A DNA stretch of 64,000 bases. It comes from Sphingomonas sp. RIT328. GTDB taxonomy: Bacteria; Pseudomonadota; Alphaproteobacteria; Sphingomonadales; Sphingomonadaceae. A program made the translations under genes and the position numbers. The notes under the pieces are model-generated. The model was not told the DNA's origin, searched no databases, and worked only from the letters and a program-made list of their open reading frames with translations. Positions 1-64,000 of this stretch are shown here, piece after piece (positions within the stretch are counted from its first letter, which is position 1; the number at the start of each line of letters is the position of its first letter). The DNA is taken from positions 1-64,000 of the forward strand of contig NZ_JFYV01000007.1 of assembly GCF_000632225.1 (NCBI RefSeq). Reading direction: 5' to 3'.

Positions 1-168
1 GAGCGCGGACAGCGTCAGGGTGGCGAGCAGCAGACGGCGGTGCATGGGCAGGACCTTCAACGGCGGGGGACGGGGGGGGGGGCGCCGGGGCCGGGCCGCC
101 CCGCCGGACCCGCCGCATCCGGTGAGCAGGCCCAGCCCCGTGGCGGCGATCAAGGTGGTGCGCAACAT
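1..168 (-). CDS. Exported (lipo)protein, partial, 3' end outside window
   Basis: A minus-strand frame opens at 168 with a lipoprotein-like start: MLRTTLIAAT, a hydrophobic stretch, then a lipobox LLTGC at about residues 14-18. It passes through a run of 11 G (72-82), which gives an Arg/Pro stretch. It continues in frame into a second signal-peptide-like start, MHRRLLLATL, whose ATG is at 45 with an AAGG ribosome site just upstream. The likely native arrangement is two genes: a lipoprotein of about 35 residues and a downstream exported protein beginning at 45. With 10 G instead of 11 the first frame would stop immediately before the second gene's ribosome site. The function of either part is not recognisable. 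The gene runs off the window. Confidence 0.45.
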   Translation of the reverse strand, partial: MLRTTLIAATGLGLLTGCGGSGGAARPRRPPPRPPPLKVLPMHRRLLLATLTLSAL

Positions 169-273
169 GGACGATCCTTAGGCGAGTGGGCGAGCTGCCC
201 GGTTATCATCATCTTTCCGATACTTAGCCTCTCTCGGCAACCCGCATCGCACCCGGCGCCCACGCCGCCGCTT

Positions 274-291
274 ATACGTCTGATGACGTAT
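274..291. promoter_or_regulatory. Perfect 7-bp inverted repeat upstream of desaturase gene
   Basis: ATACGTC-TGAT-GACGTAT is a perfect dyad in a locally AT-richer stretch. It lies 58 bp upstream of the desaturase start and downstream of the divergent lipoprotein gene. It has the size of a repressor operator, but no regulator for it can be named. Confidence 0.4.
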
Positions 292-349
292 CACGCCGCC
301 GCGCACTTACCGACATAAGGCTGTCGGATCGTAGCGATGCGAGGTGCAG

Positions 350-1339
350 ATGGACGGTGTTCGGGTAGGCAAGCGGGTGATCGGCGCGCAGGCGCCCGTC
401 ACCGTCGGATGGGAGAATATCCCGAAGGTCGAGGGCGGTCCCGCGAAGCGGCTGTTCTTCACCTGGTTCCAGCCGGTGATGCTGTTCGCGCTGCTCGCCT
501 TCTGGTTCTACGCGCCCAACAGCATCGCCAAGGCGTCCACCGCCGTCGCGATCGGCGTCGGCTTCAAGGTGCTGCTGCTCGGGCTCGAATGGCTCGCGCC
601 CCGTCACGACAGCTGGCGGCTGACCTGGAAGGAGCTGACCAGCGACCTGTTCTACGTCGGTCTCGGCTACACGTTGCTGCGCGTCGTCGACAGTTACATC
701 GGCGATGGTGCGATCATCAAGGCGGTGCAGCATTCGTTCGACTGGGACAAACTGTCCTGGTTTACCAGCCTGCCGTTGCTGTTGCAGGCCTTCCTGATCT
801 CGTTCGTCTTCGACTTCGGCCAATATTGGATGCATCGCGGCATGCACAATTGGCATCCGCTGTGGATCGCGCACGCGCCGCACCATTACATCACCCAGCT
901 CAACATCAACAAGGGCGCGGTCGGCAATCCGGTCGAGCTGTTCCTGATCGGCCTCGGCGTCGGCGGCTTCTTCGACTTCGTGCCGCGCGCCGTGCTGCTT
1001 GCCGGCGCGTTCGGCCTCGCGGTCGGCACCTACCAGCATATCAACGTCCGCTTCAATTCGCCGCGCTGGTGGCGCTTCCTGTTCAACACCACCGAGCATC
1101 ACAGCGTCCACCATTCGCAGGACTTCGAGGCGAGCCGCAGCAATTACACCAACACCTGGGTGATCATCGACCGGATGTTCGGCACCTGCGTCGACGGCGA
1201 GGCGGAACTGCTCGGCATGGAAGGCGGCCGGCCGATGTCGATCGGCGAGACGATGAGCTTCACCTTCGTGGAAGCCTGGAAGAGCATCAAGGCGCGGTTC
1301 TCGCCCAATGGCTATCCGCACGCGGTGCCGGCCGAATGA
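350..1339 (+). CDS. Sterol desaturase / fatty acid hydroxylase family protein
   Basis: Integral membrane di-iron oxygenase of the fatty-acid-hydroxylase superfamily, 329 aa. The His clusters expected to bind two irons are visible: HRGMH (162-166), HAPHH (175-179) and HHSVHH (250-255). Several hydrophobic segments precede and separate them (about 45-60, 68-85, 145-160, 205-230). The family hydroxylates or desaturates sterols, fatty acids, carotenoids or ether lipids at the membrane. The substrate cannot be read from the sequence. ATG at 350 was chosen because GAGG lies 5 bases upstream; an in-frame GTG at 344 is the alternative. The stop overlaps the next start (ATGA). A clear paralogue lies at 16934-17821. 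Confidence 0.9.
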   Translation: MDGVRVGKRVIGAQAPVTVGWENIPKVEGGPAKRLFFTWFQPVMLFALLAFWFYAPNSIAKASTAVAIGVGFKVLLLGLEWLAPRHDSWRLTWKELTSDLFYVGLGYTLLRVVDSYIGDGAIIKAVQHSFDWDKLSWFTSLPLLLQAFLISFVFDFGQYWMHRGMHNWHPLWIAHAPHHYITQLNINKGAVGNPVELFLIGLGVGGFFDFVPRAVLLAGAFGLAVGTYQHINVRFNSPRWWRFLFNTTEHHSVHHSQDFEASRSNYTNTWVIIDRMFGTCVDGEAELLGMEGGRPMSIGETMSFTFVEAWKSIKARFSPNGYPHAVPAE

Positions 1340-2010
1340 CGACCGCCGCGATGATGACCGCCGACACCCTGCCGACCGGCGCAGCGCAGCCGGATGCGTC
1401 CGGAGCGCCGACGCTGCGTAAGCGGCTGACCGACTGGATCTGGCATATCCATGGCAGCGTGCCGCTCGACCCCGGTCAATCGCCGGACGAGGCGTTCGAC
1501 CGGCTCGATCCGCTGTTCCGCACCACCGGCACCGCGCGCGAGCGGAACGGCGACACGCTGACCTTCAGCAAGCGCGACGCGGCGGCGCAGGACCGGATGG
1601 CGGTGTTCAGCGGCGGCATGCTGTGGATCGAGGCGCAGGCGGAGGGGCTGGTCCTGCGCTATCGGCTGCTGAGCAAGGCGTTGCTCTATTGCTTCCTCGC
1701 GCCTTTGCTGTTCCTCGCCTTCGCGCAGGCGACCGTCGCGCTCGGCAAGCTCGAATCCCCCAAGATCGAGGCCAAGAAGCCGAAGGCGAAGAAGACGCCG
1801 GCGCCGCTCAATCCGATCGACAAGGCGCTCGGCGCGCCGGCACCCGAGCAACCCAAGAAGAAGGGCGGCGATGACGACAAGGACAAGAAGCCGTCGCCGA
1901 CCGCCGGCTATGTCTTCGCCGGGATCTTCGCCACGCTCTATGCGATCGGGCGGGTGTTCGAGGCGCGGCGGGTCGGGGCGCTGTTCCGGCGCAGCCTGCG
2001 CCAAGGCTGA
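1336..2010 (+). CDS. Hypothetical two-span membrane protein with charged linker
   Basis: About 224 aa, translationally coupled to the desaturase by an ATGA overlap. The N-terminal half (to about residue 112) is soluble-like. Two hydrophobic segments follow, at about 115-138 and 194-212. Between them is a linker very rich in Lys, Pro and Ala, then Asp and Lys (KKPKAKK, KKKGGDDDKDKK). No family was recognised. Coupling suggests it works with the desaturase, perhaps as a membrane partner or anchor, but that is inference. Its distinctive low-complexity linker may tolerate length variation. Confidence 0.7.
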   Translation: MTTAAMMTADTLPTGAAQPDASGAPTLRKRLTDWIWHIHGSVPLDPGQSPDEAFDRLDPLFRTTGTARERNGDTLTFSKRDAAAQDRMAVFSGGMLWIEAQAEGLVLRYRLLSKALLYCFLAPLLFLAFAQATVALGKLESPKIEAKKPKAKKTPAPLNPIDKALGAPAPEQPKKKGGDDDKDKKPSPTAGYVFAGIFATLYAIGRVFEARRVGALFRRSLRQG

Positions 2011-2111
2011 GCAGCCGGACGGCGCGGCCCCGGTCGCGCGGATGGCAAGGGCGTTGCACGGGCAGGGCGCCCGGCTAAAGGTGTGCCGCACGGGATTGCG
2101 GAGCTGGCCAT

Positions 2112-3050
2112 GTGATCGACGACGTGATGCTGCCTGACAAGACGTTTGCCAGCCGCGTCGACTGGAACCTGCTGCGCACCTTCGTCGAGATCGTCCGCGC
2201 GGGCGGCATCGGCGCGGCGGCGCGCAAGCTCAACAGGCAGCAGCCGAGCATCAGCGCCGCGCTCAAGCGGCTCGAGGAACAGGTCGGCGTGCAGTTGCTC
2301 AACCGCTCGGCGGGGGGCGTCGAGATGACCGCCGCGGGAAGCGCGCTGCTCGCCTTGTGCGAGGAGATGCTCGAGGCCGCGCGGATGGTGCCGCACCAGG
2401 TCGCGCAGGCAACCAAGCGGATCGAGGGCGTCGTCCGCATCCAGCTGATCTCCGCGGTGTCGTCGCTCGAATTCGACGAGGCGATCGCCAGCTTCCATCG
2501 TCGCAACCCGAACATCCATATCGAGATCCGCGTCTCGCCGTGGCGCGCGGTGCTCGACGCGCTCGAACATGGCGAAGCGGAGATCGGCGTCGGCTATGAC
2601 AGCAACGTGCGCGGCGGGCTGATCTACGAACCTTTACTGGTCGAACGTCAGCAACTCTATTGCGCGCGCAGCCATCCGCTGTTCGGGCACCGCGTCGAGC
2701 GGCTCGGCGAGCTCAAGGACGAAGGCTTCGTCCTGACCGGCGAGGACGAGCTGGAGACGATCACCCGGCTGCGCCGGCGTTACCGGCTCGGCACCCGCGC
2801 CACTGGCCGGGCGGAGGATATCAACGAGGCGATCCGGCTGATCTCGCTCGGCGTCGGCATCGGCTTCCTGCCGGTGCTCGCCGCCGAAAGCGCGGTCGCC
2901 AGGGGGCGGCTTTGGCCGCTGCTCCATCCTGATGCGGAGCCGTCCTACGATATCTTCCTGCTCGCCCGCGCCGAACCCTCGCGCGACACCGCGACGCAGC
3001 TGTTCCTCGACGAGGTGATGCGCCGCAACCGAGCGCAGCGCAGGGCATAG
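2112..3050 (+). CDS. LysR family transcriptional regulator
   Basis: 312 aa. The N-terminal winged helix-turn-helix is typical: WNLLRTFVEIVRAGGIGAAA, then SISAALKRLEEQVG and a GxxMTAAG-type end of the DNA-binding domain. A periplasmic-binding-protein-like effector domain fills about residues 95-300. GTG at 2112 is preceded by GGAG 9 bases upstream, so I use it; ATG at 2127 is possible. It sits 162 bp upstream of, and codirectional with, the guanidine-type ABC/carboxylase operon. It may regulate that operon or the desaturase pair. The ligand is unknown. Confidence 0.9.
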   Translation: MIDDVMLPDKTFASRVDWNLLRTFVEIVRAGGIGAAARKLNRQQPSISAALKRLEEQVGVQLLNRSAGGVEMTAAGSALLALCEEMLEAARMVPHQVAQATKRIEGVVRIQLISAVSSLEFDEAIASFHRRNPNIHIEIRVSPWRAVLDALEHGEAEIGVGYDSNVRGGLIYEPLLVERQQLYCARSHPLFGHRVERLGELKDEGFVLTGEDELETITRLRRRYRLGTRATGRAEDINEAIRLISLGVGIGFLPVLAAESAVARGRLWPLLHPDAEPSYDIFLLARAEPSRDTATQLFLDEVMRRNRAQRRA

Positions 3051-3212
3051 ACACGATCTATGTCTTCCATTGGAATTTTGCCCCTTCATCGATGATCCCT
3101 GGCGCGGCAACCTTGGCGACGAGGGTAAGGCGCTGATGCGCGCATGATTTCGCCGGCTTCTTCAATGGCTTGGCGAGGGCGGGGCGCATCGGCACGGCAA
3201 AGGGACCGCTGA
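3051..3212 (+). promoter_or_regulatory. Leader region of the guanidine-type operon
   Basis: 162 bp between the LysR stop and the ABC lipoprotein start. It is AT-richer near 3051-3100 and contains the 10-bp palindrome TCATCGATGA at 3086-3095. AAAGGGA at 3199-3205 is the ribosome site. No guanidine-I (ykkC) riboswitch core could be recognised. The operon promoter probably lies here, but no convincing -35/-10 pair can be pointed to. Confidence 0.3.
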
Positions 3213-4307
3213 ATGGTAGATCGACCGTGGCTCGGCGGCATGGCAGCGATAGCGGCATTGATGGCGCTGGGCGGGTGCGGCAGCAAGCCGGCCGGTTCGG
3301 CGGCGGGCGCCGGCGCCGTCAAGAAGGACTTTGCGATCGGCTGGTCGATCTACACCGGCTGGATGCCCTGGCCCTATGCGCAGCAGGCCGGCATCGTGAA
3401 GAAATGGGCCGATAAATACGGCATCACCATCCGCATGGTGCAGGTCAACGACTATGTCGAATCGGTCAATCAATATGCCGCCGGCAAGCTCGACGGCGTC
3501 ACCGCGACGACGATGGACGCGCTGACCATTCCCGCCGCGGGCGGCAAGGACACGACCGTCCTGCTGATCGGCGATTACTCGGACGGCAATGACGGCGTCG
3601 TGCTCAAGAACGGCCGGACGATGGCCGACATCAAGGGGCGCTCGGTCAAGCTGGTCGAACTGTCGGTCTCGCATTTCCTGCTCGCCCGCGGTCTCGAGCT
3701 CAACGGGATGAAGCTCGCCGACGTCAAGACGGTCAACACCGGCGACGCCGATATCGTCGGCGCCTTCGCCTCGCCCGGCGTCACCGCGGTCGCCACCTGG
3801 AACCCGCAGCTGGCGACGATCCGCGCGACGCCGGGCGCGGTCGAGGTGTTCGACAGTTCCAAGATCCCCAACGAGATCCTCGACACGCTCAACGTCAGCA
3901 CCGAGACGCTCAAGGCCAATCCCAACCTCGGCAAGGCGCTCGCCGGCATCTGGTACGAGACGATGGCGCTGATGACCCGCACCGACGCGACCGGCAAGGC
4001 GGCGCGCGCCGCGATGGCGAAGGCCGCCGGCACCACCGAGGCCAGTTTCGACGATCAGCTCAAGACGACGCATCTCTACGCCAACGCGAAGGATGCCGCG
4101 GCCTATGCCGAGAATCCCGACCTCATCACCGTCACCGACCGGGTGCGTCAGTTCAGCTTCGCGCACGGTCTGTTCGGGCCGAGCGCCAGATCGGTCGACG
4201 CGATCGGGATCAGCTTCGCCGGCGGCAAGTCGCTCGGCGATCCCAAGAACGTCAAGCTGCGCTTCGATCCCACTTACATGAAGCTGGCGGCGAGCGGGAC
4301 GCTGTAG
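3213..4307 (+). CDS. ABC transporter substrate-binding lipoprotein (NitT/TauT type, carboxylase-linked)
   Basis: 364 aa. It has a lipoprotein signal with lipobox ALGGC near residues 18-22, then a periplasmic binding fold of the nitrate/sulfonate/thiamine-precursor type (GWSIYTGWMPWPYA, GITIRMVQVNDYVE, GKLDGVTATTMDAL). This subtype is the one usually annotated as urea-carboxylase-related ABC binding protein. By gene context it is expected to capture guanidine or a related small cationic N-compound in the periplasm. ATG at 3213 has AAAGGGA upstream. It is the first gene of an operon running through the permease, ATPase, DUF1989 pair, carboxylase and allophanate hydrolase. Confidence 0.88.
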   Translation: MVDRPWLGGMAAIAALMALGGCGSKPAGSAAGAGAVKKDFAIGWSIYTGWMPWPYAQQAGIVKKWADKYGITIRMVQVNDYVESVNQYAAGKLDGVTATTMDALTIPAAGGKDTTVLLIGDYSDGNDGVVLKNGRTMADIKGRSVKLVELSVSHFLLARGLELNGMKLADVKTVNTGDADIVGAFASPGVTAVATWNPQLATIRATPGAVEVFDSSKIPNEILDTLNVSTETLKANPNLGKALAGIWYETMALMTRTDATGKAARAAMAKAAGTTEASFDDQLKTTHLYANAKDAAAYAENPDLITVTDRVRQFSFAHGLFGPSARSVDAIGISFAGGKSLGDPKNVKLRFDPTYMKLAASGTL

Positions 4308-4340
4308 CCGCACCCTGAGCGAGAGACGGAGGCCGCCGGG

Positions 4341-5267
4341 GTGCCGCCCCGGCGAACGGAGCGCCGTGCCGGTGGCATGGCCGAACAGAAGGACGGGAAT
4401 GGCACCGCGTACGACCATCACGACCCGGCCCGCGGCCAAGCCCGCCGCATGAGGCGGCTGGTCGACATCCGGCCGCAGCGCGCATCGCGGCTGTTGCTCG
4501 GCGCGCTGCCGATCGTCGCGCTGCTGCTCGTCTATCTGCTCGCCTCGGAGGCGCGCCACGCCGCCAATCCGGCCGACAAGGTGCTGCCGACCTTTGCGGC
4601 GATGGCGCAGGCGGCGCACGACTTCACCACCCAGCGCGACCCCGCGACCGATCGCATCCTGCTCGTCGCCGATACGCTGGCGAGCCTGTACCGCCTCGGC
4701 ATCGGCCTCGCCATCGCCACCGCGACCGCGCTGATCCTCGGCCTGCTGCTCGGCACCGTGCCGCTCGCCCGGGCGCTGCTCGGGCCGATGGTGGCGATCA
4801 TCGCGGTCATTCCGCCGGTCGCGGTGCTGCCGATCCTGTTCATCGTGCTCGGGCTCGACGAGGCGTCGAAGATCGCGCTGATCGCGATCGGCATCGCGCC
4901 GTTCATGACGCGCGACCTGACCGGCTTCGTCACCGGGCTGCCCGCCGAGCAGTTCGCCAAGGCGCAGACGCTCGGCGCGAACAGCTGGCAGCTCGCGATC
5001 CGCGTCGCGCTGCCGCAGCTGATGCCGCGGCTGATCGAGGCGCTGCGGCTGTCGATGGGGCCGGCCTGGGTGTTCCTGATCGCCGCGGAGGCGGTCGCCT
5101 CCGACGTCGGGCTCGGCTATCGCATCTTCCTCGTCCGCCGCTATTTCGCGATGGACATCATCCTGCCCTATGTCGCCTGGATCTCGCTGCTCGCGATCCT
5201 CGCCGATGCGCTGCTGATGGCGATCAGCCGCCGCGGCTTCCCCTGGGCGCACGGAGCAGGCCGATGA
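4341..5267 (+). CDS. ABC transporter permease (NitT/TauT type)
   Basis: 308 aa inner-membrane permease with about six hydrophobic segments from residue 50 onward. The cytoplasmic coupling loop with the EAA-like motif is visible around residues 198-225 (EQFAKAQTLGANSWQLAIRV, then ALPQLMPRLIEALR). It forms the translocation channel for the preceding binding lipoprotein and following ATPase. GTG at 4341 is used because GGAGG lies at 4328-4332; ATG at 4377 or 4449 would remove a poorly hydrophobic N-terminus and remain possible. The end overlaps the ATPase start by 4 bp. Confidence 0.87.
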   Translation: MPPRRTERRAGGMAEQKDGNGTAYDHHDPARGQARRMRRLVDIRPQRASRLLLGALPIVALLLVYLLASEARHAANPADKVLPTFAAMAQAAHDFTTQRDPATDRILLVADTLASLYRLGIGLAIATATALILGLLLGTVPLARALLGPMVAIIAVIPPVAVLPILFIVLGLDEASKIALIAIGIAPFMTRDLTGFVTGLPAEQFAKAQTLGANSWQLAIRVALPQLMPRLIEALRLSMGPAWVFLIAAEAVASDVGLGYRIFLVRRYFAMDIILPYVAWISLLAILADALLMAISRRGFPWAHGAGR

Positions 5268-6052
5268 CGCCGCTGCTCGAACTGCGCAACATCTGGGTCG
5301 AATATGGCGACAAGATCGTGCTCGAACGCGTCTCGCTCCAGCTCGACGCGGGCAGTTTCGTCGCGGTGGTCGGCCCGTCGGGGGCGGGCAAGAGCACCTT
5401 CCTGCGCCTCATCCTCGGGCAGGAGGCGCCGACGCGCGGGCAGGTGCTGCTCGACGGCCGGGCGATGCCGGCGGCCTGCGGTCCCGATCGCGGCGTCGTC
5501 TTCCAGCGTTATTCGGTCTTCCCGCACCTCACCGCGCTCGGCAACGTGCTGTTCGGGATCGAATGCGCCGGTGCGCCGCTGACCGCGCGGCTGTTCGGCG
5601 CACGGCGGCGGGCGGCGCGCGACCGCGCGGTCGAGATGCTCGCCGCGGTCGGGCTCGACCATAGTCTCGACGTCTATCCGGCGCAGATGTCGGGCGGGAT
5701 GCAGCAGCGGCTGGCGATCGCGCAGGCGCTGGTCAAGCATCCGCGCATCCTGTTGCTCGACGAGCCGTTCGGCGCGCTCGATCCCGGCATTCGCCTCGAC
5801 ATGCATGCGCTCATCACCCGGCTGTGGCAGGATCACGGCCTGACCATCGTCATGGTGACGCACGACATCGGCGAGGCGTTCAAGCTCGGCACGCGCGTGC
5901 TCGCCTTCGACAAGCGGCGCCACGATCCGCACGCGCCGCACCGCTTCGGCGCGACCGTCACCTACGACCTGCCGCTCGATCGCAAGACACCGCCGCCGCC
6001 CGCGCTGATCGCGGCGCTCACCACGGACCCGTCCGGGAGACCCATTGCATGA
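5264..6052 (+). CDS. ABC transporter ATP-binding protein (NitT/TauT type)
   Basis: 262 aa nucleotide-binding subunit. Visible motifs are Walker A (GPSGAGKST, about 34-42), Q-loop (VVFQRYSVFPHL), ABC signature (MSGGMQQRLAIAQAL) and Walker B (ILLLDEPFGALDPG), with the H-loop in VMVTHDIGEA. It energises the importer made with the two upstream genes. The C-terminal tail of about 50 residues is Pro/His-rich and not part of the core fold. The start overlaps the permease and the stop overlaps the first DUF1989 gene, both by 4 bp, which argues for tight coupling. Confidence 0.92.
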   Translation: MTPLLELRNIWVEYGDKIVLERVSLQLDAGSFVAVVGPSGAGKSTFLRLILGQEAPTRGQVLLDGRAMPAACGPDRGVVFQRYSVFPHLTALGNVLFGIECAGAPLTARLFGARRRAARDRAVEMLAAVGLDHSLDVYPAQMSGGMQQRLAIAQALVKHPRILLLDEPFGALDPGIRLDMHALITRLWQDHGLTIVMVTHDIGEAFKLGTRVLAFDKRRHDPHAPHRFGATVTYDLPLDRKTPPPPALIAALTTDPSGRPIA

Positions 6053-6858
6053 CGACGACCACCGCCGACCCCTCCGGCGCGCGCGATCATGCCCGCGCGA
6101 TGGCGGGCACCCGGGTAAAGGCGATGCCGACATTGCCCGCCGCCGCCGCCGATGCGTCCGGAGACGTGATCTGGGAGGAGACGATCGCGCCGGGCGGCTA
6201 TGCCGCACGGCGGATCGCGCGCGGCACCCGGCTGCGGCTGATCGACCTCGGCGGCGATGCCTGCGCGGCGATGCTGCTGTTCAACGCCGACATGCCGACC
6301 GAGCGGCTCAACGTCGCCGATACGGTCAAGGTGCAGTGGAACGGCTATCTCGGTGCCGGGCGGCTTTTGCTGTCGGACATGGGCCGGGTGATGATGTCGA
6401 TCCTCGACGACGAAGCCGGTACGCACGACGCCTTCTGCGGCGCGTCCAATGCCGCGTCGAACGCGCGCCGCTATGGCGAGGGCAGCAATTACGGGCCGTA
6501 TCCCAATGCCCGCGACCGGTTCATGCTCGCCGTCGCCAAGCACGGGCTTGGCCGCAGGGACGTCCACCCCTGCGTCACCTGGTTCAAGGGCGTGCGCATC
6601 GCCGATGATGGCGCCACCGAGCCGCAGATCGGGCCGTTCGCACCCGGCCGGACGCTGGTGCTGCGCGCCGAGATGGAGTTGATCGTCGCGCTCGCCAATT
6701 GCCCGCACGTGCTCGATCCGCGCAACGCCTATACCGTCACCCCGCTGCGCGCGACCGCGTGGCGCGGCGCGCCGGCGGCGACGGACGATCCGCTGCGCAC
6801 CGCGACGCCGGAAGGCCTGCGCGCCTTCCTCAACACCGAAGACCTCTACGCGCGCTGA
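6049..6858 (+). CDS. DUF1989 protein, urea amidolyase-associated protein 1 (carboxyguanidine deiminase subunit)
   Basis: 269 aa, DUF1989/UAAP1 family. In related clusters the UAAP1-UAAP2 pair has been assigned as the heteromeric carboxyguanidine deiminase (CgdAB), which converts carboxyguanidine to allophanate. Family features visible are GGYAARRIARGTRLRLIDLG, the internal FNADMPTERLNVADTVK block and the Cys/His-bearing stretches around DAFCGASNAASNARRYG and DVHPCVTWFKGV. It lies between the ABC ATPase (4-bp overlap) and its partner gene (3 bp downstream). Direct evidence for guanidine as opposed to urea as substrate is not available from sequence alone. Confidence 0.88.
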   Translation: MTTTTADPSGARDHARAMAGTRVKAMPTLPAAAADASGDVIWEETIAPGGYAARRIARGTRLRLIDLGGDACAAMLLFNADMPTERLNVADTVKVQWNGYLGAGRLLLSDMGRVMMSILDDEAGTHDAFCGASNAASNARRYGEGSNYGPYPNARDRFMLAVAKHGLGRRDVHPCVTWFKGVRIADDGATEPQIGPFAPGRTLVLRAEMELIVALANCPHVLDPRNAYTVTPLRATAWRGAPAATDDPLRTATPEGLRAFLNTEDLYAR

Positions 6859-6861
6859 AGG

Positions 6862-7491
6862 ATGACGATGACCCTTGCCCCTCTTCCCGGCGCCATCCGC
6901 CACGACGAGACCGTTCCGGCGCGGGCGCCTTGGATGCACCGCATCGCCGCCGGCGAGACGCTGCGCATCATCGACCTTGAAGGCAATCAGGCGGTCGATT
7001 TCCTGATGTACGCCGCCGCCGACGACGCCGAACGCTATAGCGCACAGGACACGATCGCGGCGCAGCGCAACCTGTTCCTGCGCACCGGCGCGGTGCTGCT
7101 GTCCAACGAGGGGCGGGCGATGATGACGATCGTCGCCAGCGACGTCGCCTATCACGATACGATCGGCGGCGCCTGTTCGTGCGAATCGAACACGTTGCGA
7201 TACGGCCACCACACCAAGGCGCAGCATAGCTGCGTCGACAATTTCCTCGACGCCAACGTCCGCGCCGGCCGCGGCAAGCGCGACATGGTGTCGAACATCA
7301 ACTTCTTCATGAACGTGCCGGTCGAGGCGGACGGAACGCTGGGGATCGTCGACGGCATTTCCGCGCCCGGCCTCACCGTCGATCTGCGCGCCGAGATGGA
7401 TGTCATCGTCGTCGTCTCCAACTGTCCGCAGATCAACAATCCCTGCAACGGCTTCAACCCGACGCCGGTGCGCATGCAGGTGGCCGGCTGA
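6862..7491 (+). CDS. DUF1989 protein, urea amidolyase-associated protein 2 (carboxyguanidine deiminase subunit)
   Basis: 209 aa, second DUF1989/UAAP2 subunit and a divergent paralogue of the preceding gene. Comparable blocks are GETLRIIDLEGNQAVDFLMY, AERYSAQDTIAAQ and the C-terminal VVVSNCPQINNPCNGFNPTP. It carries a Cys/His-rich stretch (GGACSCESNTLRYGHH, then HSCVDNF) that could bind metal. It probably pairs with the upstream subunit to deiminate carboxyguanidine. AAGG precedes ATG 6862. The stop and the carboxylase ATG share one base at 7491. Confidence 0.88.
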   Translation: MTMTLAPLPGAIRHDETVPARAPWMHRIAAGETLRIIDLEGNQAVDFLMYAAADDAERYSAQDTIAAQRNLFLRTGAVLLSNEGRAMMTIVASDVAYHDTIGGACSCESNTLRYGHHTKAQHSCVDNFLDANVRAGRGKRDMVSNINFFMNVPVEADGTLGIVDGISAPGLTVDLRAEMDVIVVVSNCPQINNPCNGFNPTPVRMQVAG

Positions 7492-10400
7492 TGTTCGACA
7501 AGGTCCTGGTCGCCAACCGCGGCGCGATCGCCTGCCGCATCATCCGCACGCTCAGGACGATGGGGGTCGGCTCGGTCGCGGTGTTCAGCGACGCCGACGC
7601 CGGTTCGGCGCATGTCGCGCAGGCCGACGAGGCGGTCCGCATCGGCCCCGCGCCCGCCGCCGAAAGCTATCTCGACGTCGCCGCGATCCTCGCCGCGGCG
7701 GAGGCGACGGGCGCGCAGGCGATCCACCCCGGCTATGGCTTCCTGTCCGAGAATACCGCCTTCGCCGAGGCCTGCGCGGCACGCGGCATCGTCTTCATCG
7801 GCCCGACCCCCGACAATATCCGCGCCTTCGGGTTGAAGCACACCGCGCGCGCCCTCGCCGCCGCGCAGGGGGTGCCGCTCGCGCCGGGTACCGACCTGCT
7901 CCGCGACGCGGCGGCGGCGATCGCGGCGGCGGCGCGGATCGGCTATCCGGTGATCCTCAAGGCGACCGCCGGCGGCGGCGGCATCGGCATGAAGGTGTGC
8001 GCCGACGAGGCGGACATCCGCGACGGCTTCGCCACCGTCGCCCGGCTCGGCGCGGGCAATTTCGGCGACGGCGGCGTCTTCCTCGAACGCTATGTCGCGC
8101 GCGCGCGCCATATCGAGGTGCAGGTGTTCGGCGACGGCGCAGGCCATGTCGTCGCGCTCGGCGAACGCGACTGTTCGCTCCAGCGCCGCAACCAGAAGGT
8201 GGTCGAGGAAACGCCCGCGCCGCTGCTGCCCGAGGCGACGCGCCGCGCGCTGATCGACGCGGCGGTGCGGCTCACCGCCGCCGCCGACTATCGCTCGGCC
8301 GGCACGGTGGAGTTCCTCTACGACGCGGAGCGCGACGATTTCTTCTTCCTCGAGGTCAACACCCGGCTTCAGGTCGAACATGGCGTCACCGAGCAGGTGA
8401 CGGGCGTCGATCTGGTCGAATGGATGGTGCGTGGGGCGGCGGGCGATACCGGCTTCCTCGACGGCTTCGTGCCCACGCCGCAGGGCGCCTCGATCCAGGT
8501 CCGCCTCTATGCCGAGGACCCGGCGCAGGACTATCGGCCGAGTTCGGGCCGGCTGGTCGGCGTCACCGTTCCGGAGGGGCCGCGCGTCGATCACTGGATC
8601 GCCGCCGGGACGGAGGTGTCCGCCTGGTACGATCCGATGCTCGCCAAGCTGATCGTCACCGCGCCGACCCGCGAGGCGGCGGTCGCCGCGATGCAGGAGG
8701 CGCTCGACCGGACGAGCATCGCCGGGATCGAGACCAACCTCGACTGGCTGCGCACCGTGGTGCGCTCCGACGTGTTCACCTCCGGCGCAGTATCGACGCG
8801 CGCGCTCGCCGACATCGCCTATACGCCGCGCACGATCCGCGTGCTGGCGGGCGGCGCCTCGACCACGGTGCAGGATCATCCGGGCCGGCTCCACCTGTGG
8901 CACGTCGGTGTGCCGCCCTCGGGGCCGATGGATTCGCTCGCCTTCCGCCTCGGCAACCGATTGATCGGCAATGACGAGGCGGCGGCGGGACTGGAGATCA
9001 CCGCCGCGGGACCGACCCTGTTGTTCAACGCCGCGGCGCGCGTGTGCCTGACCGGCGCCGATTTTGGCGCGACGCTCGATGGCGTGCCGATCGGCTGCTA
9101 CGCACCGGTCGACGTCGCCGCCGGGCAGACGCTCAGGATCGGCCGCGTCACCGGCGGCGGCATGCGCGGCTATATCGCGGTCGCCGGCGGGCTCGACGTG
9201 CCGCTGTTCCTCGGCAGCCGCAGTGCCTTCACGCTCGGCGAGTTCGGCGGTCATGCCGGGCGCGCGGTGATGACCGGCGACACGCTGCATCTCGCGCGCA
9301 CCGATCCGCCCGCCGCCCCCGCGGCGGCGCTGGCCGCCGCAGACCGTCCGGCGATCACCCGCGACTGGACGCTGCACGTCCTCTACGGCCCGCACGGCGC
9401 GCCCGACTTCTTCACCGCCGACGATATCGCGATGCTGCGCGCCACCGCGTGGAAGGTGCATTACAATTCCAACCGCACTGGCGTCCGCCTGCTCGGCCCC
9501 AAGCCGCAATGGGCGCGGCAGGACGGCGGCGAGGCGGGGCTGCATCCGTCCAACATCCACGACAATGCCTATGCGATCGGCGCGGTCGATTTCACCGGCG
9601 ACATGCCGATCATCCTCGGCCCCGACGGTCCGTCGCTCGGCGGCTTCGTCTGCCCGTTCGTCGTCGCGCAGGCCGATCTGTGGAAGGTCGGGCAGCTCGC
9701 ACCGGGCGACAGCGTCCGCTTCGTGCCGATCGACACCGCCGCGGCGGTGGCGGCGGAGCAGGCGCAGGACCGGCTGGTCGCCACGCTGGCGGCGCCCCCG
9801 GCCGATCGCGCCGGCGCTCCCGGGGAGGAAACGCTCGGCTCGCCGATCCTGCACGCGATTCCGGCGCAGGGCGTCCGGCCGGCCGTGACCTATCGCCAGC
9901 AGGGCGATCGCAACCTGCTCGTCGAATATGGCCCGATCGTCCTCGACCTCGAACTGCGGCTGCGCGTTCACGCGCTGATGCTCGAGATCGAGGCGATGGC
10001 GCTGCCGGGGATGATCGACGTGACGCCCGGCATCCGCTCGCTCCAGCTCCATTATGACAGCCGCTTGCTGTCGCAGGCGGCGCTGCTCGCCGCGCTAGTC
10101 GCCGCCGAGGAGCGGCTTGGCGGGCTTGACGATTTCGAGATTCCGTCGCGCGTCGTCCATCTGCCGCTGTCGTGGCAGGACCCGGCGATCTATCAGACGA
10201 TCGACAAATATATGGAATCGGTGCGCGACGATGCGCCCTGGTGCCCGGACAACATCGAATTCATCCGCCGCGTCAACGGGCTGGACAGCATTGACGAAGT
10301 CAAGCGGATCGTCTTCGATGCCGACTATCTCGTCATGGGGCTGGGCGACGTCTATCTCGGCGCGCCGGTCGCGACGCCGATCGACCCGCGCCACCGTCTG

Positions 10401-11108
10401 GTGACGACCAAATACAATCCGGCGCGCACCTGGACGCCGCCCAACGTCGTCGGCATCGGCGGCGCTTACATGTGCATCTACGGCATGGAGGGGCCGGGCG
10501 GCTATCAGCTGTTCGGCCGCACCATCCAGGTGTGGAACGCATGGCGGCAGACCGACGCCTTCCAGGACGGCAAGCCGTGGCTGCTGCGCTTCTTCGACCG
10601 CATCCGCTTCTTCCCGGTCAGCCATGACGAACTGACCGAATGGCGGCGCGACTTTCCGCTCGGCCGCCGCGCGATCCGGATCGAGGAGGAGGTGTTCCGC
10701 CTGTCCGACTATCGCGCCTTCCTCGCGGAGAATGACGCGTCGATCGCCGCCTTTCAGGCGCAGCGGCAGGCGGCGTTCGATGCGGAGCGCGCCGCCTGGG
10801 AGCGGAGCGGCGAGTTCGATCGCGTCGCCGCGCTGACCGAGGAAGCCGACGCCGGCGCCGCCACTGCCGAGATCGCGATCCCCGAAGGCTGCGAGCTGGT
10901 CGAGGCGCCGTTCGGCGGCAGCCTGTGGAAGCTGCTCGTCACCGACGGCGCCAGCGTCAGCGCCGGCGAGACGATCGCGGTGATCGAGGCGATGAAGATG
11001 GAATCGCCGGTGGTCAGCCCGGTCACCGGCATCGTCCGCGCGGTCTATGTGCAGGAGAAACAGTCGCTCGCTCCGGGCGGCGCGATGCTCGCAGTGGAGG
11101 TGGCATGA
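7491..11108 (+). CDS. Biotin-dependent urea/guanidine carboxylase
   Basis: 1205 aa multi-domain enzyme. Order: biotin carboxylase with ATP-grasp (about 1-450; GGGGIGMK, ERDCSLQRRNQKVVEE), then the KipA/KipI-like carboxyltransferase domains (AHS1/AHS2, about 460-1040). The biotin carboxyl carrier domain is at the end, with EAMKMES and Lys1169 as the biotinylated residue. It carboxylates urea or guanidine using bicarbonate and ATP. Two adjacent DUF1989 genes and a dedicated importer favour guanidine, because those accompany guanidine carboxylases in described clusters. The length is normal for the stand-alone enzyme without fused allophanate hydrolase. The stop overlaps the allophanate hydrolase start (ATGA). 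Confidence 0.92.
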   Translation: MFDKVLVANRGAIACRIIRTLRTMGVGSVAVFSDADAGSAHVAQADEAVRIGPAPAAESYLDVAAILAAAEATGAQAIHPGYGFLSENTAFAEACAARGIVFIGPTPDNIRAFGLKHTARALAAAQGVPLAPGTDLLRDAAAAIAAAARIGYPVILKATAGGGGIGMKVCADEADIRDGFATVARLGAGNFGDGGVFLERYVARARHIEVQVFGDGAGHVVALGERDCSLQRRNQKVVEETPAPLLPEATRRALIDAAVRLTAAADYRSAGTVEFLYDAERDDFFFLEVNTRLQVEHGVTEQVTGVDLVEWMVRGAAGDTGFLDGFVPTPQGASIQVRLYAEDPAQDYRPSSGRLVGVTVPEGPRVDHWIAAGTEVSAWYDPMLAKLIVTAPTREAAVAAMQEALDRTSIAGIETNLDWLRTVVRSDVFTSGAVSTRALADIAYTPRTIRVLAGGASTTVQDHPGRLHLWHVGVPPSGPMDSLAFRLGNRLIGNDEAAAGLEITAAGPTLLFNAAARVCLTGADFGATLDGVPIGCYAPVDVAAGQTLRIGRVTGGGMRGYIAVAGGLDVPLFLGSRSAFTLGEFGGHAGRAVMTGDTLHLARTDPPAAPAAALAAADRPAITRDWTLHVLYGPHGAPDFFTADDIAMLRATAWKVHYNSNRTGVRLLGPKPQWARQDGGEAGLHPSNIHDNAYAIGAVDFTGDMPIILGPDGPSLGGFVCPFVVAQADLWKVGQLAPGDSVRFVPIDTAAAVAAEQAQDRLVATLAAPPADRAGAPGEETLGSPILHAIPAQGVRPAVTYRQQGDRNLLVEYGPIVLDLELRLRVHALMLEIEAMALPGMIDVTPGIRSLQLHYDSRLLSQAALLAALVAAEERLGGLDDFEIPSRVVHLPLSWQDPAIYQTIDKYMESVRDDAPWCPDNIEFIRRVNGLDSIDEVKRIVFDADYLVMGLGDVYLGAPVATPIDPRHRLVTTKYNPARTWTPPNVVGIGGAYMCIYGMEGPGGYQLFGRTIQVWNAWRQTDAFQDGKPWLLRFFDRIRFFPVSHDELTEWRRDFPLGRRAIRIEEEVFRLSDYRAFLAENDASIAAFQAQRQAAFDAERAAWERSGEFDRVAALTEEADAGAATAEIAIPEGCELVEAPFGGSLWKLLVTDGASVSAGETIAVIEAMKMESPVVSPVTGIVRAVYVQEKQSLAPGGAMLAVEVA

Positions 11109-12889
11109 GCGACGGACGTATCCGGGCCGGCGCGATCGCCGCGGCGGTGACCGCGGGAGAAACCAATGCGGTCTCGGTCGCCCGCGACGCGCTGGCGCGG
11201 ATCGAGGCCTATGCCGCGATCCAGCCCGCGGTGTGGATCACGCGACTGGCGGAGCAGGACGTGCTGGCGCGCGCCGCGGCGGTCGATGCGCGGATCGCCG
11301 CGGGCGAGACGCTGCCGCTCGCCGGCGTGCCCTTCGCGATCAAGGACAATATCGACCTTGCCGGCGTGCCGACCACCGCCGCCTGTCCCGACTTCGCCTA
11401 TCGGCCGGCGGCATCGGCCGAGGTGGTGGCGCGGCTGATCGCGGCGGGGGCGGTGCCGGTCGGCAAGACCAACCTCGACCAGTTCGCCACCGGGCTCAAC
11501 GGCACGCGCAGCCCTTATGGCGCGCCCGCCTGCGTGTTCAACCGCGCCTATGTCAGCGGCGGGTCGAGCTCGGGTTCGGCGGTCGCGGTCGCGGCGGGGC
11601 TGGTCGCCTTCGCGCTCGGCACCGACACCGCGGGCTCCGGGCGCGTGCCGGCGGCGTTCAACGGGTTGGTGGGCATGAAGCCGACCAAGGGGCGGTGGAG
11701 CACGACCGGGCTCGTGCCCGCCTGCCGCACGCTCGATTGCGTCACCGTCCTCACCCACGACATCGCCGATGCCCGCGCGGTCGATGCGGTGGTCGCCGGC
11801 TTCGATGCCGCCGATGCCTATTCCCGCCCGGTCGCGGATCGGCCGGTCGCCCTCCGCCGGATCGGCGTGCCGCGGCCCGACCAGCGCCTGTTCCTCGGCG
11901 ATGCCGCGTCCGAACGCCTGTACGATCAGGCGCTGGCGACGCTCGCCGCGAGCGGCGCCGAGCTGGTCGAGATCGACATGGCGCCGCTGCGCGAGGCGGC
12001 GATGCTGCTCTACGGCGGGCCCTGGGTGGCGGAGCGCACCGCCGCCGCCCGGCCGCTGCTCGACGACCGGCCGGAGGCGATCGATCCGACCGTCCGCGCG
12101 ATCCTGGAACACGGACGAACGGTCAGCGGTGTCGACGTGTTCGAGGGCCAGTATCGCCTCGCCGAACTCCAGCGCCACGCCGACGCGATGTGGCAGGACA
12201 TCGACCTGCTCGCGCTGCCGACGACGCCGACCATCTACCGGATCGCCGAAATGCGCGCCGCGCCGATCGCGCTCAACAGCAACCTCGGCCTGTACACCAA
12301 TTTCGTCAACCTGCTCGACATGGCGGCGCTCGCGCTGCCCGCCGGCTGGCGCGACAATCGCACCGGCTTCGGCATCACGCTGATCGCGGCCGCCTGGACC
12401 GACCGCGCGTTGCTCGACGCGGGGGACGCCTATCTCGCCGCCGCCGCGCCGCCACCGTCACCGCCCCTGACCACCGAGGACCCTATGGACATTGTAAAGC
12501 TCGCCGTCGTCGGCGCCCATCTCGACGGCATGCCGCTGCACTGGCAGCTGACCTCGCGCAATGCGCGCCTGGTGGCCGCGACCACCACCGCGCCGACCTA
12601 TCGGCTCTACGCGATGGCGAACAGCACGCCGCCCAAGCCGGCGCTGGTCCATGCCGCCGACGGCGCGGCCATCGCGGTGGAGGTCTATGAACTCGACGTC
12701 GCCGCCTTCGGCAGCTTCGTCGTCGAGGTGCCGGCGCCGCTCGCGATCGGATCGGTGACGCTCGTCGACGGATCGACGGTCAAGGGCTTCGTCGCCGAGC
12801 CGCGCGCGATCGAGGGCGCCGAGGACATCACCGCGCTCGGCGGCTGGCGCGCCTATATCGATGGTCTCGCCCGTCCGGGGGGATCATGA
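11105..12889 (+). CDS. atzF: Allophanate hydrolase
   Basis: 594 aa amidase-signature enzyme that hydrolyses allophanate to CO2 and ammonia, the last step of this pathway. The Ser-Ser-Lys triad is visible: Lys80 in IKDN, the Ser cluster 154-156 in GGSSSGSA, and nucleophile Ser178 in DTAGSGR. A C-terminal domain of about 130 residues (GAHLDGMPLHWQLT, APTYRLYAM, TPPKPALV) is present, as in full-length AtzF. ATG 11105 overlaps the carboxylase stop, and the frame upstream of it is only antisense-type noise. The stop at 12889 overlaps the kinase start by 4 bp. Confidence 0.95.
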   Translation: MSDGRIRAGAIAAAVTAGETNAVSVARDALARIEAYAAIQPAVWITRLAEQDVLARAAAVDARIAAGETLPLAGVPFAIKDNIDLAGVPTTAACPDFAYRPAASAEVVARLIAAGAVPVGKTNLDQFATGLNGTRSPYGAPACVFNRAYVSGGSSSGSAVAVAAGLVAFALGTDTAGSGRVPAAFNGLVGMKPTKGRWSTTGLVPACRTLDCVTVLTHDIADARAVDAVVAGFDAADAYSRPVADRPVALRRIGVPRPDQRLFLGDAASERLYDQALATLAASGAELVEIDMAPLREAAMLLYGGPWVAERTAAARPLLDDRPEAIDPTVRAILEHGRTVSGVDVFEGQYRLAELQRHADAMWQDIDLLALPTTPTIYRIAEMRAAPIALNSNLGLYTNFVNLLDMAALALPAGWRDNRTGFGITLIAAAWTDRALLDAGDAYLAAAAPPPSPPLTTEDPMDIVKLAVVGAHLDGMPLHWQLTSRNARLVAATTTAPTYRLYAMANSTPPKPALVHAADGAAIAVEVYELDVAAFGSFVVEVPAPLAIGSVTLVDGSTVKGFVAEPRAIEGAEDITALGGWRAYIDGLARPGGS

Positions 12890-14310
12890 TCGAGCCCACC
12901 GCCAGCGATCCGGCGATCCGCGCCGAACTCGAACGCGCCAAGGCGGCGAACGAGGCGAAGACGCGCTATCTCGCCGCGGTCAGCCACGAGATCCGCTCGC
13001 CGCTCAACGTCATCTACGGCTATGCCCAGTTGCTCGAACGCGATCCCGGCATCTCGGGCGCGGAGGCGGGGACGATCATCCGCCGCTCGGCCGAGCATGT
13101 CACCAACCTCGTCGAAGGGCTGCTGGAGATCTCGCGGATCGAAAGCGGCGTGATGACGATCCGCGCCGAGCCGATCGACATCCGCGCGCTGCTCCAGCAG
13201 GTCGTCGCCATGTTCCGGATGCAGGCGGCGGCCAAGGGCCTCGCGCTGACGCTCGAGATCGACGCGCGGCTGCCCGATCGGGTCAAGGCGGACGACAAGC
13301 GGCTGCGCCAGATCCTCATCAACCTCGTCTCCAACGCGATCAAATATACCGATGCCGGCAGCGTCGCGGTGCACGTCGGCTATCGCAGCCAGGTGGCGGA
13401 CATCACCGTCCGCGATACCGGCATCGGCATCGCCGCGGAGGATCTCGACCGGGTGTTCGCGCCGTTCGATCGCGGCAGCTCGAGCGAGGCGCAGCGTCAG
13501 CCGGGGATCGGCCTCGGCCTCGCCATCACCCGCGTGCTGGCGAGCGTGCTGGGCGGCGACATCGCCGTGACCAGCACGCCCGGCGCAGGCAGCGCCTTCC
13601 GCTTCCGGGTGATGCTGCCGGCGGTCGATCGCGCCGTGCGCGGCGCCAACCCGGGCGGGGCGATCACCGGCTATCATGGCGCGCGCCGCACGGTGCTGGC
13701 GATCGACGACGATCCGGCGCAGCGCGCGATCCTGCACTCGCTGCTCGTCCCGCTCGGTTTCCGGGTCGAGACCGCGGCGAACGGCCCCGACGGCCTCGCG
13801 CTCGCTGCACGGATCGCGCCCGACATCGTCCTGCTCGACATCCAGATGCCGGGGATGACCGGCTGGCAGGTCGCCTCTCGGCTCCGCGCCGATCATGGCG
13901 GCGCATTGCGCATCGTGCTGGTGTCGGCCGATGCCCATGATCTCGGCGCGCCGCGCGAGGGGCGCGACAGCCACGACGCCTTCATGACCAAGCCGGTCGA
14001 ACTCGATGCCCTTGTCACGTTGATCGGCAGCCAGCTCGACCTGCGCTGGGAGCAAGCGGACACGCCGGCGCCGGCGCCGGCGTCCGCCGACGATGCGATG
14101 CCGCGCGACGCCCTGCCGCCCGAAGCCGGGGCGCTGCTCGAACAGGCGCGCGCGCAGGCCGGGATCGGTCATGTCCGCGGCGTCGAGCGGGCGCTCGACG
14201 CGCTCGCGACGTCGGTTCCGGAAGCGGCGGGGCTCGTCGCCGTCCTGCGCCGCCATTTGCACGCGCTCGACCTGCGGTCTCTGGTACAGACGATCGACGA
14301 TGCCGCATAG
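12886..14310 (+). CDS. Hybrid histidine kinase without sensor domain
   Basis: 474 aa. HisKA starts almost at the N-terminus (His34 in VSHEIRSPLN). HATPase_c follows (NLVSNAIKYT, DTGIGI, GIGLGLAI), then a receiver domain (IDDDPAQR; phospho-acceptor Asp318 in LLDIQMPGMTG; TKPVE). A C-terminal stretch of about 80 residues lacks an obvious Hpt His. No membrane segment, PAS, GAF or 7TM sensor region precedes HisKA, so signals must come through a partner protein or the short N-terminal coiled coil. It overlaps allophanate hydrolase by 4 bp and the response regulator by 11 bp, so it is made as part of the nitrogen operon and probably controls it. Confidence 0.9.
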   Translation: MIEPTASDPAIRAELERAKAANEAKTRYLAAVSHEIRSPLNVIYGYAQLLERDPGISGAEAGTIIRRSAEHVTNLVEGLLEISRIESGVMTIRAEPIDIRALLQQVVAMFRMQAAAKGLALTLEIDARLPDRVKADDKRLRQILINLVSNAIKYTDAGSVAVHVGYRSQVADITVRDTGIGIAAEDLDRVFAPFDRGSSSEAQRQPGIGLGLAITRVLASVLGGDIAVTSTPGAGSAFRFRVMLPAVDRAVRGANPGGAITGYHGARRTVLAIDDDPAQRAILHSLLVPLGFRVETAANGPDGLALAARIAPDIVLLDIQMPGMTGWQVASRLRADHGGALRIVLVSADAHDLGAPREGRDSHDAFMTKPVELDALVTLIGSQLDLRWEQADTPAPAPASADDAMPRDALPPEAGALLEQARAQAGIGHVRGVERALDALATSVPEAAGLVAVLRRHLHALDLRSLVQTIDDAA

Positions 14311-15229
14311 CGACCCCGCCGATCCCGTCCGGCCGGTGATCCTGGTCGTCGACGACACGCCCGAGGCATTGCGCTTCCTCACCGCCACGCTGGAGCAAGC
14401 GGGGATGAGCGTGCTGATCGCGATCGACGGGCTCGCCGCGCTCGATTCGCTCAAGACGGTCGTCCCCGACCTCATCCTGATGGACGCGGTGATGCCGCGG
14501 CTCGACGGGTTCGAGACGACGCGCCGGATCAAGGACCAGCCCGGCCTGCGCCACCTGCCGATCATCTTCATGACCGGGCTGACCGAGACCGAACATGTCG
14601 TGCGCGGGCTCAGCGTCGGCGGCGTCGATTTCGTCAGCAAGCCGATCGTCGTGGACGAGCTGCTCGCGCGCATCCGCGTCCACCTCGCCACCGCGCGCGT
14701 CGCCCATGGCAGCCAGCTCGCGCTCGACACCAGCGGTCGCCCGGCGCTGGCGGTGGATCGCGCCGGCACGCCGCAATGGCTCACCCCGGCGGCGAGCCTG
14801 ATGCTCGAACGGCTGTTTCCCGGCTGGTCGTCCGCCGCCGGCGGTCTGCCCGATCCCGTGCGCGCGGCGCTGCGCGACCTCCAGGCGGCACCGCCCGCAC
14901 CCGGCGCACGGATCGCCGTCGCCGCGGGGGAGCGGACGCTCGAAGCCACGTTGCTGCGCTGCACCGCCGCCGGCCAATGGGTCTTCCGCCTCGCCGAGCG
15001 GCATGAGGGCGAGGAGCGCGCGATGCTCGCCGCGCAGCACGGCCTCACCGCGCGCGAGGCGGAGGTGCTGCTGTGGATCAGCCGCGGCAAGCAGAATCGC
15101 GAGATCAGCGACATCCTGCAGATCAGCCCGCGGACCGTGAACAAGCATCTCGAACAGATATTCGAGAAGATGGGGGTGGAGAATCGCGCGTCGGCGACGG
15201 CGATCGCGGTGACCACCCTGACCCGCTAG
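14300..15229 (+). CDS. Response regulator with LuxR-type output domain
   Basis: 309 aa. The N-terminal receiver domain has acidic residues in VVDDTPE, Asp62 in LMDAVMP and a Lys in SKPIVV. A middle region of about 100 residues has no clear fold. The C-terminal LuxR/NarL helix-turn-helix covers about 235-300 (LTAREAEVLLWISRGKQNRE, SPRTVNKHLEQIFEKMG). ATG 14300 lies inside the kinase gene's end (11-bp overlap). This pair forms a two-component system encoded at the 3' end of the carboxylase operon. A role in activating that operon is inferred from position only. Confidence 0.9.
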   Translation: MPHSDPADPVRPVILVVDDTPEALRFLTATLEQAGMSVLIAIDGLAALDSLKTVVPDLILMDAVMPRLDGFETTRRIKDQPGLRHLPIIFMTGLTETEHVVRGLSVGGVDFVSKPIVVDELLARIRVHLATARVAHGSQLALDTSGRPALAVDRAGTPQWLTPAASLMLERLFPGWSSAAGGLPDPVRAALRDLQAAPPAPGARIAVAAGERTLEATLLRCTAAGQWVFRLAERHEGEERAMLAAQHGLTAREAEVLLWISRGKQNREISDILQISPRTVNKHLEQIFEKMGVENRASATAIAVTTLTR

Positions 15230-15243
15230 GAGGACGCCGCCGC

Positions 15244-16818
15244 ATGACCTCTCCGTCACCGCGCGCCGCGACGATCCGCGCGCTGCTCGCCCGCGGCGAG
15301 ACCGGCGCGGCCTTCGATGCCGCCACCCGCTGGCGGATCGAGGCGCCGCACGTCGCCGAGGCCTGGTTCCTCGCCGGCATCGCCGCGGCGCTGCTCGGCA
15401 AGGTGACGATCGCCATCGAGCTGGTCGAGGCGGCGACGGGGCGCGACGGGCAGGGGGAATATCACGCGCAGCTCGCCCGCCTCTACACGCTGGTACGCCG
15501 CGACGACGACGCCGCGCGCGCGCTGCGGGCGGCAGAGGCCGCGCCGCCGGGCGACGCGCTCGGGCGCGACACGATGGGCTGCGTCTATGCCCGGCTCGGC
15601 GACCATGCCGCCTCGTTGCCGCATTTCGACGCGGCGGTGCGGCTGGAGCCGGGGAACGTCGAGTTCCGCTACAATCAGGCCGCCGCGCTGAGCTTCGTCG
15701 GCCGGCAGGAGGCGGCGGAGCAGGCGGTGGAAGCGCTGATCGCGCGGTCGCCCGGCCATGCCCGCGCGCATCACCTGCTCGCCGGGCTGCGCCGGCAGAC
15801 GCCGGAGCGCAACCATGTCGACCGGCTCACCGCCGCACGCCGCGCCGCGCGGGCGGGGCCGGACCGGCTGCTGCTCGGCTATGCGCTCGCCAAGGAGCTC
15901 GACGATCTCGGCGAGCCGATCACCGCCTTCGCCGCGCTCGCCGAGGCCAATGCCGAGCATCGCGCCGCCTTGCCCTATCGCTTCGCCAGCGACGCCGCCA
16001 ATTTCGATGCGGTCGAAGCGCATTGGCTGCGGCCCGCCGCCGCGCCGGCGAGTCCGGCGCCGGGCGCGCGGCCGATCTTCATCGTCGGCATGCCGCGGAC
16101 CGGGACGACGTTGGTCGATCGCATCCTGTCGTCGCATCCCGAGGTCGAGAGCGCCGGCGAGCTGCAGGCGATGCCGCTCGCGGTCAAGCTGGCGAGCGGC
16201 ACGCGCAGCCGCACCGTGCTCGATCCCGAGACGATCGCCGCGGCGGCGGCCGTCGATCCGGGTGCGATCGGTCGCGCTTACCTCGCCCGCGCCGCCGCGC
16301 ATGTCGCCGGCGCGAAGTCGCGGTTCATCGACAAGTTTCCCGGCAATATGATGTACATCGGCCTGATCGCCCGCGCGTTGCCCGATGCGGCAATCGTCTG
16401 TCTGCGGCGCAATCCGATGGACACGATCCTCGCCAACTTCCGCAACCTGTTCGCGATCGGCTCGCGCTATTACGATTATAGCTACGATCTGCTCGACATC
16501 GCGGCTTACTATCATCGTTTCGACCGGCTGATGGCGCTGTGGCGCGAGGTGCTGCCGGGGCGGGTGCTCGAACTCGGCTATGAGGATCTGGTGGCGAACC
16601 AGGAGCAGGCGACCCGCCGGCTGCTCGCCCATTGCGGGCTCGACTGGTCGGACGCCTGCCTCTCCTTCCAGAGCAATGCCGCGCCGGTGTCGACTCCGAG
16701 CGCGGCGCAGGTCCGCCGGCCGCTCTACCGCGATGCGGTGGATCGCTGGCGCCGCCATGCCGAGGCGCTCGCGCCGGCCCGCGCCTTCCTCGCCGAACGC
16801 GGTATCGTTGTCGACTAG
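15244..16818 (+). CDS. TPR-repeat sulfotransferase family protein
   Basis: 524 aa. The N-terminal half (about 10-250) is built of tetratricopeptide-like helical repeats. The C-terminal half is a sulfotransferase-3-type domain with the 5'-phosphosulfate-binding loop IFIVGMPRTGTTLVDRIL at about 278 and a second PAPS-contact region near LRRNPMDTILANFRNLF. Such TPR-sulfotransferase fusions are abundant in sphingomonads and are thought to modify exported or surface molecules with PAPS-derived sulfate. The acceptor is unknown. AGGAGG lies 9 bp upstream of ATG 15244. It follows the response regulator by 14 bp but has no obvious metabolic link to guanidine. Confidence 0.88.
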   Translation: MTSPSPRAATIRALLARGETGAAFDAATRWRIEAPHVAEAWFLAGIAAALLGKVTIAIELVEAATGRDGQGEYHAQLARLYTLVRRDDDAARALRAAEAAPPGDALGRDTMGCVYARLGDHAASLPHFDAAVRLEPGNVEFRYNQAAALSFVGRQEAAEQAVEALIARSPGHARAHHLLAGLRRQTPERNHVDRLTAARRAARAGPDRLLLGYALAKELDDLGEPITAFAALAEANAEHRAALPYRFASDAANFDAVEAHWLRPAAAPASPAPGARPIFIVGMPRTGTTLVDRILSSHPEVESAGELQAMPLAVKLASGTRSRTVLDPETIAAAAAVDPGAIGRAYLARAAAHVAGAKSRFIDKFPGNMMYIGLIARALPDAAIVCLRRNPMDTILANFRNLFAIGSRYYDYSYDLLDIAAYYHRFDRLMALWREVLPGRVLELGYEDLVANQEQATRRLLAHCGLDWSDACLSFQSNAAPVSTPSAAQVRRPLYRDAVDRWRRHAEALAPARAFLAERGIVVD

Positions 16819-16933
16819 TCGCGTGCGCGCGCCAGCCGCGGCTACGTCATTTGCCCACCTGTGCTGCCGGTCGGCCGCCTTATCGTCTGCGCTGCGGCCG
16901 GCCCCGTGGCGCCGGCAGATCGGGCGGAACACG

Positions 16934-17821
16934 ATGACGACGACCCTCTTGCGCTATGTGCAGCCGATGATGGTGGCGGCGGTGCTGTTCGGCTGGGCGG
17001 TCGCGCCCGCCGCGGTGACCGGTAATCCCTGGTCGATCGTCCTCGCGACGTTGCTCACCACCGCGCTGATCCAGGGCCTCGAATGGGTCAGCGAACGGCA
17101 CCGCAGCTGGCGCCTCACCCGGCAGGAGTTCCTCACCGACCTGTTCTACCTGACGCTCAACTATACCGCGATCGCCTGGCTGTCGCGCACGCTCGCCGAT
17201 GCGCCGCTCACCGCCGCCAAACAGGCGCTCGGCATCACCACCGCCTGGGCGATGCACCTGCCGTTCGTGGTCCAGGTCGCGATGGTGATCGTGCTGATCG
17301 AATTCGGCCAATATTGGATGCACCGGCTGATGCACAATCAGGCGTTCTTCTGGTCGACGCACGCGCCGCATCATCATCTGACGCAGCTCAACGCGATGAA
17401 GGGGGCGGTGGGCAATCCGATCGAGCTGTTCCTGATCAGCCTCAGCGTGCTGGCGCTGTTCGACCTGCCGCTCGCCGCGGAGTTCTGCGCGCTCAACATC
17501 CTCGCAATCGTCTCCACCTTCGCGCACGCCAATACGCGCTGCGATCCGCCGCGCTGGTACGCCTATGTCTTCACGACGATCCGCAACCATAGCCTGCACC
17601 ATTCGGTCGGCTATGAGGAGACGCGGTGCAATTACGGCAATTCGCTGATCCTGCTCGACCGCATCTTCGGCACCTATTGCGACGGCGAGGCGGAGGCGGT
17701 GGGGCAGGACGCGCGCCGGCGGCTGACGATCCGCGAGCAGTTCCTGTTCCCGGCGCAACCGCTGATCGCGCGGGCGCGCCGGCGCCGCGACGCCGCGGAG
17801 CAGACCGAAGCCGCGATCTGA
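16934..17821 (+). CDS. Sterol desaturase / fatty acid hydroxylase family protein (second copy)
   Basis: 295 aa paralogue of the gene at 350-1339. It shares the segments FGQYWMHR, THAPHHHLTQLN, KGAVGNPIELFLI and the HSLHHS cluster. The three iron-binding His clusters are intact (HRLMH, HAPHH, HSLHH). Hydrophobic stretches at about 10-60 and 110-130 place it in the membrane. The substrate is unknown. ATG 16934 was chosen because the upstream part of the open frame is antisense-like and a hydrophobic N-terminus begins there. It stands alone, 115 bp after the sulfotransferase, and is followed by a secreted beta-propeller gene. Confidence 0.9.
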   Translation: MTTTLLRYVQPMMVAAVLFGWAVAPAAVTGNPWSIVLATLLTTALIQGLEWVSERHRSWRLTRQEFLTDLFYLTLNYTAIAWLSRTLADAPLTAAKQALGITTAWAMHLPFVVQVAMVIVLIEFGQYWMHRLMHNQAFFWSTHAPHHHLTQLNAMKGAVGNPIELFLISLSVLALFDLPLAAEFCALNILAIVSTFAHANTRCDPPRWYAYVFTTIRNHSLHHSVGYEETRCNYGNSLILLDRIFGTYCDGEAEAVGQDARRRLTIREQFLFPAQPLIARARRRRDAAEQTEAAI

Positions 17822-17851
17822 TCGCCATCGTTGACGGGGGACTATGTGCGC

Positions 17852-18781
17852 ATGACAGCGAAGACGTGGGTGGCAGCAGTGATCTCCGCCTGCCTGATGA
17901 TCGCGCCGGCGCTGGCCGCGACGCCGTCCGCGCGCGTGCTGACCGTGCCGGGCTTTGCCGATTTCCTCGCCGTCGACGGCAAGAGCGTCTGGGCGACCAA
18001 CGTCGGCCGGGTCGAGCGCTGGTCGGTGCACGGCAAGCAGGCGGCGGTGGCGATGGCGCATCCGTGCGGCGCGATGACGATCGCTTATGGCTCGCTCTGG
18101 GTGGCGGATTGCAAGGCGCTGACGCTCAACCGCATCGATCCGAAGACCGCGACGATCACCGCGGTGATCGCCACCGGCATCGCCAATCCCAAGGGCGAAC
18201 TCAACGTCGCCGCCGGGGCGGGCGCGATCTGGGTGGCGAGCGACGCGGGCGGCGTCATCGCGCGGATCGATCCCGCGACCAACGGCGTGACCGCCGCGAT
18301 CCCGGTCAATCCGGACAGTTTCTATCTGGCGTTCGGGGCGGGTGCGCTATGGGCGGTGAGCGGCACCGGCCGCAGCCTGCAACGCATCGATCCCGCGACC
18401 AATACGGTCACCGCGACGGTTGCGCTGGGTCGTGAGCCGGGCTTCCTCGCGGTGGGCGAAGGCGCGGTCTGGGTGCAGGAACAGGGGGACGGCACCGTCG
18501 CGCGGATCGACCCCGCCGGCGCCACGGTGACCGGCCGGGTCAAGGTCGACGAGACGTTGAAATACGGCGATATCGATACCGGCGGCGGCAAGGTCTGGCT
18601 GCGCACCACCGCCGGCCAGACCTTCGTCGTCATCGATGCGCGGACGCTCGCGGTCACTGCGCGGGTCGGCGCGGCGGCGGGCAGCGGCGCGTTGCGCTAC
18701 ACGCGGGCGGGCGTGTGGACGAGCGCGCACGACGCGCACACGCTGTCGTGGTGGAAGAGCCCCAAGTCGATCGGCCGCTGA
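17852..18781 (+). CDS. Secreted YVTN/virginiamycin-lyase-like beta-propeller protein
   Basis: 309 aa with a signal peptide (MTAKTWVAAVISACLMIAPALAA). Six or seven repeated blades follow, each containing a GAIWVAS / GSLWVAD / GALWAVS-type strand and a xRIDPxTxxVTAxI strand. This is the Vgb/NHL-like seven-bladed propeller class. Without the catalytic residues being verifiable, an enzymatic role (streptogramin lyase) should not be assumed. A binding role in the periplasm is as likely. ATG 17852 gives the clean signal peptide; TTG 17831 is an in-frame alternative. It is convergent with the metallo-hydrolase, 11 bp apart. Confidence 0.78.
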   Translation: MTAKTWVAAVISACLMIAPALAATPSARVLTVPGFADFLAVDGKSVWATNVGRVERWSVHGKQAAVAMAHPCGAMTIAYGSLWVADCKALTLNRIDPKTATITAVIATGIANPKGELNVAAGAGAIWVASDAGGVIARIDPATNGVTAAIPVNPDSFYLAFGAGALWAVSGTGRSLQRIDPATNTVTATVALGREPGFLAVGEGAVWVQEQGDGTVARIDPAGATVTGRVKVDETLKYGDIDTGGGKVWLRTTAGQTFVVIDARTLAVTARVGAAAGSGALRYTRAGVWTSAHDAHTLSWWKSPKSIGR

Positions 18782-18792
18782 CCGCGGCGCGA

Positions 18793-19722
18793 TCAGCGCG
18801 GCTTGGGATCGATGGGGTAGACGATGAAATCGGCGTGGCGATCGATCGCCGGCGGCGTCGCGGCCGCATCCACCGCCGCGTCGAGCTCCGCGATCGCCGT
18901 CGGCGGCAGCGCCAGACCATGTTCGGACGGATGCGTCGCGGCCTGCATCGGATAGTCGCGCCCCGGCGTCGTCGTCATCTCGATATGCGCGCCGAGCAGG
19001 GCGCGGATCGGATGCGTGCGGGCGAAGGCGACGAGCCGGTCGGCGCTGGCGCGGAAGACGGCGAAACGGTCGCGCGGCACGTAGAGGCGGCCCGGATAGA
19101 GCATGTCGCCCGAGAAGAGCAGCCGCGTGCGCGCGTCGTAGACCATGATATGCGCGGATTCGTGCCCCGGTGTCGGCAGGATCGCGAGCGGACGGCCGCC
19201 GAGGTCGTAATGGCCGATCGTCCGGGGCCAGTCGCGAACCGCGAAGACGGCGGCGACCTGTTCGGGGGCGAGGCCGACGATCTGCGTATCCGGGCGGTCG
19301 CGGAATTCGTCGTCGCCGGCGTGATGATCGCCATGACCGTGCGAATGCGCGACGATCAGGCGGATCGGCCGGTCGCCATGGCGCCGGCGCCAGTCGGCGA
19401 TAAGTCGGTCGACGACGGGCCGGATGCGCAATCCGCCGGCACCGCTGTCGATCAGCAACGCGCGGTCGCGTCCGAACAGGAGGTAGAGGAACGGCGCCTC
19501 GAAATTGGTGCGCACCGACTGGCGGATCACGACGGTGTCGGCGTCGATGCGCTGCACCTGCGTTTCGGACTCGCCCGGCGTGGTGCCGTCGATCCAGGGC
19601 GCAAATGACGGCCCGCCGGGCGCCGCCGCGCCGAGCGTCAGCCACGCCGCAGTGGCGAGCACGAGCACCCGACGGACCGAAGGCCCGACCGGTCTGCTAA
19701 ACAAGGCTGACGAAGGCATCAT
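18793..19722 (-). CDS. Secreted metallo-beta-lactamase-fold hydrolase
   Basis: 309 aa with an N-terminal hydrophobic export signal (RVLVLATAAWLTLGAAAP). The MBL zinc motif is HSHGHGDHH, with His126, His128, His130, Asp132 and His133. Further ligands appear in PTPGHESAH, FSGDML and GAHIEM. This is a complete dinuclear-zinc hydrolase set. The subclass (lactonase, lactamase or other ester/phosphoester hydrolase) cannot be set from these motifs. It is a single gene on the minus strand, convergent with the beta-propeller gene, with the UrcA gene upstream. Confidence 0.85.
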   Translation of the reverse strand: MMPSSALFSRPVGPSVRRVLVLATAAWLTLGAAAPGGPSFAPWIDGTTPGESETQVQRIDADTVVIRQSVRTNFEAPFLYLLFGRDRALLIDSGAGGLRIRPVVDRLIADWRRRHGDRPIRLIVAHSHGHGDHHAGDDEFRDRPDTQIVGLAPEQVAAVFAVRDWPRTIGHYDLGGRPLAILPTPGHESAHIMVYDARTRLLFSGDMLYPGRLYVPRDRFAVFRASADRLVAFARTHPIRALLGAHIEMTTTPGRDYPMQAATHPSEHGLALPPTAIAELDAAVDAAATPPAIDRHADFIVYPIDPKPR

Positions 19723-19754
19723 CCCGTCAGCCTAGGCGGAGCGATCCGCGCGGC

Positions 19755-19777
19755 CATGGGGCGTTTGACGGAGCCGG
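19755..19777 (+). repeat. Left copy of a 23-bp inverted repeat pair
   Basis: CATGGGGCGTTTGACG (19755-19770) recurs exactly on the opposite strand at 20682-20697. Similarity extends to 23 bp with two mismatches. The two copies bracket the UrcA gene and the small secreted-protein gene. Confidence 0.7.
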
Positions 19778-19791
19778 GATGCGGCTCCGTC
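19767..19791 (-). terminator. Strong hairpin after the UrcA gene
   Basis: A perfect 10-bp stem GACGGAGCCG / CGGCTCCGTC with a 5-base loop, beginning 6 bp after the minus-strand UrcA stop. It is well placed to end UrcA transcription. There is no T-run after the stem, so intrinsic termination is plausible but not certain. Confidence 0.55.
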
Positions 19792-19797
19792 GACGCC

Positions 19798-20127
19798 TCA
19801 GCGCATCGCCAGCTGCGTGCCGTGCGCCTCGCCGCGCGCCGCGGTCGCGGCGGCGATGCGGGTGCGGATGTCGGCGATCACGTCGGCACGGCATTCGCGC
19901 GCCTGCGCACCGAGCGCGAGATGGACGCTGCTCAGCTTCTCGCCGCAGACCGTGCTGGCGACCTGATCCATCCGGATCGCCAGCCGCTGCTGGCCGTCGA
20001 CGGTGGTCAGATCGAGCCCGCGCAGGTTGAGCACGGCGCTGTCGGCCGAGAAGGGGTTGCCGCCGGGTGCGGCGAGGGCCGGCGTGGCCGCCAGAACAGC
20101 GGCGAGCGCCGCGACACCGAGTTTCAT
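19798..20127 (-). CDS. UrcA family secreted protein
   Basis: 109 aa. The signal peptide is KLGVAALAAVLAATPALA. The mature part has the UrcA pattern: LNLRGLDLTTVDGQQRLAIR followed by two Cys spaced as in the family (VCGEK and ARECR). UrcA proteins are small periplasmic proteins found mainly in sphingomonads and relatives. Their function is not established. ATG 20127 is preceded by AGGAG 6 bases upstream; ATG codons at 20130, 20133 and 20142 are in frame. The gene lies between 23-bp inverted repeats and is followed by a hairpin. Confidence 0.82.
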   Translation of the reverse strand: MKLGVAALAAVLAATPALAAPGGNPFSADSAVLNLRGLDLTTVDGQQRLAIRMDQVASTVCGEKLSSVHLALGAQARECRADVIADIRTRIAAATAARGEAHGTQLAMR

Positions 20128-20236
20128 CATCATCTCCTGCATTCGGGCCTGTCGCTCTTCCGGCAACACGGTCGCATGAATGTAGGAGTGATGGTGCCCG
20201 TCGACAAGCACCCGGCCGCCGCCACCGCGGCGCGGA

Positions 20237-20605
20237 TCAGTGGGCGGCGATGACCAGCGAGGCGAGCTCCAGCCGGCCGCCGAGCGATCCGGGCGGCAGG
20301 GCCACGGTCGCGGTGCGCGCCTGATCGTCGTCGCCGTCGGCAAAGGTGATCGGCACCGCATAATGGCGCGTGATCGGCCAGCTCCGGGCGGTCGCCAGCG
20401 GCACGACGATCCGCCAGCGGCGTCCACCCTCGACGGCGAGCGCTCGCCCGCCGATCCGCACCGGGGTGGCGGCATCGGCGCGCTCCCCCGACAGGCGCAG
20501 GCAGGTCTCGGTGCCGCAATGCACCAGCGTCGCACGCGGCGCTGCCGCCGCGGCAGAGGGCAGGGCAGCGACGGTCGCCGCAAGCAGGAAGAGCCGGATC
20601 GCCAT
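20237..20605 (-). CDS. Small secreted protein of unknown function
   Basis: 122 aa with a Sec signal (MAIRLFLLAATVAALPSAAA). The mature part contains two closely spaced Cys (HCGTETCLRL) that could form a disulfide. A beta-rich region ends in LPPGSLGGRLELASLVIAAH. No family was recognised. It precedes the UrcA gene on the same strand (109-bp gap), and both genes sit between the two inverted repeat copies. Confidence 0.65.
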   Translation of the reverse strand: MAIRLFLLAATVAALPSAAAAAPRATLVHCGTETCLRLSGERADAATPVRIGGRALAVEGGRRWRIVVPLATARSWPITRHYAVPITFADGDDDQARTATVALPPGSLGGRLELASLVIAAH

Positions 20606-20645
20606 GGGTCCTGGCTAGCGCGACACGCGGCACGGCGGCATCCGC

Positions 20646-20690
20646 CGTTTGACGTAGGCGGAGCGGACGATCGGCCGGTTACGTCAAACG
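20646..20690. promoter_or_regulatory. 11-bp arm inverted repeat in divergent intergenic region
   Basis: CGTTTGACGTA (20646-20656) and TACGTCAAACG (20680-20690) are perfect inverted arms with a 23-bp spacer. They lie between the minus-strand small secreted gene and the plus-strand TonB receptor. The spacing would suit a dimeric regulator binding two half-sites, or an RNA hairpin. Confidence 0.5.
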
Positions 20691-20697
20691 CCCCATG
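20675..20697 (-). repeat. Right copy of a 23-bp inverted repeat pair
   Basis: This is the opposite-strand copy of 19755-19777, with 21 of 23 positions identical and the first 16 identical. It overlaps the right arm of the 20646-20690 dyad. Confidence 0.7.
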
Positions 20698-20810
20698 TCG
20701 GTTCGCCGCCAATATCCACACTCTGCTGCACACGCGAACGGCCCGATCGGGACGCCGGCACAGACCGGCAAAGCCTCGGCGGCCGTTGGTTTTGTGACAA
20801 GGGGGCGTTG

Positions 20811-23246
20811 ATGGCAGTAGGTTTTTCCCGCGCAGGCTTGATGGGCGCGACCGCGCTGATGAGCATCCTCAGCGCGCCGGCGCTGGCGCAGGAGGCGCCG
20901 GCGAATGCTGCGGGGGGGGCGGACCCGTCGATCGTCTCGGACGCGAACGACATCGTCGTCACCGGCAGCCGGCGGCGGACGACGTTGCAGGACGCGCCGA
21001 TCAACATCAGCGCCGTCTCCGCCGAGACGATCCAGACGCAGCGGCTCGACGACATCCGCTCGCTCGCCTCCTTCACGCCGGGCGTCACCGTCGCCGACAC
21101 CGGCCCGGGCTCGACCGGCGCGATCATCCTGCGCGGCATCGCCTCGGGCGACACCAGCGTGGGCGGCGCAGACAGCGGCAATGCGGTCGGCGTCTATCTG
21201 GGCGAAGTGCCACTCTACCTCGACTTCAAGCTGATCGACGTCGCGCGCGTCGAGGTGCTGCAGGGGCCGCAGGGCACGCTCTACGGTCTCGGCACGCTCG
21301 CCGGTGCGGTGCGCTACATCCCCAACCGTCCGGAGACCGACCGGATCACGATCGACGCGCACGGCCGCGGCTATGCCCAGTCGCATTCGGGGGATTTCGG
21401 CGCGCTCGGCGACGTCGCGATCAACGTGCCGATCGTCAAGGACCACATCGCCTTCCGCACCTCGACCGGCTATTACGACAATGCCGGCTTCATCGATTAC
21501 AATTACCTGCTTCAGCAGCCCGGCGTGTCGGACCCGCAGCCGGGCCGCGCGGCGACCGGCGCGGCCGCATCGCTGGGCAGCAACGCCGATTACGGCGCCA
21601 ACTTCACGCGCAGGCGCGACGTCAATTACGAACACACCTTCACCACGCGCAACCAGTTGCTGCTCGAGGTCAATCCCGACATCAAGGCGTATCTCACCTA
21701 CGCGCATCAGACGACCAAGACCGGCGGCCGTCAGGCGAATGGCGCGGGCGTGCTCGGCACCGGCGATTACGAAGGCCCGTGGCGCTATCTGGAACCGGTC
21801 GACCGCCGGGCCGATCTGTTCTCCGCCGAATTCAACATCAACCTCGGCCGGATCGCGCAGCTGGTCAGCACCACCGCCTATACCAAGCAGCATATCACCA
21901 GCACCGACGACAATACCGATCTGCTGCTCGACCTCGATTACGGCTATGAGGCGTTCCCGCAATTCTCCTCCTATGCCAACAATGAACAGCGCTACCGGCA
22001 GTTCAACCAGGAGGTACGGATCGTCTCCGCGCATGGCGGGCCGTTCAACTGGGTGATCGGCGGCTTCTACAACCGGCTCAAGTTCGGCAGCACGCGCAAC
22101 GAATATACGCCCGGCTTCGCCGCCTTCGCCGGCATCAACCGGCCCGACGACCTCGAATATATCTCGCTGGTCAACAGCAAGACGACCGAGAAGGCCGCCT
22201 ATGGCGAAGGCACGCTGCACCTGACCCAGGCGTGGCAGGTCACCGGCGGCATCCGCTATTTCAAATATGACGCGAGCGTCGAGGGCGGATCGGACACGCC
22301 GCTGTTCGGCGGCGGCCTGACGCGCATGCCCTATCCGTCGACCACGATCGCCGCGAGCCGCATCCGCACCGGCGATACCGCCAAGGACGGCGTGGTGTGG
22401 AAGGGCAATACCTCGTACAAGTTCAGCGAGAACCTGCTCGCCTATTTCACCTATTCGACCGGTTATCGCGTCGGCGGCGTCAACCGCGTCGTCCCCTGCA
22501 TCCAGCCGCTGCCCGCCGGCCAGAACCTCTGCGCGCTGCCCAATGAGCTGGTCTACGGCCCGGACCGCACGCGCAACAAGGAAGTCGGCGTCCGCGCCAG
22601 CCTGTTCGACAAGAGGCTGCAATTCACCGTCGACGGCTATGAGATCAACTGGACCGGCGTGCAGGTGCCGAGCCAGACGGTCAACGGCGCGATCGGCATC
22701 ACCGTCAACGGCGCCGACGCCGTGTCGCGCGGCTTCGACGTCCAGACGACGGTGCGGCCGGTGCGCAACCTGTCGCTGACCGGCACCTATTCCTATGTCG
22801 ACGCGCATCTGACGCAGGATGTCGCCGGCCTCGTCGTCAGCCAGGGGGTGCGCTACGATGCCTTTGCGGGCGATCGCCTGCCCGGATCGGCGAAGAACAG
22901 CGGCAGCCTGCAGATCAACTACACCTATCCGCTCGGCGACGGCCGCCGGATCGAGGCGAATTGGGCGTCCGTCTATCGCGGCGGCATCTATTCGCGCGTC
23001 GGCCTGCGCGGCAACGGCGAACGCATCCCCAGCTATGTGACGCACGGCGCGTCGTTGAACTACGTCACGTCGCAATATGAGTTCGGCCTGTTCGCCGACA
23101 ATATCTTCGACAAATATGCGGTGACCGCGATCAGCAACGACATATCGTCGTACAATCAGGTGCGCACCGATGTCGTCGAGCGCTATTACGCGCGCGGGGT
23201 GCTGACGCCGCGGCGCGTCGGCGTCGAATTCCGCCTTCATTATTGA
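20811..23246 (+). CDS. TonB-dependent receptor
   Basis: 811 aa outer-membrane receptor. It has a signal peptide ending ALAQ near residue 27, then a TonB-box/plug start (DIVVTGSRRRTTLQDAPI). Plug signatures are DDIRSLASFTPGVTV and VEVLQGPQGTLYGLGTLAGA. A long beta-barrel follows, ending in an aromatic-residue strand (VEFRLHY). It imports a substrate too large for porins using TonB energy. Related sphingomonad receptors take up plant-derived or aromatic compounds as well as siderophores. ATG 20811 follows an AGGGGG site. A ferredoxin gene begins 80 bp downstream. Confidence 0.93.
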   Translation: MAVGFSRAGLMGATALMSILSAPALAQEAPANAAGGADPSIVSDANDIVVTGSRRRTTLQDAPINISAVSAETIQTQRLDDIRSLASFTPGVTVADTGPGSTGAIILRGIASGDTSVGGADSGNAVGVYLGEVPLYLDFKLIDVARVEVLQGPQGTLYGLGTLAGAVRYIPNRPETDRITIDAHGRGYAQSHSGDFGALGDVAINVPIVKDHIAFRTSTGYYDNAGFIDYNYLLQQPGVSDPQPGRAATGAAASLGSNADYGANFTRRRDVNYEHTFTTRNQLLLEVNPDIKAYLTYAHQTTKTGGRQANGAGVLGTGDYEGPWRYLEPVDRRADLFSAEFNINLGRIAQLVSTTAYTKQHITSTDDNTDLLLDLDYGYEAFPQFSSYANNEQRYRQFNQEVRIVSAHGGPFNWVIGGFYNRLKFGSTRNEYTPGFAAFAGINRPDDLEYISLVNSKTTEKAAYGEGTLHLTQAWQVTGGIRYFKYDASVEGGSDTPLFGGGLTRMPYPSTTIAASRIRTGDTAKDGVVWKGNTSYKFSENLLAYFTYSTGYRVGGVNRVVPCIQPLPAGQNLCALPNELVYGPDRTRNKEVGVRASLFDKRLQFTVDGYEINWTGVQVPSQTVNGAIGITVNGADAVSRGFDVQTTVRPVRNLSLTGTYSYVDAHLTQDVAGLVVSQGVRYDAFAGDRLPGSAKNSGSLQINYTYPLGDGRRIEANWASVYRGGIYSRVGLRGNGERIPSYVTHGASLNYVTSQYEFGLFADNIFDKYAVTAISNDISSYNQVRTDVVERYYARGVLTPRRVGVEFRLHY

Positions 23247-23325
23247 TCCGCCGCTCGACGGGTGCCGTCCGCCCCGCGGGCGGCGGCATCCCGCAGACCC
23301 GCGACACAGCCAAGACCAGGACCCC

Positions 23326-23643
23326 ATGACCCGATTGATCGTCACGACGCGCGAGGGGGAAACCCGCGCCCTTGAAACCGCGCCCGGCCTCTCCGTGATG
23401 GAGGTGATCCGCGAGGCGGGGATCGACGAACTGCTCGCGCTGTGCGGCGGTTGTCTGTCCTGCGCCACCTGCCACGTCATCGTCGACCCCGCCGACGCCG
23501 CGCGTCTCGCCCCCGCGAGCAGCGAGGAAGAGGATCTGCTCGACGGTCTGGACGACCGCGCACCGACATCGCGGCTCGCCTGCCAGATCCCCTTCGACGC
23601 CCGGCTCGACGGCCTGCGCGTGACGATCGGGGCGGAGGCCTGA
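23326..23643 (+). CDS. [2Fe-2S] ferredoxin, adrenodoxin/putidaredoxin type
   Basis: 105 aa. Cluster ligands fit the C-x5-C-x2-C...C pattern: Cys40, Cys46, Cys49 and Cys86. An additional Cys43 sits inside the loop (CGGCLSCATCH). Ferredoxins of this type pass electrons from a ferredoxin reductase to a P450 or Rieske oxygenase. No oxygenase of either kind is adjacent. A matching reductase lies far away at 53497-54720. It follows the TonB receptor in the same direction, so it may belong to that transcript. Confidence 0.92.
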   Translation: MTRLIVTTREGETRALETAPGLSVMEVIREAGIDELLALCGGCLSCATCHVIVDPADAARLAPASSEEEDLLDGLDDRAPTSRLACQIPFDARLDGLRVTIGAEA

Positions 23644-23830
23644 CCGGCTGACCGCGGTCGGACCCGTCGCACCGGAGCCGTCGGTGAACGGCGTCGCAGC
23701 GCCGATTTTCGACGTGCCTCCCGGCGGATCGGCGCATAGCCTGTGGCGCGACCGCTTCCTCGCCCGGCCGGGCGGGCAGAGGGTCGGATCAAGCGACAGG
23801 GCGGACCGCCCGGCGATGGAGAGGACGGAT

Positions 23831-24391
23831 ATGACCGAAGGCGATATATTTGCCGTGCCGGCCGCGATGGAGACGGCGGTGTCGCGGCGGCATCTGGTGG
23901 CGGGCTCGCTCGGCGTCGGCGCAGCGCTCGCCGCGCCGGCGCTCGCGGCGCAGACGCCGGGACGGACCGCGCCGCTGACGAGCATCGGCCTCGACCTCGC
24001 CTATGAGGCGATCGTGACGCTCGGCCCGGTCGAACAGGTCGGGATCACCCCGGTCGGCAAGCGCGTGCGCATCCCGATCACCGGCGGCACCTTCGCCGGC
24101 CCGCGGCTGTCGGGCACCATCCTGCCGGAGGGGATGGACTGGCAGGTGGTGCGCAGCGACGGCTTCACGATGGTCGAGGCGTCGTACCTGATGCGCGAGG
24201 CGGACGGCACGCTCATCCACATCTATAACAAGGGACTGGCCGGCAAGGATTATGTCCGCACGACGCCGGTGTTCGAAGTGCCGATGGGCAAGCATGGCTG
24301 GCTTAACCAGTCGGTGTTTCTCGGTATGATCGGCCCGGTTTCCGAACGCCGCGATCCGGCGGTGCGGATCACCGTCTACCGGGTCGCCTGA
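23831..24391 (+). CDS. DUF3237 domain protein with twin-arginine-like signal
   Basis: 186 aa. The N-terminus carries SRRHLVAGSLGVGAALAAPA, which resembles a Tat signal. It is followed by a DUF3237 domain (GITPVGKRVRIPITGGTFAG, LSGTILPEGMDWQVV, GFTMVEASYLMREADGTLIH). DUF3237 is a small beta-barrel family often found near aromatic or ester catabolic genes; its reaction is unknown. ATG 23831 has GGAGAGGA just upstream. It lies 26 bp before the tannase-type esterase and is probably cotranscribed with it. Confidence 0.82.
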   Translation: MTEGDIFAVPAAMETAVSRRHLVAGSLGVGAALAAPALAAQTPGRTAPLTSIGLDLAYEAIVTLGPVEQVGITPVGKRVRIPITGGTFAGPRLSGTILPEGMDWQVVRSDGFTMVEASYLMREADGTLIHIYNKGLAGKDYVRTTPVFEVPMGKHGWLNQSVFLGMIGPVSERRDPAVRITVYRVA

Positions 24392-24417
24392 ACCGGGTTT
24401 CGCGAGAGGAGCTTGCC

Positions 24418-26172
24418 GTGACGCACCGACTGCTGCTGGCGACGACCTCCGCTTTGTGCCTCACCGTCGGCGCCGCGGTCGCGCTGCACGGCGCGCCGGC
24501 GCCGGCCGCGGCGGCGCAGGCCGATGCCGGCCGCAGCGGGACTCGCTGCGCCGCGCTCGCCTCCTGGTCGCGCGGCGGGATTCGCATCACTGCGGCCACC
24601 CCGCATGCGGCGGGCCTCGTCGTCGCCATGGGCAATGGTGCCTCGTCCGCGCCGCTGCCGGCGCATTGCGAGGTCAGCGGCATGCTCGCGGAGCATGTCG
24701 GCCGCGACGGGCAGCGGTATGCGATCCGCTTCAAGATGCGGCTGCCCGACCAGTGGAACCGGCGCTTCCTGTTCCAGGGCGGCGGCGGCACCGACGGCAA
24801 TGTCGACGAGGCGCTCGGCGTGATCGCGGAAGGCCAGCCGCTCGGGATCAGCCGCGGCTATGCGGTCATCACGCAGGATGCGGGGCATTCCAACACGTCC
24901 AACGCGGATCCGGCGCGCGGCGGCATGGTCGCCTTCGGCGCCGATCCGCAGGCGCGCGCCGATTACGGCCATGCCTCGCTCAAGGCGAGCTATGACGCCG
25001 CGCGTGCGATCATCGCTTATGTCTATGGCGGCGATCCGGTCCATTCCTATTTCGCCGGCTGTTCGAAGGGCGGGCAGGAGGGCATGGCCTTCGCGCAGCG
25101 CTATCCCGACGCGTTCGACGGGATCCTGGCGGCGGCACCCGGCTTCGCCCTGCCCAAGGCGGCAATCGCCGAGGCGTGGAACACGCAGCAATTCGCCGCG
25201 ATCGTCCGCCGGGCGGGCGAGGCGAGCGTGCCGATCGCGCGCCTTGCCGAGAGCTTCTCGGACGCCGACCTGCGCCTCGCCCGCGATGCGGTGCTGGAAG
25301 CGTGCGACGCGCGCGACGGCCTCAGGGACGGCATCGTCGGGGCCTTCGCGCAATGCCGCACCGATGCGGTGCTCGGCCGGCTGCGCGCGCGCGTCTGCCA
25401 CGGCGACAAAGCGGCCGGCTGCCTCGCGCCGATTCAGATCGACGCGCTGGCGAAAGCCTATGCCGGGCCGCACGACAGCCGGGGCAGGGCGCTCTACGCC
25501 AGCTTCCCGTGGGACGCGGGCCTGTCCGATGACGGCTGGCGGGTGTGGAAGATCGGGCTGGCGGCGCAGGGGCCGCGGCCGATGATCCCGGCGATCAACG
25601 CCGCGATGGGCGCGCCCGCGCTGGCGACGATCTTCTCGACCCCGCCGCGCCTGCTCGCCGCGACGCCGCAGGCAGGGATGGATTACCAGCTTGCCTATAA
25701 CGTCGATCGCGATGCGCCGGCGATCTTCGCCACCGCGCCGGGCTTCGCGCGATCGGCCTGGTCGGATATCGCCGCGCGATCCGAGGATCTGTCCGCCTTC
25801 CGCCGCCATGGCGCCAAGATGATCGTGCCGCACGGCGGCTCCGATCCCGTCTTCTCGATCAACGACACGATCGCCTGGTGGAGCGGCGTCGATCGCGCGA
25901 CGGGCGGCAAGGCGGCGTCGTTCGTCCGCGTCTTCCCGGTGCCGGGCATGGGCCATTGCTCGGGCGGCCCGGCGACCGACCGGTTCGACGCCTTCGATGC
26001 CCTGGTCGCCTGGGTCGAGCGGGGCGTCGCACCCGACCGGATCGTCGCCCGTGCGAACCCCGCCTCGCCCTGGCCGGCGCGCACCCGTCCGCTCTGCCCC
26101 TATCCGAAGATCGCCAGACCGCGGCAGCCCGGCCACGCCTCCGAACGGGCCGAGGACTTCCTCTGCAGCTAG
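24418..26172 (+). CDS. Tannase / feruloyl esterase family hydrolase
   Basis: 584 aa secreted serine esterase. The signal peptide is at residues 1-34. Nucleophile Ser216 lies in GCSKGGQEG, the acid Asp in HGGSDPVFS and the His in GMGHCSGG. Cys residues flanking the Ser and His (GCS and HCS) fit the disulfide that bridges the triad in this family. It cleaves ester bonds of gallate or hydroxycinnamate in plant phenolics, probably in the periplasm. GTG 24418 follows GAGGAG. It is preceded by DUF3237 and followed, convergently, by a TonB receptor. Confidence 0.9.
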   Translation: MTHRLLLATTSALCLTVGAAVALHGAPAPAAAAQADAGRSGTRCAALASWSRGGIRITAATPHAAGLVVAMGNGASSAPLPAHCEVSGMLAEHVGRDGQRYAIRFKMRLPDQWNRRFLFQGGGGTDGNVDEALGVIAEGQPLGISRGYAVITQDAGHSNTSNADPARGGMVAFGADPQARADYGHASLKASYDAARAIIAYVYGGDPVHSYFAGCSKGGQEGMAFAQRYPDAFDGILAAAPGFALPKAAIAEAWNTQQFAAIVRRAGEASVPIARLAESFSDADLRLARDAVLEACDARDGLRDGIVGAFAQCRTDAVLGRLRARVCHGDKAAGCLAPIQIDALAKAYAGPHDSRGRALYASFPWDAGLSDDGWRVWKIGLAAQGPRPMIPAINAAMGAPALATIFSTPPRLLAATPQAGMDYQLAYNVDRDAPAIFATAPGFARSAWSDIAARSEDLSAFRRHGAKMIVPHGGSDPVFSINDTIAWWSGVDRATGGKAASFVRVFPVPGMGHCSGGPATDRFDAFDALVAWVERGVAPDRIVARANPASPWPARTRPLCPYPKIARPRQPGHASERAEDFLCS

Positions 26173-26221
26173 GCCGCCGCGTCGGGCATGGGTACGGCGA
26201 CGCGCCGCCGACGCCCGTGCG

Positions 26222-28477
<2,256 letters not shown>

Positions 28478-28507
28478 GCTATCCTCTCCTGATCGACCGA
28501 CTGTCTT

Positions 28508-28523
28508 GCGCAATCGGTTGCGC
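28508..28523. promoter_or_regulatory. LacI-like operator upstream of TonB receptor
   Basis: GCGCAA-TCGG-TTGCGC is a perfect inverted repeat with core GCAATCGGTTGC, the symmetry typical of LacI/GalR-family operators. It is 31 bp upstream of the receptor ATG at 28477. It shares the core AAnCGnTT with three other sites at 29719, 30922 and 31047. Confidence 0.6.
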
Positions 28524-28569
28524 TGGCGTATCACGGCATCCAAAGCCATGCAATACGGCCTGATTTATG

Positions 28570-29628
28570 TCAGGCCGATGCGGCGAACGCGGCGCGCAGC
28601 GCGCCTTTCCAGGCGGTGGTGAAGGCGATGGCGACGCGGGCCTGGGGCGCGATGCCGTCAAAGCAGTGATAGGCGCCCGGCGTGACGTGCAATTGCGTCG
28701 CCACCCCGGCGTCGATCAGCCGCGCGGCATAAGCGATGTCCTCGCCGACGAAGAGATCGAGCGACCCTACGCCGATGAACGCAGGCGGCAGCCCCCTCAG
28801 ATCGTCGACCCGCGCCGGCACCGCGCCGGTCGGCACCTGGACGCTGCCTGCCGGCCGGCCGAGGAAGCTGGTCCAGCCGAAGCGGTTGGCCGCCGCATTC
28901 CAGCCGATCGTGCCGATGAACGGCGGCACGGCCCGCGTGCTGCCGGTGCGATCGTCGAGCATCGGATAGATCAGCAGCTGATAGCAGAGCGGCACCGTGC
29001 GCCGGTCGCGCGCCGCGATCGCCAGCATCGCCGCCAGCCCGCCGCCGGCGCTCTCGCCCATCACCGCGATCCGCCTGGCATCGACGCCCAGCTCGGCCGC
29101 ATGGGCGTGGAGCCAGACGAGCGCGCTGTGACAGTCGTCGAGCGGCCCGGGAAACGGCGTCTCGGGCGACAGCCGGTAATCGGCTTCGACCACCACGCAA
29201 TCGAGTTCCTCCGCCAGCCGCTGCGACGCGACGATCGTGTCGGCGACCCGGCCGAGGATCATGCCGCCGCCGTGGATATGGAGGATGGCGGGGCGGGGCG
29301 GCGTGCCGGACTTGCGGTTGATGACGATGACGCCGACCGGCGGGGATCCGGCGATGCCGGGCGCGACCCGTCGTTCGACCGCGGCGGCGGGCGGCGGCAG
29401 CGGAGACGGCGCCGGCGGCAACGTCCGGCGGATGGCGCGGACCGCGTCGGGGGTCAGCGGATCGGGCAACGGGCGGGAAAGGATCATCCTCGCGCCCTCG
29501 CGCAATTCGGGATCGACCCGCGCCAGGATCGCTGCGTCGCCTGCCGGCGATTGCGCCGCTGCCAGCGACGGCAGCGTCGCCGCCGCGGTGATCAGGCCGA
29601 AGTGGAAATCCCGCCGTGTCAGGTTCAT
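28570..29628 (-). CDS. Alpha/beta hydrolase, hormone-sensitive-lipase family, exported
   Basis: 352 aa. The N-terminus NLTRRDFHFGLITAAATLPS is Tat-like. The HSL-family oxyanion motif is HIHGGGMILG, the nucleophile motif is GESAGGG, and the acid/His are in GSLDLFVGED and PGAYHCFDG. The enzyme is expected to cleave short acyl or aryl esters. ATG 29628 has GAGGAT upstream and sits right at the Tat-like motif. It lies upstream of the TonB receptor (28477) on the same strand, with a LacI-like operator in front of each. Confidence 0.88.
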   Translation of the reverse strand: MNLTRRDFHFGLITAAATLPSLAAAQSPAGDAAILARVDPELREGARMILSRPLPDPLTPDAVRAIRRTLPPAPSPLPPPAAAVERRVAPGIAGSPPVGVIVINRKSGTPPRPAILHIHGGGMILGRVADTIVASQRLAEELDCVVVEADYRLSPETPFPGPLDDCHSALVWLHAHAAELGVDARRIAVMGESAGGGLAAMLAIAARDRRTVPLCYQLLIYPMLDDRTGSTRAVPPFIGTIGWNAAANRFGWTSFLGRPAGSVQVPTGAVPARVDDLRGLPPAFIGVGSLDLFVGEDIAYAARLIDAGVATQLHVTPGAYHCFDGIAPQARVAIAFTTAWKGALRAAFAASA

Positions 29629-29718
29629 CGCTGCATCCTCCCGATATCCGGCGCTGTCGCGCTCTCGTCGGCAGGGTGATCGAAAACGCCGTCTCCGACA
29701 AGAGCTTAGCGGCAAAAC

Positions 29719-29734
29719 TCGCAAACGATTGCGA
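29719..29734. promoter_or_regulatory. LacI-like operator upstream of esterase gene
   Basis: TCGCAA-ACGA-TTGCGA is a perfect inverted repeat with core GCAAACGATTGC. It is 90 bp upstream of the minus-strand esterase start and immediately after the 3' end (29742) of the upstream hydrolase. It belongs with the other AAnCGnTT dyads. Confidence 0.6.
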
Positions 29735-29741
29735 GCAGCCG

Positions 29742-30725
29742 TCAGTGACGGTGCATCCAGGCATCGAACAGCGCCAGCCACTCACCGTTCGGCGCGCCGG
29801 GCGTTCCCAGGCCGAAACCGTGGCCGCCGCGCTCGAACAGATGGATCTCCGCCGGAACCTTCGCCGCGCGCAGCGCCGCCAGCATCATCAGGCTGTTCTC
29901 GGGCGGCACCGCCGTGTCGTCGAGCGCATGGACGAGGAAGGTCGGCGGCGTCGTCGCATCGACGTGGCGGTCGGGCGAGCGCTGCGCGACCAGCGCCTCG
30001 TCGGGGGCGGGGCCGAGCAGGTGTTCCACGCTCGCCGCATTGGTGTAGCGCGCGGCAAGGGTGATGACCGGGTAGATCAGCCCCGCCGCCGCGGGACGCG
30101 GATCGATCGTGTCGATCGCATCGCGCGGCGCATAGACGCGCTCGCCGAATCCCGTCGCCAGCGAGGCGGCGAGGTGGCCGCCCGCCGAATAGCCGACCAC
30201 CGCGACCGCCTCCGCCGCGAAGCGATACCGTCCCGCCGCTGCGCGGATCACGCGCATCGCGCGCTGCGCATCCTGCAGCGGTACGGTCGCGCGGTGGCTC
30301 CACCCTTCGCCGGGCAGGCGGTGGATGAGCACGAAGACGGTATAGCCGCGCGCCGCCAGCGCCTGCGCGGTGTCGCCGCCTTCATGCGTGCCGACGATGA
30401 ACGTATAGGCGCCGCCGGGGATCAGCAGCACCGCGCGGCCGTTGCCCGACTGCGGCCGGAAGACGTGCAGCGTCGGGCGCGCGACGTTGCGGAAGAAACC
30501 CGGCGGGCTGTCCGGCGGCAGCGGCTGCGCGGCGAAGCCGGTCTCCGGCGGCGTGCCCGGCCACAGCGGCAGCGTCTCCGCCGCCCGCCACGCCGCCGAC
30601 AGCGGCCCGAGCGGCCCCGGCGCAGGTTCGGGCGCACGCTGCGCCGTCGCGGCCTGCGGCATCGCCAGCCCCGCGCCGGTCGCGGCGAGCAGGGTGCGGC
30701 GGTCGATCGTCGGTGGGAAGCGCAT
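29742..30725 (-). CDS. Alpha/beta hydrolase (acetylxylan-esterase/BD-FAE-like), exported
   Basis: 327 aa. The N-terminal DRRTLLAATGAGLAMPQAA resembles a Tat signal. Oxyanion region LLIPGGAYTFIV, nucleophile motif GYSAGGHLA, Asp in HALDDTAVP and His in GGHGFGLG make a complete triad. The family removes acetyl, feruloyl or similar acyl groups from carbohydrates. The start codon at 30725 shares one base with the stop of a 57-codon frame upstream, so translation may be coupled. It is divergent from the GH1 glycosidase gene, and the shared control region carries two LacI-like dyads. Confidence 0.87.
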   Translation of the reverse strand: MRFPPTIDRRTLLAATGAGLAMPQAATAQRAPEPAPGPLGPLSAAWRAAETLPLWPGTPPETGFAAQPLPPDSPPGFFRNVARPTLHVFRPQSGNGRAVLLIPGGAYTFIVGTHEGGDTAQALAARGYTVFVLIHRLPGEGWSHRATVPLQDAQRAMRVIRAAAGRYRFAAEAVAVVGYSAGGHLAASLATGFGERVYAPRDAIDTIDPRPAAAGLIYPVITLAARYTNAASVEHLLGPAPDEALVAQRSPDRHVDATTPPTFLVHALDDTAVPPENSLMMLAALRAAKVPAEIHLFERGGHGFGLGTPGAPNGEWLALFDAWMHRH

Positions 30726-30898
30726 CAGCCGCGCCCCCCGAAGGCCGTGGCGGGCCCGCACGGCCACGCGCCGGTGCGGTCGCGCGCGACCCGCGCCTGC
30801 GACGCCCCGGCATCGAAGGCGTCGGGCGTGACATGGGCATGGGCATGGGTCGGCCCGCCCGCGGTGATCCGCCGATGCCCTTGGCGTCGTGTCAGCAT
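30725..30898 (-). CDS. Possible 57-residue coupled small protein
   Basis: A short frame MLTRRQGHRRITAGG... ending ...CGPATAFGGRG, 57 aa, with His-Ala repeats (THAHAHV). Its ATG is preceded by a strong GGAGGGGA ribosome site. Its stop overlaps the next gene's ATG (TGATG), which looks like translational coupling. The protein has no recognisable domain or signal and could be a leader or a gene remnant. Confidence 0.4.
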   Translation of the reverse strand: MLTRRQGHRRITAGGPTHAHAHVTPDAFDAGASQARVARDRTGAWPCGPATAFGGRG

Positions 30899-30921
30899 CG
30901 TCTCCCCTCCGCCGCAGCCGC

Positions 30922-30935
30922 TGCAATCGATTGTT
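30922..30935. promoter_or_regulatory. LacI-like operator in divergent region (left)
   Basis: TGCAATCGATTGTT contains the 10-bp palindrome CAATCGATTG and matches TGnAAnCGnTTnCA except at the last two positions. It lies 24 bp upstream of the small coupled frame and in the shared promoter region with the GH1 gene. Confidence 0.5.
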
Positions 30936-31046
30936 CGGAACTTATCCCGCTTCCGGCAGCATCGCAACAGACGCGGCGCGACCGCATCGCGGCAGCGCCT
31001 CGACGCCGCGCTCCTGACCGGACCACGCACCGCATCGATGGTTCAC

Positions 31047-31073
31047 CAGCGATTCAAACGATTATCATCGCTG
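31047..31073. promoter_or_regulatory. LacI-like operator in divergent region (right)
   Basis: CAGCGAT and ATCGCTG form perfect 7-bp arms around a 13-bp centre that contains AAACGATT (31056-31063), the same core as the other three sites. It lies 106 bp upstream of the GH1 start. Confidence 0.5.
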
Positions 31074-31178
31074 CTTCGTCCGGCTTACCCTCATCGCAAA
31101 CAGCCGAGCCGGAGACATTCGCCGGGCGATCATCCGCCCGCGGCCGTCATTTGCCGGCGCAAGCAGGAGAGACCTCGC

Positions 31179-32510
31179 ATGACGACCATAGACCGGCGGG
31201 CCATGATCGCGAATGCGGCGATGATACCGCTGGCCGGCGCGGCGGCGACGGTCGGCCTGACCCCCGCGCCGGCGGCCGCCGCGCCGCGCGTCTTCCCGCC
31301 CTCCTTCCTGTGGGGCGTGGCGACCTCCGGCCACCAGACCGAGGGCAATAATACCAACAGCGACGTCTGGGCGGTCGAGCATCTCACCCCGTCCAACTTC
31401 AAGGAGCCGTCGGGCGATGCCTGCGACAGCTTCGAGCGCTGGCCGGTCGACCTCGACATCGTCCGCGGTCTGCACCTCGACAGCTATCGCTTCTCGCTGG
31501 AATGGGCGCGGATCGAGCCGGAGCCCGGCCAGGTCTCGATCGCGATGCTCGATCACTACAAAGCGATGATCGACGGCTGCCGGTCGCGCGGGATCAAGCC
31601 GATCGTGACGTTCAGCCACTTCAGCTGCCCGCGCTGGTTCGCCCTCGCCGGCGGCTGGACCAACCCGGAGGCGCCGCAGCTGTTCGCGCGCTTCTGCGAC
31701 CGCGCGGCGCGGCATCTGGCCGGTGCCATCCACGCCGCAGCGACGCTGAACGAACCCAATCTGATGCGCCTGCTGCGCTACAAATTGCCCGCCCGCGCGC
31801 TGGCCGGCAGCGACGCGGTGCGCGCGGCGGCGGCGCGGGCCTATGGATCGGACCGCTTCGTCGCGATGATGATCGAAAGCGCCGCACAGACCGAGGCGGC
31901 GCTGCCGATCATGATCGCCGCGCATCGCGCCGGGCGGGCGGCGATCAAGGCGGTGCGCTCCGACCTGCCGGTCGGCGTGACGCTCGCCATCGAGGACGAT
32001 CAGGCGGTCGGCGCACCCGAGGCGCGCGATCGCAAGCGCCGCCTCTGCTATGCCGACTGGCTCGAGGCGGCGCGCGGCGACGATTTCGTCGGCGTGCAGA
32101 ATTACGAGCGGTCGCGCATCGGCGCGGAGGGCCGGCTGCCGCCCCCCGCAGGGGCGATGCTCAATGCGTCCGGCGCGGAAATCTATCCACCCTCGCTCGC
32201 CGGTGCGGTGCACTATGCCTGGGACGTGGCGAAGGTGCCGGTGCTCGTCTCCGAACATGGCGTCAACACGCAGGACGACCGGCAACGCGCCGCGCTGATC
32301 CCGGCGGCGCTGGCGCACCTGCACGACACGATGGCGCAGGGCGTGCCGGTGCTGGGCTATTGCCATTGGTCGCTGCTCGACAATTTCGAATGGATCTTCG
32401 GTTACGGCCCCCGCTACGGGCTGGCGAGCGTCGACCGGACGACGTTCCGGCGCACGCTCAAGCCCAGTGCGCATGTTCTCGCCGCGATCGCCCGGCGTCG
32501 CGCGGTCTGA
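31179..32510 (+). CDS. Exported glycoside hydrolase family 1 (beta-glucosidase-like)
   Basis: 443 aa. A Tat/Sec-like signal (DRRAMIANAAMIPLAGAA, ends near APAAAA) precedes a TIM-barrel GH1 domain: FPPSFLWGVATSGHQTEG at the start, SYRFSLEWARIEPEPG, and acid/base Glu192 in TLNEPN. The nucleophile strand reads SEHG, with Glu359, in place of the usual TENG. The substrate is likely a beta-glucoside of a plant phenolic, inferred from neighbours. GH1 enzymes are often cytoplasmic, so export is notable. ATG 31179 has AGGAGAGA upstream; the longer open frame before it is not coding. Confidence 0.9.
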   Translation: MTTIDRRAMIANAAMIPLAGAAATVGLTPAPAAAAPRVFPPSFLWGVATSGHQTEGNNTNSDVWAVEHLTPSNFKEPSGDACDSFERWPVDLDIVRGLHLDSYRFSLEWARIEPEPGQVSIAMLDHYKAMIDGCRSRGIKPIVTFSHFSCPRWFALAGGWTNPEAPQLFARFCDRAARHLAGAIHAAATLNEPNLMRLLRYKLPARALAGSDAVRAAAARAYGSDRFVAMMIESAAQTEAALPIMIAAHRAGRAAIKAVRSDLPVGVTLAIEDDQAVGAPEARDRKRRLCYADWLEAARGDDFVGVQNYERSRIGAEGRLPPPAGAMLNASGAEIYPPSLAGAVHYAWDVAKVPVLVSEHGVNTQDDRQRAALIPAALAHLHDTMAQGVPVLGYCHWSLLDNFEWIFGYGPRYGLASVDRTTFRRTLKPSAHVLAAIARRRAV

Positions 32511-32612
32511 ACACCCGCGCATATGCCAGGCGATGGTAAATCCTGGCTCCCTGCGCCATTCCGGTAGCAGGAGAGGGCGTCGGCGGCGGCACGAGGCCCG
32601 GCGGAGAAGCGC

Positions 32613-33539
32613 ATGCGGCTGGACAAGTTCGACCTCAATCTGCTCGTCGCGTTCGAGGCGCTGATGGCGGAGCGCAGCGTGACGCGCGCGGCGCAACGGC
32701 TCAATCTGACCCAGTCGGCGACCAGCGCCTCGCTCAAGCGACTGCGTGAGGCGTTCCAGGACGAATTGCTCGTCCTCCACGGCAAGACGATGATCCCGAC
32801 CCCGCATGCCCTGTCGCTCGCGCCCGAGATCGCCAGCGCGATCGTCCTGCTCAAGAATTTGATCTCGTCCGCGACCGGCTTCGATCCCGCCGTCTCCGAA
32901 CGGCGGTTCCGCATCGTCGCGTCGGATTACACCACGACGGTGTTCATTCAGCCGCTGCTCGCCCTGTTGCGGCGCGAGGCGCCGCACGTCCGGCTCGACC
33001 TGCTGTCGCCCCGCGAGGACACGTCCGATCGATTGGCCAAGGGCGAATATGATCTGTCGATCGTGCCGATCGAATTCGCCGACCTGCGCCACCCGACCGA
33101 GGAATTGTGGCGCGAGCGGCACGTCGTCGTCGGCTGGCGCGACAATCCGATCTTCGCGCAGCCGATCGGCGTCGACGCTTATGCCGCCGCCGGTCACGTC
33201 GTCGTCCAGATCGACGGCCGCAACACCTTCATCGAAAACGCGCTGTCGCAGCGTGGCCTGCTGCGCAAGGTGGAGGTGGCGGTGCCGTCCTTCCTGCAGG
33301 TGCCCTGGCTGTTGCCGGATACGCTGCGGCTGTCGCTGATGCACGAACGGCTGGCGATGCTGATGGCGGAGCGGCTCGACCTGCGCATCGCGCCGTTGCC
33401 GTTCGATATTCCGCCGATGATCCAGGTGCTGCAATATCATTCGACCCGGCATCTGGACCAGGGCCTGCGCTGGCTGCGGACGCGCTGCCACGCCGTCGCC
33501 AGATTCGCGCCGCCGCCGCCGGATCACAAATCGGAGTGA
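32613..33539 (+). CDS. LysR family regulator (NodD-like)
   Basis: 308 aa. The start MRLDKFDLNLLVAFEALMAE and the HTH (SVTRAAQRLNLTQSATSASL) are typical of the NodD/aromatic-responsive LysR branch. The effector domain spans about 90-300. GGAG precedes ATG 32613. It lies 96 bp upstream of, and codirectional with, the TonB/monooxygenase/dioxygenase cluster at 33636-41566, so it is the natural candidate regulator of that cluster. The inducer is unknown, probably a phenolic. Confidence 0.92.
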   Translation: MRLDKFDLNLLVAFEALMAERSVTRAAQRLNLTQSATSASLKRLREAFQDELLVLHGKTMIPTPHALSLAPEIASAIVLLKNLISSATGFDPAVSERRFRIVASDYTTTVFIQPLLALLRREAPHVRLDLLSPREDTSDRLAKGEYDLSIVPIEFADLRHPTEELWRERHVVVGWRDNPIFAQPIGVDAYAAAGHVVVQIDGRNTFIENALSQRGLLRKVEVAVPSFLQVPWLLPDTLRLSLMHERLAMLMAERLDLRIAPLPFDIPPMIQVLQYHSTRHLDQGLRWLRTRCHAVARFAPPPPDHKSE

Positions 33540-33540
33540 T

Positions 33541-33568
33541 GGAAAACGAGCTAAATTAACAATTTTCC
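33541..33568. promoter_or_regulatory. AT-rich dyad between LysR gene and aromatic cluster
   Basis: This is the most AT-rich patch of the region. GGAAAA (33541-33546) pairs with TTTTCC (33563-33568). A nested dyad AAATT-AAC-AATTT lies at 33553-33565. Its position, 70-95 bp upstream of the TonB receptor start and directly after the LysR stop, suits a LysR binding and promoter region. Confidence 0.4.
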
Positions 33569-33635
33569 CGAATGCCGCCGGTTCCATATCACCCTGTCAA
33601 CAGACGGCGACAACGCCGGAACATTGGGAGGATGT

Positions 33636-36053
33636 ATGAAGCGCACTGCGGTTCTGCTCGCGTCGGCGGCTGCCCTGGTCGGATCGCCGGCCTTTGCCCA
33701 GGCGGGCCAGATCGTTCCGACCGAAACGCCCGGCGCGACCCGGCCCGATCAGCCGGCCGAGGCGGATCAGGGCGTCGGCGCCAATGCGCAGGCGCAGGCC
33801 GCGGCGCAGGACAGCGGTCAGCTTGAGGACATCGTCGTCACGGCGCAGAAGCGCGAACAGCGGCTGCGCGACGTGCCGGTCGCCGTCACCGCGCTCACCG
33901 CCGACACGCTGATCGCCCGCGGCATCAACGACGTCGCCGCCGTCACCCGCGCGGTCCCGAGTCTCACCGTCACGCAGACGGATGTCGCGACATCGAACAG
34001 CATCAACATCCGCGGCATCGGCACCAATGCGTTCAGCATCGGCGTCGAACCGGCGGTGGCGGTGGTGCTCGACGATGTCGCGCTGCTGCAACAGGCGCAG
34101 GCCTTCTCCGGCCTGTCCGACATCGCCCGGATCGAGGTGCTGCGCGGGCCGCAGGGCACGTTGTTCGGCAAGGGCGCGTCGGCGGGCGTGGTCAACATCG
34201 CGTCGCAGGCGCCGTCGTCGAAACTCGAGGCGGGCGTCGCGACGCAACTCACGACCGACCAGGAATTCCGGCTCGACGGATCGATCTCCGGTCCGGTGAC
34301 CGACTGGCTCGGCGTGCGCGCCAATTTCTTCGTCGTCGACCGCGACGGCTATATCAACAATCGCGCCGGCGGCGACCGGCTCGGCGGCGAGAAGAGCAAT
34401 GGCGTGCGCATCCGCGTCGACATCGATCCGACCTCGCGGCTCAACATCGCGCTGATCGCCAGCACCTCGCGCAACGTGACCGAGCCGGTCCGCACCTTCC
34501 GCTATATCCAGTCCGCCAATACGCGCATCTTCGCGGTGCAGCCCTATTTCGCCGGCAATCTGCTCGCGCCCGGACTGGTCGGGATCGTGCCGGGGACCGG
34601 CAATTACGACACGCGGGTCAACGTCCGGCCGAAGAGCGACAGCGAGCAGTCGCTCTACATCGGCCGCGCGACGCTCGACCTCGGTTTCGCCAATCTGATC
34701 GCGGTGACGGGGTATCAGACCTGGGATCTGGCGACGCGCGAGGACACCGATCTGACCGACCTCGCCTCGATCGCCGGCAATGCCGGCGGCGTCAGCCAGA
34801 TCTCGGAGTATAACGCGCGGCAATTCTCGCAGGAGCTGCGCCTCGTCTCGAGCGGCGGCGGGCCGTTCAGCTATGTCGGCGGCCTCTATTACGCCAACGG
34901 CCAGACCGATCGCAGCTTCCAGCGCTTCGCTTTCGGGCCGGGCGCGCAGCAATGGACGGGCCGGGCCGGGACCGAGAGCTATGCCGCCTTCGGCCAGGCG
35001 ACGCTCAACATCACCGGCACCACCCATGTCGACGGCGGCATCCGCTTCAACCGCGAAACCATCAACGTCCGCTTCACCGATCTGCGGTCGAGCGCGACCG
35101 CGGCGACCTGCGGCACCGGCTGCGCCGGCGACAGCAGCGACGACCAGATCACCTACAAGGCGGCGCTGCGCCAGGACCTCAACCGGTCGACGATGGTCTA
35201 TGCCTCCTATGCCACGGGCTACAAGGGGCAGGGCTATGACGTGTCGAGCGGCTTCACGCCGACCCGCGCGTCGACGCCGATCCGCCCCGAACATTCCAAG
35301 GCCTATGAGGTCGGGCTGAAGGGCCAGTTCTTCGACAATCACGTCCAGCTCAACCTCGCCGGTTTCTGGACCGACTATAAGGATTTCCAGACGCAGACCG
35401 CGGCCAATGTCGGCGGCGTGCTGACCTTCCTGCTCGCCAACGCGCCGCGCCTGCGCAGCCGCGGCATCGAGGGCGACGTGTCGATCCGCCCGTTCCGCGC
35501 GCTGCGCCTCGACGGCGGAGCCTCCTACACCGACGCGCGCATCCAGGAATTCTCGACCGCCACCTGCTATCCGGGCGAACCGTTCGTCGTCGGCACGGTG
35601 GCGACCACGCCGGGCGTCTGCGTCAGCGCGACGACCTCGACCGGCGTGCAGAACCTCGCCGGTGCGCGGCTCGCCAATGCGCCGAAGTTCAAATACACCG
35701 TCTCGGGGACGTATGACGTCACCCTGCCCAGCCTGCCGTTCGATGGCTTCGTCCAGGCCGACTGGTCGTATCAGAGCTCCGTCAATTTCGACATCGGCGG
35801 CAATCCGCTGACCTTCCAGCGTGGTTACGGCGTGCTCAACGGCAGTATCGGGCTGAAGGCCGATGACGGGCGCGGCTATCAGATCAGTCTCTTCGCCAAC
35901 AATCTTCTCGACAAACATTATGCGACGCAGATCACCGCCGCATCGGGAAGCAACACCGACGCCGGCGTCACCAACACCGGGCTGGCGACGGCACAATTCC
36001 TCAGCCGCGACTCGCGCCGTTACTTCGGCATCCGGGCGCGGGTGCGGTATTGA
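33636..36053 (+). CDS. TonB-dependent receptor, first gene of aromatic cluster
   Basis: 805 aa. The signal peptide ends SPAFAQ near residue 22. A Gln/Ala-rich linker follows, then the plug (DIVVTAQKREQRLRDVPVAV, VTRAVPSLTV, IEVLRGPQGTLFGKGASAG) and the barrel with C-terminal FGIRARVRY. The pattern is that of the large sphingomonad receptor family used for aromatic and plant-derived substrates. ATG 33636 follows GGGAGGA. Downstream catabolic genes start 41 bp later, so import and degradation appear to be cotranscribed. Confidence 0.93.
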   Translation: MKRTAVLLASAAALVGSPAFAQAGQIVPTETPGATRPDQPAEADQGVGANAQAQAAAQDSGQLEDIVVTAQKREQRLRDVPVAVTALTADTLIARGINDVAAVTRAVPSLTVTQTDVATSNSINIRGIGTNAFSIGVEPAVAVVLDDVALLQQAQAFSGLSDIARIEVLRGPQGTLFGKGASAGVVNIASQAPSSKLEAGVATQLTTDQEFRLDGSISGPVTDWLGVRANFFVVDRDGYINNRAGGDRLGGEKSNGVRIRVDIDPTSRLNIALIASTSRNVTEPVRTFRYIQSANTRIFAVQPYFAGNLLAPGLVGIVPGTGNYDTRVNVRPKSDSEQSLYIGRATLDLGFANLIAVTGYQTWDLATREDTDLTDLASIAGNAGGVSQISEYNARQFSQELRLVSSGGGPFSYVGGLYYANGQTDRSFQRFAFGPGAQQWTGRAGTESYAAFGQATLNITGTTHVDGGIRFNRETINVRFTDLRSSATAATCGTGCAGDSSDDQITYKAALRQDLNRSTMVYASYATGYKGQGYDVSSGFTPTRASTPIRPEHSKAYEVGLKGQFFDNHVQLNLAGFWTDYKDFQTQTAANVGGVLTFLLANAPRLRSRGIEGDVSIRPFRALRLDGGASYTDARIQEFSTATCYPGEPFVVGTVATTPGVCVSATTSTGVQNLAGARLANAPKFKYTVSGTYDVTLPSLPFDGFVQADWSYQSSVNFDIGGNPLTFQRGYGVLNGSIGLKADDGRGYQISLFANNLLDKHYATQITAASGSNTDAGVTNTGLATAQFLSRDSRRYFGIRARVRY

Positions 36054-36094
36054 TCGGTGGTTCGCCGGGTGAAATCTCAGGGGGAGGCGAAACG

Positions 36095-37210
36095 ATGGAT
36101 GCGATGAAGATCCTCGTGATCGGCGGCGGGATCGGCGGACTGACCGCGGCGATCGCCTTGCGCCGGCGCGGCGACACGGTCGAGGTGGTCGAGCGCGATC
36201 CGGGCTGGTCGGTCTATGGCGTCGGCATCATCCAGCAGGCCAATGTCGTCCGCGCGATGGCGCAGCTCGACCTGCTCGACGATTATCTGTCGGCGGGCGT
36301 CGGCTTCGACGCGGTCGAGGTGTTCGTGCCGAGCGGGCAGAAGGTCGCGCGCATCCCGTCGCCGCGGCTGGTCGAGGACCGGCCGGCGAACGTCGGGATC
36401 GGCCGACCGGCGCTGCACCGCGTGCTGGGCGACCGCGCGCTGGCGAGCGGCGCGACCGTGCGGCTGGGGATCATGCCGACCGATCTCGCCGATGACGGCG
36501 ACGGCGTGACGGTGACCTTCTCCGACGGCAGCCGCGGCCGCTACGATCTCGTCATCGGCGCGGACGGCGCCTATTCGCAGACGCGGGGCAGGCTGTTCCC
36601 CGATGCGCCGGTACCCGAATTCACCGGCCAGGCGGTGTGGCGGTACAATCTGCCGCGGCTCGCCGACATGGACGCCTTGCAGGTCTATAACGGGCCGAAC
36701 GGCGTCGGGCTGGTGCCGATCTCCGCCACGCTGATGTACCTGTTCGTGACCACCAGCGAGCCGGGCAATCCCTTCTACCCCACCGAGGGGCTGGCGGCGG
36801 CGATGCGCGCCAAGCTCGCCGCCTCCGCGCCGGCGATCCGCGCGCTCGCCGAGGGGATCACCGACGATGCCGGCGTCGTCTACCGCCCGCTCGAAGCGCT
36901 GCTGGTCGAGGGGCCATGGCACGAGGGGCGGGTCGTGCTGCTCGGCGACGCGGTGCATGCGACCACGCCGCATCTCGGGCAGGGCGCGGGGATGGCGATC
37001 GAGGATGCGATCGTGCTCGCCGACGAACTCGGCCGGTATGACACGCTGGCGGCGGCGCTGACCGCCTATCGCGACCGGCGCTTCGATCGCTGCGCCTATA
37101 TCGTGCGCTCGAGCCTCGCCATCTGCCACGGCCAGATCGGGCGCGCCCCCGCGGTCGACAATGCCGCCGCGACCAAGGCCATGTTCGACATGGTCGCCGC
37201 CCCGATCTGA
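36095..37210 (+). CDS. FAD-dependent aromatic monooxygenase
   Basis: 371 aa class-A flavoprotein hydroxylase. The Rossmann motif is GGGIGGLTAAIALRRRG at about residue 10. An internal DLVIGADGAYS corresponds to the DG motif, and GDAVHATTPHLGQGAGMAIE is the FAD ribityl motif. The family (salicylate hydroxylase / UbiH-like) ortho-hydroxylates phenolic rings with NAD(P)H and O2, producing the catechol that an extradiol dioxygenase can cleave. ATG 36095 follows GGGGGAGG. It lies between the TonB receptor and a ring-cleavage dioxygenase. Confidence 0.9.
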   Translation: MDAMKILVIGGGIGGLTAAIALRRRGDTVEVVERDPGWSVYGVGIIQQANVVRAMAQLDLLDDYLSAGVGFDAVEVFVPSGQKVARIPSPRLVEDRPANVGIGRPALHRVLGDRALASGATVRLGIMPTDLADDGDGVTVTFSDGSRGRYDLVIGADGAYSQTRGRLFPDAPVPEFTGQAVWRYNLPRLADMDALQVYNGPNGVGLVPISATLMYLFVTTSEPGNPFYPTEGLAAAMRAKLAASAPAIRALAEGITDDAGVVYRPLEALLVEGPWHEGRVVLLGDAVHATTPHLGQGAGMAIEDAIVLADELGRYDTLAAALTAYRDRRFDRCAYIVRSSLAICHGQIGRAPAVDNAAATKAMFDMVAAPI

Positions 37211-37248
37211 CCCCCCCATCGACATGATTGCGCACAGGAGCTGATGTG

Positions 37249-38151
37249 ATGAGCCGAGTGACCGAAATCCGCTACGTTGGCTATGCGGTGGCCGACCTCG
37301 ACGCCGAACGTGCCTTCTATCGCGACGACTGGAAACTGATCGACGCGGGCGAGAAGGACGGGATGGTGCATTTCGCCGCCGAGGGCCATGACGAGAATTA
37401 TGTCGTCCGGTTGCGGGCCGACGACACCAACAGCATCGACGTCATCGCGCTCGCCGCCGACGGCGATGCCGATGTCGAGGCGCTGCACGACCGGGTCGTC
37501 GCCGCCGGCTGCCGGGTGATCTTCGCCCCGCGCGCGCTCGATACGCTCGGCGGCGGCTATGGCTTCCGCTTCTTCTCGCCCGACGGGCTGCCGTTCGAAG
37601 TGTCCGCCGGCGTCGACCGGCGCACGCCGCGCCAGCTCAACCGCTGGGAAGGCATCCCGCAGAAGATCAGCCATATCGTCCTGCATTCGCCGGATCATCG
37701 GGCGATGGTGCGCTTCTTCGTCGAGGTGCTGGGCTTCCGGGTCAGCGACTGGCTCGGCGATTTCATGTGCTTCCTGCGCTGCAACAGCGCGCATCACCGG
37801 CTCGCGCTGCTGCCGGGGCCGGCCTGCCTCAACCACGTCGCCTATGACATGCTGACGGTGGACGACATGATGGCGGGCATCCGCCGGCTGAAGCGTGCCG
37901 GCACCGACATCCTGTGGGGGCCGGGGCGGCATACCGCGGGCAACAACACGTTCAGCTATTTCACCACGCCGAACGGCTTCGCGGTCGAATATAGTTCGGA
38001 GCTGGAGCACGTCGATTTCGACGCGCATGTCGATCAGGTCCATGCCCCCGGACCGACGACGATGGACCAATGGGGGATCGGCGTCGGCGGCCCGCAGACG
38101 ATGCCGCATCCCAAGCCCGATCCGCGCCTGTTCACCGCGGCGGGGGTCTGA
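37249..38151 (+). CDS. VOC-superfamily extradiol ring-cleavage dioxygenase
   Basis: 300 aa, two tandem VOC domains as in type I extradiol dioxygenases (BphC-like). The iron triad is visible in the second half: His142 in ISHIVLH, His196 in LNHVAYD and Glu247 in AVEYSSE. Spacing resembles the His/His/Glu set of known enzymes. It should open a catechol ring next to the hydroxyls using Fe(II) and O2. Active-site residues beyond the metal ligands cannot be checked here. ATG 37249 follows AGGAG; GTG/ATG codons upstream are less likely. The next gene follows by 4 bp. Confidence 0.88.
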   Translation: MSRVTEIRYVGYAVADLDAERAFYRDDWKLIDAGEKDGMVHFAAEGHDENYVVRLRADDTNSIDVIALAADGDADVEALHDRVVAAGCRVIFAPRALDTLGGGYGFRFFSPDGLPFEVSAGVDRRTPRQLNRWEGIPQKISHIVLHSPDHRAMVRFFVEVLGFRVSDWLGDFMCFLRCNSAHHRLALLPGPACLNHVAYDMLTVDDMMAGIRRLKRAGTDILWGPGRHTAGNNTFSYFTTPNGFAVEYSSELEHVDFDAHVDQVHAPGPTTMDQWGIGVGGPQTMPHPKPDPRLFTAAGV

Positions 38152-38155
38152 TCCG

Positions 38156-39313
38156 ATGGCGTTGTTCGAATATTTCCCGAACTACATCTGGAATCTGTCG
38201 GTCGCGATCGCGCTGGAGAGCGGCGGGCGGATCGGTGAGATCGTCGATATGTGCCAGCCGATCCGCGATGCGGCGGCGGGCGGCGGCGATGCCGGCACGC
38301 CGCAGTTCATGGCGCGCTGGGTCGAGATGGGCGACCGGCTGATCGGCCTCGCCGACGAGGATGTCGCGGCGGGCCACGGCTATTCCGCCGCCGCCAAGCT
38401 CGACCGCGCCGCCTTGTACCTGCTCGTCGCGGAGCGGATGCAGGCGCATGGCTCGGCGGGGCGCGAGGCGACCTATGCGCGTGCGCTCCGTGCCTTCGGC
38501 GATGCGACGCGGCTCGGTGGCCTCAGCCGCGAACGGGTCGAGATTCCGCTGGAGCAGGGCCATATGCCCGCGCTCTTCACCCGCGCACCGGGGGCGGGGC
38601 GGAAACCGGTCGTCGTCTATTGCAACGGGCTCGACAGCTGCAAGGAGCTGCTGTTCTGGTCGGGCCTGCCCGAGGCGCTGGCGCGGCGCGGCATCTCGAC
38701 CCTGTGCGTCGACCAGCCGGGCACCGGCGAGGCGCTGCGCCTGCAAGGCCTGCCGGTCGATCCGCACAGCGAGCATTGGGCGTCGCGCGCCGTCGACTGG
38801 CTGGAGGCGCAGGACGCGGTCGATCCGGCGCGGATCGGCATGACCGGCATCTCGCTCGGCGGTCATTTCGCGCCGCGCGCGGTCGCCTTCGAACCGCGGT
38901 TCGCGAGCGGTGCGGTCTGGGGCGCCAACCACAATTGGGCCGAGGTGCAGCAGAAAAGGCTGCGGCGCGAGGGCGAGAACCCCGTCCCGCATTATTGGGC
39001 GCACGTCATGTGGACCTTCGGCGCGGCCGACATGGACGATTTCCTCGCCAAGGCCGAGGCGATGACGCTGGACGGCGTGCTCGACCGCATCCGCGTGCCC
39101 TTCCTCGTCACCCATGGCGAGAAGGATCGCCAGATCGCGCTCGACTACGCGCATCAGACGCGCGCCGGGCTGGTCAACAGTCCCAGGGTCGGCTTCAAGA
39201 TCTTTACCGCCCGCGAAGGCGGCGTCGAACATGTCGGCGCGGACAATATGAGCTACGGGCGGGACTATATCGCCGACTGGTTCACCGACACGCTCGGCGG
39301 CCGCGCCGGATGA
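38156..39313 (+). CDS. Alpha/beta hydrolase, likely C-C bond (ring-fission product) hydrolase
   Basis: 385 aa. An N-terminal helical cap of about 130 residues precedes the hydrolase core. The nucleophile is Ser233 in GISLGGHFAP, with acid in THGEKDRQIA and His in GGVEHVGAD. The length and cap resemble the FrsA/2,6-dihydroxypseudooxynicotine-hydrolase group, some of which cut carbon-carbon bonds. Directly following an extradiol dioxygenase, it is the best candidate to hydrolyse the ring-fission product; ester hydrolysis is the alternative. The stop overlaps the next ATG. Confidence 0.82.
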   Translation: MALFEYFPNYIWNLSVAIALESGGRIGEIVDMCQPIRDAAAGGGDAGTPQFMARWVEMGDRLIGLADEDVAAGHGYSAAAKLDRAALYLLVAERMQAHGSAGREATYARALRAFGDATRLGGLSRERVEIPLEQGHMPALFTRAPGAGRKPVVVYCNGLDSCKELLFWSGLPEALARRGISTLCVDQPGTGEALRLQGLPVDPHSEHWASRAVDWLEAQDAVDPARIGMTGISLGGHFAPRAVAFEPRFASGAVWGANHNWAEVQQKRLRREGENPVPHYWAHVMWTFGAADMDDFLAKAEAMTLDGVLDRIRVPFLVTHGEKDRQIALDYAHQTRAGLVNSPRVGFKIFTAREGGVEHVGADNMSYGRDYIADWFTDTLGGRAG

Positions 39314-39807
39314 ATGCCGTCGCCGCCCCGCGCCCGGTCTTTCCCGATGCCGGCTATCTGTACCGCGAGACCGCGATCAGCGTCGCGATCAATGCGGTGT
39401 TGAGCCTCATCTTCTTCCTGCTGGTCTTCGGCACCCCGGCCAGCGTGCGCGTCGCGGGGGCGGGCGGCTATGGCATGGATTTCGTGCCGCAGAGCCTGAT
39501 GATCGCGCTGATGGCGTCGCTCGTGCCCGGCGCGATCGCGGCGGCGAAGCTGCGCCGCGCCGGGCTGGCGGCGGCGGAAGCGCGCGCGGCGTTGCTGCGT
39601 CGATCGCTGGCGACCGCGCTGCTGGGCGCAGGCGTGGGGGCGGCGATCGGCTGGCTGCTCGCCCTCCTCCTGCCCGTCGCGGCGATCCCGCTTGTGCCGG
39701 CGCTGTTCGCCAGGATCCTCTACGGCGCGCTGCTCGCCGCGATCGTCACTCCCATCGGCCTGCGCCGGGCGCTGCGCCGGCCGTACCGCACCAAGGAACC
39801 GCGATGA
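39310..39807 (+). CDS. Small membrane protein of unknown function
   Basis: 165 aa with about four hydrophobic segments (about 22-45, 60-78, 97-120 and 122-150). No family was recognised. It overlaps the C-C hydrolase upstream (ATGA) and the cyclase downstream (ATGA), so it is firmly inside the aromatic operon. A role in transport or membrane association is conceivable but unsupported. Confidence 0.75.
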   Translation: MNAVAAPRPVFPDAGYLYRETAISVAINAVLSLIFFLLVFGTPASVRVAGAGGYGMDFVPQSLMIALMASLVPGAIAAAKLRRAGLAAAEARAALLRRSLATALLGAGVGAAIGWLLALLLPVAAIPLVPALFARILYGALLAAIVTPIGLRRALRRPYRTKEPR

Positions 39808-40589
39808 CCCGCCGCCTCATCGATCTGTCGATCACGCTCGATCCCGACGTCATCACCGATCCGCCGTTCATGCGGCCGTCGATCACCTATCAGACCCATG
39901 CCGAGACGGTCGCCGAGGTGCAGGGCTTCTTTCCCGGCCTGACGGCGGAGCAGATCCCCGGCGGCCTCGGCTTCGCCGCGTCGGAGACGCTGACGCTGAC
40001 CACGCACAACGGCACGCATCTCGACGCGCCGTGGCATTATCACCCGACGATGGACGGCGGCGCGCGCGCGATCACCATCGACGAGGTGCCGCTCGACTGG
40101 TGCCTGCGCCCCGGCGTCAGGCTCGACTTCCGCCATCTGCCCGACGGACATGTCGTCACCGCGGCGGAGATGGCGGCGGAATTCGCGCGGATCGGCTATG
40201 ACCTGCAGCCGTTCGACATCGTCCTGGTCAACACCGCCGCCGGCGCGGCGCTCGGCGGGCCGGACTTCCTCGGCAAGGGCTGCGGCATCGGCTATGAGGC
40301 GACGATGTGGCTGACCAGCCGCGGCGTCCGCGTCACCGGCACCGATGCGTGGAGCTGGGACGCGCCCTTCGCGCTGACCGCCCGCAAGGTCGCCGAGACG
40401 GGCGACACCTCGCTGATCTGGGAGGGGCACAAGGCCGGCCGCGACATCGGCTATTGCCATATGGAGAAGCTCACCAACCTCGACCAGCTGCCCGACTTCG
40501 GCTTCACCGTGTCCTGCTTCCCGGCCAAGGTGAAGCGCGGTTCGGCGGGCTGGACGCGCGCGGTCGCGATTTTCGAGGAGGCGGCATGA
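39804..40589 (+). CDS. Cyclase family protein (kynurenine-formamidase-like)
   Basis: 261 aa, metal-dependent cyclase/formamidase family. The signature HNGTHLDAPWH (His68 to His78, including His72 and Asp74) holds the metal ligands, and later TDAWSWD and EGHKAGRDIGYCHMEKL fit the family. Such enzymes hydrolyse amide or lactone bonds or close rings. In aromatic clusters they are found beside ring-cleavage enzymes. The precise step is not clear here. It overlaps the membrane protein and the FAA hydrolase by 4 bp on each side. Confidence 0.88.
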   Translation: MTRRLIDLSITLDPDVITDPPFMRPSITYQTHAETVAEVQGFFPGLTAEQIPGGLGFAASETLTLTTHNGTHLDAPWHYHPTMDGGARAITIDEVPLDWCLRPGVRLDFRHLPDGHVVTAAEMAAEFARIGYDLQPFDIVLVNTAAGAALGGPDFLGKGCGIGYEATMWLTSRGVRVTGTDAWSWDAPFALTARKVAETGDTSLIWEGHKAGRDIGYCHMEKLTNLDQLPDFGFTVSCFPAKVKRGSAGWTRAVAIFEEAA

Positions 40590-41566
40590 AGCTCGCGACG
40601 CTCGCCGACGGCAGCCGCGACGGGACGTTGCTCGTCGTCTCCGCGGATGGCCGGCGCCAGTCGCGCGCCGGTGCGATCGCGCCGACCTTGCAGGCGGCGG
40701 TCGACGATTGGGCGACCGTCGCACCGTCGCTGCGGGCCTTGGCGGCGCGGCTCGATGCGGGCGGCGGCGATCCGCTCGATCCCGCTTCGCTGCTCGCGCC
40801 GCTGCCGCGCGCCTGGCAATGGCTCGACGGGTCGGCGTTCACCACGCACGGCACGCTCATGCAGCAGGCGTTCGGCCATGATCCGATCGCTACCGATCGG
40901 CCGCTCATGTACCAGGGGCTGTCGCACCGCTTCCTCGCGGCGCAGCAGGACGTGCCTTTCCCGTCGGAGGCCGACGGCATCGATTTCGAAGGCGAGTTCG
41001 GGATCATCACCGACGACGTGCCGATGGGCTGTTCCGCCGCGGACGCGCTGGCGCATGTCGTGCTGATCGTCCTTATCAACGACTGGTCGCTGCGCGCGAT
41101 CGCCCCGATCGAGATGAAGACCGGTTTCGGCTGGGTGCAGGCCAAACCCGCCTGCAGCATGGCGCCGTTCGCGGTCACGCCCGATGGCCTGGGCGACGCA
41201 TGGCGGCACGGGCGCGTCTGCCTGCCGCTGCGGGTCGAGGTCAACGGATCGTGGTTCGGCGATCCGGACGGCGGCGCGATGGCGGTCGGCTTCCATGATC
41301 TGATCGCGCATGCGGCCCGCACGCGCGACCTGCCGGCGGGGACGATCATCGGTTCGGGGACGGTTTCCAATCCCGATTACGATCGCGTCGGCTCGACCTG
41401 CCTGTCGGAGCGTCGCGTGATCGAGATGCTGGCACGGGGCCATGCACAGACGCCCTTCCTGTCCTTCGGCGATCGCGTCGCGATGACGGCGGGCGGCGCG
41501 GCGACGTTCGGGCGGCTCGATCAGCGGGTGGTGCAGGCGGCCATGCCCGGCACGGCGGCGGTATGA
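40586..41566 (+). CDS. Fumarylacetoacetate hydrolase family protein
   Basis: 326 aa, FAH-fold enzyme. The metal-binding Glu/Asp set is visible in IDFEGEFGIITDD, and later blocks LINDWSLRAI, GFGWVQAKPAC and IIGSGTVSNPDYD fit the family. It acts on 2-oxo/2,4-dioxo acids produced by meta-cleavage, by hydrolysis, decarboxylation or hydration, and is a likely late step of this pathway. ATG 40586 overlaps the cyclase stop. It is the last gene of the tightly overlapping block; a 61-bp gap follows. Confidence 0.9.
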   Translation: MKLATLADGSRDGTLLVVSADGRRQSRAGAIAPTLQAAVDDWATVAPSLRALAARLDAGGGDPLDPASLLAPLPRAWQWLDGSAFTTHGTLMQQAFGHDPIATDRPLMYQGLSHRFLAAQQDVPFPSEADGIDFEGEFGIITDDVPMGCSAADALAHVVLIVLINDWSLRAIAPIEMKTGFGWVQAKPACSMAPFAVTPDGLGDAWRHGRVCLPLRVEVNGSWFGDPDGGAMAVGFHDLIAHAARTRDLPAGTIIGSGTVSNPDYDRVGSTCLSERRVIEMLARGHAQTPFLSFGDRVAMTAGGAATFGRLDQRVVQAAMPGTAAV

Positions 41567-41627
41567 CGGCTCGGGCGGGCGGCTGCGCGAGCGGTGAACC
41601 ATCAGGATATGCGGAAGGACTGGCATC

Positions 41628-43022
41628 ATGCGCGCACGCTCACTGTCGATGATCCTCATGCCGGCGATGGCCGCTGCGGCATCCGCCAGCGAGCCGGCGC
41701 CGGTGGTGCGGACAAACGCGGGCCCGGTGCGCGGCCTCGTCGCGGATGGCGTGCGGCAGTGGCTGGGCATCCCCTTCGCCGCGCCCCCGACCGGCCCCGA
41801 CCGCTGGCGCGCGCCGCAGCCGGTGGCGCGCTGGTCGGCGGTGCGCGAGGCGCGGGCATACGGCCACGATTGCGCGCAACAGCCGTTCCCCAGCGACGCG
41901 GCGCCGCTCGGCACGGTGCCGTCGGAGGATTGTCTCGTGCTCAACGTCTGGGCGCCGCGCAGCCCGCGCGCGCGACTGCCGGTGATCGTCTGGTTCTATG
42001 GCGGCGGCTTCGTCAACGGCGGCTCGTCGCCGGCGACCTATGCGGGCGCACGCCTCGCGCGGCAGGGCGCGGTGGTCGTCAGCTTCAACTATCGCGTCGG
42101 GCGGTTCGGCACCTTCGTCCATCCCGCGCTCGAAGGCCCGGCGGGCGCGCGCGCATCGGGCAATTACGGCTATATGGACCAGCTCGCCGCCTTGCGCTGG
42201 GTCCAGGCCAATGTCGCCGCCTTCGGTGGTGATCCGCGCAACGTGACGATCGTCGGCGAAAGCGCCGGCGGCATGTCGGTGCACACGCTCATCACCTCGC
42301 CGATGAGCGAAGGCCTGTTCGCGCGCGCCGTCGTGATGTCGGGCGGTGACGGCGAGAGCGGCGCGGCCACCCGCGATGCGGCGCAGGCGGCTAGCCTCGC
42401 CTTCGCCGCGGGCCAGGGCATCGCGGCCGACGCCCCCGACGCGGCAACGCGATTGCGCGCGCTCACCACGGATCAGGTCGTCGACGGCCTGACCATGCGC
42501 GCGCTGTTTCCGGGGAGCGGCACGCCGCGTACCTTCGCCTCGCCCTATCCCGACGGCACGATCGCGCTGCCGGTGGCGGCGACCTATCGCCGCGGCACGT
42601 TCTGGCATGTCCCGGTCATGATCGGCGCGACCAGCAACGACATCGGCGGACCGGACGGCATGATGATCCGCGGTGCCCGCACGCTCGCCGGGCTGATCGC
42701 GGATGCCGGGGTGCCGACCTATTATTACCGTTTCTCCTATGTGGCCCAAGCCGCGCCGGGCGGTAGTGGCGGCGGTGCCGGCCACGCCACCGACGTCCCC
42801 TTCTTCTTCGCTACGCAGCGCGTCAAATATGGCGCGGCGACCACCGCGCGGGACGACGCCATGGGCCGCCTCATCAGTCGCTACCTCCTCAATTTCGCCA
42901 CCACCGGCGATCCCAATGGTGACGGCCTGCCGGCGTGGCGGCGCTATGACCGCAACGCCGCGCCGATGATGGACTTCACCGCGAGCGGCACGGCCGTGGC
43001 GGGCAGCGAGGCTGCACGTTAG
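41628..43022 (+). CDS. Type-B carboxylesterase, exported, shortened
   Basis: 464 aa with a signal-like N-terminus (LSMILMPAMAAAASA). The family blocks EDCLVLNVWAP, WFYGGGFVNG and nucleophile Ser212 in GESAGGMS are clear. The His region is GAGHATDVPFF. The expected acidic residue block reads GATSNDIGG, so an Asp replaces the usual Glu. The segment between it and the YYYRFSY strand is much shorter than normal, which makes the protein shorter than the usual 500-550 aa. Activity on plant esters is plausible. ATG 41628 follows AAGGA. Confidence 0.88.
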   Translation: MRARSLSMILMPAMAAAASASEPAPVVRTNAGPVRGLVADGVRQWLGIPFAAPPTGPDRWRAPQPVARWSAVREARAYGHDCAQQPFPSDAAPLGTVPSEDCLVLNVWAPRSPRARLPVIVWFYGGGFVNGGSSPATYAGARLARQGAVVVSFNYRVGRFGTFVHPALEGPAGARASGNYGYMDQLAALRWVQANVAAFGGDPRNVTIVGESAGGMSVHTLITSPMSEGLFARAVVMSGGDGESGAATRDAAQAASLAFAAGQGIAADAPDAATRLRALTTDQVVDGLTMRALFPGSGTPRTFASPYPDGTIALPVAATYRRGTFWHVPVMIGATSNDIGGPDGMMIRGARTLAGLIADAGVPTYYYRFSYVAQAAPGGSGGGAGHATDVPFFFATQRVKYGAATTARDDAMGRLISRYLLNFATTGDPNGDGLPAWRRYDRNAAPMMDFTASGTAVAGSEAAR

Positions 43023-43107
43023 TCATGCGGACGGCCCGGACGCACAATGCCCCGCACCGGCCGGCGCGCCAGCGCCGTCCACGATGCGGTCGAACGAGGA
43101 GAGGCAG

Positions 43108-45762
43108 ATGACATCCCGATGGATTGCCGCGGCGATCGGCATGGCGATCGCCGTACCGGCGGCGGCGCAGGCCGATCGCGCCACCATGACGCTGGCGCAG
43201 GGCTGGCAATTCCAGCGCGGCGGCACGGTCGATCCTGCCGCGGCAGCGACGGCGGGCGGGGCATGGCAGCCGGTGTCGGTGCCGCATACGTGGAACCGCG
43301 TCGGCTATTATCTCCCCGATCCGCAGCAGCATCGCAATCACGCCGATACGGTCGACAAATATCAGGGCGTCGGCTGGTACCGGCTGAGCTTCACCCCCGA
43401 TGCCGCCTTCGCCGGCCGCCGCGCCTGGTTGCAGTTCGACGCGGCGAGCCGCACCGCCGAGGTCTGGCTCAACGGCCGGCGGCTCGGCGCGCATCGCGGC
43501 GGCTTTTCGCGCTTCCGCCTCGACGCGACCGACGCGCTGCGTGCCGGCGAGACGAACGTGCTGCTGGTCAAGGTCGACAACAGCCAGCCCGAGCCCGGCT
43601 CGGCGACCGCCGACGTGCTGCCGCTGGCCGGCGACTTCTTCGTCCATGGCGGGCTCTACCGCCCGGTCAGCCTGATCGCCACCGACCCGGTCCATATCGA
43701 CATGATGGAGGACGGCGGCAGCGGCATCCTCGCCGCCATCCGCGCGATCACCCCCGCCGGCGCGACGATCGACGTGCGCGTCCGCGTTCGCAACGATCGC
43801 GCCCGCCGGCAGGATGCCGTCACCACCGTCCGCCTGCTCGATGCCGACGGCCGGACGGTGGCGCGCGCGACGCGCCGCGCCGGGCTCGCCGGCCATGCCA
43901 CCGCGGCGGTCGCGCAGTCGCTCGCGGTCGCCGATCCGCATCTGTGGAACGGCGTCGCCGATCCCTATCTCCACCGGCTGGTGGTGGAGGTCACCACCCC
44001 GTCGGGCGCGGTGCTCGACCGGGTCGAGCAAGCCTTCGGCATCCGCGAGCTGCGCGCCGATCCGCAGCGGGGCTTCCTGCTCAACGGCAAGCCGCTGCGC
44101 CTGCACGGCGTCGGCTATCACCAGGATCGCGAGGGCAAGGGCTGGGCGATCAGCGACGCCGATGTCGAACAGGATGTCGCGATCATGCGCGAGATGGGGG
44201 TCAATACGATCCGCCTGACGCATTACCAGCACGGCCAGACGATCCACGACCTCGCCGACCGGTACGGCCTGATCGTCTGGGACGAGATCCCGCTCGTCTC
44301 GAAATGGACGCTCGGCAACGATCTGGTCGCCACCGACGCGCTGCGCGCCGACGCGCGCCAGCAGCTGCGCGAACTGATCCTTCAGAATGCCAACCACGCC
44401 TCGGTGGTCAGCTGGGGCATCGCCAACGAGGTCGATTTCGGCAAGTCGATCCCGGCGTTCATCACCACCCGCGACGGTGCTGCGCCCGATCCGCTGCCGC
44501 TGCTGCGCGAACTCGACGCGCTCGCCAAAGCGGAGGATCCGTCGCGCGCCACCGCGCTCGCCACCTGCTGCGAGCGCAATATCGGTCCCACCTCCGACGT
44601 GCCGATCACCGCGGTGGCGGCCGATCTCGGCGGGGCGAACCGCTATTTCGGCTGGTATTACGGCAAGCCGGCGGACCTCGGCCCGCACCTCGACGAACTG
44701 CACGCCAAGCGACCGGCGCAGCCGCTCTCGGTCACCGAATATGGCGCGGGCGGCGCGACGACGATCCACACCGATGATCCGCTCGGCGGGCCGATCGATG
44801 CGCGCGGCCACGACCAGCCCGAGGAATATGAAAGCTACATCCACGAACAGGCCTGGGCGACGCTGGCGCGCAAGCCGTATCTGTGGGCGAGCTGGCTGTG
44901 GAATTCGTTCGACTTCGCGACGACGGTGCGGCGCGAGGGCGATGCGGTCGACATCAACACCAAGGGCCTCGTCACCTACGACCGGCAGATCCGCAAGGAC
45001 GCTTATTATTTCTACAAGGCGAACTGGACCGAGACGCCGACCGTCCATATCAACGGCCGCCGCTACGTCGACCGCGCCTATCGCGTCACCGACGTGCACG
45101 TCTACAGCAACGCCCCGCGCACCGAGCTCAGCGTCAACGGGCGGGTCGTCGGCACGATGAGCGATTGCGCGGAGCGGATCTGCGTCTGGCGCGATGTCGC
45201 GCTCACCGCCGGCGCCAATCGCGTCGTCGCGCGCGGCCTGTTCGCGGGCGGGGCGCAGGACGATCGCGTCGACTGGCAGCTGTCGCCCGACGCGGCGCAG
45301 GCGGTGCGGATCGACAGCGGTGCGCTCGTCGCGCCGCAGGTCGCCGGCAAACGCTTCGGTTCCGATGCCTTTTTCGACGGCGGCACCGCGGGCAGCGTCA
45401 ACCCCGCCGCCGGCTATGGCCCGCCGCCGCCGAGGAAGGTGGTGACCGGCACCGCGGGCGGGGTCGTCGCTGAAACCTATCGTCAGGGTCGTTTCGGCTA
45501 TCGCATCCCGCTCGCCAACGGCCGCTATGCGCTCGACCTCACCTTCGTCGAGCCGTCGCTCGCGGCGGGGGCGCGCCAGTTCGACGTCACCGTCAACGGC
45601 CGCCGGGTCATCGCCGCGCTCGACGTGGCGGCGGCAGCCGGCGGGCCGTTGCGGGCGATCACCCGGCGCGTGCCGGTCGAGGTCGGCGACGGCGTGCTTG
45701 ACGTGCGCTTCGTGCCGGTAAAGGGCGAGGCGATCGTATCCGCGCTGGAGATTTCGCGATGA
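43108..45762 (+). CDS. Glycoside hydrolase family 2 with malectin-like C-terminus, exported
   Basis: 884 aa. A signal peptide ends near AAAQA. The GH2 sugar-binding domain (about 30-190), immunoglobulin-like domain (about 200-310) and TIM barrel (about 315-610) follow. Acid/base Glu441 lies in IANEVDFG and nucleophile Glu544 in VTEYGAG. A further Ig-like region and a malectin-type carbohydrate-binding domain (about 740-884; ARQFDVTVNGRRV) end the protein. It probably acts on beta-galactosides or beta-glucuronides of plant origin. The adjacent ACS-family transporter makes glucuronide a good guess. GAGGAG precedes ATG 43108. Confidence 0.9.
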   Translation: MTSRWIAAAIGMAIAVPAAAQADRATMTLAQGWQFQRGGTVDPAAAATAGGAWQPVSVPHTWNRVGYYLPDPQQHRNHADTVDKYQGVGWYRLSFTPDAAFAGRRAWLQFDAASRTAEVWLNGRRLGAHRGGFSRFRLDATDALRAGETNVLLVKVDNSQPEPGSATADVLPLAGDFFVHGGLYRPVSLIATDPVHIDMMEDGGSGILAAIRAITPAGATIDVRVRVRNDRARRQDAVTTVRLLDADGRTVARATRRAGLAGHATAAVAQSLAVADPHLWNGVADPYLHRLVVEVTTPSGAVLDRVEQAFGIRELRADPQRGFLLNGKPLRLHGVGYHQDREGKGWAISDADVEQDVAIMREMGVNTIRLTHYQHGQTIHDLADRYGLIVWDEIPLVSKWTLGNDLVATDALRADARQQLRELILQNANHASVVSWGIANEVDFGKSIPAFITTRDGAAPDPLPLLRELDALAKAEDPSRATALATCCERNIGPTSDVPITAVAADLGGANRYFGWYYGKPADLGPHLDELHAKRPAQPLSVTEYGAGGATTIHTDDPLGGPIDARGHDQPEEYESYIHEQAWATLARKPYLWASWLWNSFDFATTVRREGDAVDINTKGLVTYDRQIRKDAYYFYKANWTETPTVHINGRRYVDRAYRVTDVHVYSNAPRTELSVNGRVVGTMSDCAERICVWRDVALTAGANRVVARGLFAGGAQDDRVDWQLSPDAAQAVRIDSGALVAPQVAGKRFGSDAFFDGGTAGSVNPAAGYGPPPPRKVVTGTAGGVVAETYRQGRFGYRIPLANGRYALDLTFVEPSLAAGARQFDVTVNGRRVIAALDVAAAAGGPLRAITRRVPVEVGDGVLDVRFVPVKGEAIVSALEISR

Positions 45763-45812
45763 CCGCAGACGTCACCCGAGCCACCGCCTCGGCCGCGGCA
45801 TCGTCGCGATGA
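45759..45812 (+). CDS. 17-residue relay reading frame between GH2 and transporter
   Basis: ATG at 45759 overlaps the GH2 stop (ATGA). The 17-codon frame (MTADVTRATASAAASSR) ends in a TGA that overlaps the transporter ATG at 45809 (ATGA again). The transporter has no clear ribosome site of its own, so this mini-frame may carry ribosomes across by reinitiation. The peptide itself is unlikely to have a function. Confidence 0.4.
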   Translation: MTADVTRATASAAASSR

Positions 45813-47071
45813 CCGGACAGGCGCGCGGGTGGCGCGCGATACCACTGCGCTGGCGCCTGATCGCGCTCGTCACCTTGGGGACGATCCTCAACTATCTCGC
45901 GCGGTCGACGCTGTCGGTCGCGGCACCGCAGCTCAAAACCGAATTCGGCATGACGACCGAGGATTACAGCTGGGTCGTGCTCGCCTTCCAGGCGAGCTAC
46001 ACGGTGATGCAGACGGTGGCGGGCAGCGTGCTCGACCTGCTCGGCACGCGGCTCGGCTTCTTCCTGTTCGCGGTCGGCTGGGCGCTCGCCAACATGGCGC
46101 ATGCGCTGGCGACCGGCTGGCCGAGCCTCGCCGCCTTCCGCGCCTTGCTCGGCGCGAGCGAGGCGGCGGCGATTCCGGCGGGGGCGAAGGCGGTGTCCGA
46201 ATGGTTTCCGCCGCGCGAACGGCCGCTCGCCACCAGCGTGTTCCAGATGGGCACGAGTGTCGGCAATATGGTGGCGCCGCCGCTCGTCGCCTTCTGCATA
46301 CTGGCGTTCGACTGGCAGGCCGCCTTCGTGGTCACCGGCGGGCTGAGCCTCGCCTGGGCGCTGCTCTGGTATTGGGGCTATCGCAGCCCGGCGGACCATC
46401 CTGCACTCGGCGAGGCGGAGCGTGCCACGCTGGCGGCGGCACAGACCGAGGACGTCGGCGACAAGCCGGCGACGCGCGCCGACCTGCTGCGCAGCCGCAG
46501 CTTCTGGGGAATCGCCATCCCGCGCTTCCTCGCCGAACCGGCGTGGCAGACGTTCAACTTCTTCATCCCGCTGTATCTCGTCTCGGTCTGGCACCTCGAT
46601 CTCAAGAGCATCGCGCTCTGGGCGTGGATGCCGTTCCTCGCCGCCGATTTCGGCAGCCTCGCGGCGGGGCTGCTCCCCGGCTGGCTGATGCGGCGCGGCG
46701 TGCCGCTGGTCGCCTCGCGCAAGATCACGATGACCGTCGGCGCCGCCTGCATGATCGGGCCGGCGTGCATCGGCCTCGCCGCAACGCCCGGCATGGCGAT
46801 CCTGCTGTTCTGCGTCGGCGGTTTCGCGCATCAGATGCTCAGCGGCGCGCTCATCACCCTGTGCGCCGACATGTTCGACAGCCGCACCGTCGGCACCGCG
46901 AGCGGCATGGCGGGCACCTCGGCCTGGGTCGGCGGCATGCTGTTCACGCTGCTGATCGGGCAGAGCGCCGACGCCTTCGGCTACGATCCGCTGTTCGCGG
47001 CGCTCGCTGCGCTCGACCTCGCCGCCGCCGCGGTGCTGTGGAGCCTGTTGCGCGCGGCGCGGCGGGGGTGA
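45809..47071 (+). CDS. MFS transporter, ACS (hexuronate/anion:cation symporter) family
   Basis: 420 aa with about 12 hydrophobic segments. ACS-family marks are the start LGTILNYLARSTLSVAAPQL, the RALLGASEAAAIPAGAKAVSEWFPPRERP loop (split here by family convention), and GTSVGNMVAPPLV. ExuT-like members import hexuronates and related organic anions with protons. Placed directly after an exported GH2, it could take up the released sugar acid. ATG 45809 is coupled to the upstream 17-codon frame. It is the last gene of the plus-strand block and converges on the hydrolase gene at 47109. Confidence 0.88.
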   Translation: MTGQARGWRAIPLRWRLIALVTLGTILNYLARSTLSVAAPQLKTEFGMTTEDYSWVVLAFQASYTVMQTVAGSVLDLLGTRLGFFLFAVGWALANMAHALATGWPSLAAFRALLGASEAAAIPAGAKAVSEWFPPRERPLATSVFQMGTSVGNMVAPPLVAFCILAFDWQAAFVVTGGLSLAWALLWYWGYRSPADHPALGEAERATLAAAQTEDVGDKPATRADLLRSRSFWGIAIPRFLAEPAWQTFNFFIPLYLVSVWHLDLKSIALWAWMPFLAADFGSLAAGLLPGWLMRRGVPLVASRKITMTVGAACMIGPACIGLAATPGMAILLFCVGGFAHQMLSGALITLCADMFDSRTVGTASGMAGTSAWVGGMLFTLLIGQSADAFGYDPLFAALAALDLAAAAVLWSLLRAARRG

Positions 47072-47108
47072 GGGACGCGGCACGCGGCGGCCGGACGCGG
47101 CTCGGCCC

Positions 47109-48245
47109 TCAGGGTTGCAGCCAGGTCAGCGCGTCGAACTCGCGGGCGAAGCGGACGCGCGCCGCACGGCCATAGACGCGCTGGCCGCCGGCGCCGTTGG
47201 TCAGCACGACGAGGCTGGTGCCGGCGCTCAGATCGGTGACGAACAGGTTGCAGACGCCGTCGTTCTGCCCCCAATGCCAGGCGAAGCGCCGCGCGCCCGC
47301 CTGTTCGAGGCCCCAGCCCAGCCCCCAGGAGAGCGCGCCCGCGACGCGCACGGTCGGCGTGTTCATCGCCGGGAAGCGGCGCGCGAAGCGGAGGAAGCGG
47401 GCATAGTCGCCCGCGGTGGTCCACAGGCCGGCGGCCATGTTCGGTATCAGGAAGAGCGGCAAGGCCGGCTTGCCGAGCGCCTGCGCCGCAGCGACCCTGT
47501 CCGCCTCCGTCCAGCGTTCGACGGATCGCGCGGGCCCCGCGTCGCGCGCCGTGCGGAAGGCGGCAGGGCCCTTGTCCGTCATCACCGCGCCGCCGGCATC
47601 ATGCGGCCAGGCGACCGCGCCACCGTCGCCGATCCAGCCGTAGCCGCTCCGCGTCATCCCCGCCGGCACCAGCACCAGCCGGCGGACCAGCGCGGCGGCA
47701 CTCTCGCCGGTGATCGTCTCGGCCAGCCGGGCGAGCAGCGCATAGCCTTCGCCCGAATAACGGAACGCCGATCCGGGCGTGAAGCTGCTGACGAGGTCGC
47801 CGGGCTCGGTGCGCCAGTTGAGCAGGCCACCGGCATGGGCGAGCAGATGACGCGGGGTGACGGCGCGGGTCGCGGCGTCGCGGGTGAAGGGGATATGCGC
47901 GACGACGGGTGCGTCGAGATCGATCCGGCCTTCGGCGACGAGCGCGTGGATCGCTGCGGCGAGCACGGGCTTGGACAGCGACGCCGCCTCGAACACCGTG
48001 TCGACGGTGGCCGGGGTGACGCCCGCCCTGGCGTCGCCCTCCGCATGGCTGTCGATCCGGTCACCGTCGAGCAAAGCCCAGCTCGCACCCGGCACATCGG
48101 CCAATGTCATCCACGGCTTGAGGAGGAACGGCGGCGGTACGGCGCCGTGTGCCGATGCCGGTTCCGGGGCCGGCGCGACCGTCGCGGCGAGGCCGCCGGC
48201 AAGCACAAGGCGGCGTGTCGGCGGGCGCGTGGAGCGGTCGGTCAT
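47109..48245 (-). CDS. Serine hydrolase, class C beta-lactamase / esterase family, exported
   Basis: 378 aa. The N-terminus has TRRLVLAGGLAATVAPAP, a Tat-like signal. The catalytic SxxK is SLSK, the second motif is YSGEGY (Tyr at the YxN position, Asn replaced by Gly) and the third is HWGQNDG. The family includes esterases, D-aminopeptidases and true AmpC; the altered YxN argues for an esterase or peptidase over a lactamase. It stands between the transporter gene (convergent) and the efflux operon. Confidence 0.85.
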   Translation of the reverse strand: MTDRSTRPPTRRLVLAGGLAATVAPAPEPASAHGAVPPPFLLKPWMTLADVPGASWALLDGDRIDSHAEGDARAGVTPATVDTVFEAASLSKPVLAAAIHALVAEGRIDLDAPVVAHIPFTRDAATRAVTPRHLLAHAGGLLNWRTEPGDLVSSFTPGSAFRYSGEGYALLARLAETITGESAAALVRRLVLVPAGMTRSGYGWIGDGGAVAWPHDAGGAVMTDKGPAAFRTARDAGPARSVERWTEADRVAAAQALGKPALPLFLIPNMAAGLWTTAGDYARFLRFARRFPAMNTPTVRVAGALSWGLGWGLEQAGARRFAWHWGQNDGVCNLFVTDLSAGTSLVVLTNGAGGQRVYGRAARVRFAREFDALTWLQP

Positions 48246-48348
48246 CCGCCGGCGCTACCGCACGCCGCCCACTTTGCAAGAGCCGGCGTCGCTCGGGCGT
48301 AGCGCGACGGAGACGGCGCCGGTGCAGCCGATCCGCCCGCGGGGCCGG

Positions 48349-49803
48349 TTACGGCGCAGGAGCCGGCGCCGGTGCGATCCATCCCCCCGCGGTCGCGACG
48401 TACAGGCGGGCGACGTTGAGGAACTGCCGCGTCCGTGCGACGACGAGGCCGTTGCTGGCGCGCTGGTAGAGGCGTTCGGTCTCCAGCACCTGGAGGATGC
48501 CCGAATTGCCGACCTCGAAGCTGCGCCGCGACAGGTGGCGCGAGCGTTCGGCGACTGCGACCGACGCCTGCTGGTCGGCGACCGAGCGGGTGTCGTTCCG
48601 CATCGCCGAGAGCAGATCGGCGACCTGGCTGAACGCGACCAGCACCGTCTGTTCGTAGCGCGCCTGGCTGGCGCGGGCCCGGTCGACCGCCGCCGCGCGC
48701 TCGGCCTTCAACGTGCCGCCGTGGAAGATCGGCGCGGTCAGGCCAGCGAACAAATCGTAGCCGCGGAAGGCGTTCCTGACGAGGTCACCGACCGCCGGGG
48801 CGCCCTGCGTCAGCGTCGCGCCCAGGGTGATGTCGGGATAGAGGCGCGCGGTGGCGACGCCGATCGCCGCGGTGGCGGCGTGCAACTGCGCCTCCGCCTG
48901 GAGGATGTCGGGGCGGCGGTGGACCAGCGCGGACGGCAGCGCCACCGGGATCGTCGCCGGCAGCGTCAGCCGGTCGAGCCCGACGTCGGTGGGCGGCAGC
49001 GTGTCGGGCGTGGTGCCGATGAGGGTGGCGAGCAGGTGCCGCGCTTCCGCGAGCTGCTGGTCGAGCTGCGGCAGGTCGCCGCGGTCGGCGGCATATTGGC
49101 TCTGCGCGTTGAGCACCTCGACCAAAGTGCCCTCGCCGCCGGCGCGGCGCTTCTGCGTCAGGTCGACGTTGCGCTGGTCGTCGGCGAGCAGCGCGCGGGC
49201 GGTGGCGATCTGCGCGTTGAGCGCGGCGATGGTCAGCACCTGATTGACCACCTGTCCCGCGATCGAGAGATGCGCCGCCTCGGTCTGGCGCTGCTGCGCC
49301 TCGGCTTGCGCGGCGCTCTGCTCGACGCTGCGGCGCAGGCCGCCGAACAGGTCGAGGTCGTAGCTGACGCCGCCGCCGACGGTGTAGAGGTTGAATTCCG
49401 GATTGCCGCCGGGGGCGAGCGGATTGCTGCCGGAGAAGCCGAAGGCGGCGAGGTTGACCTGCTGCTGGTCGGCGCGGGCATTGGCGTCGACCTGCGGCAG
49501 GCGGCGGCCGGCGATGGCGCGGACCTCGTCGCGGCTGGCGGCGAGCGTCGCGTTGCTCGCGGCGAGGCTGCGGTTGTGCGCGATCGCCTGATCGACCAGT
49601 GCGTCGAGCTGCGGCGAGCCGAAGGCGGTCCACCACCGCTGCTCCGGCCCGTCGCCGAACGCGACGCGCGGCGGGGCCGCCTCGCCGGCGGGCTGGTAGC
49701 CGCTCGCGGCGGGGGCCTGCGGCCGCGCGAAATCGGGGCCGACGGTGCAGCCGGCGAGCGCGGCGGCCGCGACGGCGGTGAGGATCAGGGGGGCAACGCG
49801 CAT
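48349..49803 (-). CDS. Outer membrane efflux lipoprotein (NodT/OprM type)
   Basis: 484 aa. The lipoprotein signal has lipobox LAGC at residues 16-19 (then TVGPDFARPQAP), and the two TolC-type repeats contain long coiled-coil helices. It forms the outer-membrane channel of a tripartite efflux system. It is the third gene of a minus-strand operon, after the HlyD-type adaptor and the DHA2 pump, separated from the pump by 4 bp. The C-terminus ends in a Pro/Ala repeat (APAPAP). Confidence 0.92.
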   Translation of the reverse strand: MRVAPLILTAVAAAALAGCTVGPDFARPQAPAASGYQPAGEAAPPRVAFGDGPEQRWWTAFGSPQLDALVDQAIAHNRSLAASNATLAASRDEVRAIAGRRLPQVDANARADQQQVNLAAFGFSGSNPLAPGGNPEFNLYTVGGGVSYDLDLFGGLRRSVEQSAAQAEAQQRQTEAAHLSIAGQVVNQVLTIAALNAQIATARALLADDQRNVDLTQKRRAGGEGTLVEVLNAQSQYAADRGDLPQLDQQLAEARHLLATLIGTTPDTLPPTDVGLDRLTLPATIPVALPSALVHRRPDILQAEAQLHAATAAIGVATARLYPDITLGATLTQGAPAVGDLVRNAFRGYDLFAGLTAPIFHGGTLKAERAAAVDRARASQARYEQTVLVAFSQVADLLSAMRNDTRSVADQQASVAVAERSRHLSRRSFEVGNSGILQVLETERLYQRASNGLVVARTRQFLNVARLYVATAGGWIAPAPAPAP

Positions 49804-49807
49804 CGGA

Positions 49808-51325
49808 TCAGTCCATGTGGATCGTCGGGCCGTCGCCGCCGCCGGCGCGGGGGCGGCGCATCAGCAGCAGCAGCGGGATGACGGCGAGGGTGAGGATGAA
49901 GAGCAGCCAGAAGGCATCGACATAGGAGACCATCGCCGCCTGGCGCGTGATCTGCGCGTTGAGCATCGCGACCGCCGCCGGCGCGTCGAAGTCGAAGCCC
50001 GACGGCAGCAGCGGATTGTCCGGCCGCACGCCCTCGACCAGCCGCGCATGCACCGTCGCGCCGTTGCGGATGGTCAGCGCCTGCAGCATCGAGATGCCGA
50101 CCGCGGAGCCGATGTTGCGGGTCAGCGTGAACATCGCCGCGCCCTCGTTGCGGTAGCGCGCGTCGAGCGTCGCGAAGGCGATCGTGGTCAGCGGGACGAA
50201 GACCAGTCCGGTGCCGATGCCCTGGATGAAGCCCGAGACGATCACCAGCCGCTCGTTCATGCCGAGCGTGAAGCCCGACATGATGTGCAGCGAATAGGCC
50301 GCGATGGCGAAGCCGGCGAAGATCAGGATGCGCGCGTCGACCGTCTTGATCAGCCGGCCGACGACGATCATCGAGATCAGCGTACCGATACCGCGCGGCG
50401 CGGTGACCAGCCCGGTCAGCACGACCGGATAGCCCATCAGCGTCTCCAGCATCGTCGGCAGCAGCGCGAGCACGCCGAACAAGACGGTGCCGAGGAAGAA
50501 GCCGAAGATCGAGCCGGTCAGGAAGTTGCGGTCCTTGAACATGCCGATGTCGATGAACGGCCGGCGCGCGGTCAGCGTGTGGACGACGAACAGATAGCCG
50601 AAGAACAGGCCGAGCGCCGCCTCGAGGCAGATCTCGGTCGAGCTGAACCAGTCCTTGGTCTGGCCGCGGTCGAGCATCAGCTGGATCGAGCCGATCGCCA
50701 GCGCGAGCATCGCGAAGCCGAACAGGTCGAGCCGCGGCCGCATCGCATCCTTGGTCTCGATCAGGAATCCCGACAGGCCGGCGAAGGCGAGCGCGCCGAT
50801 CGGCAGGTTGATGTAGAAGACCCAGCGCCACGACAGATTGTCGGTCAGCCAGCCGCCGAGCGCCGGGCCGATGATCGGCCCCAGGATCGCGCCCATTCCC
50901 CACACCGCCATCGCCGGGCCGTGGCGTTCGGGCGGGTTGATGTCGAGCAGGATCGCCTGGCTCATCGGCACCAGCGCCGCGCCGAACACGCCCTGCAACA
51001 GGCGGAAGCCGACCAGCTCGCCGAGGCTGTTGGCGATGCCGCACAGGCCGGAGACCGCGGTGAAGCCGACGATCGACCACAGCATCAGCCGCTTGCGCCC
51101 GAACCGCCCGGCCAGCCAGCCGGTCAGCGGGGTCATGATCGCGGCGGCGACGATGTAGGAGGTGAGCACCCAGGTGATCTCCTCGCCCGAGGCGGAGACG
51201 CTGCCCTGGATATGCGGCAGCGCGACGTTGGCGATCGTGCTGTCGAGCGAGTTCATCACCGTCGCCGCCATCACCGCGGCGGTGATGAAGCGTCGCGAGA
51301 CCGGATCCGGATAGGCGCCGGTCAT
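49808..51325 (-). CDS. emrB: DHA2 family drug:proton antiporter (EmrB type)
   Basis: 505 aa, 14-span major facilitator. Features are the start NSLDSTIANVALPHIQGSV, motif A GWLAGRFGRKRLM and motif C GAILGPIIGPALGGWL. It pumps hydrophobic compounds through the adaptor and outer-membrane channel. The symbol follows the family; the specific substrates are unknown. The start overlaps the adaptor gene by 4 bp. The operon (adaptor, pump, channel) is divergent from a MarR gene that probably represses it. Confidence 0.92.
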   Translation of the reverse strand: MTGAYPDPVSRRFITAAVMAATVMNSLDSTIANVALPHIQGSVSASGEEITWVLTSYIVAAAIMTPLTGWLAGRFGRKRLMLWSIVGFTAVSGLCGIANSLGELVGFRLLQGVFGAALVPMSQAILLDINPPERHGPAMAVWGMGAILGPIIGPALGGWLTDNLSWRWVFYINLPIGALAFAGLSGFLIETKDAMRPRLDLFGFAMLALAIGSIQLMLDRGQTKDWFSSTEICLEAALGLFFGYLFVVHTLTARRPFIDIGMFKDRNFLTGSIFGFFLGTVLFGVLALLPTMLETLMGYPVVLTGLVTAPRGIGTLISMIVVGRLIKTVDARILIFAGFAIAAYSLHIMSGFTLGMNERLVIVSGFIQGIGTGLVFVPLTTIAFATLDARYRNEGAAMFTLTRNIGSAVGISMLQALTIRNGATVHARLVEGVRPDNPLLPSGFDFDAPAAVAMLNAQITRQAAMVSYVDAFWLLFILTLAVIPLLLLMRRPRAGGGDGPTIHMD

Positions 51326-52464
51326 CGTGATGTGGCGTCACCGCCGAACAGGTGGCGGCGATGGCCGGTGTCGACCTCGACCTCGACGCTGAGCCCGGCG
51401 TGCAGCGGCACGCCCTGCGGCAGGCGGTCGATGCTGAATTCGACCGGCAGGCGCTGGACGACCTTGACCCAATTGCCCGTCGCATTCTCCGCCGGCAGCA
51501 GCGCGAAGCTGTTGCCGGTGCCGGGGCTGAAGCTGGTCAGCCGGCCGGTCAGTTCCAGATCGGGGAAGGCGTCGACGTGGAAGGTGGCGCGCTGGCCGAC
51601 GCGCATGTGGTTGAGCTGGTCCTCCTTGAAATTGCCCTCGACCCACAGGCGCGTGCCGGCGAGCGTGAACACCGGCTTGGCGGCGGTGACGTAGCTGCCG
51701 CGCTGGAGCTGGTCGACCTTGGTGACGATGCCGTCCTGCGCGGCGCGCACCACGGTGTAGCCAAGGTTGAGGCGGGCGCGTTCCAGCGCCGCCTCGGCCC
51801 GCTGCACCGCCGGTTGCGCCGCGGTCGGCGCGTCGACGCTGCCGGTCAGCGTCGCGGCGACGCCGGCGTTCTGCTGGACCGAGGTCTGGATCTGCTGGCG
51901 CGCGGTCTGCGCGGCGAGCACCGCCTGATCGTACTGGTTCTGCGACGAGATGCCCTCGGCGAGCAGCGACTTCTGCCGCGCCGCCTCGCGCTCCGCATAG
52001 GCGAGCCGCGCGCGCGCGGCGGCGAGGCCGGCCTCGCCGCCGCGGTAATTGGCGCGCAGCGACGACACCTGCGTGCGGGCGTTGGCGAGCTCCGCCGCCG
52101 CCTCGTCGACCACGGCCTGGAAGGGAGCGGGGTCGATGCGGAACAGCACGTCGCCGGCGCGGACCTGCTGGTTGTTGTGCACCATCACCGCGACCACCGG
52201 CCCGCTGACGCTGGCGGCGACCGGTACGAGGCCCGCCTGGAGATAGCCGTTGTCGGTCGACTGGTAGCGACCGCCGCTCAGATAGAAGAACAGGCCGACC
52301 GCGATGGCGACGATCGGCGCGGCGAGCAGCAGCGGCAGGCGCAGCCGGCTGCGCCGGGTGGGCGTCGGATCGGCCGCCTGCACGACGGGGGCGGGATCGG
52401 TGACCGGGGGCGCTTCCTCGAGCGCGGTCGGATCGGGGCGATGATCGGGGTCGTCCAGGCTCAT
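51322..52464 (-). CDS. emrA: HlyD/EmrA family membrane fusion protein
   Basis: 380 aa periplasmic adaptor. An N-terminal cytoplasmic segment of about 45 residues leads to one membrane span (LPLLLAAPIVAIAVGLFFYL). The lipoyl-like half (DNGYLQAGLVPVAASVSGPV, then VMVHNNQQVRAGDVLFRIDP), a long coiled-coil hairpin (about 120-215) and the second lipoyl/barrel half (GIVTKVDQLQRGSYV) follow. It links the DHA2 pump to the outer-membrane channel. It is the first gene of the efflux operon; GAGGT lies before ATG 52464. Confidence 0.92.
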   Translation of the reverse strand: MSLDDPDHRPDPTALEEAPPVTDPAPVVQAADPTPTRRSRLRLPLLLAAPIVAIAVGLFFYLSGGRYQSTDNGYLQAGLVPVAASVSGPVVAVMVHNNQQVRAGDVLFRIDPAPFQAVVDEAAAELANARTQVSSLRANYRGGEAGLAAARARLAYAEREAARQKSLLAEGISSQNQYDQAVLAAQTARQQIQTSVQQNAGVAATLTGSVDAPTAAQPAVQRAEAALERARLNLGYTVVRAAQDGIVTKVDQLQRGSYVTAAKPVFTLAGTRLWVEGNFKEDQLNHMRVGQRATFHVDAFPDLELTGRLTSFSPGTGNSFALLPAENATGNWVKVVQRLPVEFSIDRLPQGVPLHAGLSVEVEVDTGHRRHLFGGDATSR

Positions 52465-52649
52465 GATACCTCACGGATCCGGGGACACGCCCCGATGATC
52501 TCGAATAACGCAAGCGCCGGTGGACCCGATGGGAATGGAAAGCAACCTGATTATGAGGCAGCTTACAGATAAGTTACATTGACCTTTTGCCCCGCTCCCG
52601 CAAAGCGCTGACATCATTGTCGCCAGCGGTATAGGAGGCCGACACCGCC
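52465..52649. promoter_or_regulatory. Divergent efflux/MarR control region
   Basis: 185 bp. An AT-rich core at 52540-52590 contains the repeat TTACA at 52563-52567 and 52574-52578 and the short dyad CTTA-CAGA-TAAG. A -35-like TTGACC is at 52579-52584, pointing toward marR. A CATAAT box on the minus strand (52551-52556) could serve the efflux operon. A MarR dimer site here is likely but its exact bounds cannot be fixed. Confidence 0.4.
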
Positions 52650-53153
52650 ATGGTGCGAACAGAAGGACGACCGATGACCGCTCCCGTCGGAGCCGAAGCT
52701 CTTCCAGATACGGGGCAGCGCAGCTTCGCGACGCAGGTCTCGCTGATCGCCCGCCTGCTGCGCAAACGGTTCGACGAGCGCGCGCGGGCGATGGCGCTCG
52801 CCGAGGGCGAGGCGCTGACCCAGGCGCAATGGCGGGCGCTCGCCTCGATCTATCTCCATCCCGGCTGGACGCAGAAGGAGATGGCGGAAAAGCTCGAGAT
52901 CGGCCCGGTCGCGATCGGCCAGACGCTCGACCGGCTCGAGGCGCTGCAATGGGTCGAGCGGCGCGCCGACCCCGGCGATCGTCGCGTCAAGCGGCTCTAT
53001 GCCACCGAGGCGGCACAGCCGGTGGTGGCGCGACTGGGTCTGCTGGCTGACCGGGAGGATCATTATGCCGGCATCAGCCTGGCGCCCGAGAAGATGCAAA
53101 TGCTGACCACGCTGCTCGACGAGGTGATCGACAGCCTGTCCAAGCCGGCGTGA
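52650..53153 (+). CDS. MarR family transcriptional regulator
   Basis: 167 aa winged-helix dimer. The DNA-binding region covers about 60-125 ([40 protein letters not shown]) with the wing residues [13 protein letters not shown]. It likely represses the divergent efflux operon and releases on binding phenolic or lipophilic effectors. Two starts are plausible: ATG 52650 with AGGAGG 11 bp upstream (chosen) or ATG 52674 with AAGGA 6 bp upstream. The difference is 8 residues outside the fold. Confidence 0.9.
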
Positions 53154-53496
53154 GGCGGGATCGTCGCGACGTGCACGCCATTGCCAGGTTGCACTGATAG
53201 GCTCGCCTCGTCGGAACCGTCTCCAACAGCCTCCGTACCGCCCCGCCGAAGGCCGGGGTCCAGCTGGGAGGGCGGCGTGGGTCATTCCAAAACTCCACCA
53301 CACTGGACTTCGGCCCCCGCCGGGGTGGTACGTGGTGGGTGATACCGCCGTTTACGCAGGGTGGCGGGGACGGAGGTTGCTACCGCGTATCCTGATGACA
53401 GGCGCCCAAAACAAACACCGGGCTCCCGCCGGCGCCGAAGCGCTGATAAGGCCTCTGCACCGGTCGCGCGGGATGCCGGCCGAAGAGAGGATCGGG
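53154..53496. other. Intergenic region of 343 bp without a gene
   Basis: It contains a REP-like inverted repeat at 53235-53331 and, near the end, the GAGAGGA ribosome site of the reductase. The open frame from 53332 has no start signal or coding character before ATG 53497. No RNA gene was recognised. Confidence 0.7.
53235..53331. repeat. REP-like inverted repeat pair
   Basis: The 23-bp unit at 53241-53263 (starts CCCCGCCGAAGGCCGGGG, ends TCCAG) pairs with an inverted copy at 53303-53325, with 18 of 23 positions matching. Both are flanked by GTACC/GGTAC (53235-53239 and 53327-53331). Each unit is itself partly palindromic. The shape is that of dispersed repetitive extragenic elements and may also end marR transcription. 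Confidence 0.6.
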
Positions 53497-54720
53497 ATGC
53501 AGCAATTCGATATCGTCATCGTCGGCGCGGGCCATGCCGGCGCACAGGCCGCGATCGCGCTGCGCCAGCGCAAGTTCGCGGGTACGATCGCGCTGATCGG
53601 CGACGAACCCGATCTGCCCTATGAACGCCCGCCGCTGTCGAAGGAGTATCTCGCGCGGGACAAGCCGTTCGAGCGTATCCTGCTGCGCCCCGCCGCCTTC
53701 TGGGCCGACAAGCAGATCACCGTCCTGACGGACACGCGTATCGTCGCGGTCGATGCCGAGGCGCATCGCGTCACCAGCGCGGGCGGCGAGGCGATCGGTT
53801 ACGGCACGCTGATCTGGGCGACCGGCGGCGCGCCGCGGCGGCTGAGCTGCGCCGGCCACGATCTCGCCGGCGTGCATGCGGTGCGCACCCGCGCGGATGT
53901 CGACCGGTTGATGGCCGAGCTGCCGACGACGCAGCGGGTGGTGGTGATCGGCGGCGGCTATATCGGGCTCGAGGCGGCGGCGGTGCTGACCAAGCTCGGC
54001 AAGCCGGTGACGCTGGTCGAGGCGCTGCCGCGCGTGCTGGCGCGCGTGGCCGGCGAGCCGCTGTCGCGCTTCTACGAGGCCGAGCATCGCGCGCGGGGCG
54101 TCGACATCCGCCTCGCGACGCAGGTCGATTGCATCGTCGAAGCGGAGGGGCGCGCCACCGGCGTGCGGCTCGCCGACGGCACGGTGCTGCCCGGCGAGAT
54201 GGTGATCGTCGGCATCGGCATCGTGCCCGCGGTCGAACCCCTGCTCGCGGCGGGGGCGGCGGGGGGCAATGGCGTCGCGGTCGATGCGACGTGCCGCACC
54301 AGCCTGCCCGACGTCTTCGCGATCGGCGATTGCGCACTCCACGCCAATGGCTTCGCCGACGGCGCGACGATCCGGCTCGAATCGGTGCAGAACGCCAACG
54401 ATCAGGCGACGGTGGTGGCCAAGGCGCTGACCGGCGCGGCGGAGGAGTACGCCGCGGTGCCGTGGTTCTGGTCGAACCAATATGACCTCAAGCTGCAGAC
54501 GGTCGGCCTGTCGACCGGCCATGACGCGGCGGTGCTGCGCGGCGATCCGGCGACGCGCAGCTTCTCGCTCGTCTATCTGCGCGACGGCCGCGTGATCGCG
54601 CTCGACTGCGTCAATGCGGTCAAGGATTACGTCCAGGGCCGGGCGCTGGTGGTCGGCGGCGCGCGCGTGGCGCCCGATCGTCTCGCCGACGCAGCGGTGC
54701 CGCTCAAGGAGATGGCATAG
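53497..54720 (+). CDS. FAD-dependent ferredoxin reductase
   Basis: 407 aa. The FAD-binding Rossmann motif is [16 protein letters not shown] at about residue 9. The NAD(P)H-binding motif is [19 protein letters not shown] at about 150. The FAD C-terminal motif contains [10 protein letters not shown]. The length and the reductase C-terminal domain ([16 protein letters not shown]) fit putidaredoxin/rhodocoxin reductase types that reduce [2Fe-2S] ferredoxins for P450 or Rieske systems. The ferredoxin at 23326-23643 could be its partner, but they are 30 kb apart. The 3' end overlaps the convergent gene by 17 bp. Confidence 0.92.
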
Positions 54721-55471
54721 CCCCATCCGGCGTGAGCGCGATGCCGCGCCGCGCAGCGATGCGGCGTGCCGCGCGGACCTGCGCCGCGGGGACGATCACC
54801 GCGAGCAGCCCGACCACCGCCGCGTCGAGCAGCAGCAGCGCGGCCTGCATCGCCGGCGCCTGCCCCGCCGACCAGATGTTGAGCCGCGCATGCAGCTGCG
54901 ACGCCGGCACGCGCGCGATCAGGACGAGCAGCAAGGCCCAGACGTAAAGCCAGCGCGTCGTCTTCGCCGAAGCGAGCGGGCCGAACGCTCGCAAGCCCAG
55001 GGCGGCGTGGACGAACCAGAGGCACAGTAACGGCTCGCTCAACTGCTGCGCGAGGCCGGCGGTGAGGCGGATCGCCATGACGCCGGAGGCGCTGGCCGCG
55101 AACGATCCCGCCTGGATGATCGCCACCGCCGGGACCAGCTGGAACAGCACCACCCAGACGTAGCGCCGCAGCGCCTGCGGCGGCGGGCGCAGCGCGCGAT
55201 GTGGGTCGCGCAGCACGCACCAGCGGATCGCGATGAAGCCGACCGCATAGAGCGTCAGCATCTTGGGCCAGCCGAACGCCATGCGCAGCGGCGCGGTGGC
55301 AGCCTGTCTGTGGAGCGCGGCATCGCCGGCGAAGAAACCGAGCCGCCATTCGACCGCATGCTGCGCGAGTTCGATCCCCGCCATCGCCAGCACCAGCCAC
55401 GGCAGCGCGCGCGCCAGCGTCCAGCCGTCGCGATAGGCCGCCGCCACGTCGCCGAAGAAGGTCTGGATCAT
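54704..55471 (-). CDS. Hypothetical multi-span membrane protein
   Basis: 255 aa with about six hydrophobic segments (about 22-38, 72-86, 103-125, 140-155, 170-187 and 208-232). No family was recognised with certainty. It is last in a minus-strand trio, with its start overlapping the XRE gene by 4 bp. Its last 17 bp overlap the end of the convergent ferredoxin reductase gene. It is probably cotranscribed with the DUF2975 and XRE genes. Confidence 0.75.
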
Positions 55472-55683
55472 GGCTCATCCCCCTCGATCACCGTCAGAAT
55501 GTCGCCAGGCTGGCAATCGAGCGCACGGCAGATCGCCTCCAGCGTCGAAAAGCGGATCGCCTTGGCCTTGCCGGTTTTCAGGATCGACAGGTTCGCCAGC
55601 GTGATGTCGACGCTCTGCGACAGTCCGGTCAGCGTCATGCCGCGGGCGGCGAGCATCGCGTCGAGCGTGACGATGACCGCCAT
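55468..55683 (-). CDS. XRE/Cro-CI family HTH regulator (YozG-like)
   Basis: 71 aa, almost entirely one helix-turn-helix domain (MLAARGMTLTGLSQSVDITL, ANLSILKTGKAKAIRFSTLE, ICRALDCQPGDIL). This short form is regularly paired with DUF2975 membrane proteins, as here: the start shares one base with the DUF2975 stop. It most likely binds the two TTATCGATAA half-sites upstream of the operon and represses its own expression; that link is inferred. Confidence 0.88.
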   Translation of the reverse strand: MAVIVTLDAMLAARGMTLTGLSQSVDITLANLSILKTGKAKAIRFSTLEAICRALDCQPGDILTVIEGDEP

Positions 55684-56198
55684 CAGACCGTCATCGCCAG
55701 ATCGTCGCGCATCGCCGCCCCGACCTGAAAGACGCGGGCCAGCGCGAACACCATGACGACGGCGATCCAGCCGGTCAGGCCCGGCGCCCAGGTCGGATGG
55801 TCGACGCCCATCCGGTCGAGCAGTACGATGATCGCGCCGGCGGCGAGGTTGAGCAGCTGCAGGGAGAGCAACGCCCAGCCGATCCGCCGCAGCCGCGCCG
55901 CATTGTCGATGATGAAGGGATCGCCGGCATCCACCGTCGCGACGATCGCGAGCAGCCGCGTGAAGATCTGATGCGCCGCGACCGCGGCGACGATGGCGAG
56001 CAGCCCGATCACCCGCACCACCGCGATCGTCCCGGCGATATCGCCATGCGGATATTTCGCGACCAGATGCGCGGCGAGCCGGTCACCCAAAGGGAAGGAG
56101 ACGAGCAGCGCCGCGAGCGTCGCGATCCCGAACAGCCAGTTGATGCCATTGCCGACGCGCAACACACCGCGCGCCACGGTCAGTCCCCGATCCCGCAT
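55683..56198 (-). CDS. DUF2975 membrane protein
   Basis: 171 aa with four hydrophobic segments (about 20-36, 60-80, 108-128 and 140-158). The family signature is in the central loop GDPFIIDNAARLRRIGWALL. Function is unknown; the family is nearly always encoded with a small XRE regulator. It is first in the operon, and its ATG lies 9 bp after the 40-bp dyad. Confidence 0.88.
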   Translation of the reverse strand: MRDRGLTVARGVLRVGNGINWLFGIATLAALLVSFPLGDRLAAHLVAKYPHGDIAGTIAVVRVIGLLAIVAAVAAHQIFTRLLAIVATVDAGDPFIIDNAARLRRIGWALLSLQLLNLAAGAIIVLLDRMGVDHPTWAPGLTGWIAVVMVFALARVFQVGAAMRDDLAMTV

Positions 56199-56206
56199 GA
56201 TCCATC

Positions 56207-56246
56207 CCCTTATCGATAAACAATATGTATCGTTTATCGATAAGGG
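56207..56246. promoter_or_regulatory. 40-bp perfect dyad operator over the DUF2975 promoter
   Basis: CCCTTATCGATAAAC (56207-56221) and GTTTATCGATAAGGG (56232-56246) are perfect 15-bp inverted arms with a 10-bp spacer. Each arm contains the 10-bp palindrome TTATCGATAA (56210-56219 and 56234-56243), 24 bp apart. One site lies between -35 and -10 and the other just downstream of -10 on the minus strand. That is the layout of a repressor-controlled promoter, probably served by the XRE protein of the same operon. Confidence 0.8.
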
Positions 56247-56250
56247 TCAA
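56222..56250 (-). promoter_or_regulatory. Promoter of the DUF2975-XRE operon
   Basis: On the minus strand TTGACC (56245-56250) is followed after exactly 17 bp by CATATT (56222-56227). Transcription would start near 56215 and leave a leader of about 15-20 bases before ATG 56198. The spacing is ideal for the housekeeping sigma factor, and the operator arms overlap it. Confidence 0.65.
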
Positions 56251-56267
56251 GCGGGATCGGGCGGGGG

Positions 56268-57041
56268 TTATTCGCCTCCCGCGGCGCGCTGCTGGGCGGC
56301 GCGCTCGGTGAGCGTCTTGAGCGTCTCGTCGAAACGGCCCTCGCGCTCGGCCTGGCGGAGGAACTGGACCTCGTCGACCAGGATCTCGCGCGGCGTCGGC
56401 TGCTGCGCGAATTGCGCGGCGACCGCGTCGGCGAAGGCCTCGAGCGGCATGTAGCCGGGGCGCTTGGCCTGACCGGGGGTGAGGTCGGTCTGTACGCCCG
56501 GCGGGGCGAGCTCGATCACCTCGACCTTGCCGGCGAGCTGCGTGCGCAGTGACACGGTATAGGAATGGATCGCCGCCTTCGACGCCGAATAGGTCGGCGC
56601 GGCGACCAGCGGGACATAGGCGAGGCCCGAGGTGACGGTGACGATCGCCGCATCGGGCTGGCCGGCAAGATGGTCGATCAGCGCGTTGGTCAGGCGGATC
56701 GGGCCGAGGATGTTGATCGCCACCGTCGCCTCGGCATCGCCGAGGTCGCGCGCCGCGGTCAGATCCTCGAACTTCATGATGCCAGCGTTGTTGAACAGCA
56801 CGTTGAGATCGGGGAAGTCGGCGACGATCGCGCGGGCGAAGGCCTCGGTCGCGGCGGCATCCTCGACGTCGAGCGTGCGGGTGTGGATGCGCGCGCGGCC
56901 CTCGGCGGCGCGGTCGAGCGCGTCCTGGCGACGGCCGGCGATGATCACCGTGTCGCCGCGATCGTGGAAGCGATGCGCCAGCGCCTCGCCGATGCCGCTG
57001 CCGCCGCCGGTCATCAGAATGGTGTTGCCGCTGGTCTTCAT
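56268..57041 (-). CDS. SDR family oxidoreductase (DltE-like)
   Basis: 257 aa Rossmann-fold dehydrogenase. The cofactor motif is TGGGSGIGEAL at about residue 11, NNAG is at about 89, the catalytic Ser region is TVTSGLAY and the Tyr-Lys pair is YSASK. NADP-type preference is suggested by AGRRQDAL. It reduces or oxidises a small carbonyl/alcohol; the substrate is unknown. It stands alone on the minus strand, with the DUF2975 operator just downstream of its stop. Confidence 0.9.
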   Translation of the reverse strand: MKTSGNTILMTGGGSGIGEALAHRFHDRGDTVIIAGRRQDALDRAAEGRARIHTRTLDVEDAAATEAFARAIVADFPDLNVLFNNAGIMKFEDLTAARDLGDAEATVAINILGPIRLTNALIDHLAGQPDAAIVTVTSGLAYVPLVAAPTYSASKAAIHSYTVSLRTQLAGKVEVIELAPPGVQTDLTPGQAKRPGYMPLEAFADAVAAQFAQQPTPREILVDEVQFLRQAEREGRFDETLKTLTERAAQQRAAGGE

Positions 57042-57116
57042 CGTCTCGAACTCCGCAACCCAATGTCGCGGGCTGACAATGCGTGCCGCGGCATTTCGTT
57101 CACCGCGGTCGGCGGC

Positions 57117-58976
57117 TCAGGCGGCGCGAGCCTCGGTCGGCGCGGGGGTCGCGATCGCCGTCACCGCCTCGGCGAGCGAGCCGATATACTGATCCGCGCC
57201 GAGCGCCTGGATCGCCGCGTCGCGCAGCGCCGGATCCTCCGACGCCCAGAGCCCGACGACGATCCGTGCCGCCGGCAGCCGCTCGCGCAGGCGGCGGATC
57301 AGGTAGCGCAGCCGCGCCGGCACGTCGTGCAGGTCGAGGTACAGGATCGCGACGACCGTGACGCCGCTGACGTCGAGCGTGGCGATGGCGTCGCGCGACG
57401 CCGCCGCGCTGGCGATGCGCCGCGCGGCGAGACCGTGCTGGCCGAGCAGCTGCGCGAGCATCGCGGCGATCGCCTCGTCGAACGCGCCATCACCGGGGAT
57501 GCACAAAACGACGCCGTCCTGGCCCGCGACCGGCGGCGCGCCCGGCGCGAGGTCGTCGATCACCGACAGCATCGACCGCGTCATCCGCGCCGCGCCGGCG
57601 GCGTCGATCGTACCGCGCGCGACATCTTCGGCGGCAAGCTTGAGGCCTTCGCGCGCGACGCCGTCGTAATAAGCGGTGAGCGTGCGGTCGTCGAGCAACG
57701 CCTCCGCCTGCGCCAGCGCCTCGTCGGGATTGTTGGCGAGGATCCGCTGGTAGAAGCTTTCCACCGGCGTCAGCGCCGGACGGTCGCCGAGCAGCACGTC
57801 GAAGAATTCGAGGCTTTTGACGTGCCGCCCCATCACCACGAGGCACAAGGTCAGCGGCGTCGACATGATCAGCCCGATCGGCCCCCACAGCCATGTCCAG
57901 AAGATCGCCGAGACGATCACCGACACCGGCGACAGGCCGGTCGAGTGACCGTAGAGCAGCGGCTCGACAACATAGCCGGTCAGCGGTTCGACGATGACGA
58001 ACAGCGCGACGACCTCGATCGTCATGCCCCAGCCGGGCTCGACCGCGGCACCCAGCGCGGCGGGGGCGACCGCGGCGAGGAACGAACCGATATAGGGGAC
58101 GAAGCGGAGCAGCCCCGCCATCACCCCCCACATCGCCGGCGAGGGGATGCCGATCAGCCACAGGCCGATGCCGATGACCAGCCCGAAACAGGTGTTCACC
58201 GCGAGCTGCGACAGGAAATATTTGCTCAGCCGCTGACCGGCGTCATCGAGCGCGCGGGTGGTGCGGTGAAGGTCGCTCGACCCGAAGACGCGGATGAAGC
58301 GGTCGCGCAGATCCTCTTTCTGCATCAGCACGAAGATCGCGACGATCAGCACGATGATCGTGGTTTCGAGCGGGCCGAGGATCGGTTCGACCACCGTCTT
58401 GGCAAGGGTGAAGGGCGAGCTGCTGCCCTCGACCACCTCGACGGGGACGGGCTGGCGCTGGCCGGGCGTGGCAGACGGGCCGCGCAGCGTCGCCGGCCGG
58501 GTGGCGCGGTGCGTCTCGCCGCCGCCGAGATCCTTGGTCAATGCGGCGATGCGCTCGACGGCATAGCCCCGCACGCCCTGGATCTTCGCCTCGATCGTCT
58601 GGGCATAGCGCGGCGCGTCGGCGGTCAGCGCCGCCGCCTGGCTGCCGATCAGCGTGCCGACGAGGCCGAGCAGCCCGAGCGCGGACAGGACGGTGAGGAT
58701 CACCGCCGGCGCCCGCCACAGGCGCAGGCGTTGCAGGCCGTTGACCACCGGCGACAGGACGAACGACAGCATCACCGCGAGGGTGATCGGGATCAGCACG
58801 TCTTGCCCGAAATAGAGCGCCGCGATGACCAGTGTGCCGACCGCGACGCCGGCGAGCGTCTTGAGCTCGGGCGACGAGGCGGCCCGCACCTGTGCGGCGC
58901 CCGGTGCCGCGACCTCCGTGTCGCGGCTGCCGGTCACCACATTCTCATAACCGGCGACGCCGTCGGACCCGTCCAT
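57117..58976 (-). CDS. AI-2E/PerM family transporter with C-terminal cytosolic domain
   Basis: 619 aa. The N-terminal 40 residues are soluble, then a PerM-type domain (about 40-390) with paired hydrophobic segments and the family block GLLRFVPYIGSFLAAVAPAA. A cytosolic extension of over 200 residues (about 400-619) follows. Its part GVVLCIPGDGAFDEAIAAML, with VTVVAILYLDLHDVP, resembles a B12-binding-like Rossmann fold but lacks the DxHxxG cobalamin motif. The family exports diverse small molecules; autoinducer export is not implied. It lies 13 bp after the SWIB gene on the same strand. Confidence 0.85.
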   Translation of the reverse strand: MDGSDGVAGYENVVTGSRDTEVAAPGAAQVRAASSPELKTLAGVAVGTLVIAALYFGQDVLIPITLAVMLSFVLSPVVNGLQRLRLWRAPAVILTVLSALGLLGLVGTLIGSQAAALTADAPRYAQTIEAKIQGVRGYAVERIAALTKDLGGGETHRATRPATLRGPSATPGQRQPVPVEVVEGSSSPFTLAKTVVEPILGPLETTIIVLIVAIFVLMQKEDLRDRFIRVFGSSDLHRTTRALDDAGQRLSKYFLSQLAVNTCFGLVIGIGLWLIGIPSPAMWGVMAGLLRFVPYIGSFLAAVAPAALGAAVEPGWGMTIEVVALFVIVEPLTGYVVEPLLYGHSTGLSPVSVIVSAIFWTWLWGPIGLIMSTPLTLCLVVMGRHVKSLEFFDVLLGDRPALTPVESFYQRILANNPDEALAQAEALLDDRTLTAYYDGVAREGLKLAAEDVARGTIDAAGAARMTRSMLSVIDDLAPGAPPVAGQDGVVLCIPGDGAFDEAIAAMLAQLLGQHGLAARRIASAAASRDAIATLDVSGVTVVAILYLDLHDVPARLRYLIRRLRERLPAARIVVGLWASEDPALRDAAIQALGADQYIGSLAEAVTAIATPAPTEARAA

Positions 58977-58989
58977 GGCGAGCGGCTGC

Positions 58990-59331
58990 TCAGCCCTTCT
59001 TGGCGGTGAGGTGCGCGCTCAGATGCTTGTTCATCTCGAACATGCTCGCCGACTTCTTGCCGAACACCTTTTCGAGCGTCGCGTCGGCGTTGATCTGGCG
59101 GCGGTCCTTGGCGTCCTGCAGGTCGTGCTTCTTGATATATTCCCAGACCTTGCTGACGACTTCGCTGCGCGGCAGATCCTTGTCGCCGACGATCGCCGCG
59201 AGTTCGGGGGAGGGCGTTACCGGGGCGGTGATGCCGCCGCGCGCGCCGCCGGCAGGCTTGCCGGTCTTCTCCACCTTCTTCTCGGCAGCCTTGGTTTCCT
59301 GCTTGCCGCGTTGTTCAGCCGAACGTGCCAT
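58990..59331 (-). CDS. SWIB/MDM2 domain protein
   Basis: 113 aa. A Lys/Ala-rich basic N-terminus of about 35 residues precedes a SWIB domain (about 38-110; LPRSEVVSKVWEYIKKHDLQ, then RRQINADATLEKVFGKKSAS). SWIB domains are best known from eukaryotic chromatin remodelling, but stand-alone forms occur in Chlamydia and several alphaproteobacteria, where a DNA- or nucleoid-related role is suspected. AGGGAG precedes ATG 59331. It appears to form an operon with the downstream transporter. Confidence 0.92.
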   Translation of the reverse strand: MARSAEQRGKQETKAAEKKVEKTGKPAGGARGGITAPVTPSPELAAIVGDKDLPRSEVVSKVWEYIKKHDLQDAKDRRQINADATLEKVFGKKSASMFEMNKHLSAHLTAKKG

Positions 59332-59361
59332 GTCCTACTCCCTCTTCCAATTCACCGCCGT

Positions 59362-59387
59362 AACGATCCGGAGGCGCAGAAGGCTCC
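59362..59387 (-). promoter_or_regulatory. Possible EcfG-type stress promoter of the SWIB gene
   Basis: On the minus strand GGAGC (59383-59387) and CGTT (59362-59365) are separated by 17 bp. This is one mismatch from the alphaproteobacterial general-stress sigma consensus GGAAC-N16/17-CGTT. It lies about 30-55 bp before the SWIB ATG. The match is short, so chance is possible. Confidence 0.3.
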
Positions 59388-59446
59388 GTCAGCCGATCAT
59401 GCGGCGGCGGGCAGCGAAAGTCACGCAGCGCCGCCGGCCTTGCGGT

Positions 59447-59626
59447 TCAGCGTGCGGCGACCGTGACGGCCGGCTGGCTCATCGCCTCGACCGCGGCGAT
59501 CTCGATCGGGGTAAGGCCGGACAGACGGTCCTGCGCCTCGACGGTACGGATTTCGTGCGTCGGCAGATCGGTAACGGCAACGGACGGGCGGGCGGCCCCG
59601 AAGAGGCCCAACTTCATACGGCTCAT
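59447..59626 (-). CDS. Small protein of unknown function, 59 aa
   Basis: Begins MSRMKLGLFGAARPSVAVTD and ends EAMSQPAVTVAAR, with an amphipathic central helix (GLTPIEIAAVEAM). GAGGA lies 4-5 bases before ATG 59626. No signal peptide, membrane segment or family was recognised. A long leader upstream (59627 onward) contains a hairpin at 59712-59730. Codon usage and the ribosome site support it as a real short gene. Confidence 0.55.
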   Translation of the reverse strand: MSRMKLGLFGAARPSVAVTDLPTHEIRTVEAQDRLSGLTPIEIAAVEAMSQPAVTVAAR

Positions 59627-59957
59627 AATGTCCTCGGATTTGCGGGGATCTGTCCCTCGCGCGATCCCACAATCCGGTGCCGGCAGCTTGGTTCCATGCC
59701 GTTTACCGCGTCCGTCCCGCATCGGGACGGCCGAGCTCCGGCCCCAAAACCGTATAAAGTAGAATTGACGGCGGCGGACAAAGACCATTTATGGTTCTAA
59801 TACCCTTCGATAGCCGCCGAACCGGGTAAAATGCTCAAGAGCTTGTTAACAGGAAAATGCGAGTGACACGGTTGTGACCGGTGCAACCCGCATATCGTCG
59901 TTTCGACGAGTAAGGCGGCGGATACGGGCATGGATGCATTTGCACTAGACTTGGGCC
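59627..59957. other. Divergent intergenic region of 331 bp
   Basis: Separates the minus-strand 59-residue gene from the fimbrial operon. A perfect 8-bp hairpin CCGTCCCG-CAT-CGGGACGG lies at 59712-59730. An AT-rich stretch at 59750-59860 holds promoter-like boxes, for example TTGACG (59765-59770), 17 bp before TTTATG on the plus strand. No RNA gene was recognised. Confidence 0.55.
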
Positions 59958-60512
59958 ATGAGCATGAGACACTTCGAGCTTCGCAACTGTTTGATCCTGT
60001 CTGTGTCGCTGCTGGCGGCGACGCCGGCGGCCGCGGCGACCAACGGCACGCTCGGGGCGACATCGACCGGGACGGTGCAGATCACCCTCTCGGTGCCGAG
60101 CCGGGTGCAGATCTCGGGCCTGACCGACATCAGCTTCGCCAATGCCGATCCGAGCCAGCAGGCGAGCAGCTCGCAGAGCAATTGCGTGTGGAGCAACACC
60201 GCGACCAAGGGCTATACGATCACCGCGACCGGCAGCGGCACCGGCGGCGCCTTCACGCTCGCCTCGGGCGCGCTCACCCCGGTCAGCTATGCGGTGCTGT
60301 GGAACCAGTCGGCGGGCCAGACCTCGGGCACCGCCCTGGTGGCGGCGACCGCGTCGAGCGGCTTCGTGTCGACCGCGACCGCGCCGACCTGCGCCACCTC
60401 GCCGTCCGCGACGTCGAGCCTGACCGTCACGATCGCGCCGTCGCAACTGCAGGCGATGCCGTCGCTGACCGCCTACACCGGCACGCTGACGCTGCTCGTC
60501 AATCCGCAATAA
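59958..60512 (+). CDS. Secreted pilin-like subunit 1 of chaperone-usher operon
   Basis: 184 aa. The signal peptide is at 1-27 (ends TPAAAA). The mature protein is Ser/Thr/Ala-rich and beta-strand-like, starting with a QITLSVPSRVQISGLTDISF strand. It contains two Cys (NCVWSN and TCATSP) likely forming one disulfide, and ends YTGTLTLLVNPQ. Homology with the next gene and the following usher and chaperone identify it as a fimbrial structural subunit or adhesin. ATG 59958 was chosen; ATG 59964 is possible. Confidence 0.8.
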   Translation: MSMRHFELRNCLILSVSLLAATPAAAATNGTLGATSTGTVQITLSVPSRVQISGLTDISFANADPSQQASSSQSNCVWSNTATKGYTITATGSGTGGAFTLASGALTPVSYAVLWNQSAGQTSGTALVAATASSGFVSTATAPTCATSPSATSSLTVTIAPSQLQAMPSLTAYTGTLTLLVNPQ

Positions 60513-60536
60513 TCACGGCGACGGGAGGGGCTGGCG

Positions 60537-61025
60537 ATGCGGCGGCGCGCGCTGGCGTTACTGGCCCCGGTCGGTGCGGGGCTGGCGGCGTTCGGCGCGA
60601 GCCCGGCGGCGGCGCAGCAGGTGCAGATCACCCGGCTCGGCGACTATGCGTTCGGGCTGGTTGGCGTCGATCAGGACATCAGCAGCAGCCGCAGCCTGTG
60701 CGTCTCCGCCGCGAACCTGACCGGCCGCTACAGCGTCACCGCGAGCGGCAGCGGCGCGGGGCAGGCTTTCACGCTCGCCGGGGCGGGCGCGCCGCTCCCG
60801 TTCGAGGCGCAATGGAGCGGTTCGGCGGGGCAGACCGGCGGCACCGCGCTGGTGCCGGGGGTCGCGCTGACCGGCCAGACGACGACCCTGCTCGGCCTCA
60901 ACCTCAGCTGCGCACTCGGCAACGACAGCGCCAGCCTGACGATCGTGCTGCGCGCCACGGCGCTCGGCCGCGCGACGGCGGGCGCCTATAGCGGCACGCT
61001 GACGCTGCTGATCGCGGCGGAATAG
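60537..61025 (+). CDS. Secreted pilin-like subunit 2 of chaperone-usher operon
   Basis: 162 aa. The signal peptide ends near SPAAAQ. The remaining strands parallel subunit 1: an N-terminal VQITRLGDYAF strand, Cys in LCVSAANL and LSCALGND, a shared SGSAGQTGGTALV block and the C-terminal YSGTLTLLIAAE. It is a paralogue, possibly the tip or minor pilin. Its start is 24 bp after subunit 1. The usher starts 9 bp after its stop. Confidence 0.8.
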   Translation: MRRRALALLAPVGAGLAAFGASPAAAQQVQITRLGDYAFGLVGVDQDISSSRSLCVSAANLTGRYSVTASGSGAGQAFTLAGAGAPLPFEAQWSGSAGQTGGTALVPGVALTGQTTTLLGLNLSCALGNDSASLTIVLRATALGRATAGAYSGTLTLLIAAE

Positions 61026-61034
61026 GCGCGGGCG

Positions 61035-63560
61035 GTGGGCTGGTCGACCGGCTGGTGCGCGCTGGCGCTGGCGCTGCTGGGCACCGCCCCGGCGGCGGCG
61101 CGGGACGCGGCGACGGACGCGCCGCCGCGACTGGCGGTGGCGGCACCGGCGGGGTTCGACGGCCTGCTCGCACCGCAGGCGGCGCTGGTCGACGTCTATC
61201 TCGGCGGCCGCGCGATCGGGCAGGCGCGCGTCCATTATCGCGGCGACCGCATCAGCTTCGACGCAGTCGATGCGCTGGTCGCGCTGATCCCCGATGTGCG
61301 CGATCCCGCGGCGGTGCGTGCGGCGCTGGCGATACCGGAACTGCCCGCCCACCGCGCGCTGGTCTGCGCGGGCGACATCGATCCGGCCGATTGCCGGACG
61401 CCGACGCCCGACGTGGCGGGCGTGGTGTTCGACGAGGCGCGGTTCCGCGTCGACCTGTTCCTCCACCCGCGCCTGCTCGCCGTCCGCCCCGCCGCCGAAC
61501 GCCGCTACCTGCCGCGGCCGCCGTCGCAGCTCACCCTGGTCGACCAGATCGGCGGGACGATCGCGGGCAGCGGCGGCTATCGCGACTATGCGCTGCTCAA
61601 CCGGGCGCTGCTCGGTTACGGCCCGGCGCGGCTGCGCAGCGAGACCTCCTATTCGTCACGCTATGGTCTGCTCGCCGATACGCTCGCGGCGGAGCTCGAT
61701 ACGCCGGGCTATCGCCTGTCTGCGGGCGTGCAATGGGCGCCGGGGATCGACCTGACCGGCCGGCGGCGGCTGGTCGGCGTCGGTGTGCAGAGCCAGATCG
61801 ACACGCGGCTCGACCGCACGGTGATCGTCGGCAGCCCGCTGATCGTGTCGCTGGCGATGCGGTCGCGGGTCGACGTGCTGCGCGACGGGCGGCTGCTCAC
61901 CTCGCGCAGCTACGATGCCGGCAATCAGGCGATCGACACCAGCGGCCTGCCCGACGGCGCCTATGAGGTGGTGCTGCGGATCACCGGCGCCGGCGGCGCG
62001 GTGCGCGACGAGCGCCGCTTCTTCACCAAGAACGCCGCGATCCCGACGGTCGGCGCGCCGATCGTCTTCGCTTATGCGGGCGTGCTCGCCGACGATCGCA
62101 ACGGCCGGTTCGTGTCGCCGTCGCGCGTCGCCTTCTACGAAGCGGGGATCGCACGGCGGCTCGATCCGCACCTCGCCTTGGACGCGACGCTGATCGGCAC
62201 GGATCGCAATGCGATGGTCGAGCTCGGCGGCTATTGGCTCGGCCGCACGGCGCAGCTGCGAGGAGCGGCGCTCGCCTCGGTCACCGGCCAGTTCGGCGTG
62301 CTGGTGCAGGCGAGCGCGGCGGAGGCGGCGCGCTTCCATTATGCGATCGACCTGCGCCGGGTATGGAGCCGCGGCGACCGGCCGCTCGTCCCGCTCGGTG
62401 CGCGCGACGATGCCGCGCTCGGGCTCGGCACCGAACCGGCGGCGCGGCTCGCGAGCGGTGGCTTCACGCAGATCAACGCGACGGTCAATTACGCCCTGCC
62501 GCGCGGGCAGATCGCGCTGTCCGGCTTCTATCGCGACGACCGGCGCACGCGGGCGAGCTATGGCCTCGGCCCGAGCCTGACGATGCCGCTGATCCAGCGC
62601 GGCGGCGTGCAGGTGACGCTGCGCGGCGACGCGACGGTGACCAATCAGGCGCACGCGGTCTATCTCGGCATCAGCCTGCAACGGCTGCGCGGCACCAGCG
62701 CGGTGAGCGCAACCGCAGGCCTGCGCGGCGACGGCGGCGCGGGCGTGCGCGGGCGCGCCGCGCCGGTCGGCGGGATCGGCGCCGCGTGGCAGACGGATCG
62801 CGCGCTCGGCGGCACGCTCGCGCTGTCGGGCGGCGTCGAGCGCGAGATCGACGGCACGCTCGCGCGCGGCCATGCCGATTGGCGCGGCGATGCGGCGAGC
62901 CTTTCCGCCGATCTCGCCCAGCCGCTCGCAGGCAGCAACGGCACGACGCAATACAGCCTCGGCTTCCAGACCACCGCCGCGGTGATGCGGCAGGGGCTGG
63001 CGATGCAGGGGCGCGAGCGCAACGACAGCGTCATCCTTGTCGCGCTCGCCGGCGCTGCGCCGGACGACGGCGCCGACGATGCGGCGTTCGAGGTGCTGGT
63101 CGACAATGGCGCGCGCGGCATCGTGCGGCCGGGCGGCACGCTGGCGGTGTCCGTCCCCGCCTATCGCCAATATGCGGTGCGGCTGCGGCCGACCGGCGCG
63201 GCGCTGATGCAGATCGACGGCGGCGCGCGCACCGTCAGCGTCTATCCCGGCACGGTCGCGCGGCTGGCGTGGCGCGCGCGGACGGTGATGGCGATGTTCG
63301 GCCGGCTGCTGTGGCGCGACGGATCGCCGGTCGCCGATGCTGCGATCCGCGCACCCGGTGCGATCGGCAGCACCGACGGTGCCGGCTATTTTCAGATCGA
63401 GACGGCGCGGGACGCGACGCTGCGGATCGCCGCGCCGGACGGGCGCAGCTGCGCGATGCCGGTGCGGGCGACCGCCGGGGCGAGCGGCTATGCCGCGCTC
63501 GGCACGCTGATCTGCGGCGGCGGATCGATATTCAACCAGATCGCGGATGCGCGGCCATGA
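61035..63560 (+). CDS. Outer membrane usher, CS1/alternate chaperone-usher type
   Basis: 841 aa. A signal peptide ends near PAAARDAA. The N-terminal periplasmic domain (to about 130) precedes a 24-strand-type beta-barrel region rich in alternating hydrophobic strands. A plug-like insert (GLPDGAYEVVLRITGAGGAV) resembles the E-set domain of TcfC-like ushers. C-terminal carboxypeptidase-regulatory-like and usher domains follow. It secretes and assembles the fimbrial subunits encoded upstream with the chaperone downstream. The GTG start at 61035 is the only start that keeps the signal peptide. Confidence 0.85.
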   Translation: MGWSTGWCALALALLGTAPAAARDAATDAPPRLAVAAPAGFDGLLAPQAALVDVYLGGRAIGQARVHYRGDRISFDAVDALVALIPDVRDPAAVRAALAIPELPAHRALVCAGDIDPADCRTPTPDVAGVVFDEARFRVDLFLHPRLLAVRPAAERRYLPRPPSQLTLVDQIGGTIAGSGGYRDYALLNRALLGYGPARLRSETSYSSRYGLLADTLAAELDTPGYRLSAGVQWAPGIDLTGRRRLVGVGVQSQIDTRLDRTVIVGSPLIVSLAMRSRVDVLRDGRLLTSRSYDAGNQAIDTSGLPDGAYEVVLRITGAGGAVRDERRFFTKNAAIPTVGAPIVFAYAGVLADDRNGRFVSPSRVAFYEAGIARRLDPHLALDATLIGTDRNAMVELGGYWLGRTAQLRGAALASVTGQFGVLVQASAAEAARFHYAIDLRRVWSRGDRPLVPLGARDDAALGLGTEPAARLASGGFTQINATVNYALPRGQIALSGFYRDDRRTRASYGLGPSLTMPLIQRGGVQVTLRGDATVTNQAHAVYLGISLQRLRGTSAVSATAGLRGDGGAGVRGRAAPVGGIGAAWQTDRALGGTLALSGGVEREIDGTLARGHADWRGDAASLSADLAQPLAGSNGTTQYSLGFQTTAAVMRQGLAMQGRERNDSVILVALAGAAPDDGADDAAFEVLVDNGARGIVRPGGTLAVSVPAYRQYAVRLRPTGAALMQIDGGARTVSVYPGTVARLAWRARTVMAMFGRLLWRDGSPVADAAIRAPGAIGSTDGAGYFQIETARDATLRIAAPDGRSCAMPVRATAGASGYAALGTLICGGGSIFNQIADARP

Positions 63561-63573
63561 CGGAGAGACGAGG

Positions 63574-64000
63574 ATGAGGGCGATCGGGATGAGGACGTTC
63601 GGGATCATCGCGGCATCGGGGCTCACCGCCTCGCCCGCCGCGGCGCAGCTGGTGCTGAGCCAGGTGGTGGTCGACCTGCCGCCGACCGCGCCGCCGCGCG
63701 TCGACGTCGAGGCGGCGAACGGCGGCACAGAGCGGATGTACGTCGTCGCCGAACCCGCCGAGATCATCGCGCCCGGCACGCCCGACGAGCGCCGCGTCGT
63801 CGATCCCGATCCGGCGCGCAGCGGCCTGCTCGTCTCGCCGCAGAAGATGATCCTAGAACCCGGCGAGCATCGGCTGATCCGCATCGCCGCGGTGGCGCCG
63901 CACGGCGCGCGCGACCGGGTCTATCGCGTCACGGTCAAGCCGGTGGCGGGCGAGGTCACCGGCGCGCAATCGGCGCTCAAGGTGCTGGTCGGCTACGACA
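63574..64000 (+). CDS. Periplasmic fimbrial chaperone, partial, cut by window end
   Basis: First 142 residues. The signal peptide is MRTFGIIAASGLTASPAAAQ (from ATG 63574, or from ATG 63589). The PapD-like N-terminal domain follows, with VVVDLPPTAPPRVDVEAANG, LLVSPQKMILEPGEHRLIRI and VYRVTVKPVAGEV. This chaperone would cap pilin subunits before the usher. GGAGAG and GAGG lie upstream. Its order after the subunits and usher matches CS1-like operons. The remainder of the gene lies beyond 64000. Confidence 0.85.
   Translation, partial: MRAIGMRTFGIIAASGLTASPAAAQLVLSQVVVDLPPTAPPRVDVEAANGGTERMYVVAEPAEIIAPGTPDERRVVDPDPARSGLLVSPQKMILEPGEHRLIRIAAVAPHGARDRVYRVTVKPVAGEVTGAQSALKVLVGYD

Follow-up and report, generated by a model that had tools for sequence, protein, structure and literature searches.

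A predicted LacI operator before TonB receptors, exported esterases and a GH68 sucrase in Sphingomonas sp. RIT328

In the stretch of Sphingomonas sp. RIT328 analysed here (bases 1-64000 of contig C7, hereafter the window; the genome comprises 4.34 Mb in 56 contigs), genes for a TonB-dependent receptor, two exported esterases and an exported GH1 glycosidase lie together, which raises the question of whether a single repressor controls them and what compound they act on. An earlier note, made from the sequence alone, had described four LacI-type sites before these genes and proposed that one regulator coordinates import, deacylation and deglycosylation of a plant compound. The features are collected in Table 1. 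The gene identities in that note hold, as Pfam assigns the products to TonB receptor, Abhydrolase_3, BD-FAE and GH1, respectively. The N-termini of the HSL-type and BD-FAE proteins (MNLTRRDFHFG and DRRTLLAATG) are, as read by eye, RR-type signals, and the top NCBIfam model for the latter protein is PaeX (2e-76, under the model cut-off). Genes were called with a simple script using longest-ORF starts; as starts are overcalled, distances between matrix hits and genes are rough, and one HSL gene was overlooked in locus L228.

Table 1. Genes and sites of the window considered in this study (matrix scores refer to the matrix trained on relatives)
Feature	Position	Strand	Basis
TonB-dependent receptor	26222..28477	-	Pfam
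Exported HSL-type esterase	28570..29628	-	Pfam Abhydrolase_3; HGGG, GESAG motifs; RR-type signal
Exported BD-FAE / pectin-acetylesterase-PaeX-like alpha/beta hydrolase	29742..30725	-	Pfam
Exported GH1 glycosidase, judged outside the regulon	31179..32510	+	Pfam
Predicted operator 1 (GCGCAATCGGTTGCGC), upstream of the TonB-receptor gene	28508..28523		matrix 16.8
Predicted operator 2 (CTCGCAAACGATTGCGAG), upstream of the HSL-type esterase gene	29718..29735		matrix 20.1, best of the window
Predicted operator 3 (GCAATCGATTGT), 203 bp upstream of the BD-FAE/PaeX-like esterase gene	30923..30934		matrix 18.9
Fourth core (AAACGATT), considered a chance match	31056..31063		matrix 9.6, noise level

Operators in the window

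The AAnCGnTT cores are present at 28512, 29723, 30925 and 31056, the positions in the earlier note being those of their flanks. The dyads ascribed to all four are of unequal quality, with 7/8, 7/8, 5/8 and 3/8 of the inner positions paired, respectively. The bare core is no rarer than chance: it occurs 8 times in 64 kb (also at 8955, 28880, 45349 and 52764), against 5.8 expected with a Markov model of order 1 and 3.4 with order 3 (means of 40 simulations per order). This near-random frequency in the window is what the earlier note had named as counting against its proposal, and no significance was attached to the bare core. The genome-wide motif search that the note had recommended is informative with longer patterns. 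The extended dyad GCAAnCGnTTGC occurs in the window only at 28510 and 29721 (0.08-0.13 expected), and GCAATCGATTGC with at most one mismatch is found at 11 places genome-wide, compared to 0 for the reversed control. Three of these 11 places (28510, 29721 and 30923) are in the window, inside a single stretch of 2.5 kb. There is no exact copy of GCAATCGATTGC in this genome, each of its own sites being at least one base off. Three of the sites are even palindromes with a central CG near the promoters of their target genes, which the fourth is not.

A scoring matrix (consensus ATTTGCAATCGATTGCAAAT) was built from 56 sites, all from relatives and none from the genome studied. The training sites carry the core AANCGNTT, have 5 or more of the 7 dyad positions paired, and lie near homologs of the genes of contigs C7, C14 and C50 and of the cluster in L225; 101 cores in 12 loci gave 63 dyad sites and finally the 56, from 11 loci of 9 genomes. 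Two of the 56 sites score below 6. This choice selects, in the relatives, for the pattern then found in the relatives, but it took no site from the RIT328 genome. The three highest scores in the 64 kb belong to the sites at 29723, 30925 and 28512, in this order, followed by the unrelated site at 8955 (10.0), which outscores the fourth core. In 20 x 64 kb generated by a Markov model of order 3 derived from the window itself, 4 matches scored at least 15 and 23 at least 9. Judging from these patterns, the three sites are very probably real operators, with the consensus TTGCAATCGATTGCAA.

The promoters of orthologs point in the same direction. Orthologs of the window receptor (75-86% identity) were found in at least 5 of the 150 genus relatives sampled. 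In four of these five genomes (G018, G042, G081 and G122) a homolog of the C14 LacI described below is on the same contig; in G061 it is on a different contig, which also has operators. The operator precedes many genes in these clusters and in those of G025, G052, G056 and G109. The palindrome is kept in all five orthologous receptor promoters read, within diverged DNA, and its centre, 38 bp before the receptor ATG in the window, stays at 37-39 bp across the window, L225, L228 and L229. Operator 2 aligns with operators of L227 and L228, where HSL orthologs (67% and 72% identity) adjoin the receptor and the BD-FAE gene follows a few kb further. Of ten BD-FAE homologs in LacI clusters (53-76% identity; two of 27-28%, in L257 and L258, were excluded beforehand), seven have a matrix match of at least 15 at their start, and the remaining three (L227, L228 and L238) sit after an operator-bearing HSL gene. 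Such matches precede 7 of 12 HSL genes (not those of L225, L228, L230, L231 and L233, the L228 gene being counted as a miss because its sites at 9962 and 9995 lie inside an overcalled ORF) and 5 of 8 receptors, the misses being a second fragment in L229 and distant homologs in L231 (45%) and L236 (35%). For other families the counts are 3/6 (MFS homologs), 3/5 (GDSL) and, for lacI itself, 3 of 18 loci. In seven loci the second receptor is preceded by two operators 89-92 bp apart, a spacing that would suit a repression loop.

For the GH1 gene the picture is different. No matrix match of at least 12 was found from -500 to +60 in any of the best 80 of 347 GH1 relatives (L124 offered just 146 bp upstream), and CAANCGNTTG is not enriched between genes in these 80 loci, where it has 8 places and the scrambled-centre control CAANGCNTTG has 13. 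GH1 is also absent from all 12 LacI-esterase loci read. In L057-L059 (Novosphingobium-type) its neighbours are genes of the LysR, TonB-receptor and cyclase types, joined by VOC and FAD-oxygenase genes in L058 and/or L059; the window has homologs of these neighbours at 32.6-40.6 kb. The nearest relatives (L055 and L056) have a receptor beside GH1 and no LysR gene within the stretch read; among named genomes, the closest proteins are those of Sphingomonas glacialis (75%) and S. hylomeconis (72%). Since three sites top the matrix ranking, the site at 31056 scores at noise level and none of these 80 relatives has a site before GH1, the predicted regulon is best drawn without GH1, which was rejected as a member. 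The four-site regulon of the earlier note is thereby reduced to the receptor and the two esterases (HSL-type and BD-FAE/PaeX-like), and the fourth site looks like a chance match.

Two other readings of the sites bear on this. That all four are chance matches would agree with the near-random frequency of the bare core, but is hardly credible in view of the matrix ranking, the conserved positions, the reversed-pattern controls and the nearness of sites to LacI genes. The other is a plant-glycoside regulon that includes GH1, in which 31056 is a weak secondary operator or operator 3 also serves GH1. Both sites do fall in the intergenic stretch that the divergent BD-FAE and GH1 genes share, a chance match scoring 9.6 would be uncommon over so few bases, and from its position operator 3 could have some effect on GH1. 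The low score, the empty promoters of those best 80 of 347 relatives, the LysR, receptor and cyclase genes around GH1 in L057-L059 and its absence from every LacI cluster read make this improbable, and the three-operator set was retained.

The candidate regulator and sites outside the window

All 10 LacI genes of the genome that exceed the Pfam cut-off lie on contigs other than C7, so that a regulator on the window's contig was discarded and the earlier note's view that it is encoded outside the window stands. The search for a LacI gene with a matching site, which the note had also proposed, leads to C14:84959-85963, at the extreme end of contig C14. A gene for a TonB receptor 42% identical to that of the window follows it, and the site gacAATCGATTgcg (matrix 21.6) lies between the two. 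Since the contig ends at the start of lacI, autoregulation is outside view. In a comparison of all 10 own LacIs, this protein is the closest to the LacIs of the esterase clusters (52% identity with the L225 LacI and 44% with the L228 one), the next best reaching 38-39%. It exceeds the PF00356 cut-off, its L225 homolog has both PF00356 and PF13377, and full-length yet sub-cut-off matches were obtained to 17 LacI-type NCBIfam models, in agreement with a LacI helix-turn-helix followed by a sugar-binding domain. In a tree of 9 of the 10 own LacIs (that of C45 was left out and compared by BLAST, 38%), the grouping of the C14 LacI with the seven esterase-cluster LacIs is weak (support 84/61). The loci that resemble the window most are L227 and L228, and their LacIs fall on other branches. 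From its sequence and neighbourhood, the C14 LacI is likely to be the regulator of the three window operators. The idea of one shared LacI is thus kept for the receptor and the two esterases and given up for GH1. Another LacI, at C14:65399, was set aside, a different palindrome (TGTAACCGGTTACA) adjoining it.

Further sites are found before an MFS gene on C14 (GCAACCGATTGC, matrix 16.4) and on the 4.2 kb contig C50, which has three (19.0, 16.7 and 11.7), by a GH68 gene and between divergent genes for an alpha/beta hydrolase and a ceramidase-like protein. Predicted operators thus precede two TonB receptors and an inner-membrane permease gene. Five of the 11 near-matches to GCAATCGATTGC are off C7, C14 and C50: those on C8, C13 and C41 (matrix 13.3, 14.6 and 11.0) lie inside coding sequence or at its border according to our gene calls, that on C20 is at the 3' end of a gene, and that on C5 is before another TonB receptor. 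Two high matrix matches have no place in the set, one at C14:13730 upstream of another lacI (20.6) and one on C20 (21.4). The genome's own ROK gene, on C42, has no operator by the matrix and is 47% identical to the ROK kinase of L225. Taken with the relatives described below, the regulon appears to be spread over C7, C14 and C50 and to have been enlarged in this lineage by TonB receptors and exported esterases.

Gene set in relatives and putative substrate

Among the matches listed for the 151 genomes (150 genus relatives and RIT328), exact GCAATCGATTGC occurs in at least 60, compared to 2 for the reversed control. Also among the matches listed, 36 of 75 places have a homolog of the C14 LacI (E < 1e-79) no more than 3 kb away, and for 30 of these 36 the distance is at most 200 bp; the chance is about 0.13% each. 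GH68 is present in 56 of the 151 genomes. All 55 relatives with GH68 have the LacI, which is found in 89 of the 150 relatives overall, and 43 of the 56 GH68 genes are within 10 kb of it; the genomes being related, the Fisher p-value for the LacI-GH68 association is no true probability. The GH68 protein of C50, whose gene carries an operator, exceeds the Pfam cut-off, matches structurally solved levansucrases (1e-58 to PDB 7bj4) and keeps WDAWP, EWSGS, RDP and ELERP, of which WDAWP, RDP and ELERP are presumably the conserved catalytic motifs. No signal peptide is evident by eye. GH68 enzymes act on sucrose.

In relatives, orthologs of the receptor and esterases are found with a homolog of the C14 LacI, a GH68 sucrase, a ROK kinase, MFS and more esterases behind GCAATCGATTGC-type operators. 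The fullest cluster, L225, contains a COesterase, a GDSL esterase, LacI, a sodium symporter, an HSL esterase, a receptor, MFS, a BD-FAE esterase, GH68, a ROK kinase (closest to the fructokinase ScrK, under cut-off), a ceramidase-like hydrolase and the ortholog of the window receptor. Several exported esterases have the operator in common with GH68 in L225, L229 and L232-L235; GH68 is absent from the L228 and L238 loci as read. In L240, L241 and L244, members of the LacI group (53-56% identical to the C14 LacI) come with genes for GH68, MFS and TonB receptors, most of the esterases being absent, and AATCG-type palindromes lie at the receptor promoters. As the LacI accompanies GH68 in all 55 of these relatives and is mostly near it, the LacI group is tied to the sucrose enzyme, and the esterases look like an addition to a GH68-linked regulon.

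Acylsucroses are sticky defensive sucrose esters of plant surfaces. Read as a whole, the data lead us to favour a LacI regulon of the sucrose type to which exported esterases have been added, for the use of esterified sucrose. That sucrose is at its core is likely; that the substrate is an acylated sucrose has about an even chance. Without inducer, the repressor would sit near the promoters and presumably repress them. Esterified sucrose (acylsucroses or similar sucrose esters) would enter via the TonB receptors, the exported esterases would remove the acyl groups, probably in the periplasm, and the sucrose would cross via MFS to be cleaved by a GH68 enzyme that is presumably cytoplasmic, the ROK kinase phosphorylating the fructose; sucrose or a product would free the repressor. 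Joint control of import, deacylation and deglycosylation, as earlier proposed, is hence maintained for import and deacylation and dropped for deglycosylation by an exported GH1. Because the operator-bearing sugar-cleaving gene is the GH68 sucrase of C50, esterified sucrose also fits better than the plant glycoside previously put forward. Plant-surface acylsucroses are the first candidate, and phenylpropanoid sucrose esters are possible given the tannase/feruloyl-esterase homologs by operators in L229 and L233. We know of no enzyme activity on sucrose esters for these families.

The regulator and the substrate can each be read otherwise. Another LacI could be in charge, such as C14:13793, whose own upstream site is the high match at C14:13730 and whose recognition-helix stretch SAATVS is, by eye, the same as in the cluster LacIs; yet it is just 28% identical to these, against 52% and 44% for C14:84959, belongs to a distant branch and has no receptor or esterase of the set seen alongside, which makes it a poor candidate. 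A less remote though still unlikely reading is an ordinary sucrose/fructan regulon with esterases for another acetylated plant glycan that co-occurs with sucrose, so that no single esterified-sucrose substrate exists. The names BD-FAE and PaeX do indicate xylan or pectin acetyl groups, and L240, L241 and L244 manage without most esterases. Against this, several exported esterases have this operator, as GH68 does, in L225, L229 and L232-L235, and no polysaccharide-degrading glycosidase was seen among the matched regulon genes. We therefore retain esterified sucrose as the working substrate and the C14 LacI as the putative regulator. The more specific proposal of a dedicated LacI-controlled system for eating acylsucroses (TonB import, a periplasmic battery of esterases and an intracellular GH68), evolved in sphingomonads from a sucrose regulon that gained receptors and esterases, is put forward tentatively, a little short of an even chance. 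If the substrate is right, the regulon offers a genetic entry point to the ways in which plant sucrose esters are used or disarmed by bacteria; should another ester be the substrate, the motif, the regulator and a member list are still gained, with GH1 removed from the set.

Comparison with known sucrose systems

Sphingomonadaceae are described as the most prominent trichome-specific bacterial feature of tomato, whose type IV trichomes secrete acylsugars, in the portion of that article available to us (PMC8067393). Among the matches listed in our literature search, none dealt with bacterial acylsucrose catabolism, and none on sucrose regulators or GH68 in Sphingomonas came nearer than the systems considered here. 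LacI-family sucrose regulators, including ScrR, CscR and SuxR, have been surveyed and fall into at least 11 orthologous groups; in the available portion of the survey, the regulons comprise transporters, phosphorylases, hydrolases and fructokinases, esterases and GH68 being unnamed there (PMC4052901). The C14 LacI resembles these regulators, as far as they are described, in the LacI-family control of sucrose genes that is predicted for it. The L240, L241 and L244 loci are alike in their LacI group and palindromes, and differ in the missing esterases.

The closest described system is the sux locus of Xanthomonas campestris, which, in the part of the paper available, consists of SuxR (a LacI/GalR repressor), SuxA (a TonB receptor), SuxB (an amylosucrase) and SuxC (an inner-membrane transporter) (PMC1790865). 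The predicted regulon is similar in that a LacI-type regulator, a TonB receptor, an inner-membrane permease and a sucrose-splitting enzyme come under one regulator, SuxR being compared by description. It differs in the enzyme, the operator-bearing one being GH68 and no amylosucrase of the SuxB type being seen in the L225 cluster, as well as in the scatter of its members over three contigs and in its inducer, which here is a presumed one. What would be new relative to sux-like loci is the addition of several exported esterases to a GH68-type sucrose LacI regulon.

Operator spacing before the second receptor

Seven loci of relatives (L225, L229, L232, L233, L234, L235 and L238) all have two operators upstream of the homolog of the C14 receptor, the TonB receptor beside the LacI gene at the end of contig C14. 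The two operators are separated by 89–92 bp, which would be compatible with a repression loop. The C14 receptor of the strain itself is preceded by a single good site (21.6 with the operator matrix trained on sites of relatives) and a weak one (8.5) at a distance of 56 bp. On contig C5, GCAATCGGTTGC is found about 55 bp upstream of a further TonB-receptor ORF, which is possibly an additional regulon member, the site scoring only 10.6.

Other LacI genes and the operator core

A second LacI gene of C14 adjoins a GH3-like gene and has its own palindrome, TGTAACCGGTTACA; similar sites, AACCGGTT, precede a gene farther downstream. The bare core AAnCGnTT, first reported for four sites in the window, is therefore common to different LacIs, and it is the flanks alone that distinguish their sites. 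A strong match immediately upstream of another, distant lacI gene on C14 reflects either cross-binding or coincidence. Contigs C46 and C13 of the same genome both end in an identical 17-residue LacI-domain start, with equal scores, as if a repeated gene had broken the assembly.

Neighboring genes in the window

Homologs of the tannase/feruloyl-esterase gene (36–37%) adjoin operators in L229 and L233; near the window gene itself there is no matrix match of at least 7. The run from GH1 to the putative cyclase is a candidate aromatic-glycoside cluster under LysR, distinct from the LacI regulon, and its homologs are found together in the Novosphingobium-type loci L057–L059.

Positions of the features discussed
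Feature	Position	Contig position	Matrix score
GCAATCGGTTGC before TonB-receptor ORF	L044:7390	C5:32389	10.6
Second LacI, with TGTAACCGGTTACA and AACCGGTT sites	L041:7302, 11585, 11605	C14
Match before distant lacI	L047:7731	C14:13730	20.6
Tannase/feruloyl-esterase gene	window 24418–26172
GH1, LysR, TonB receptor, FAD-binding oxygenase, glyoxalase/VOC protein, putative cyclase (one run)	window 31179–40589
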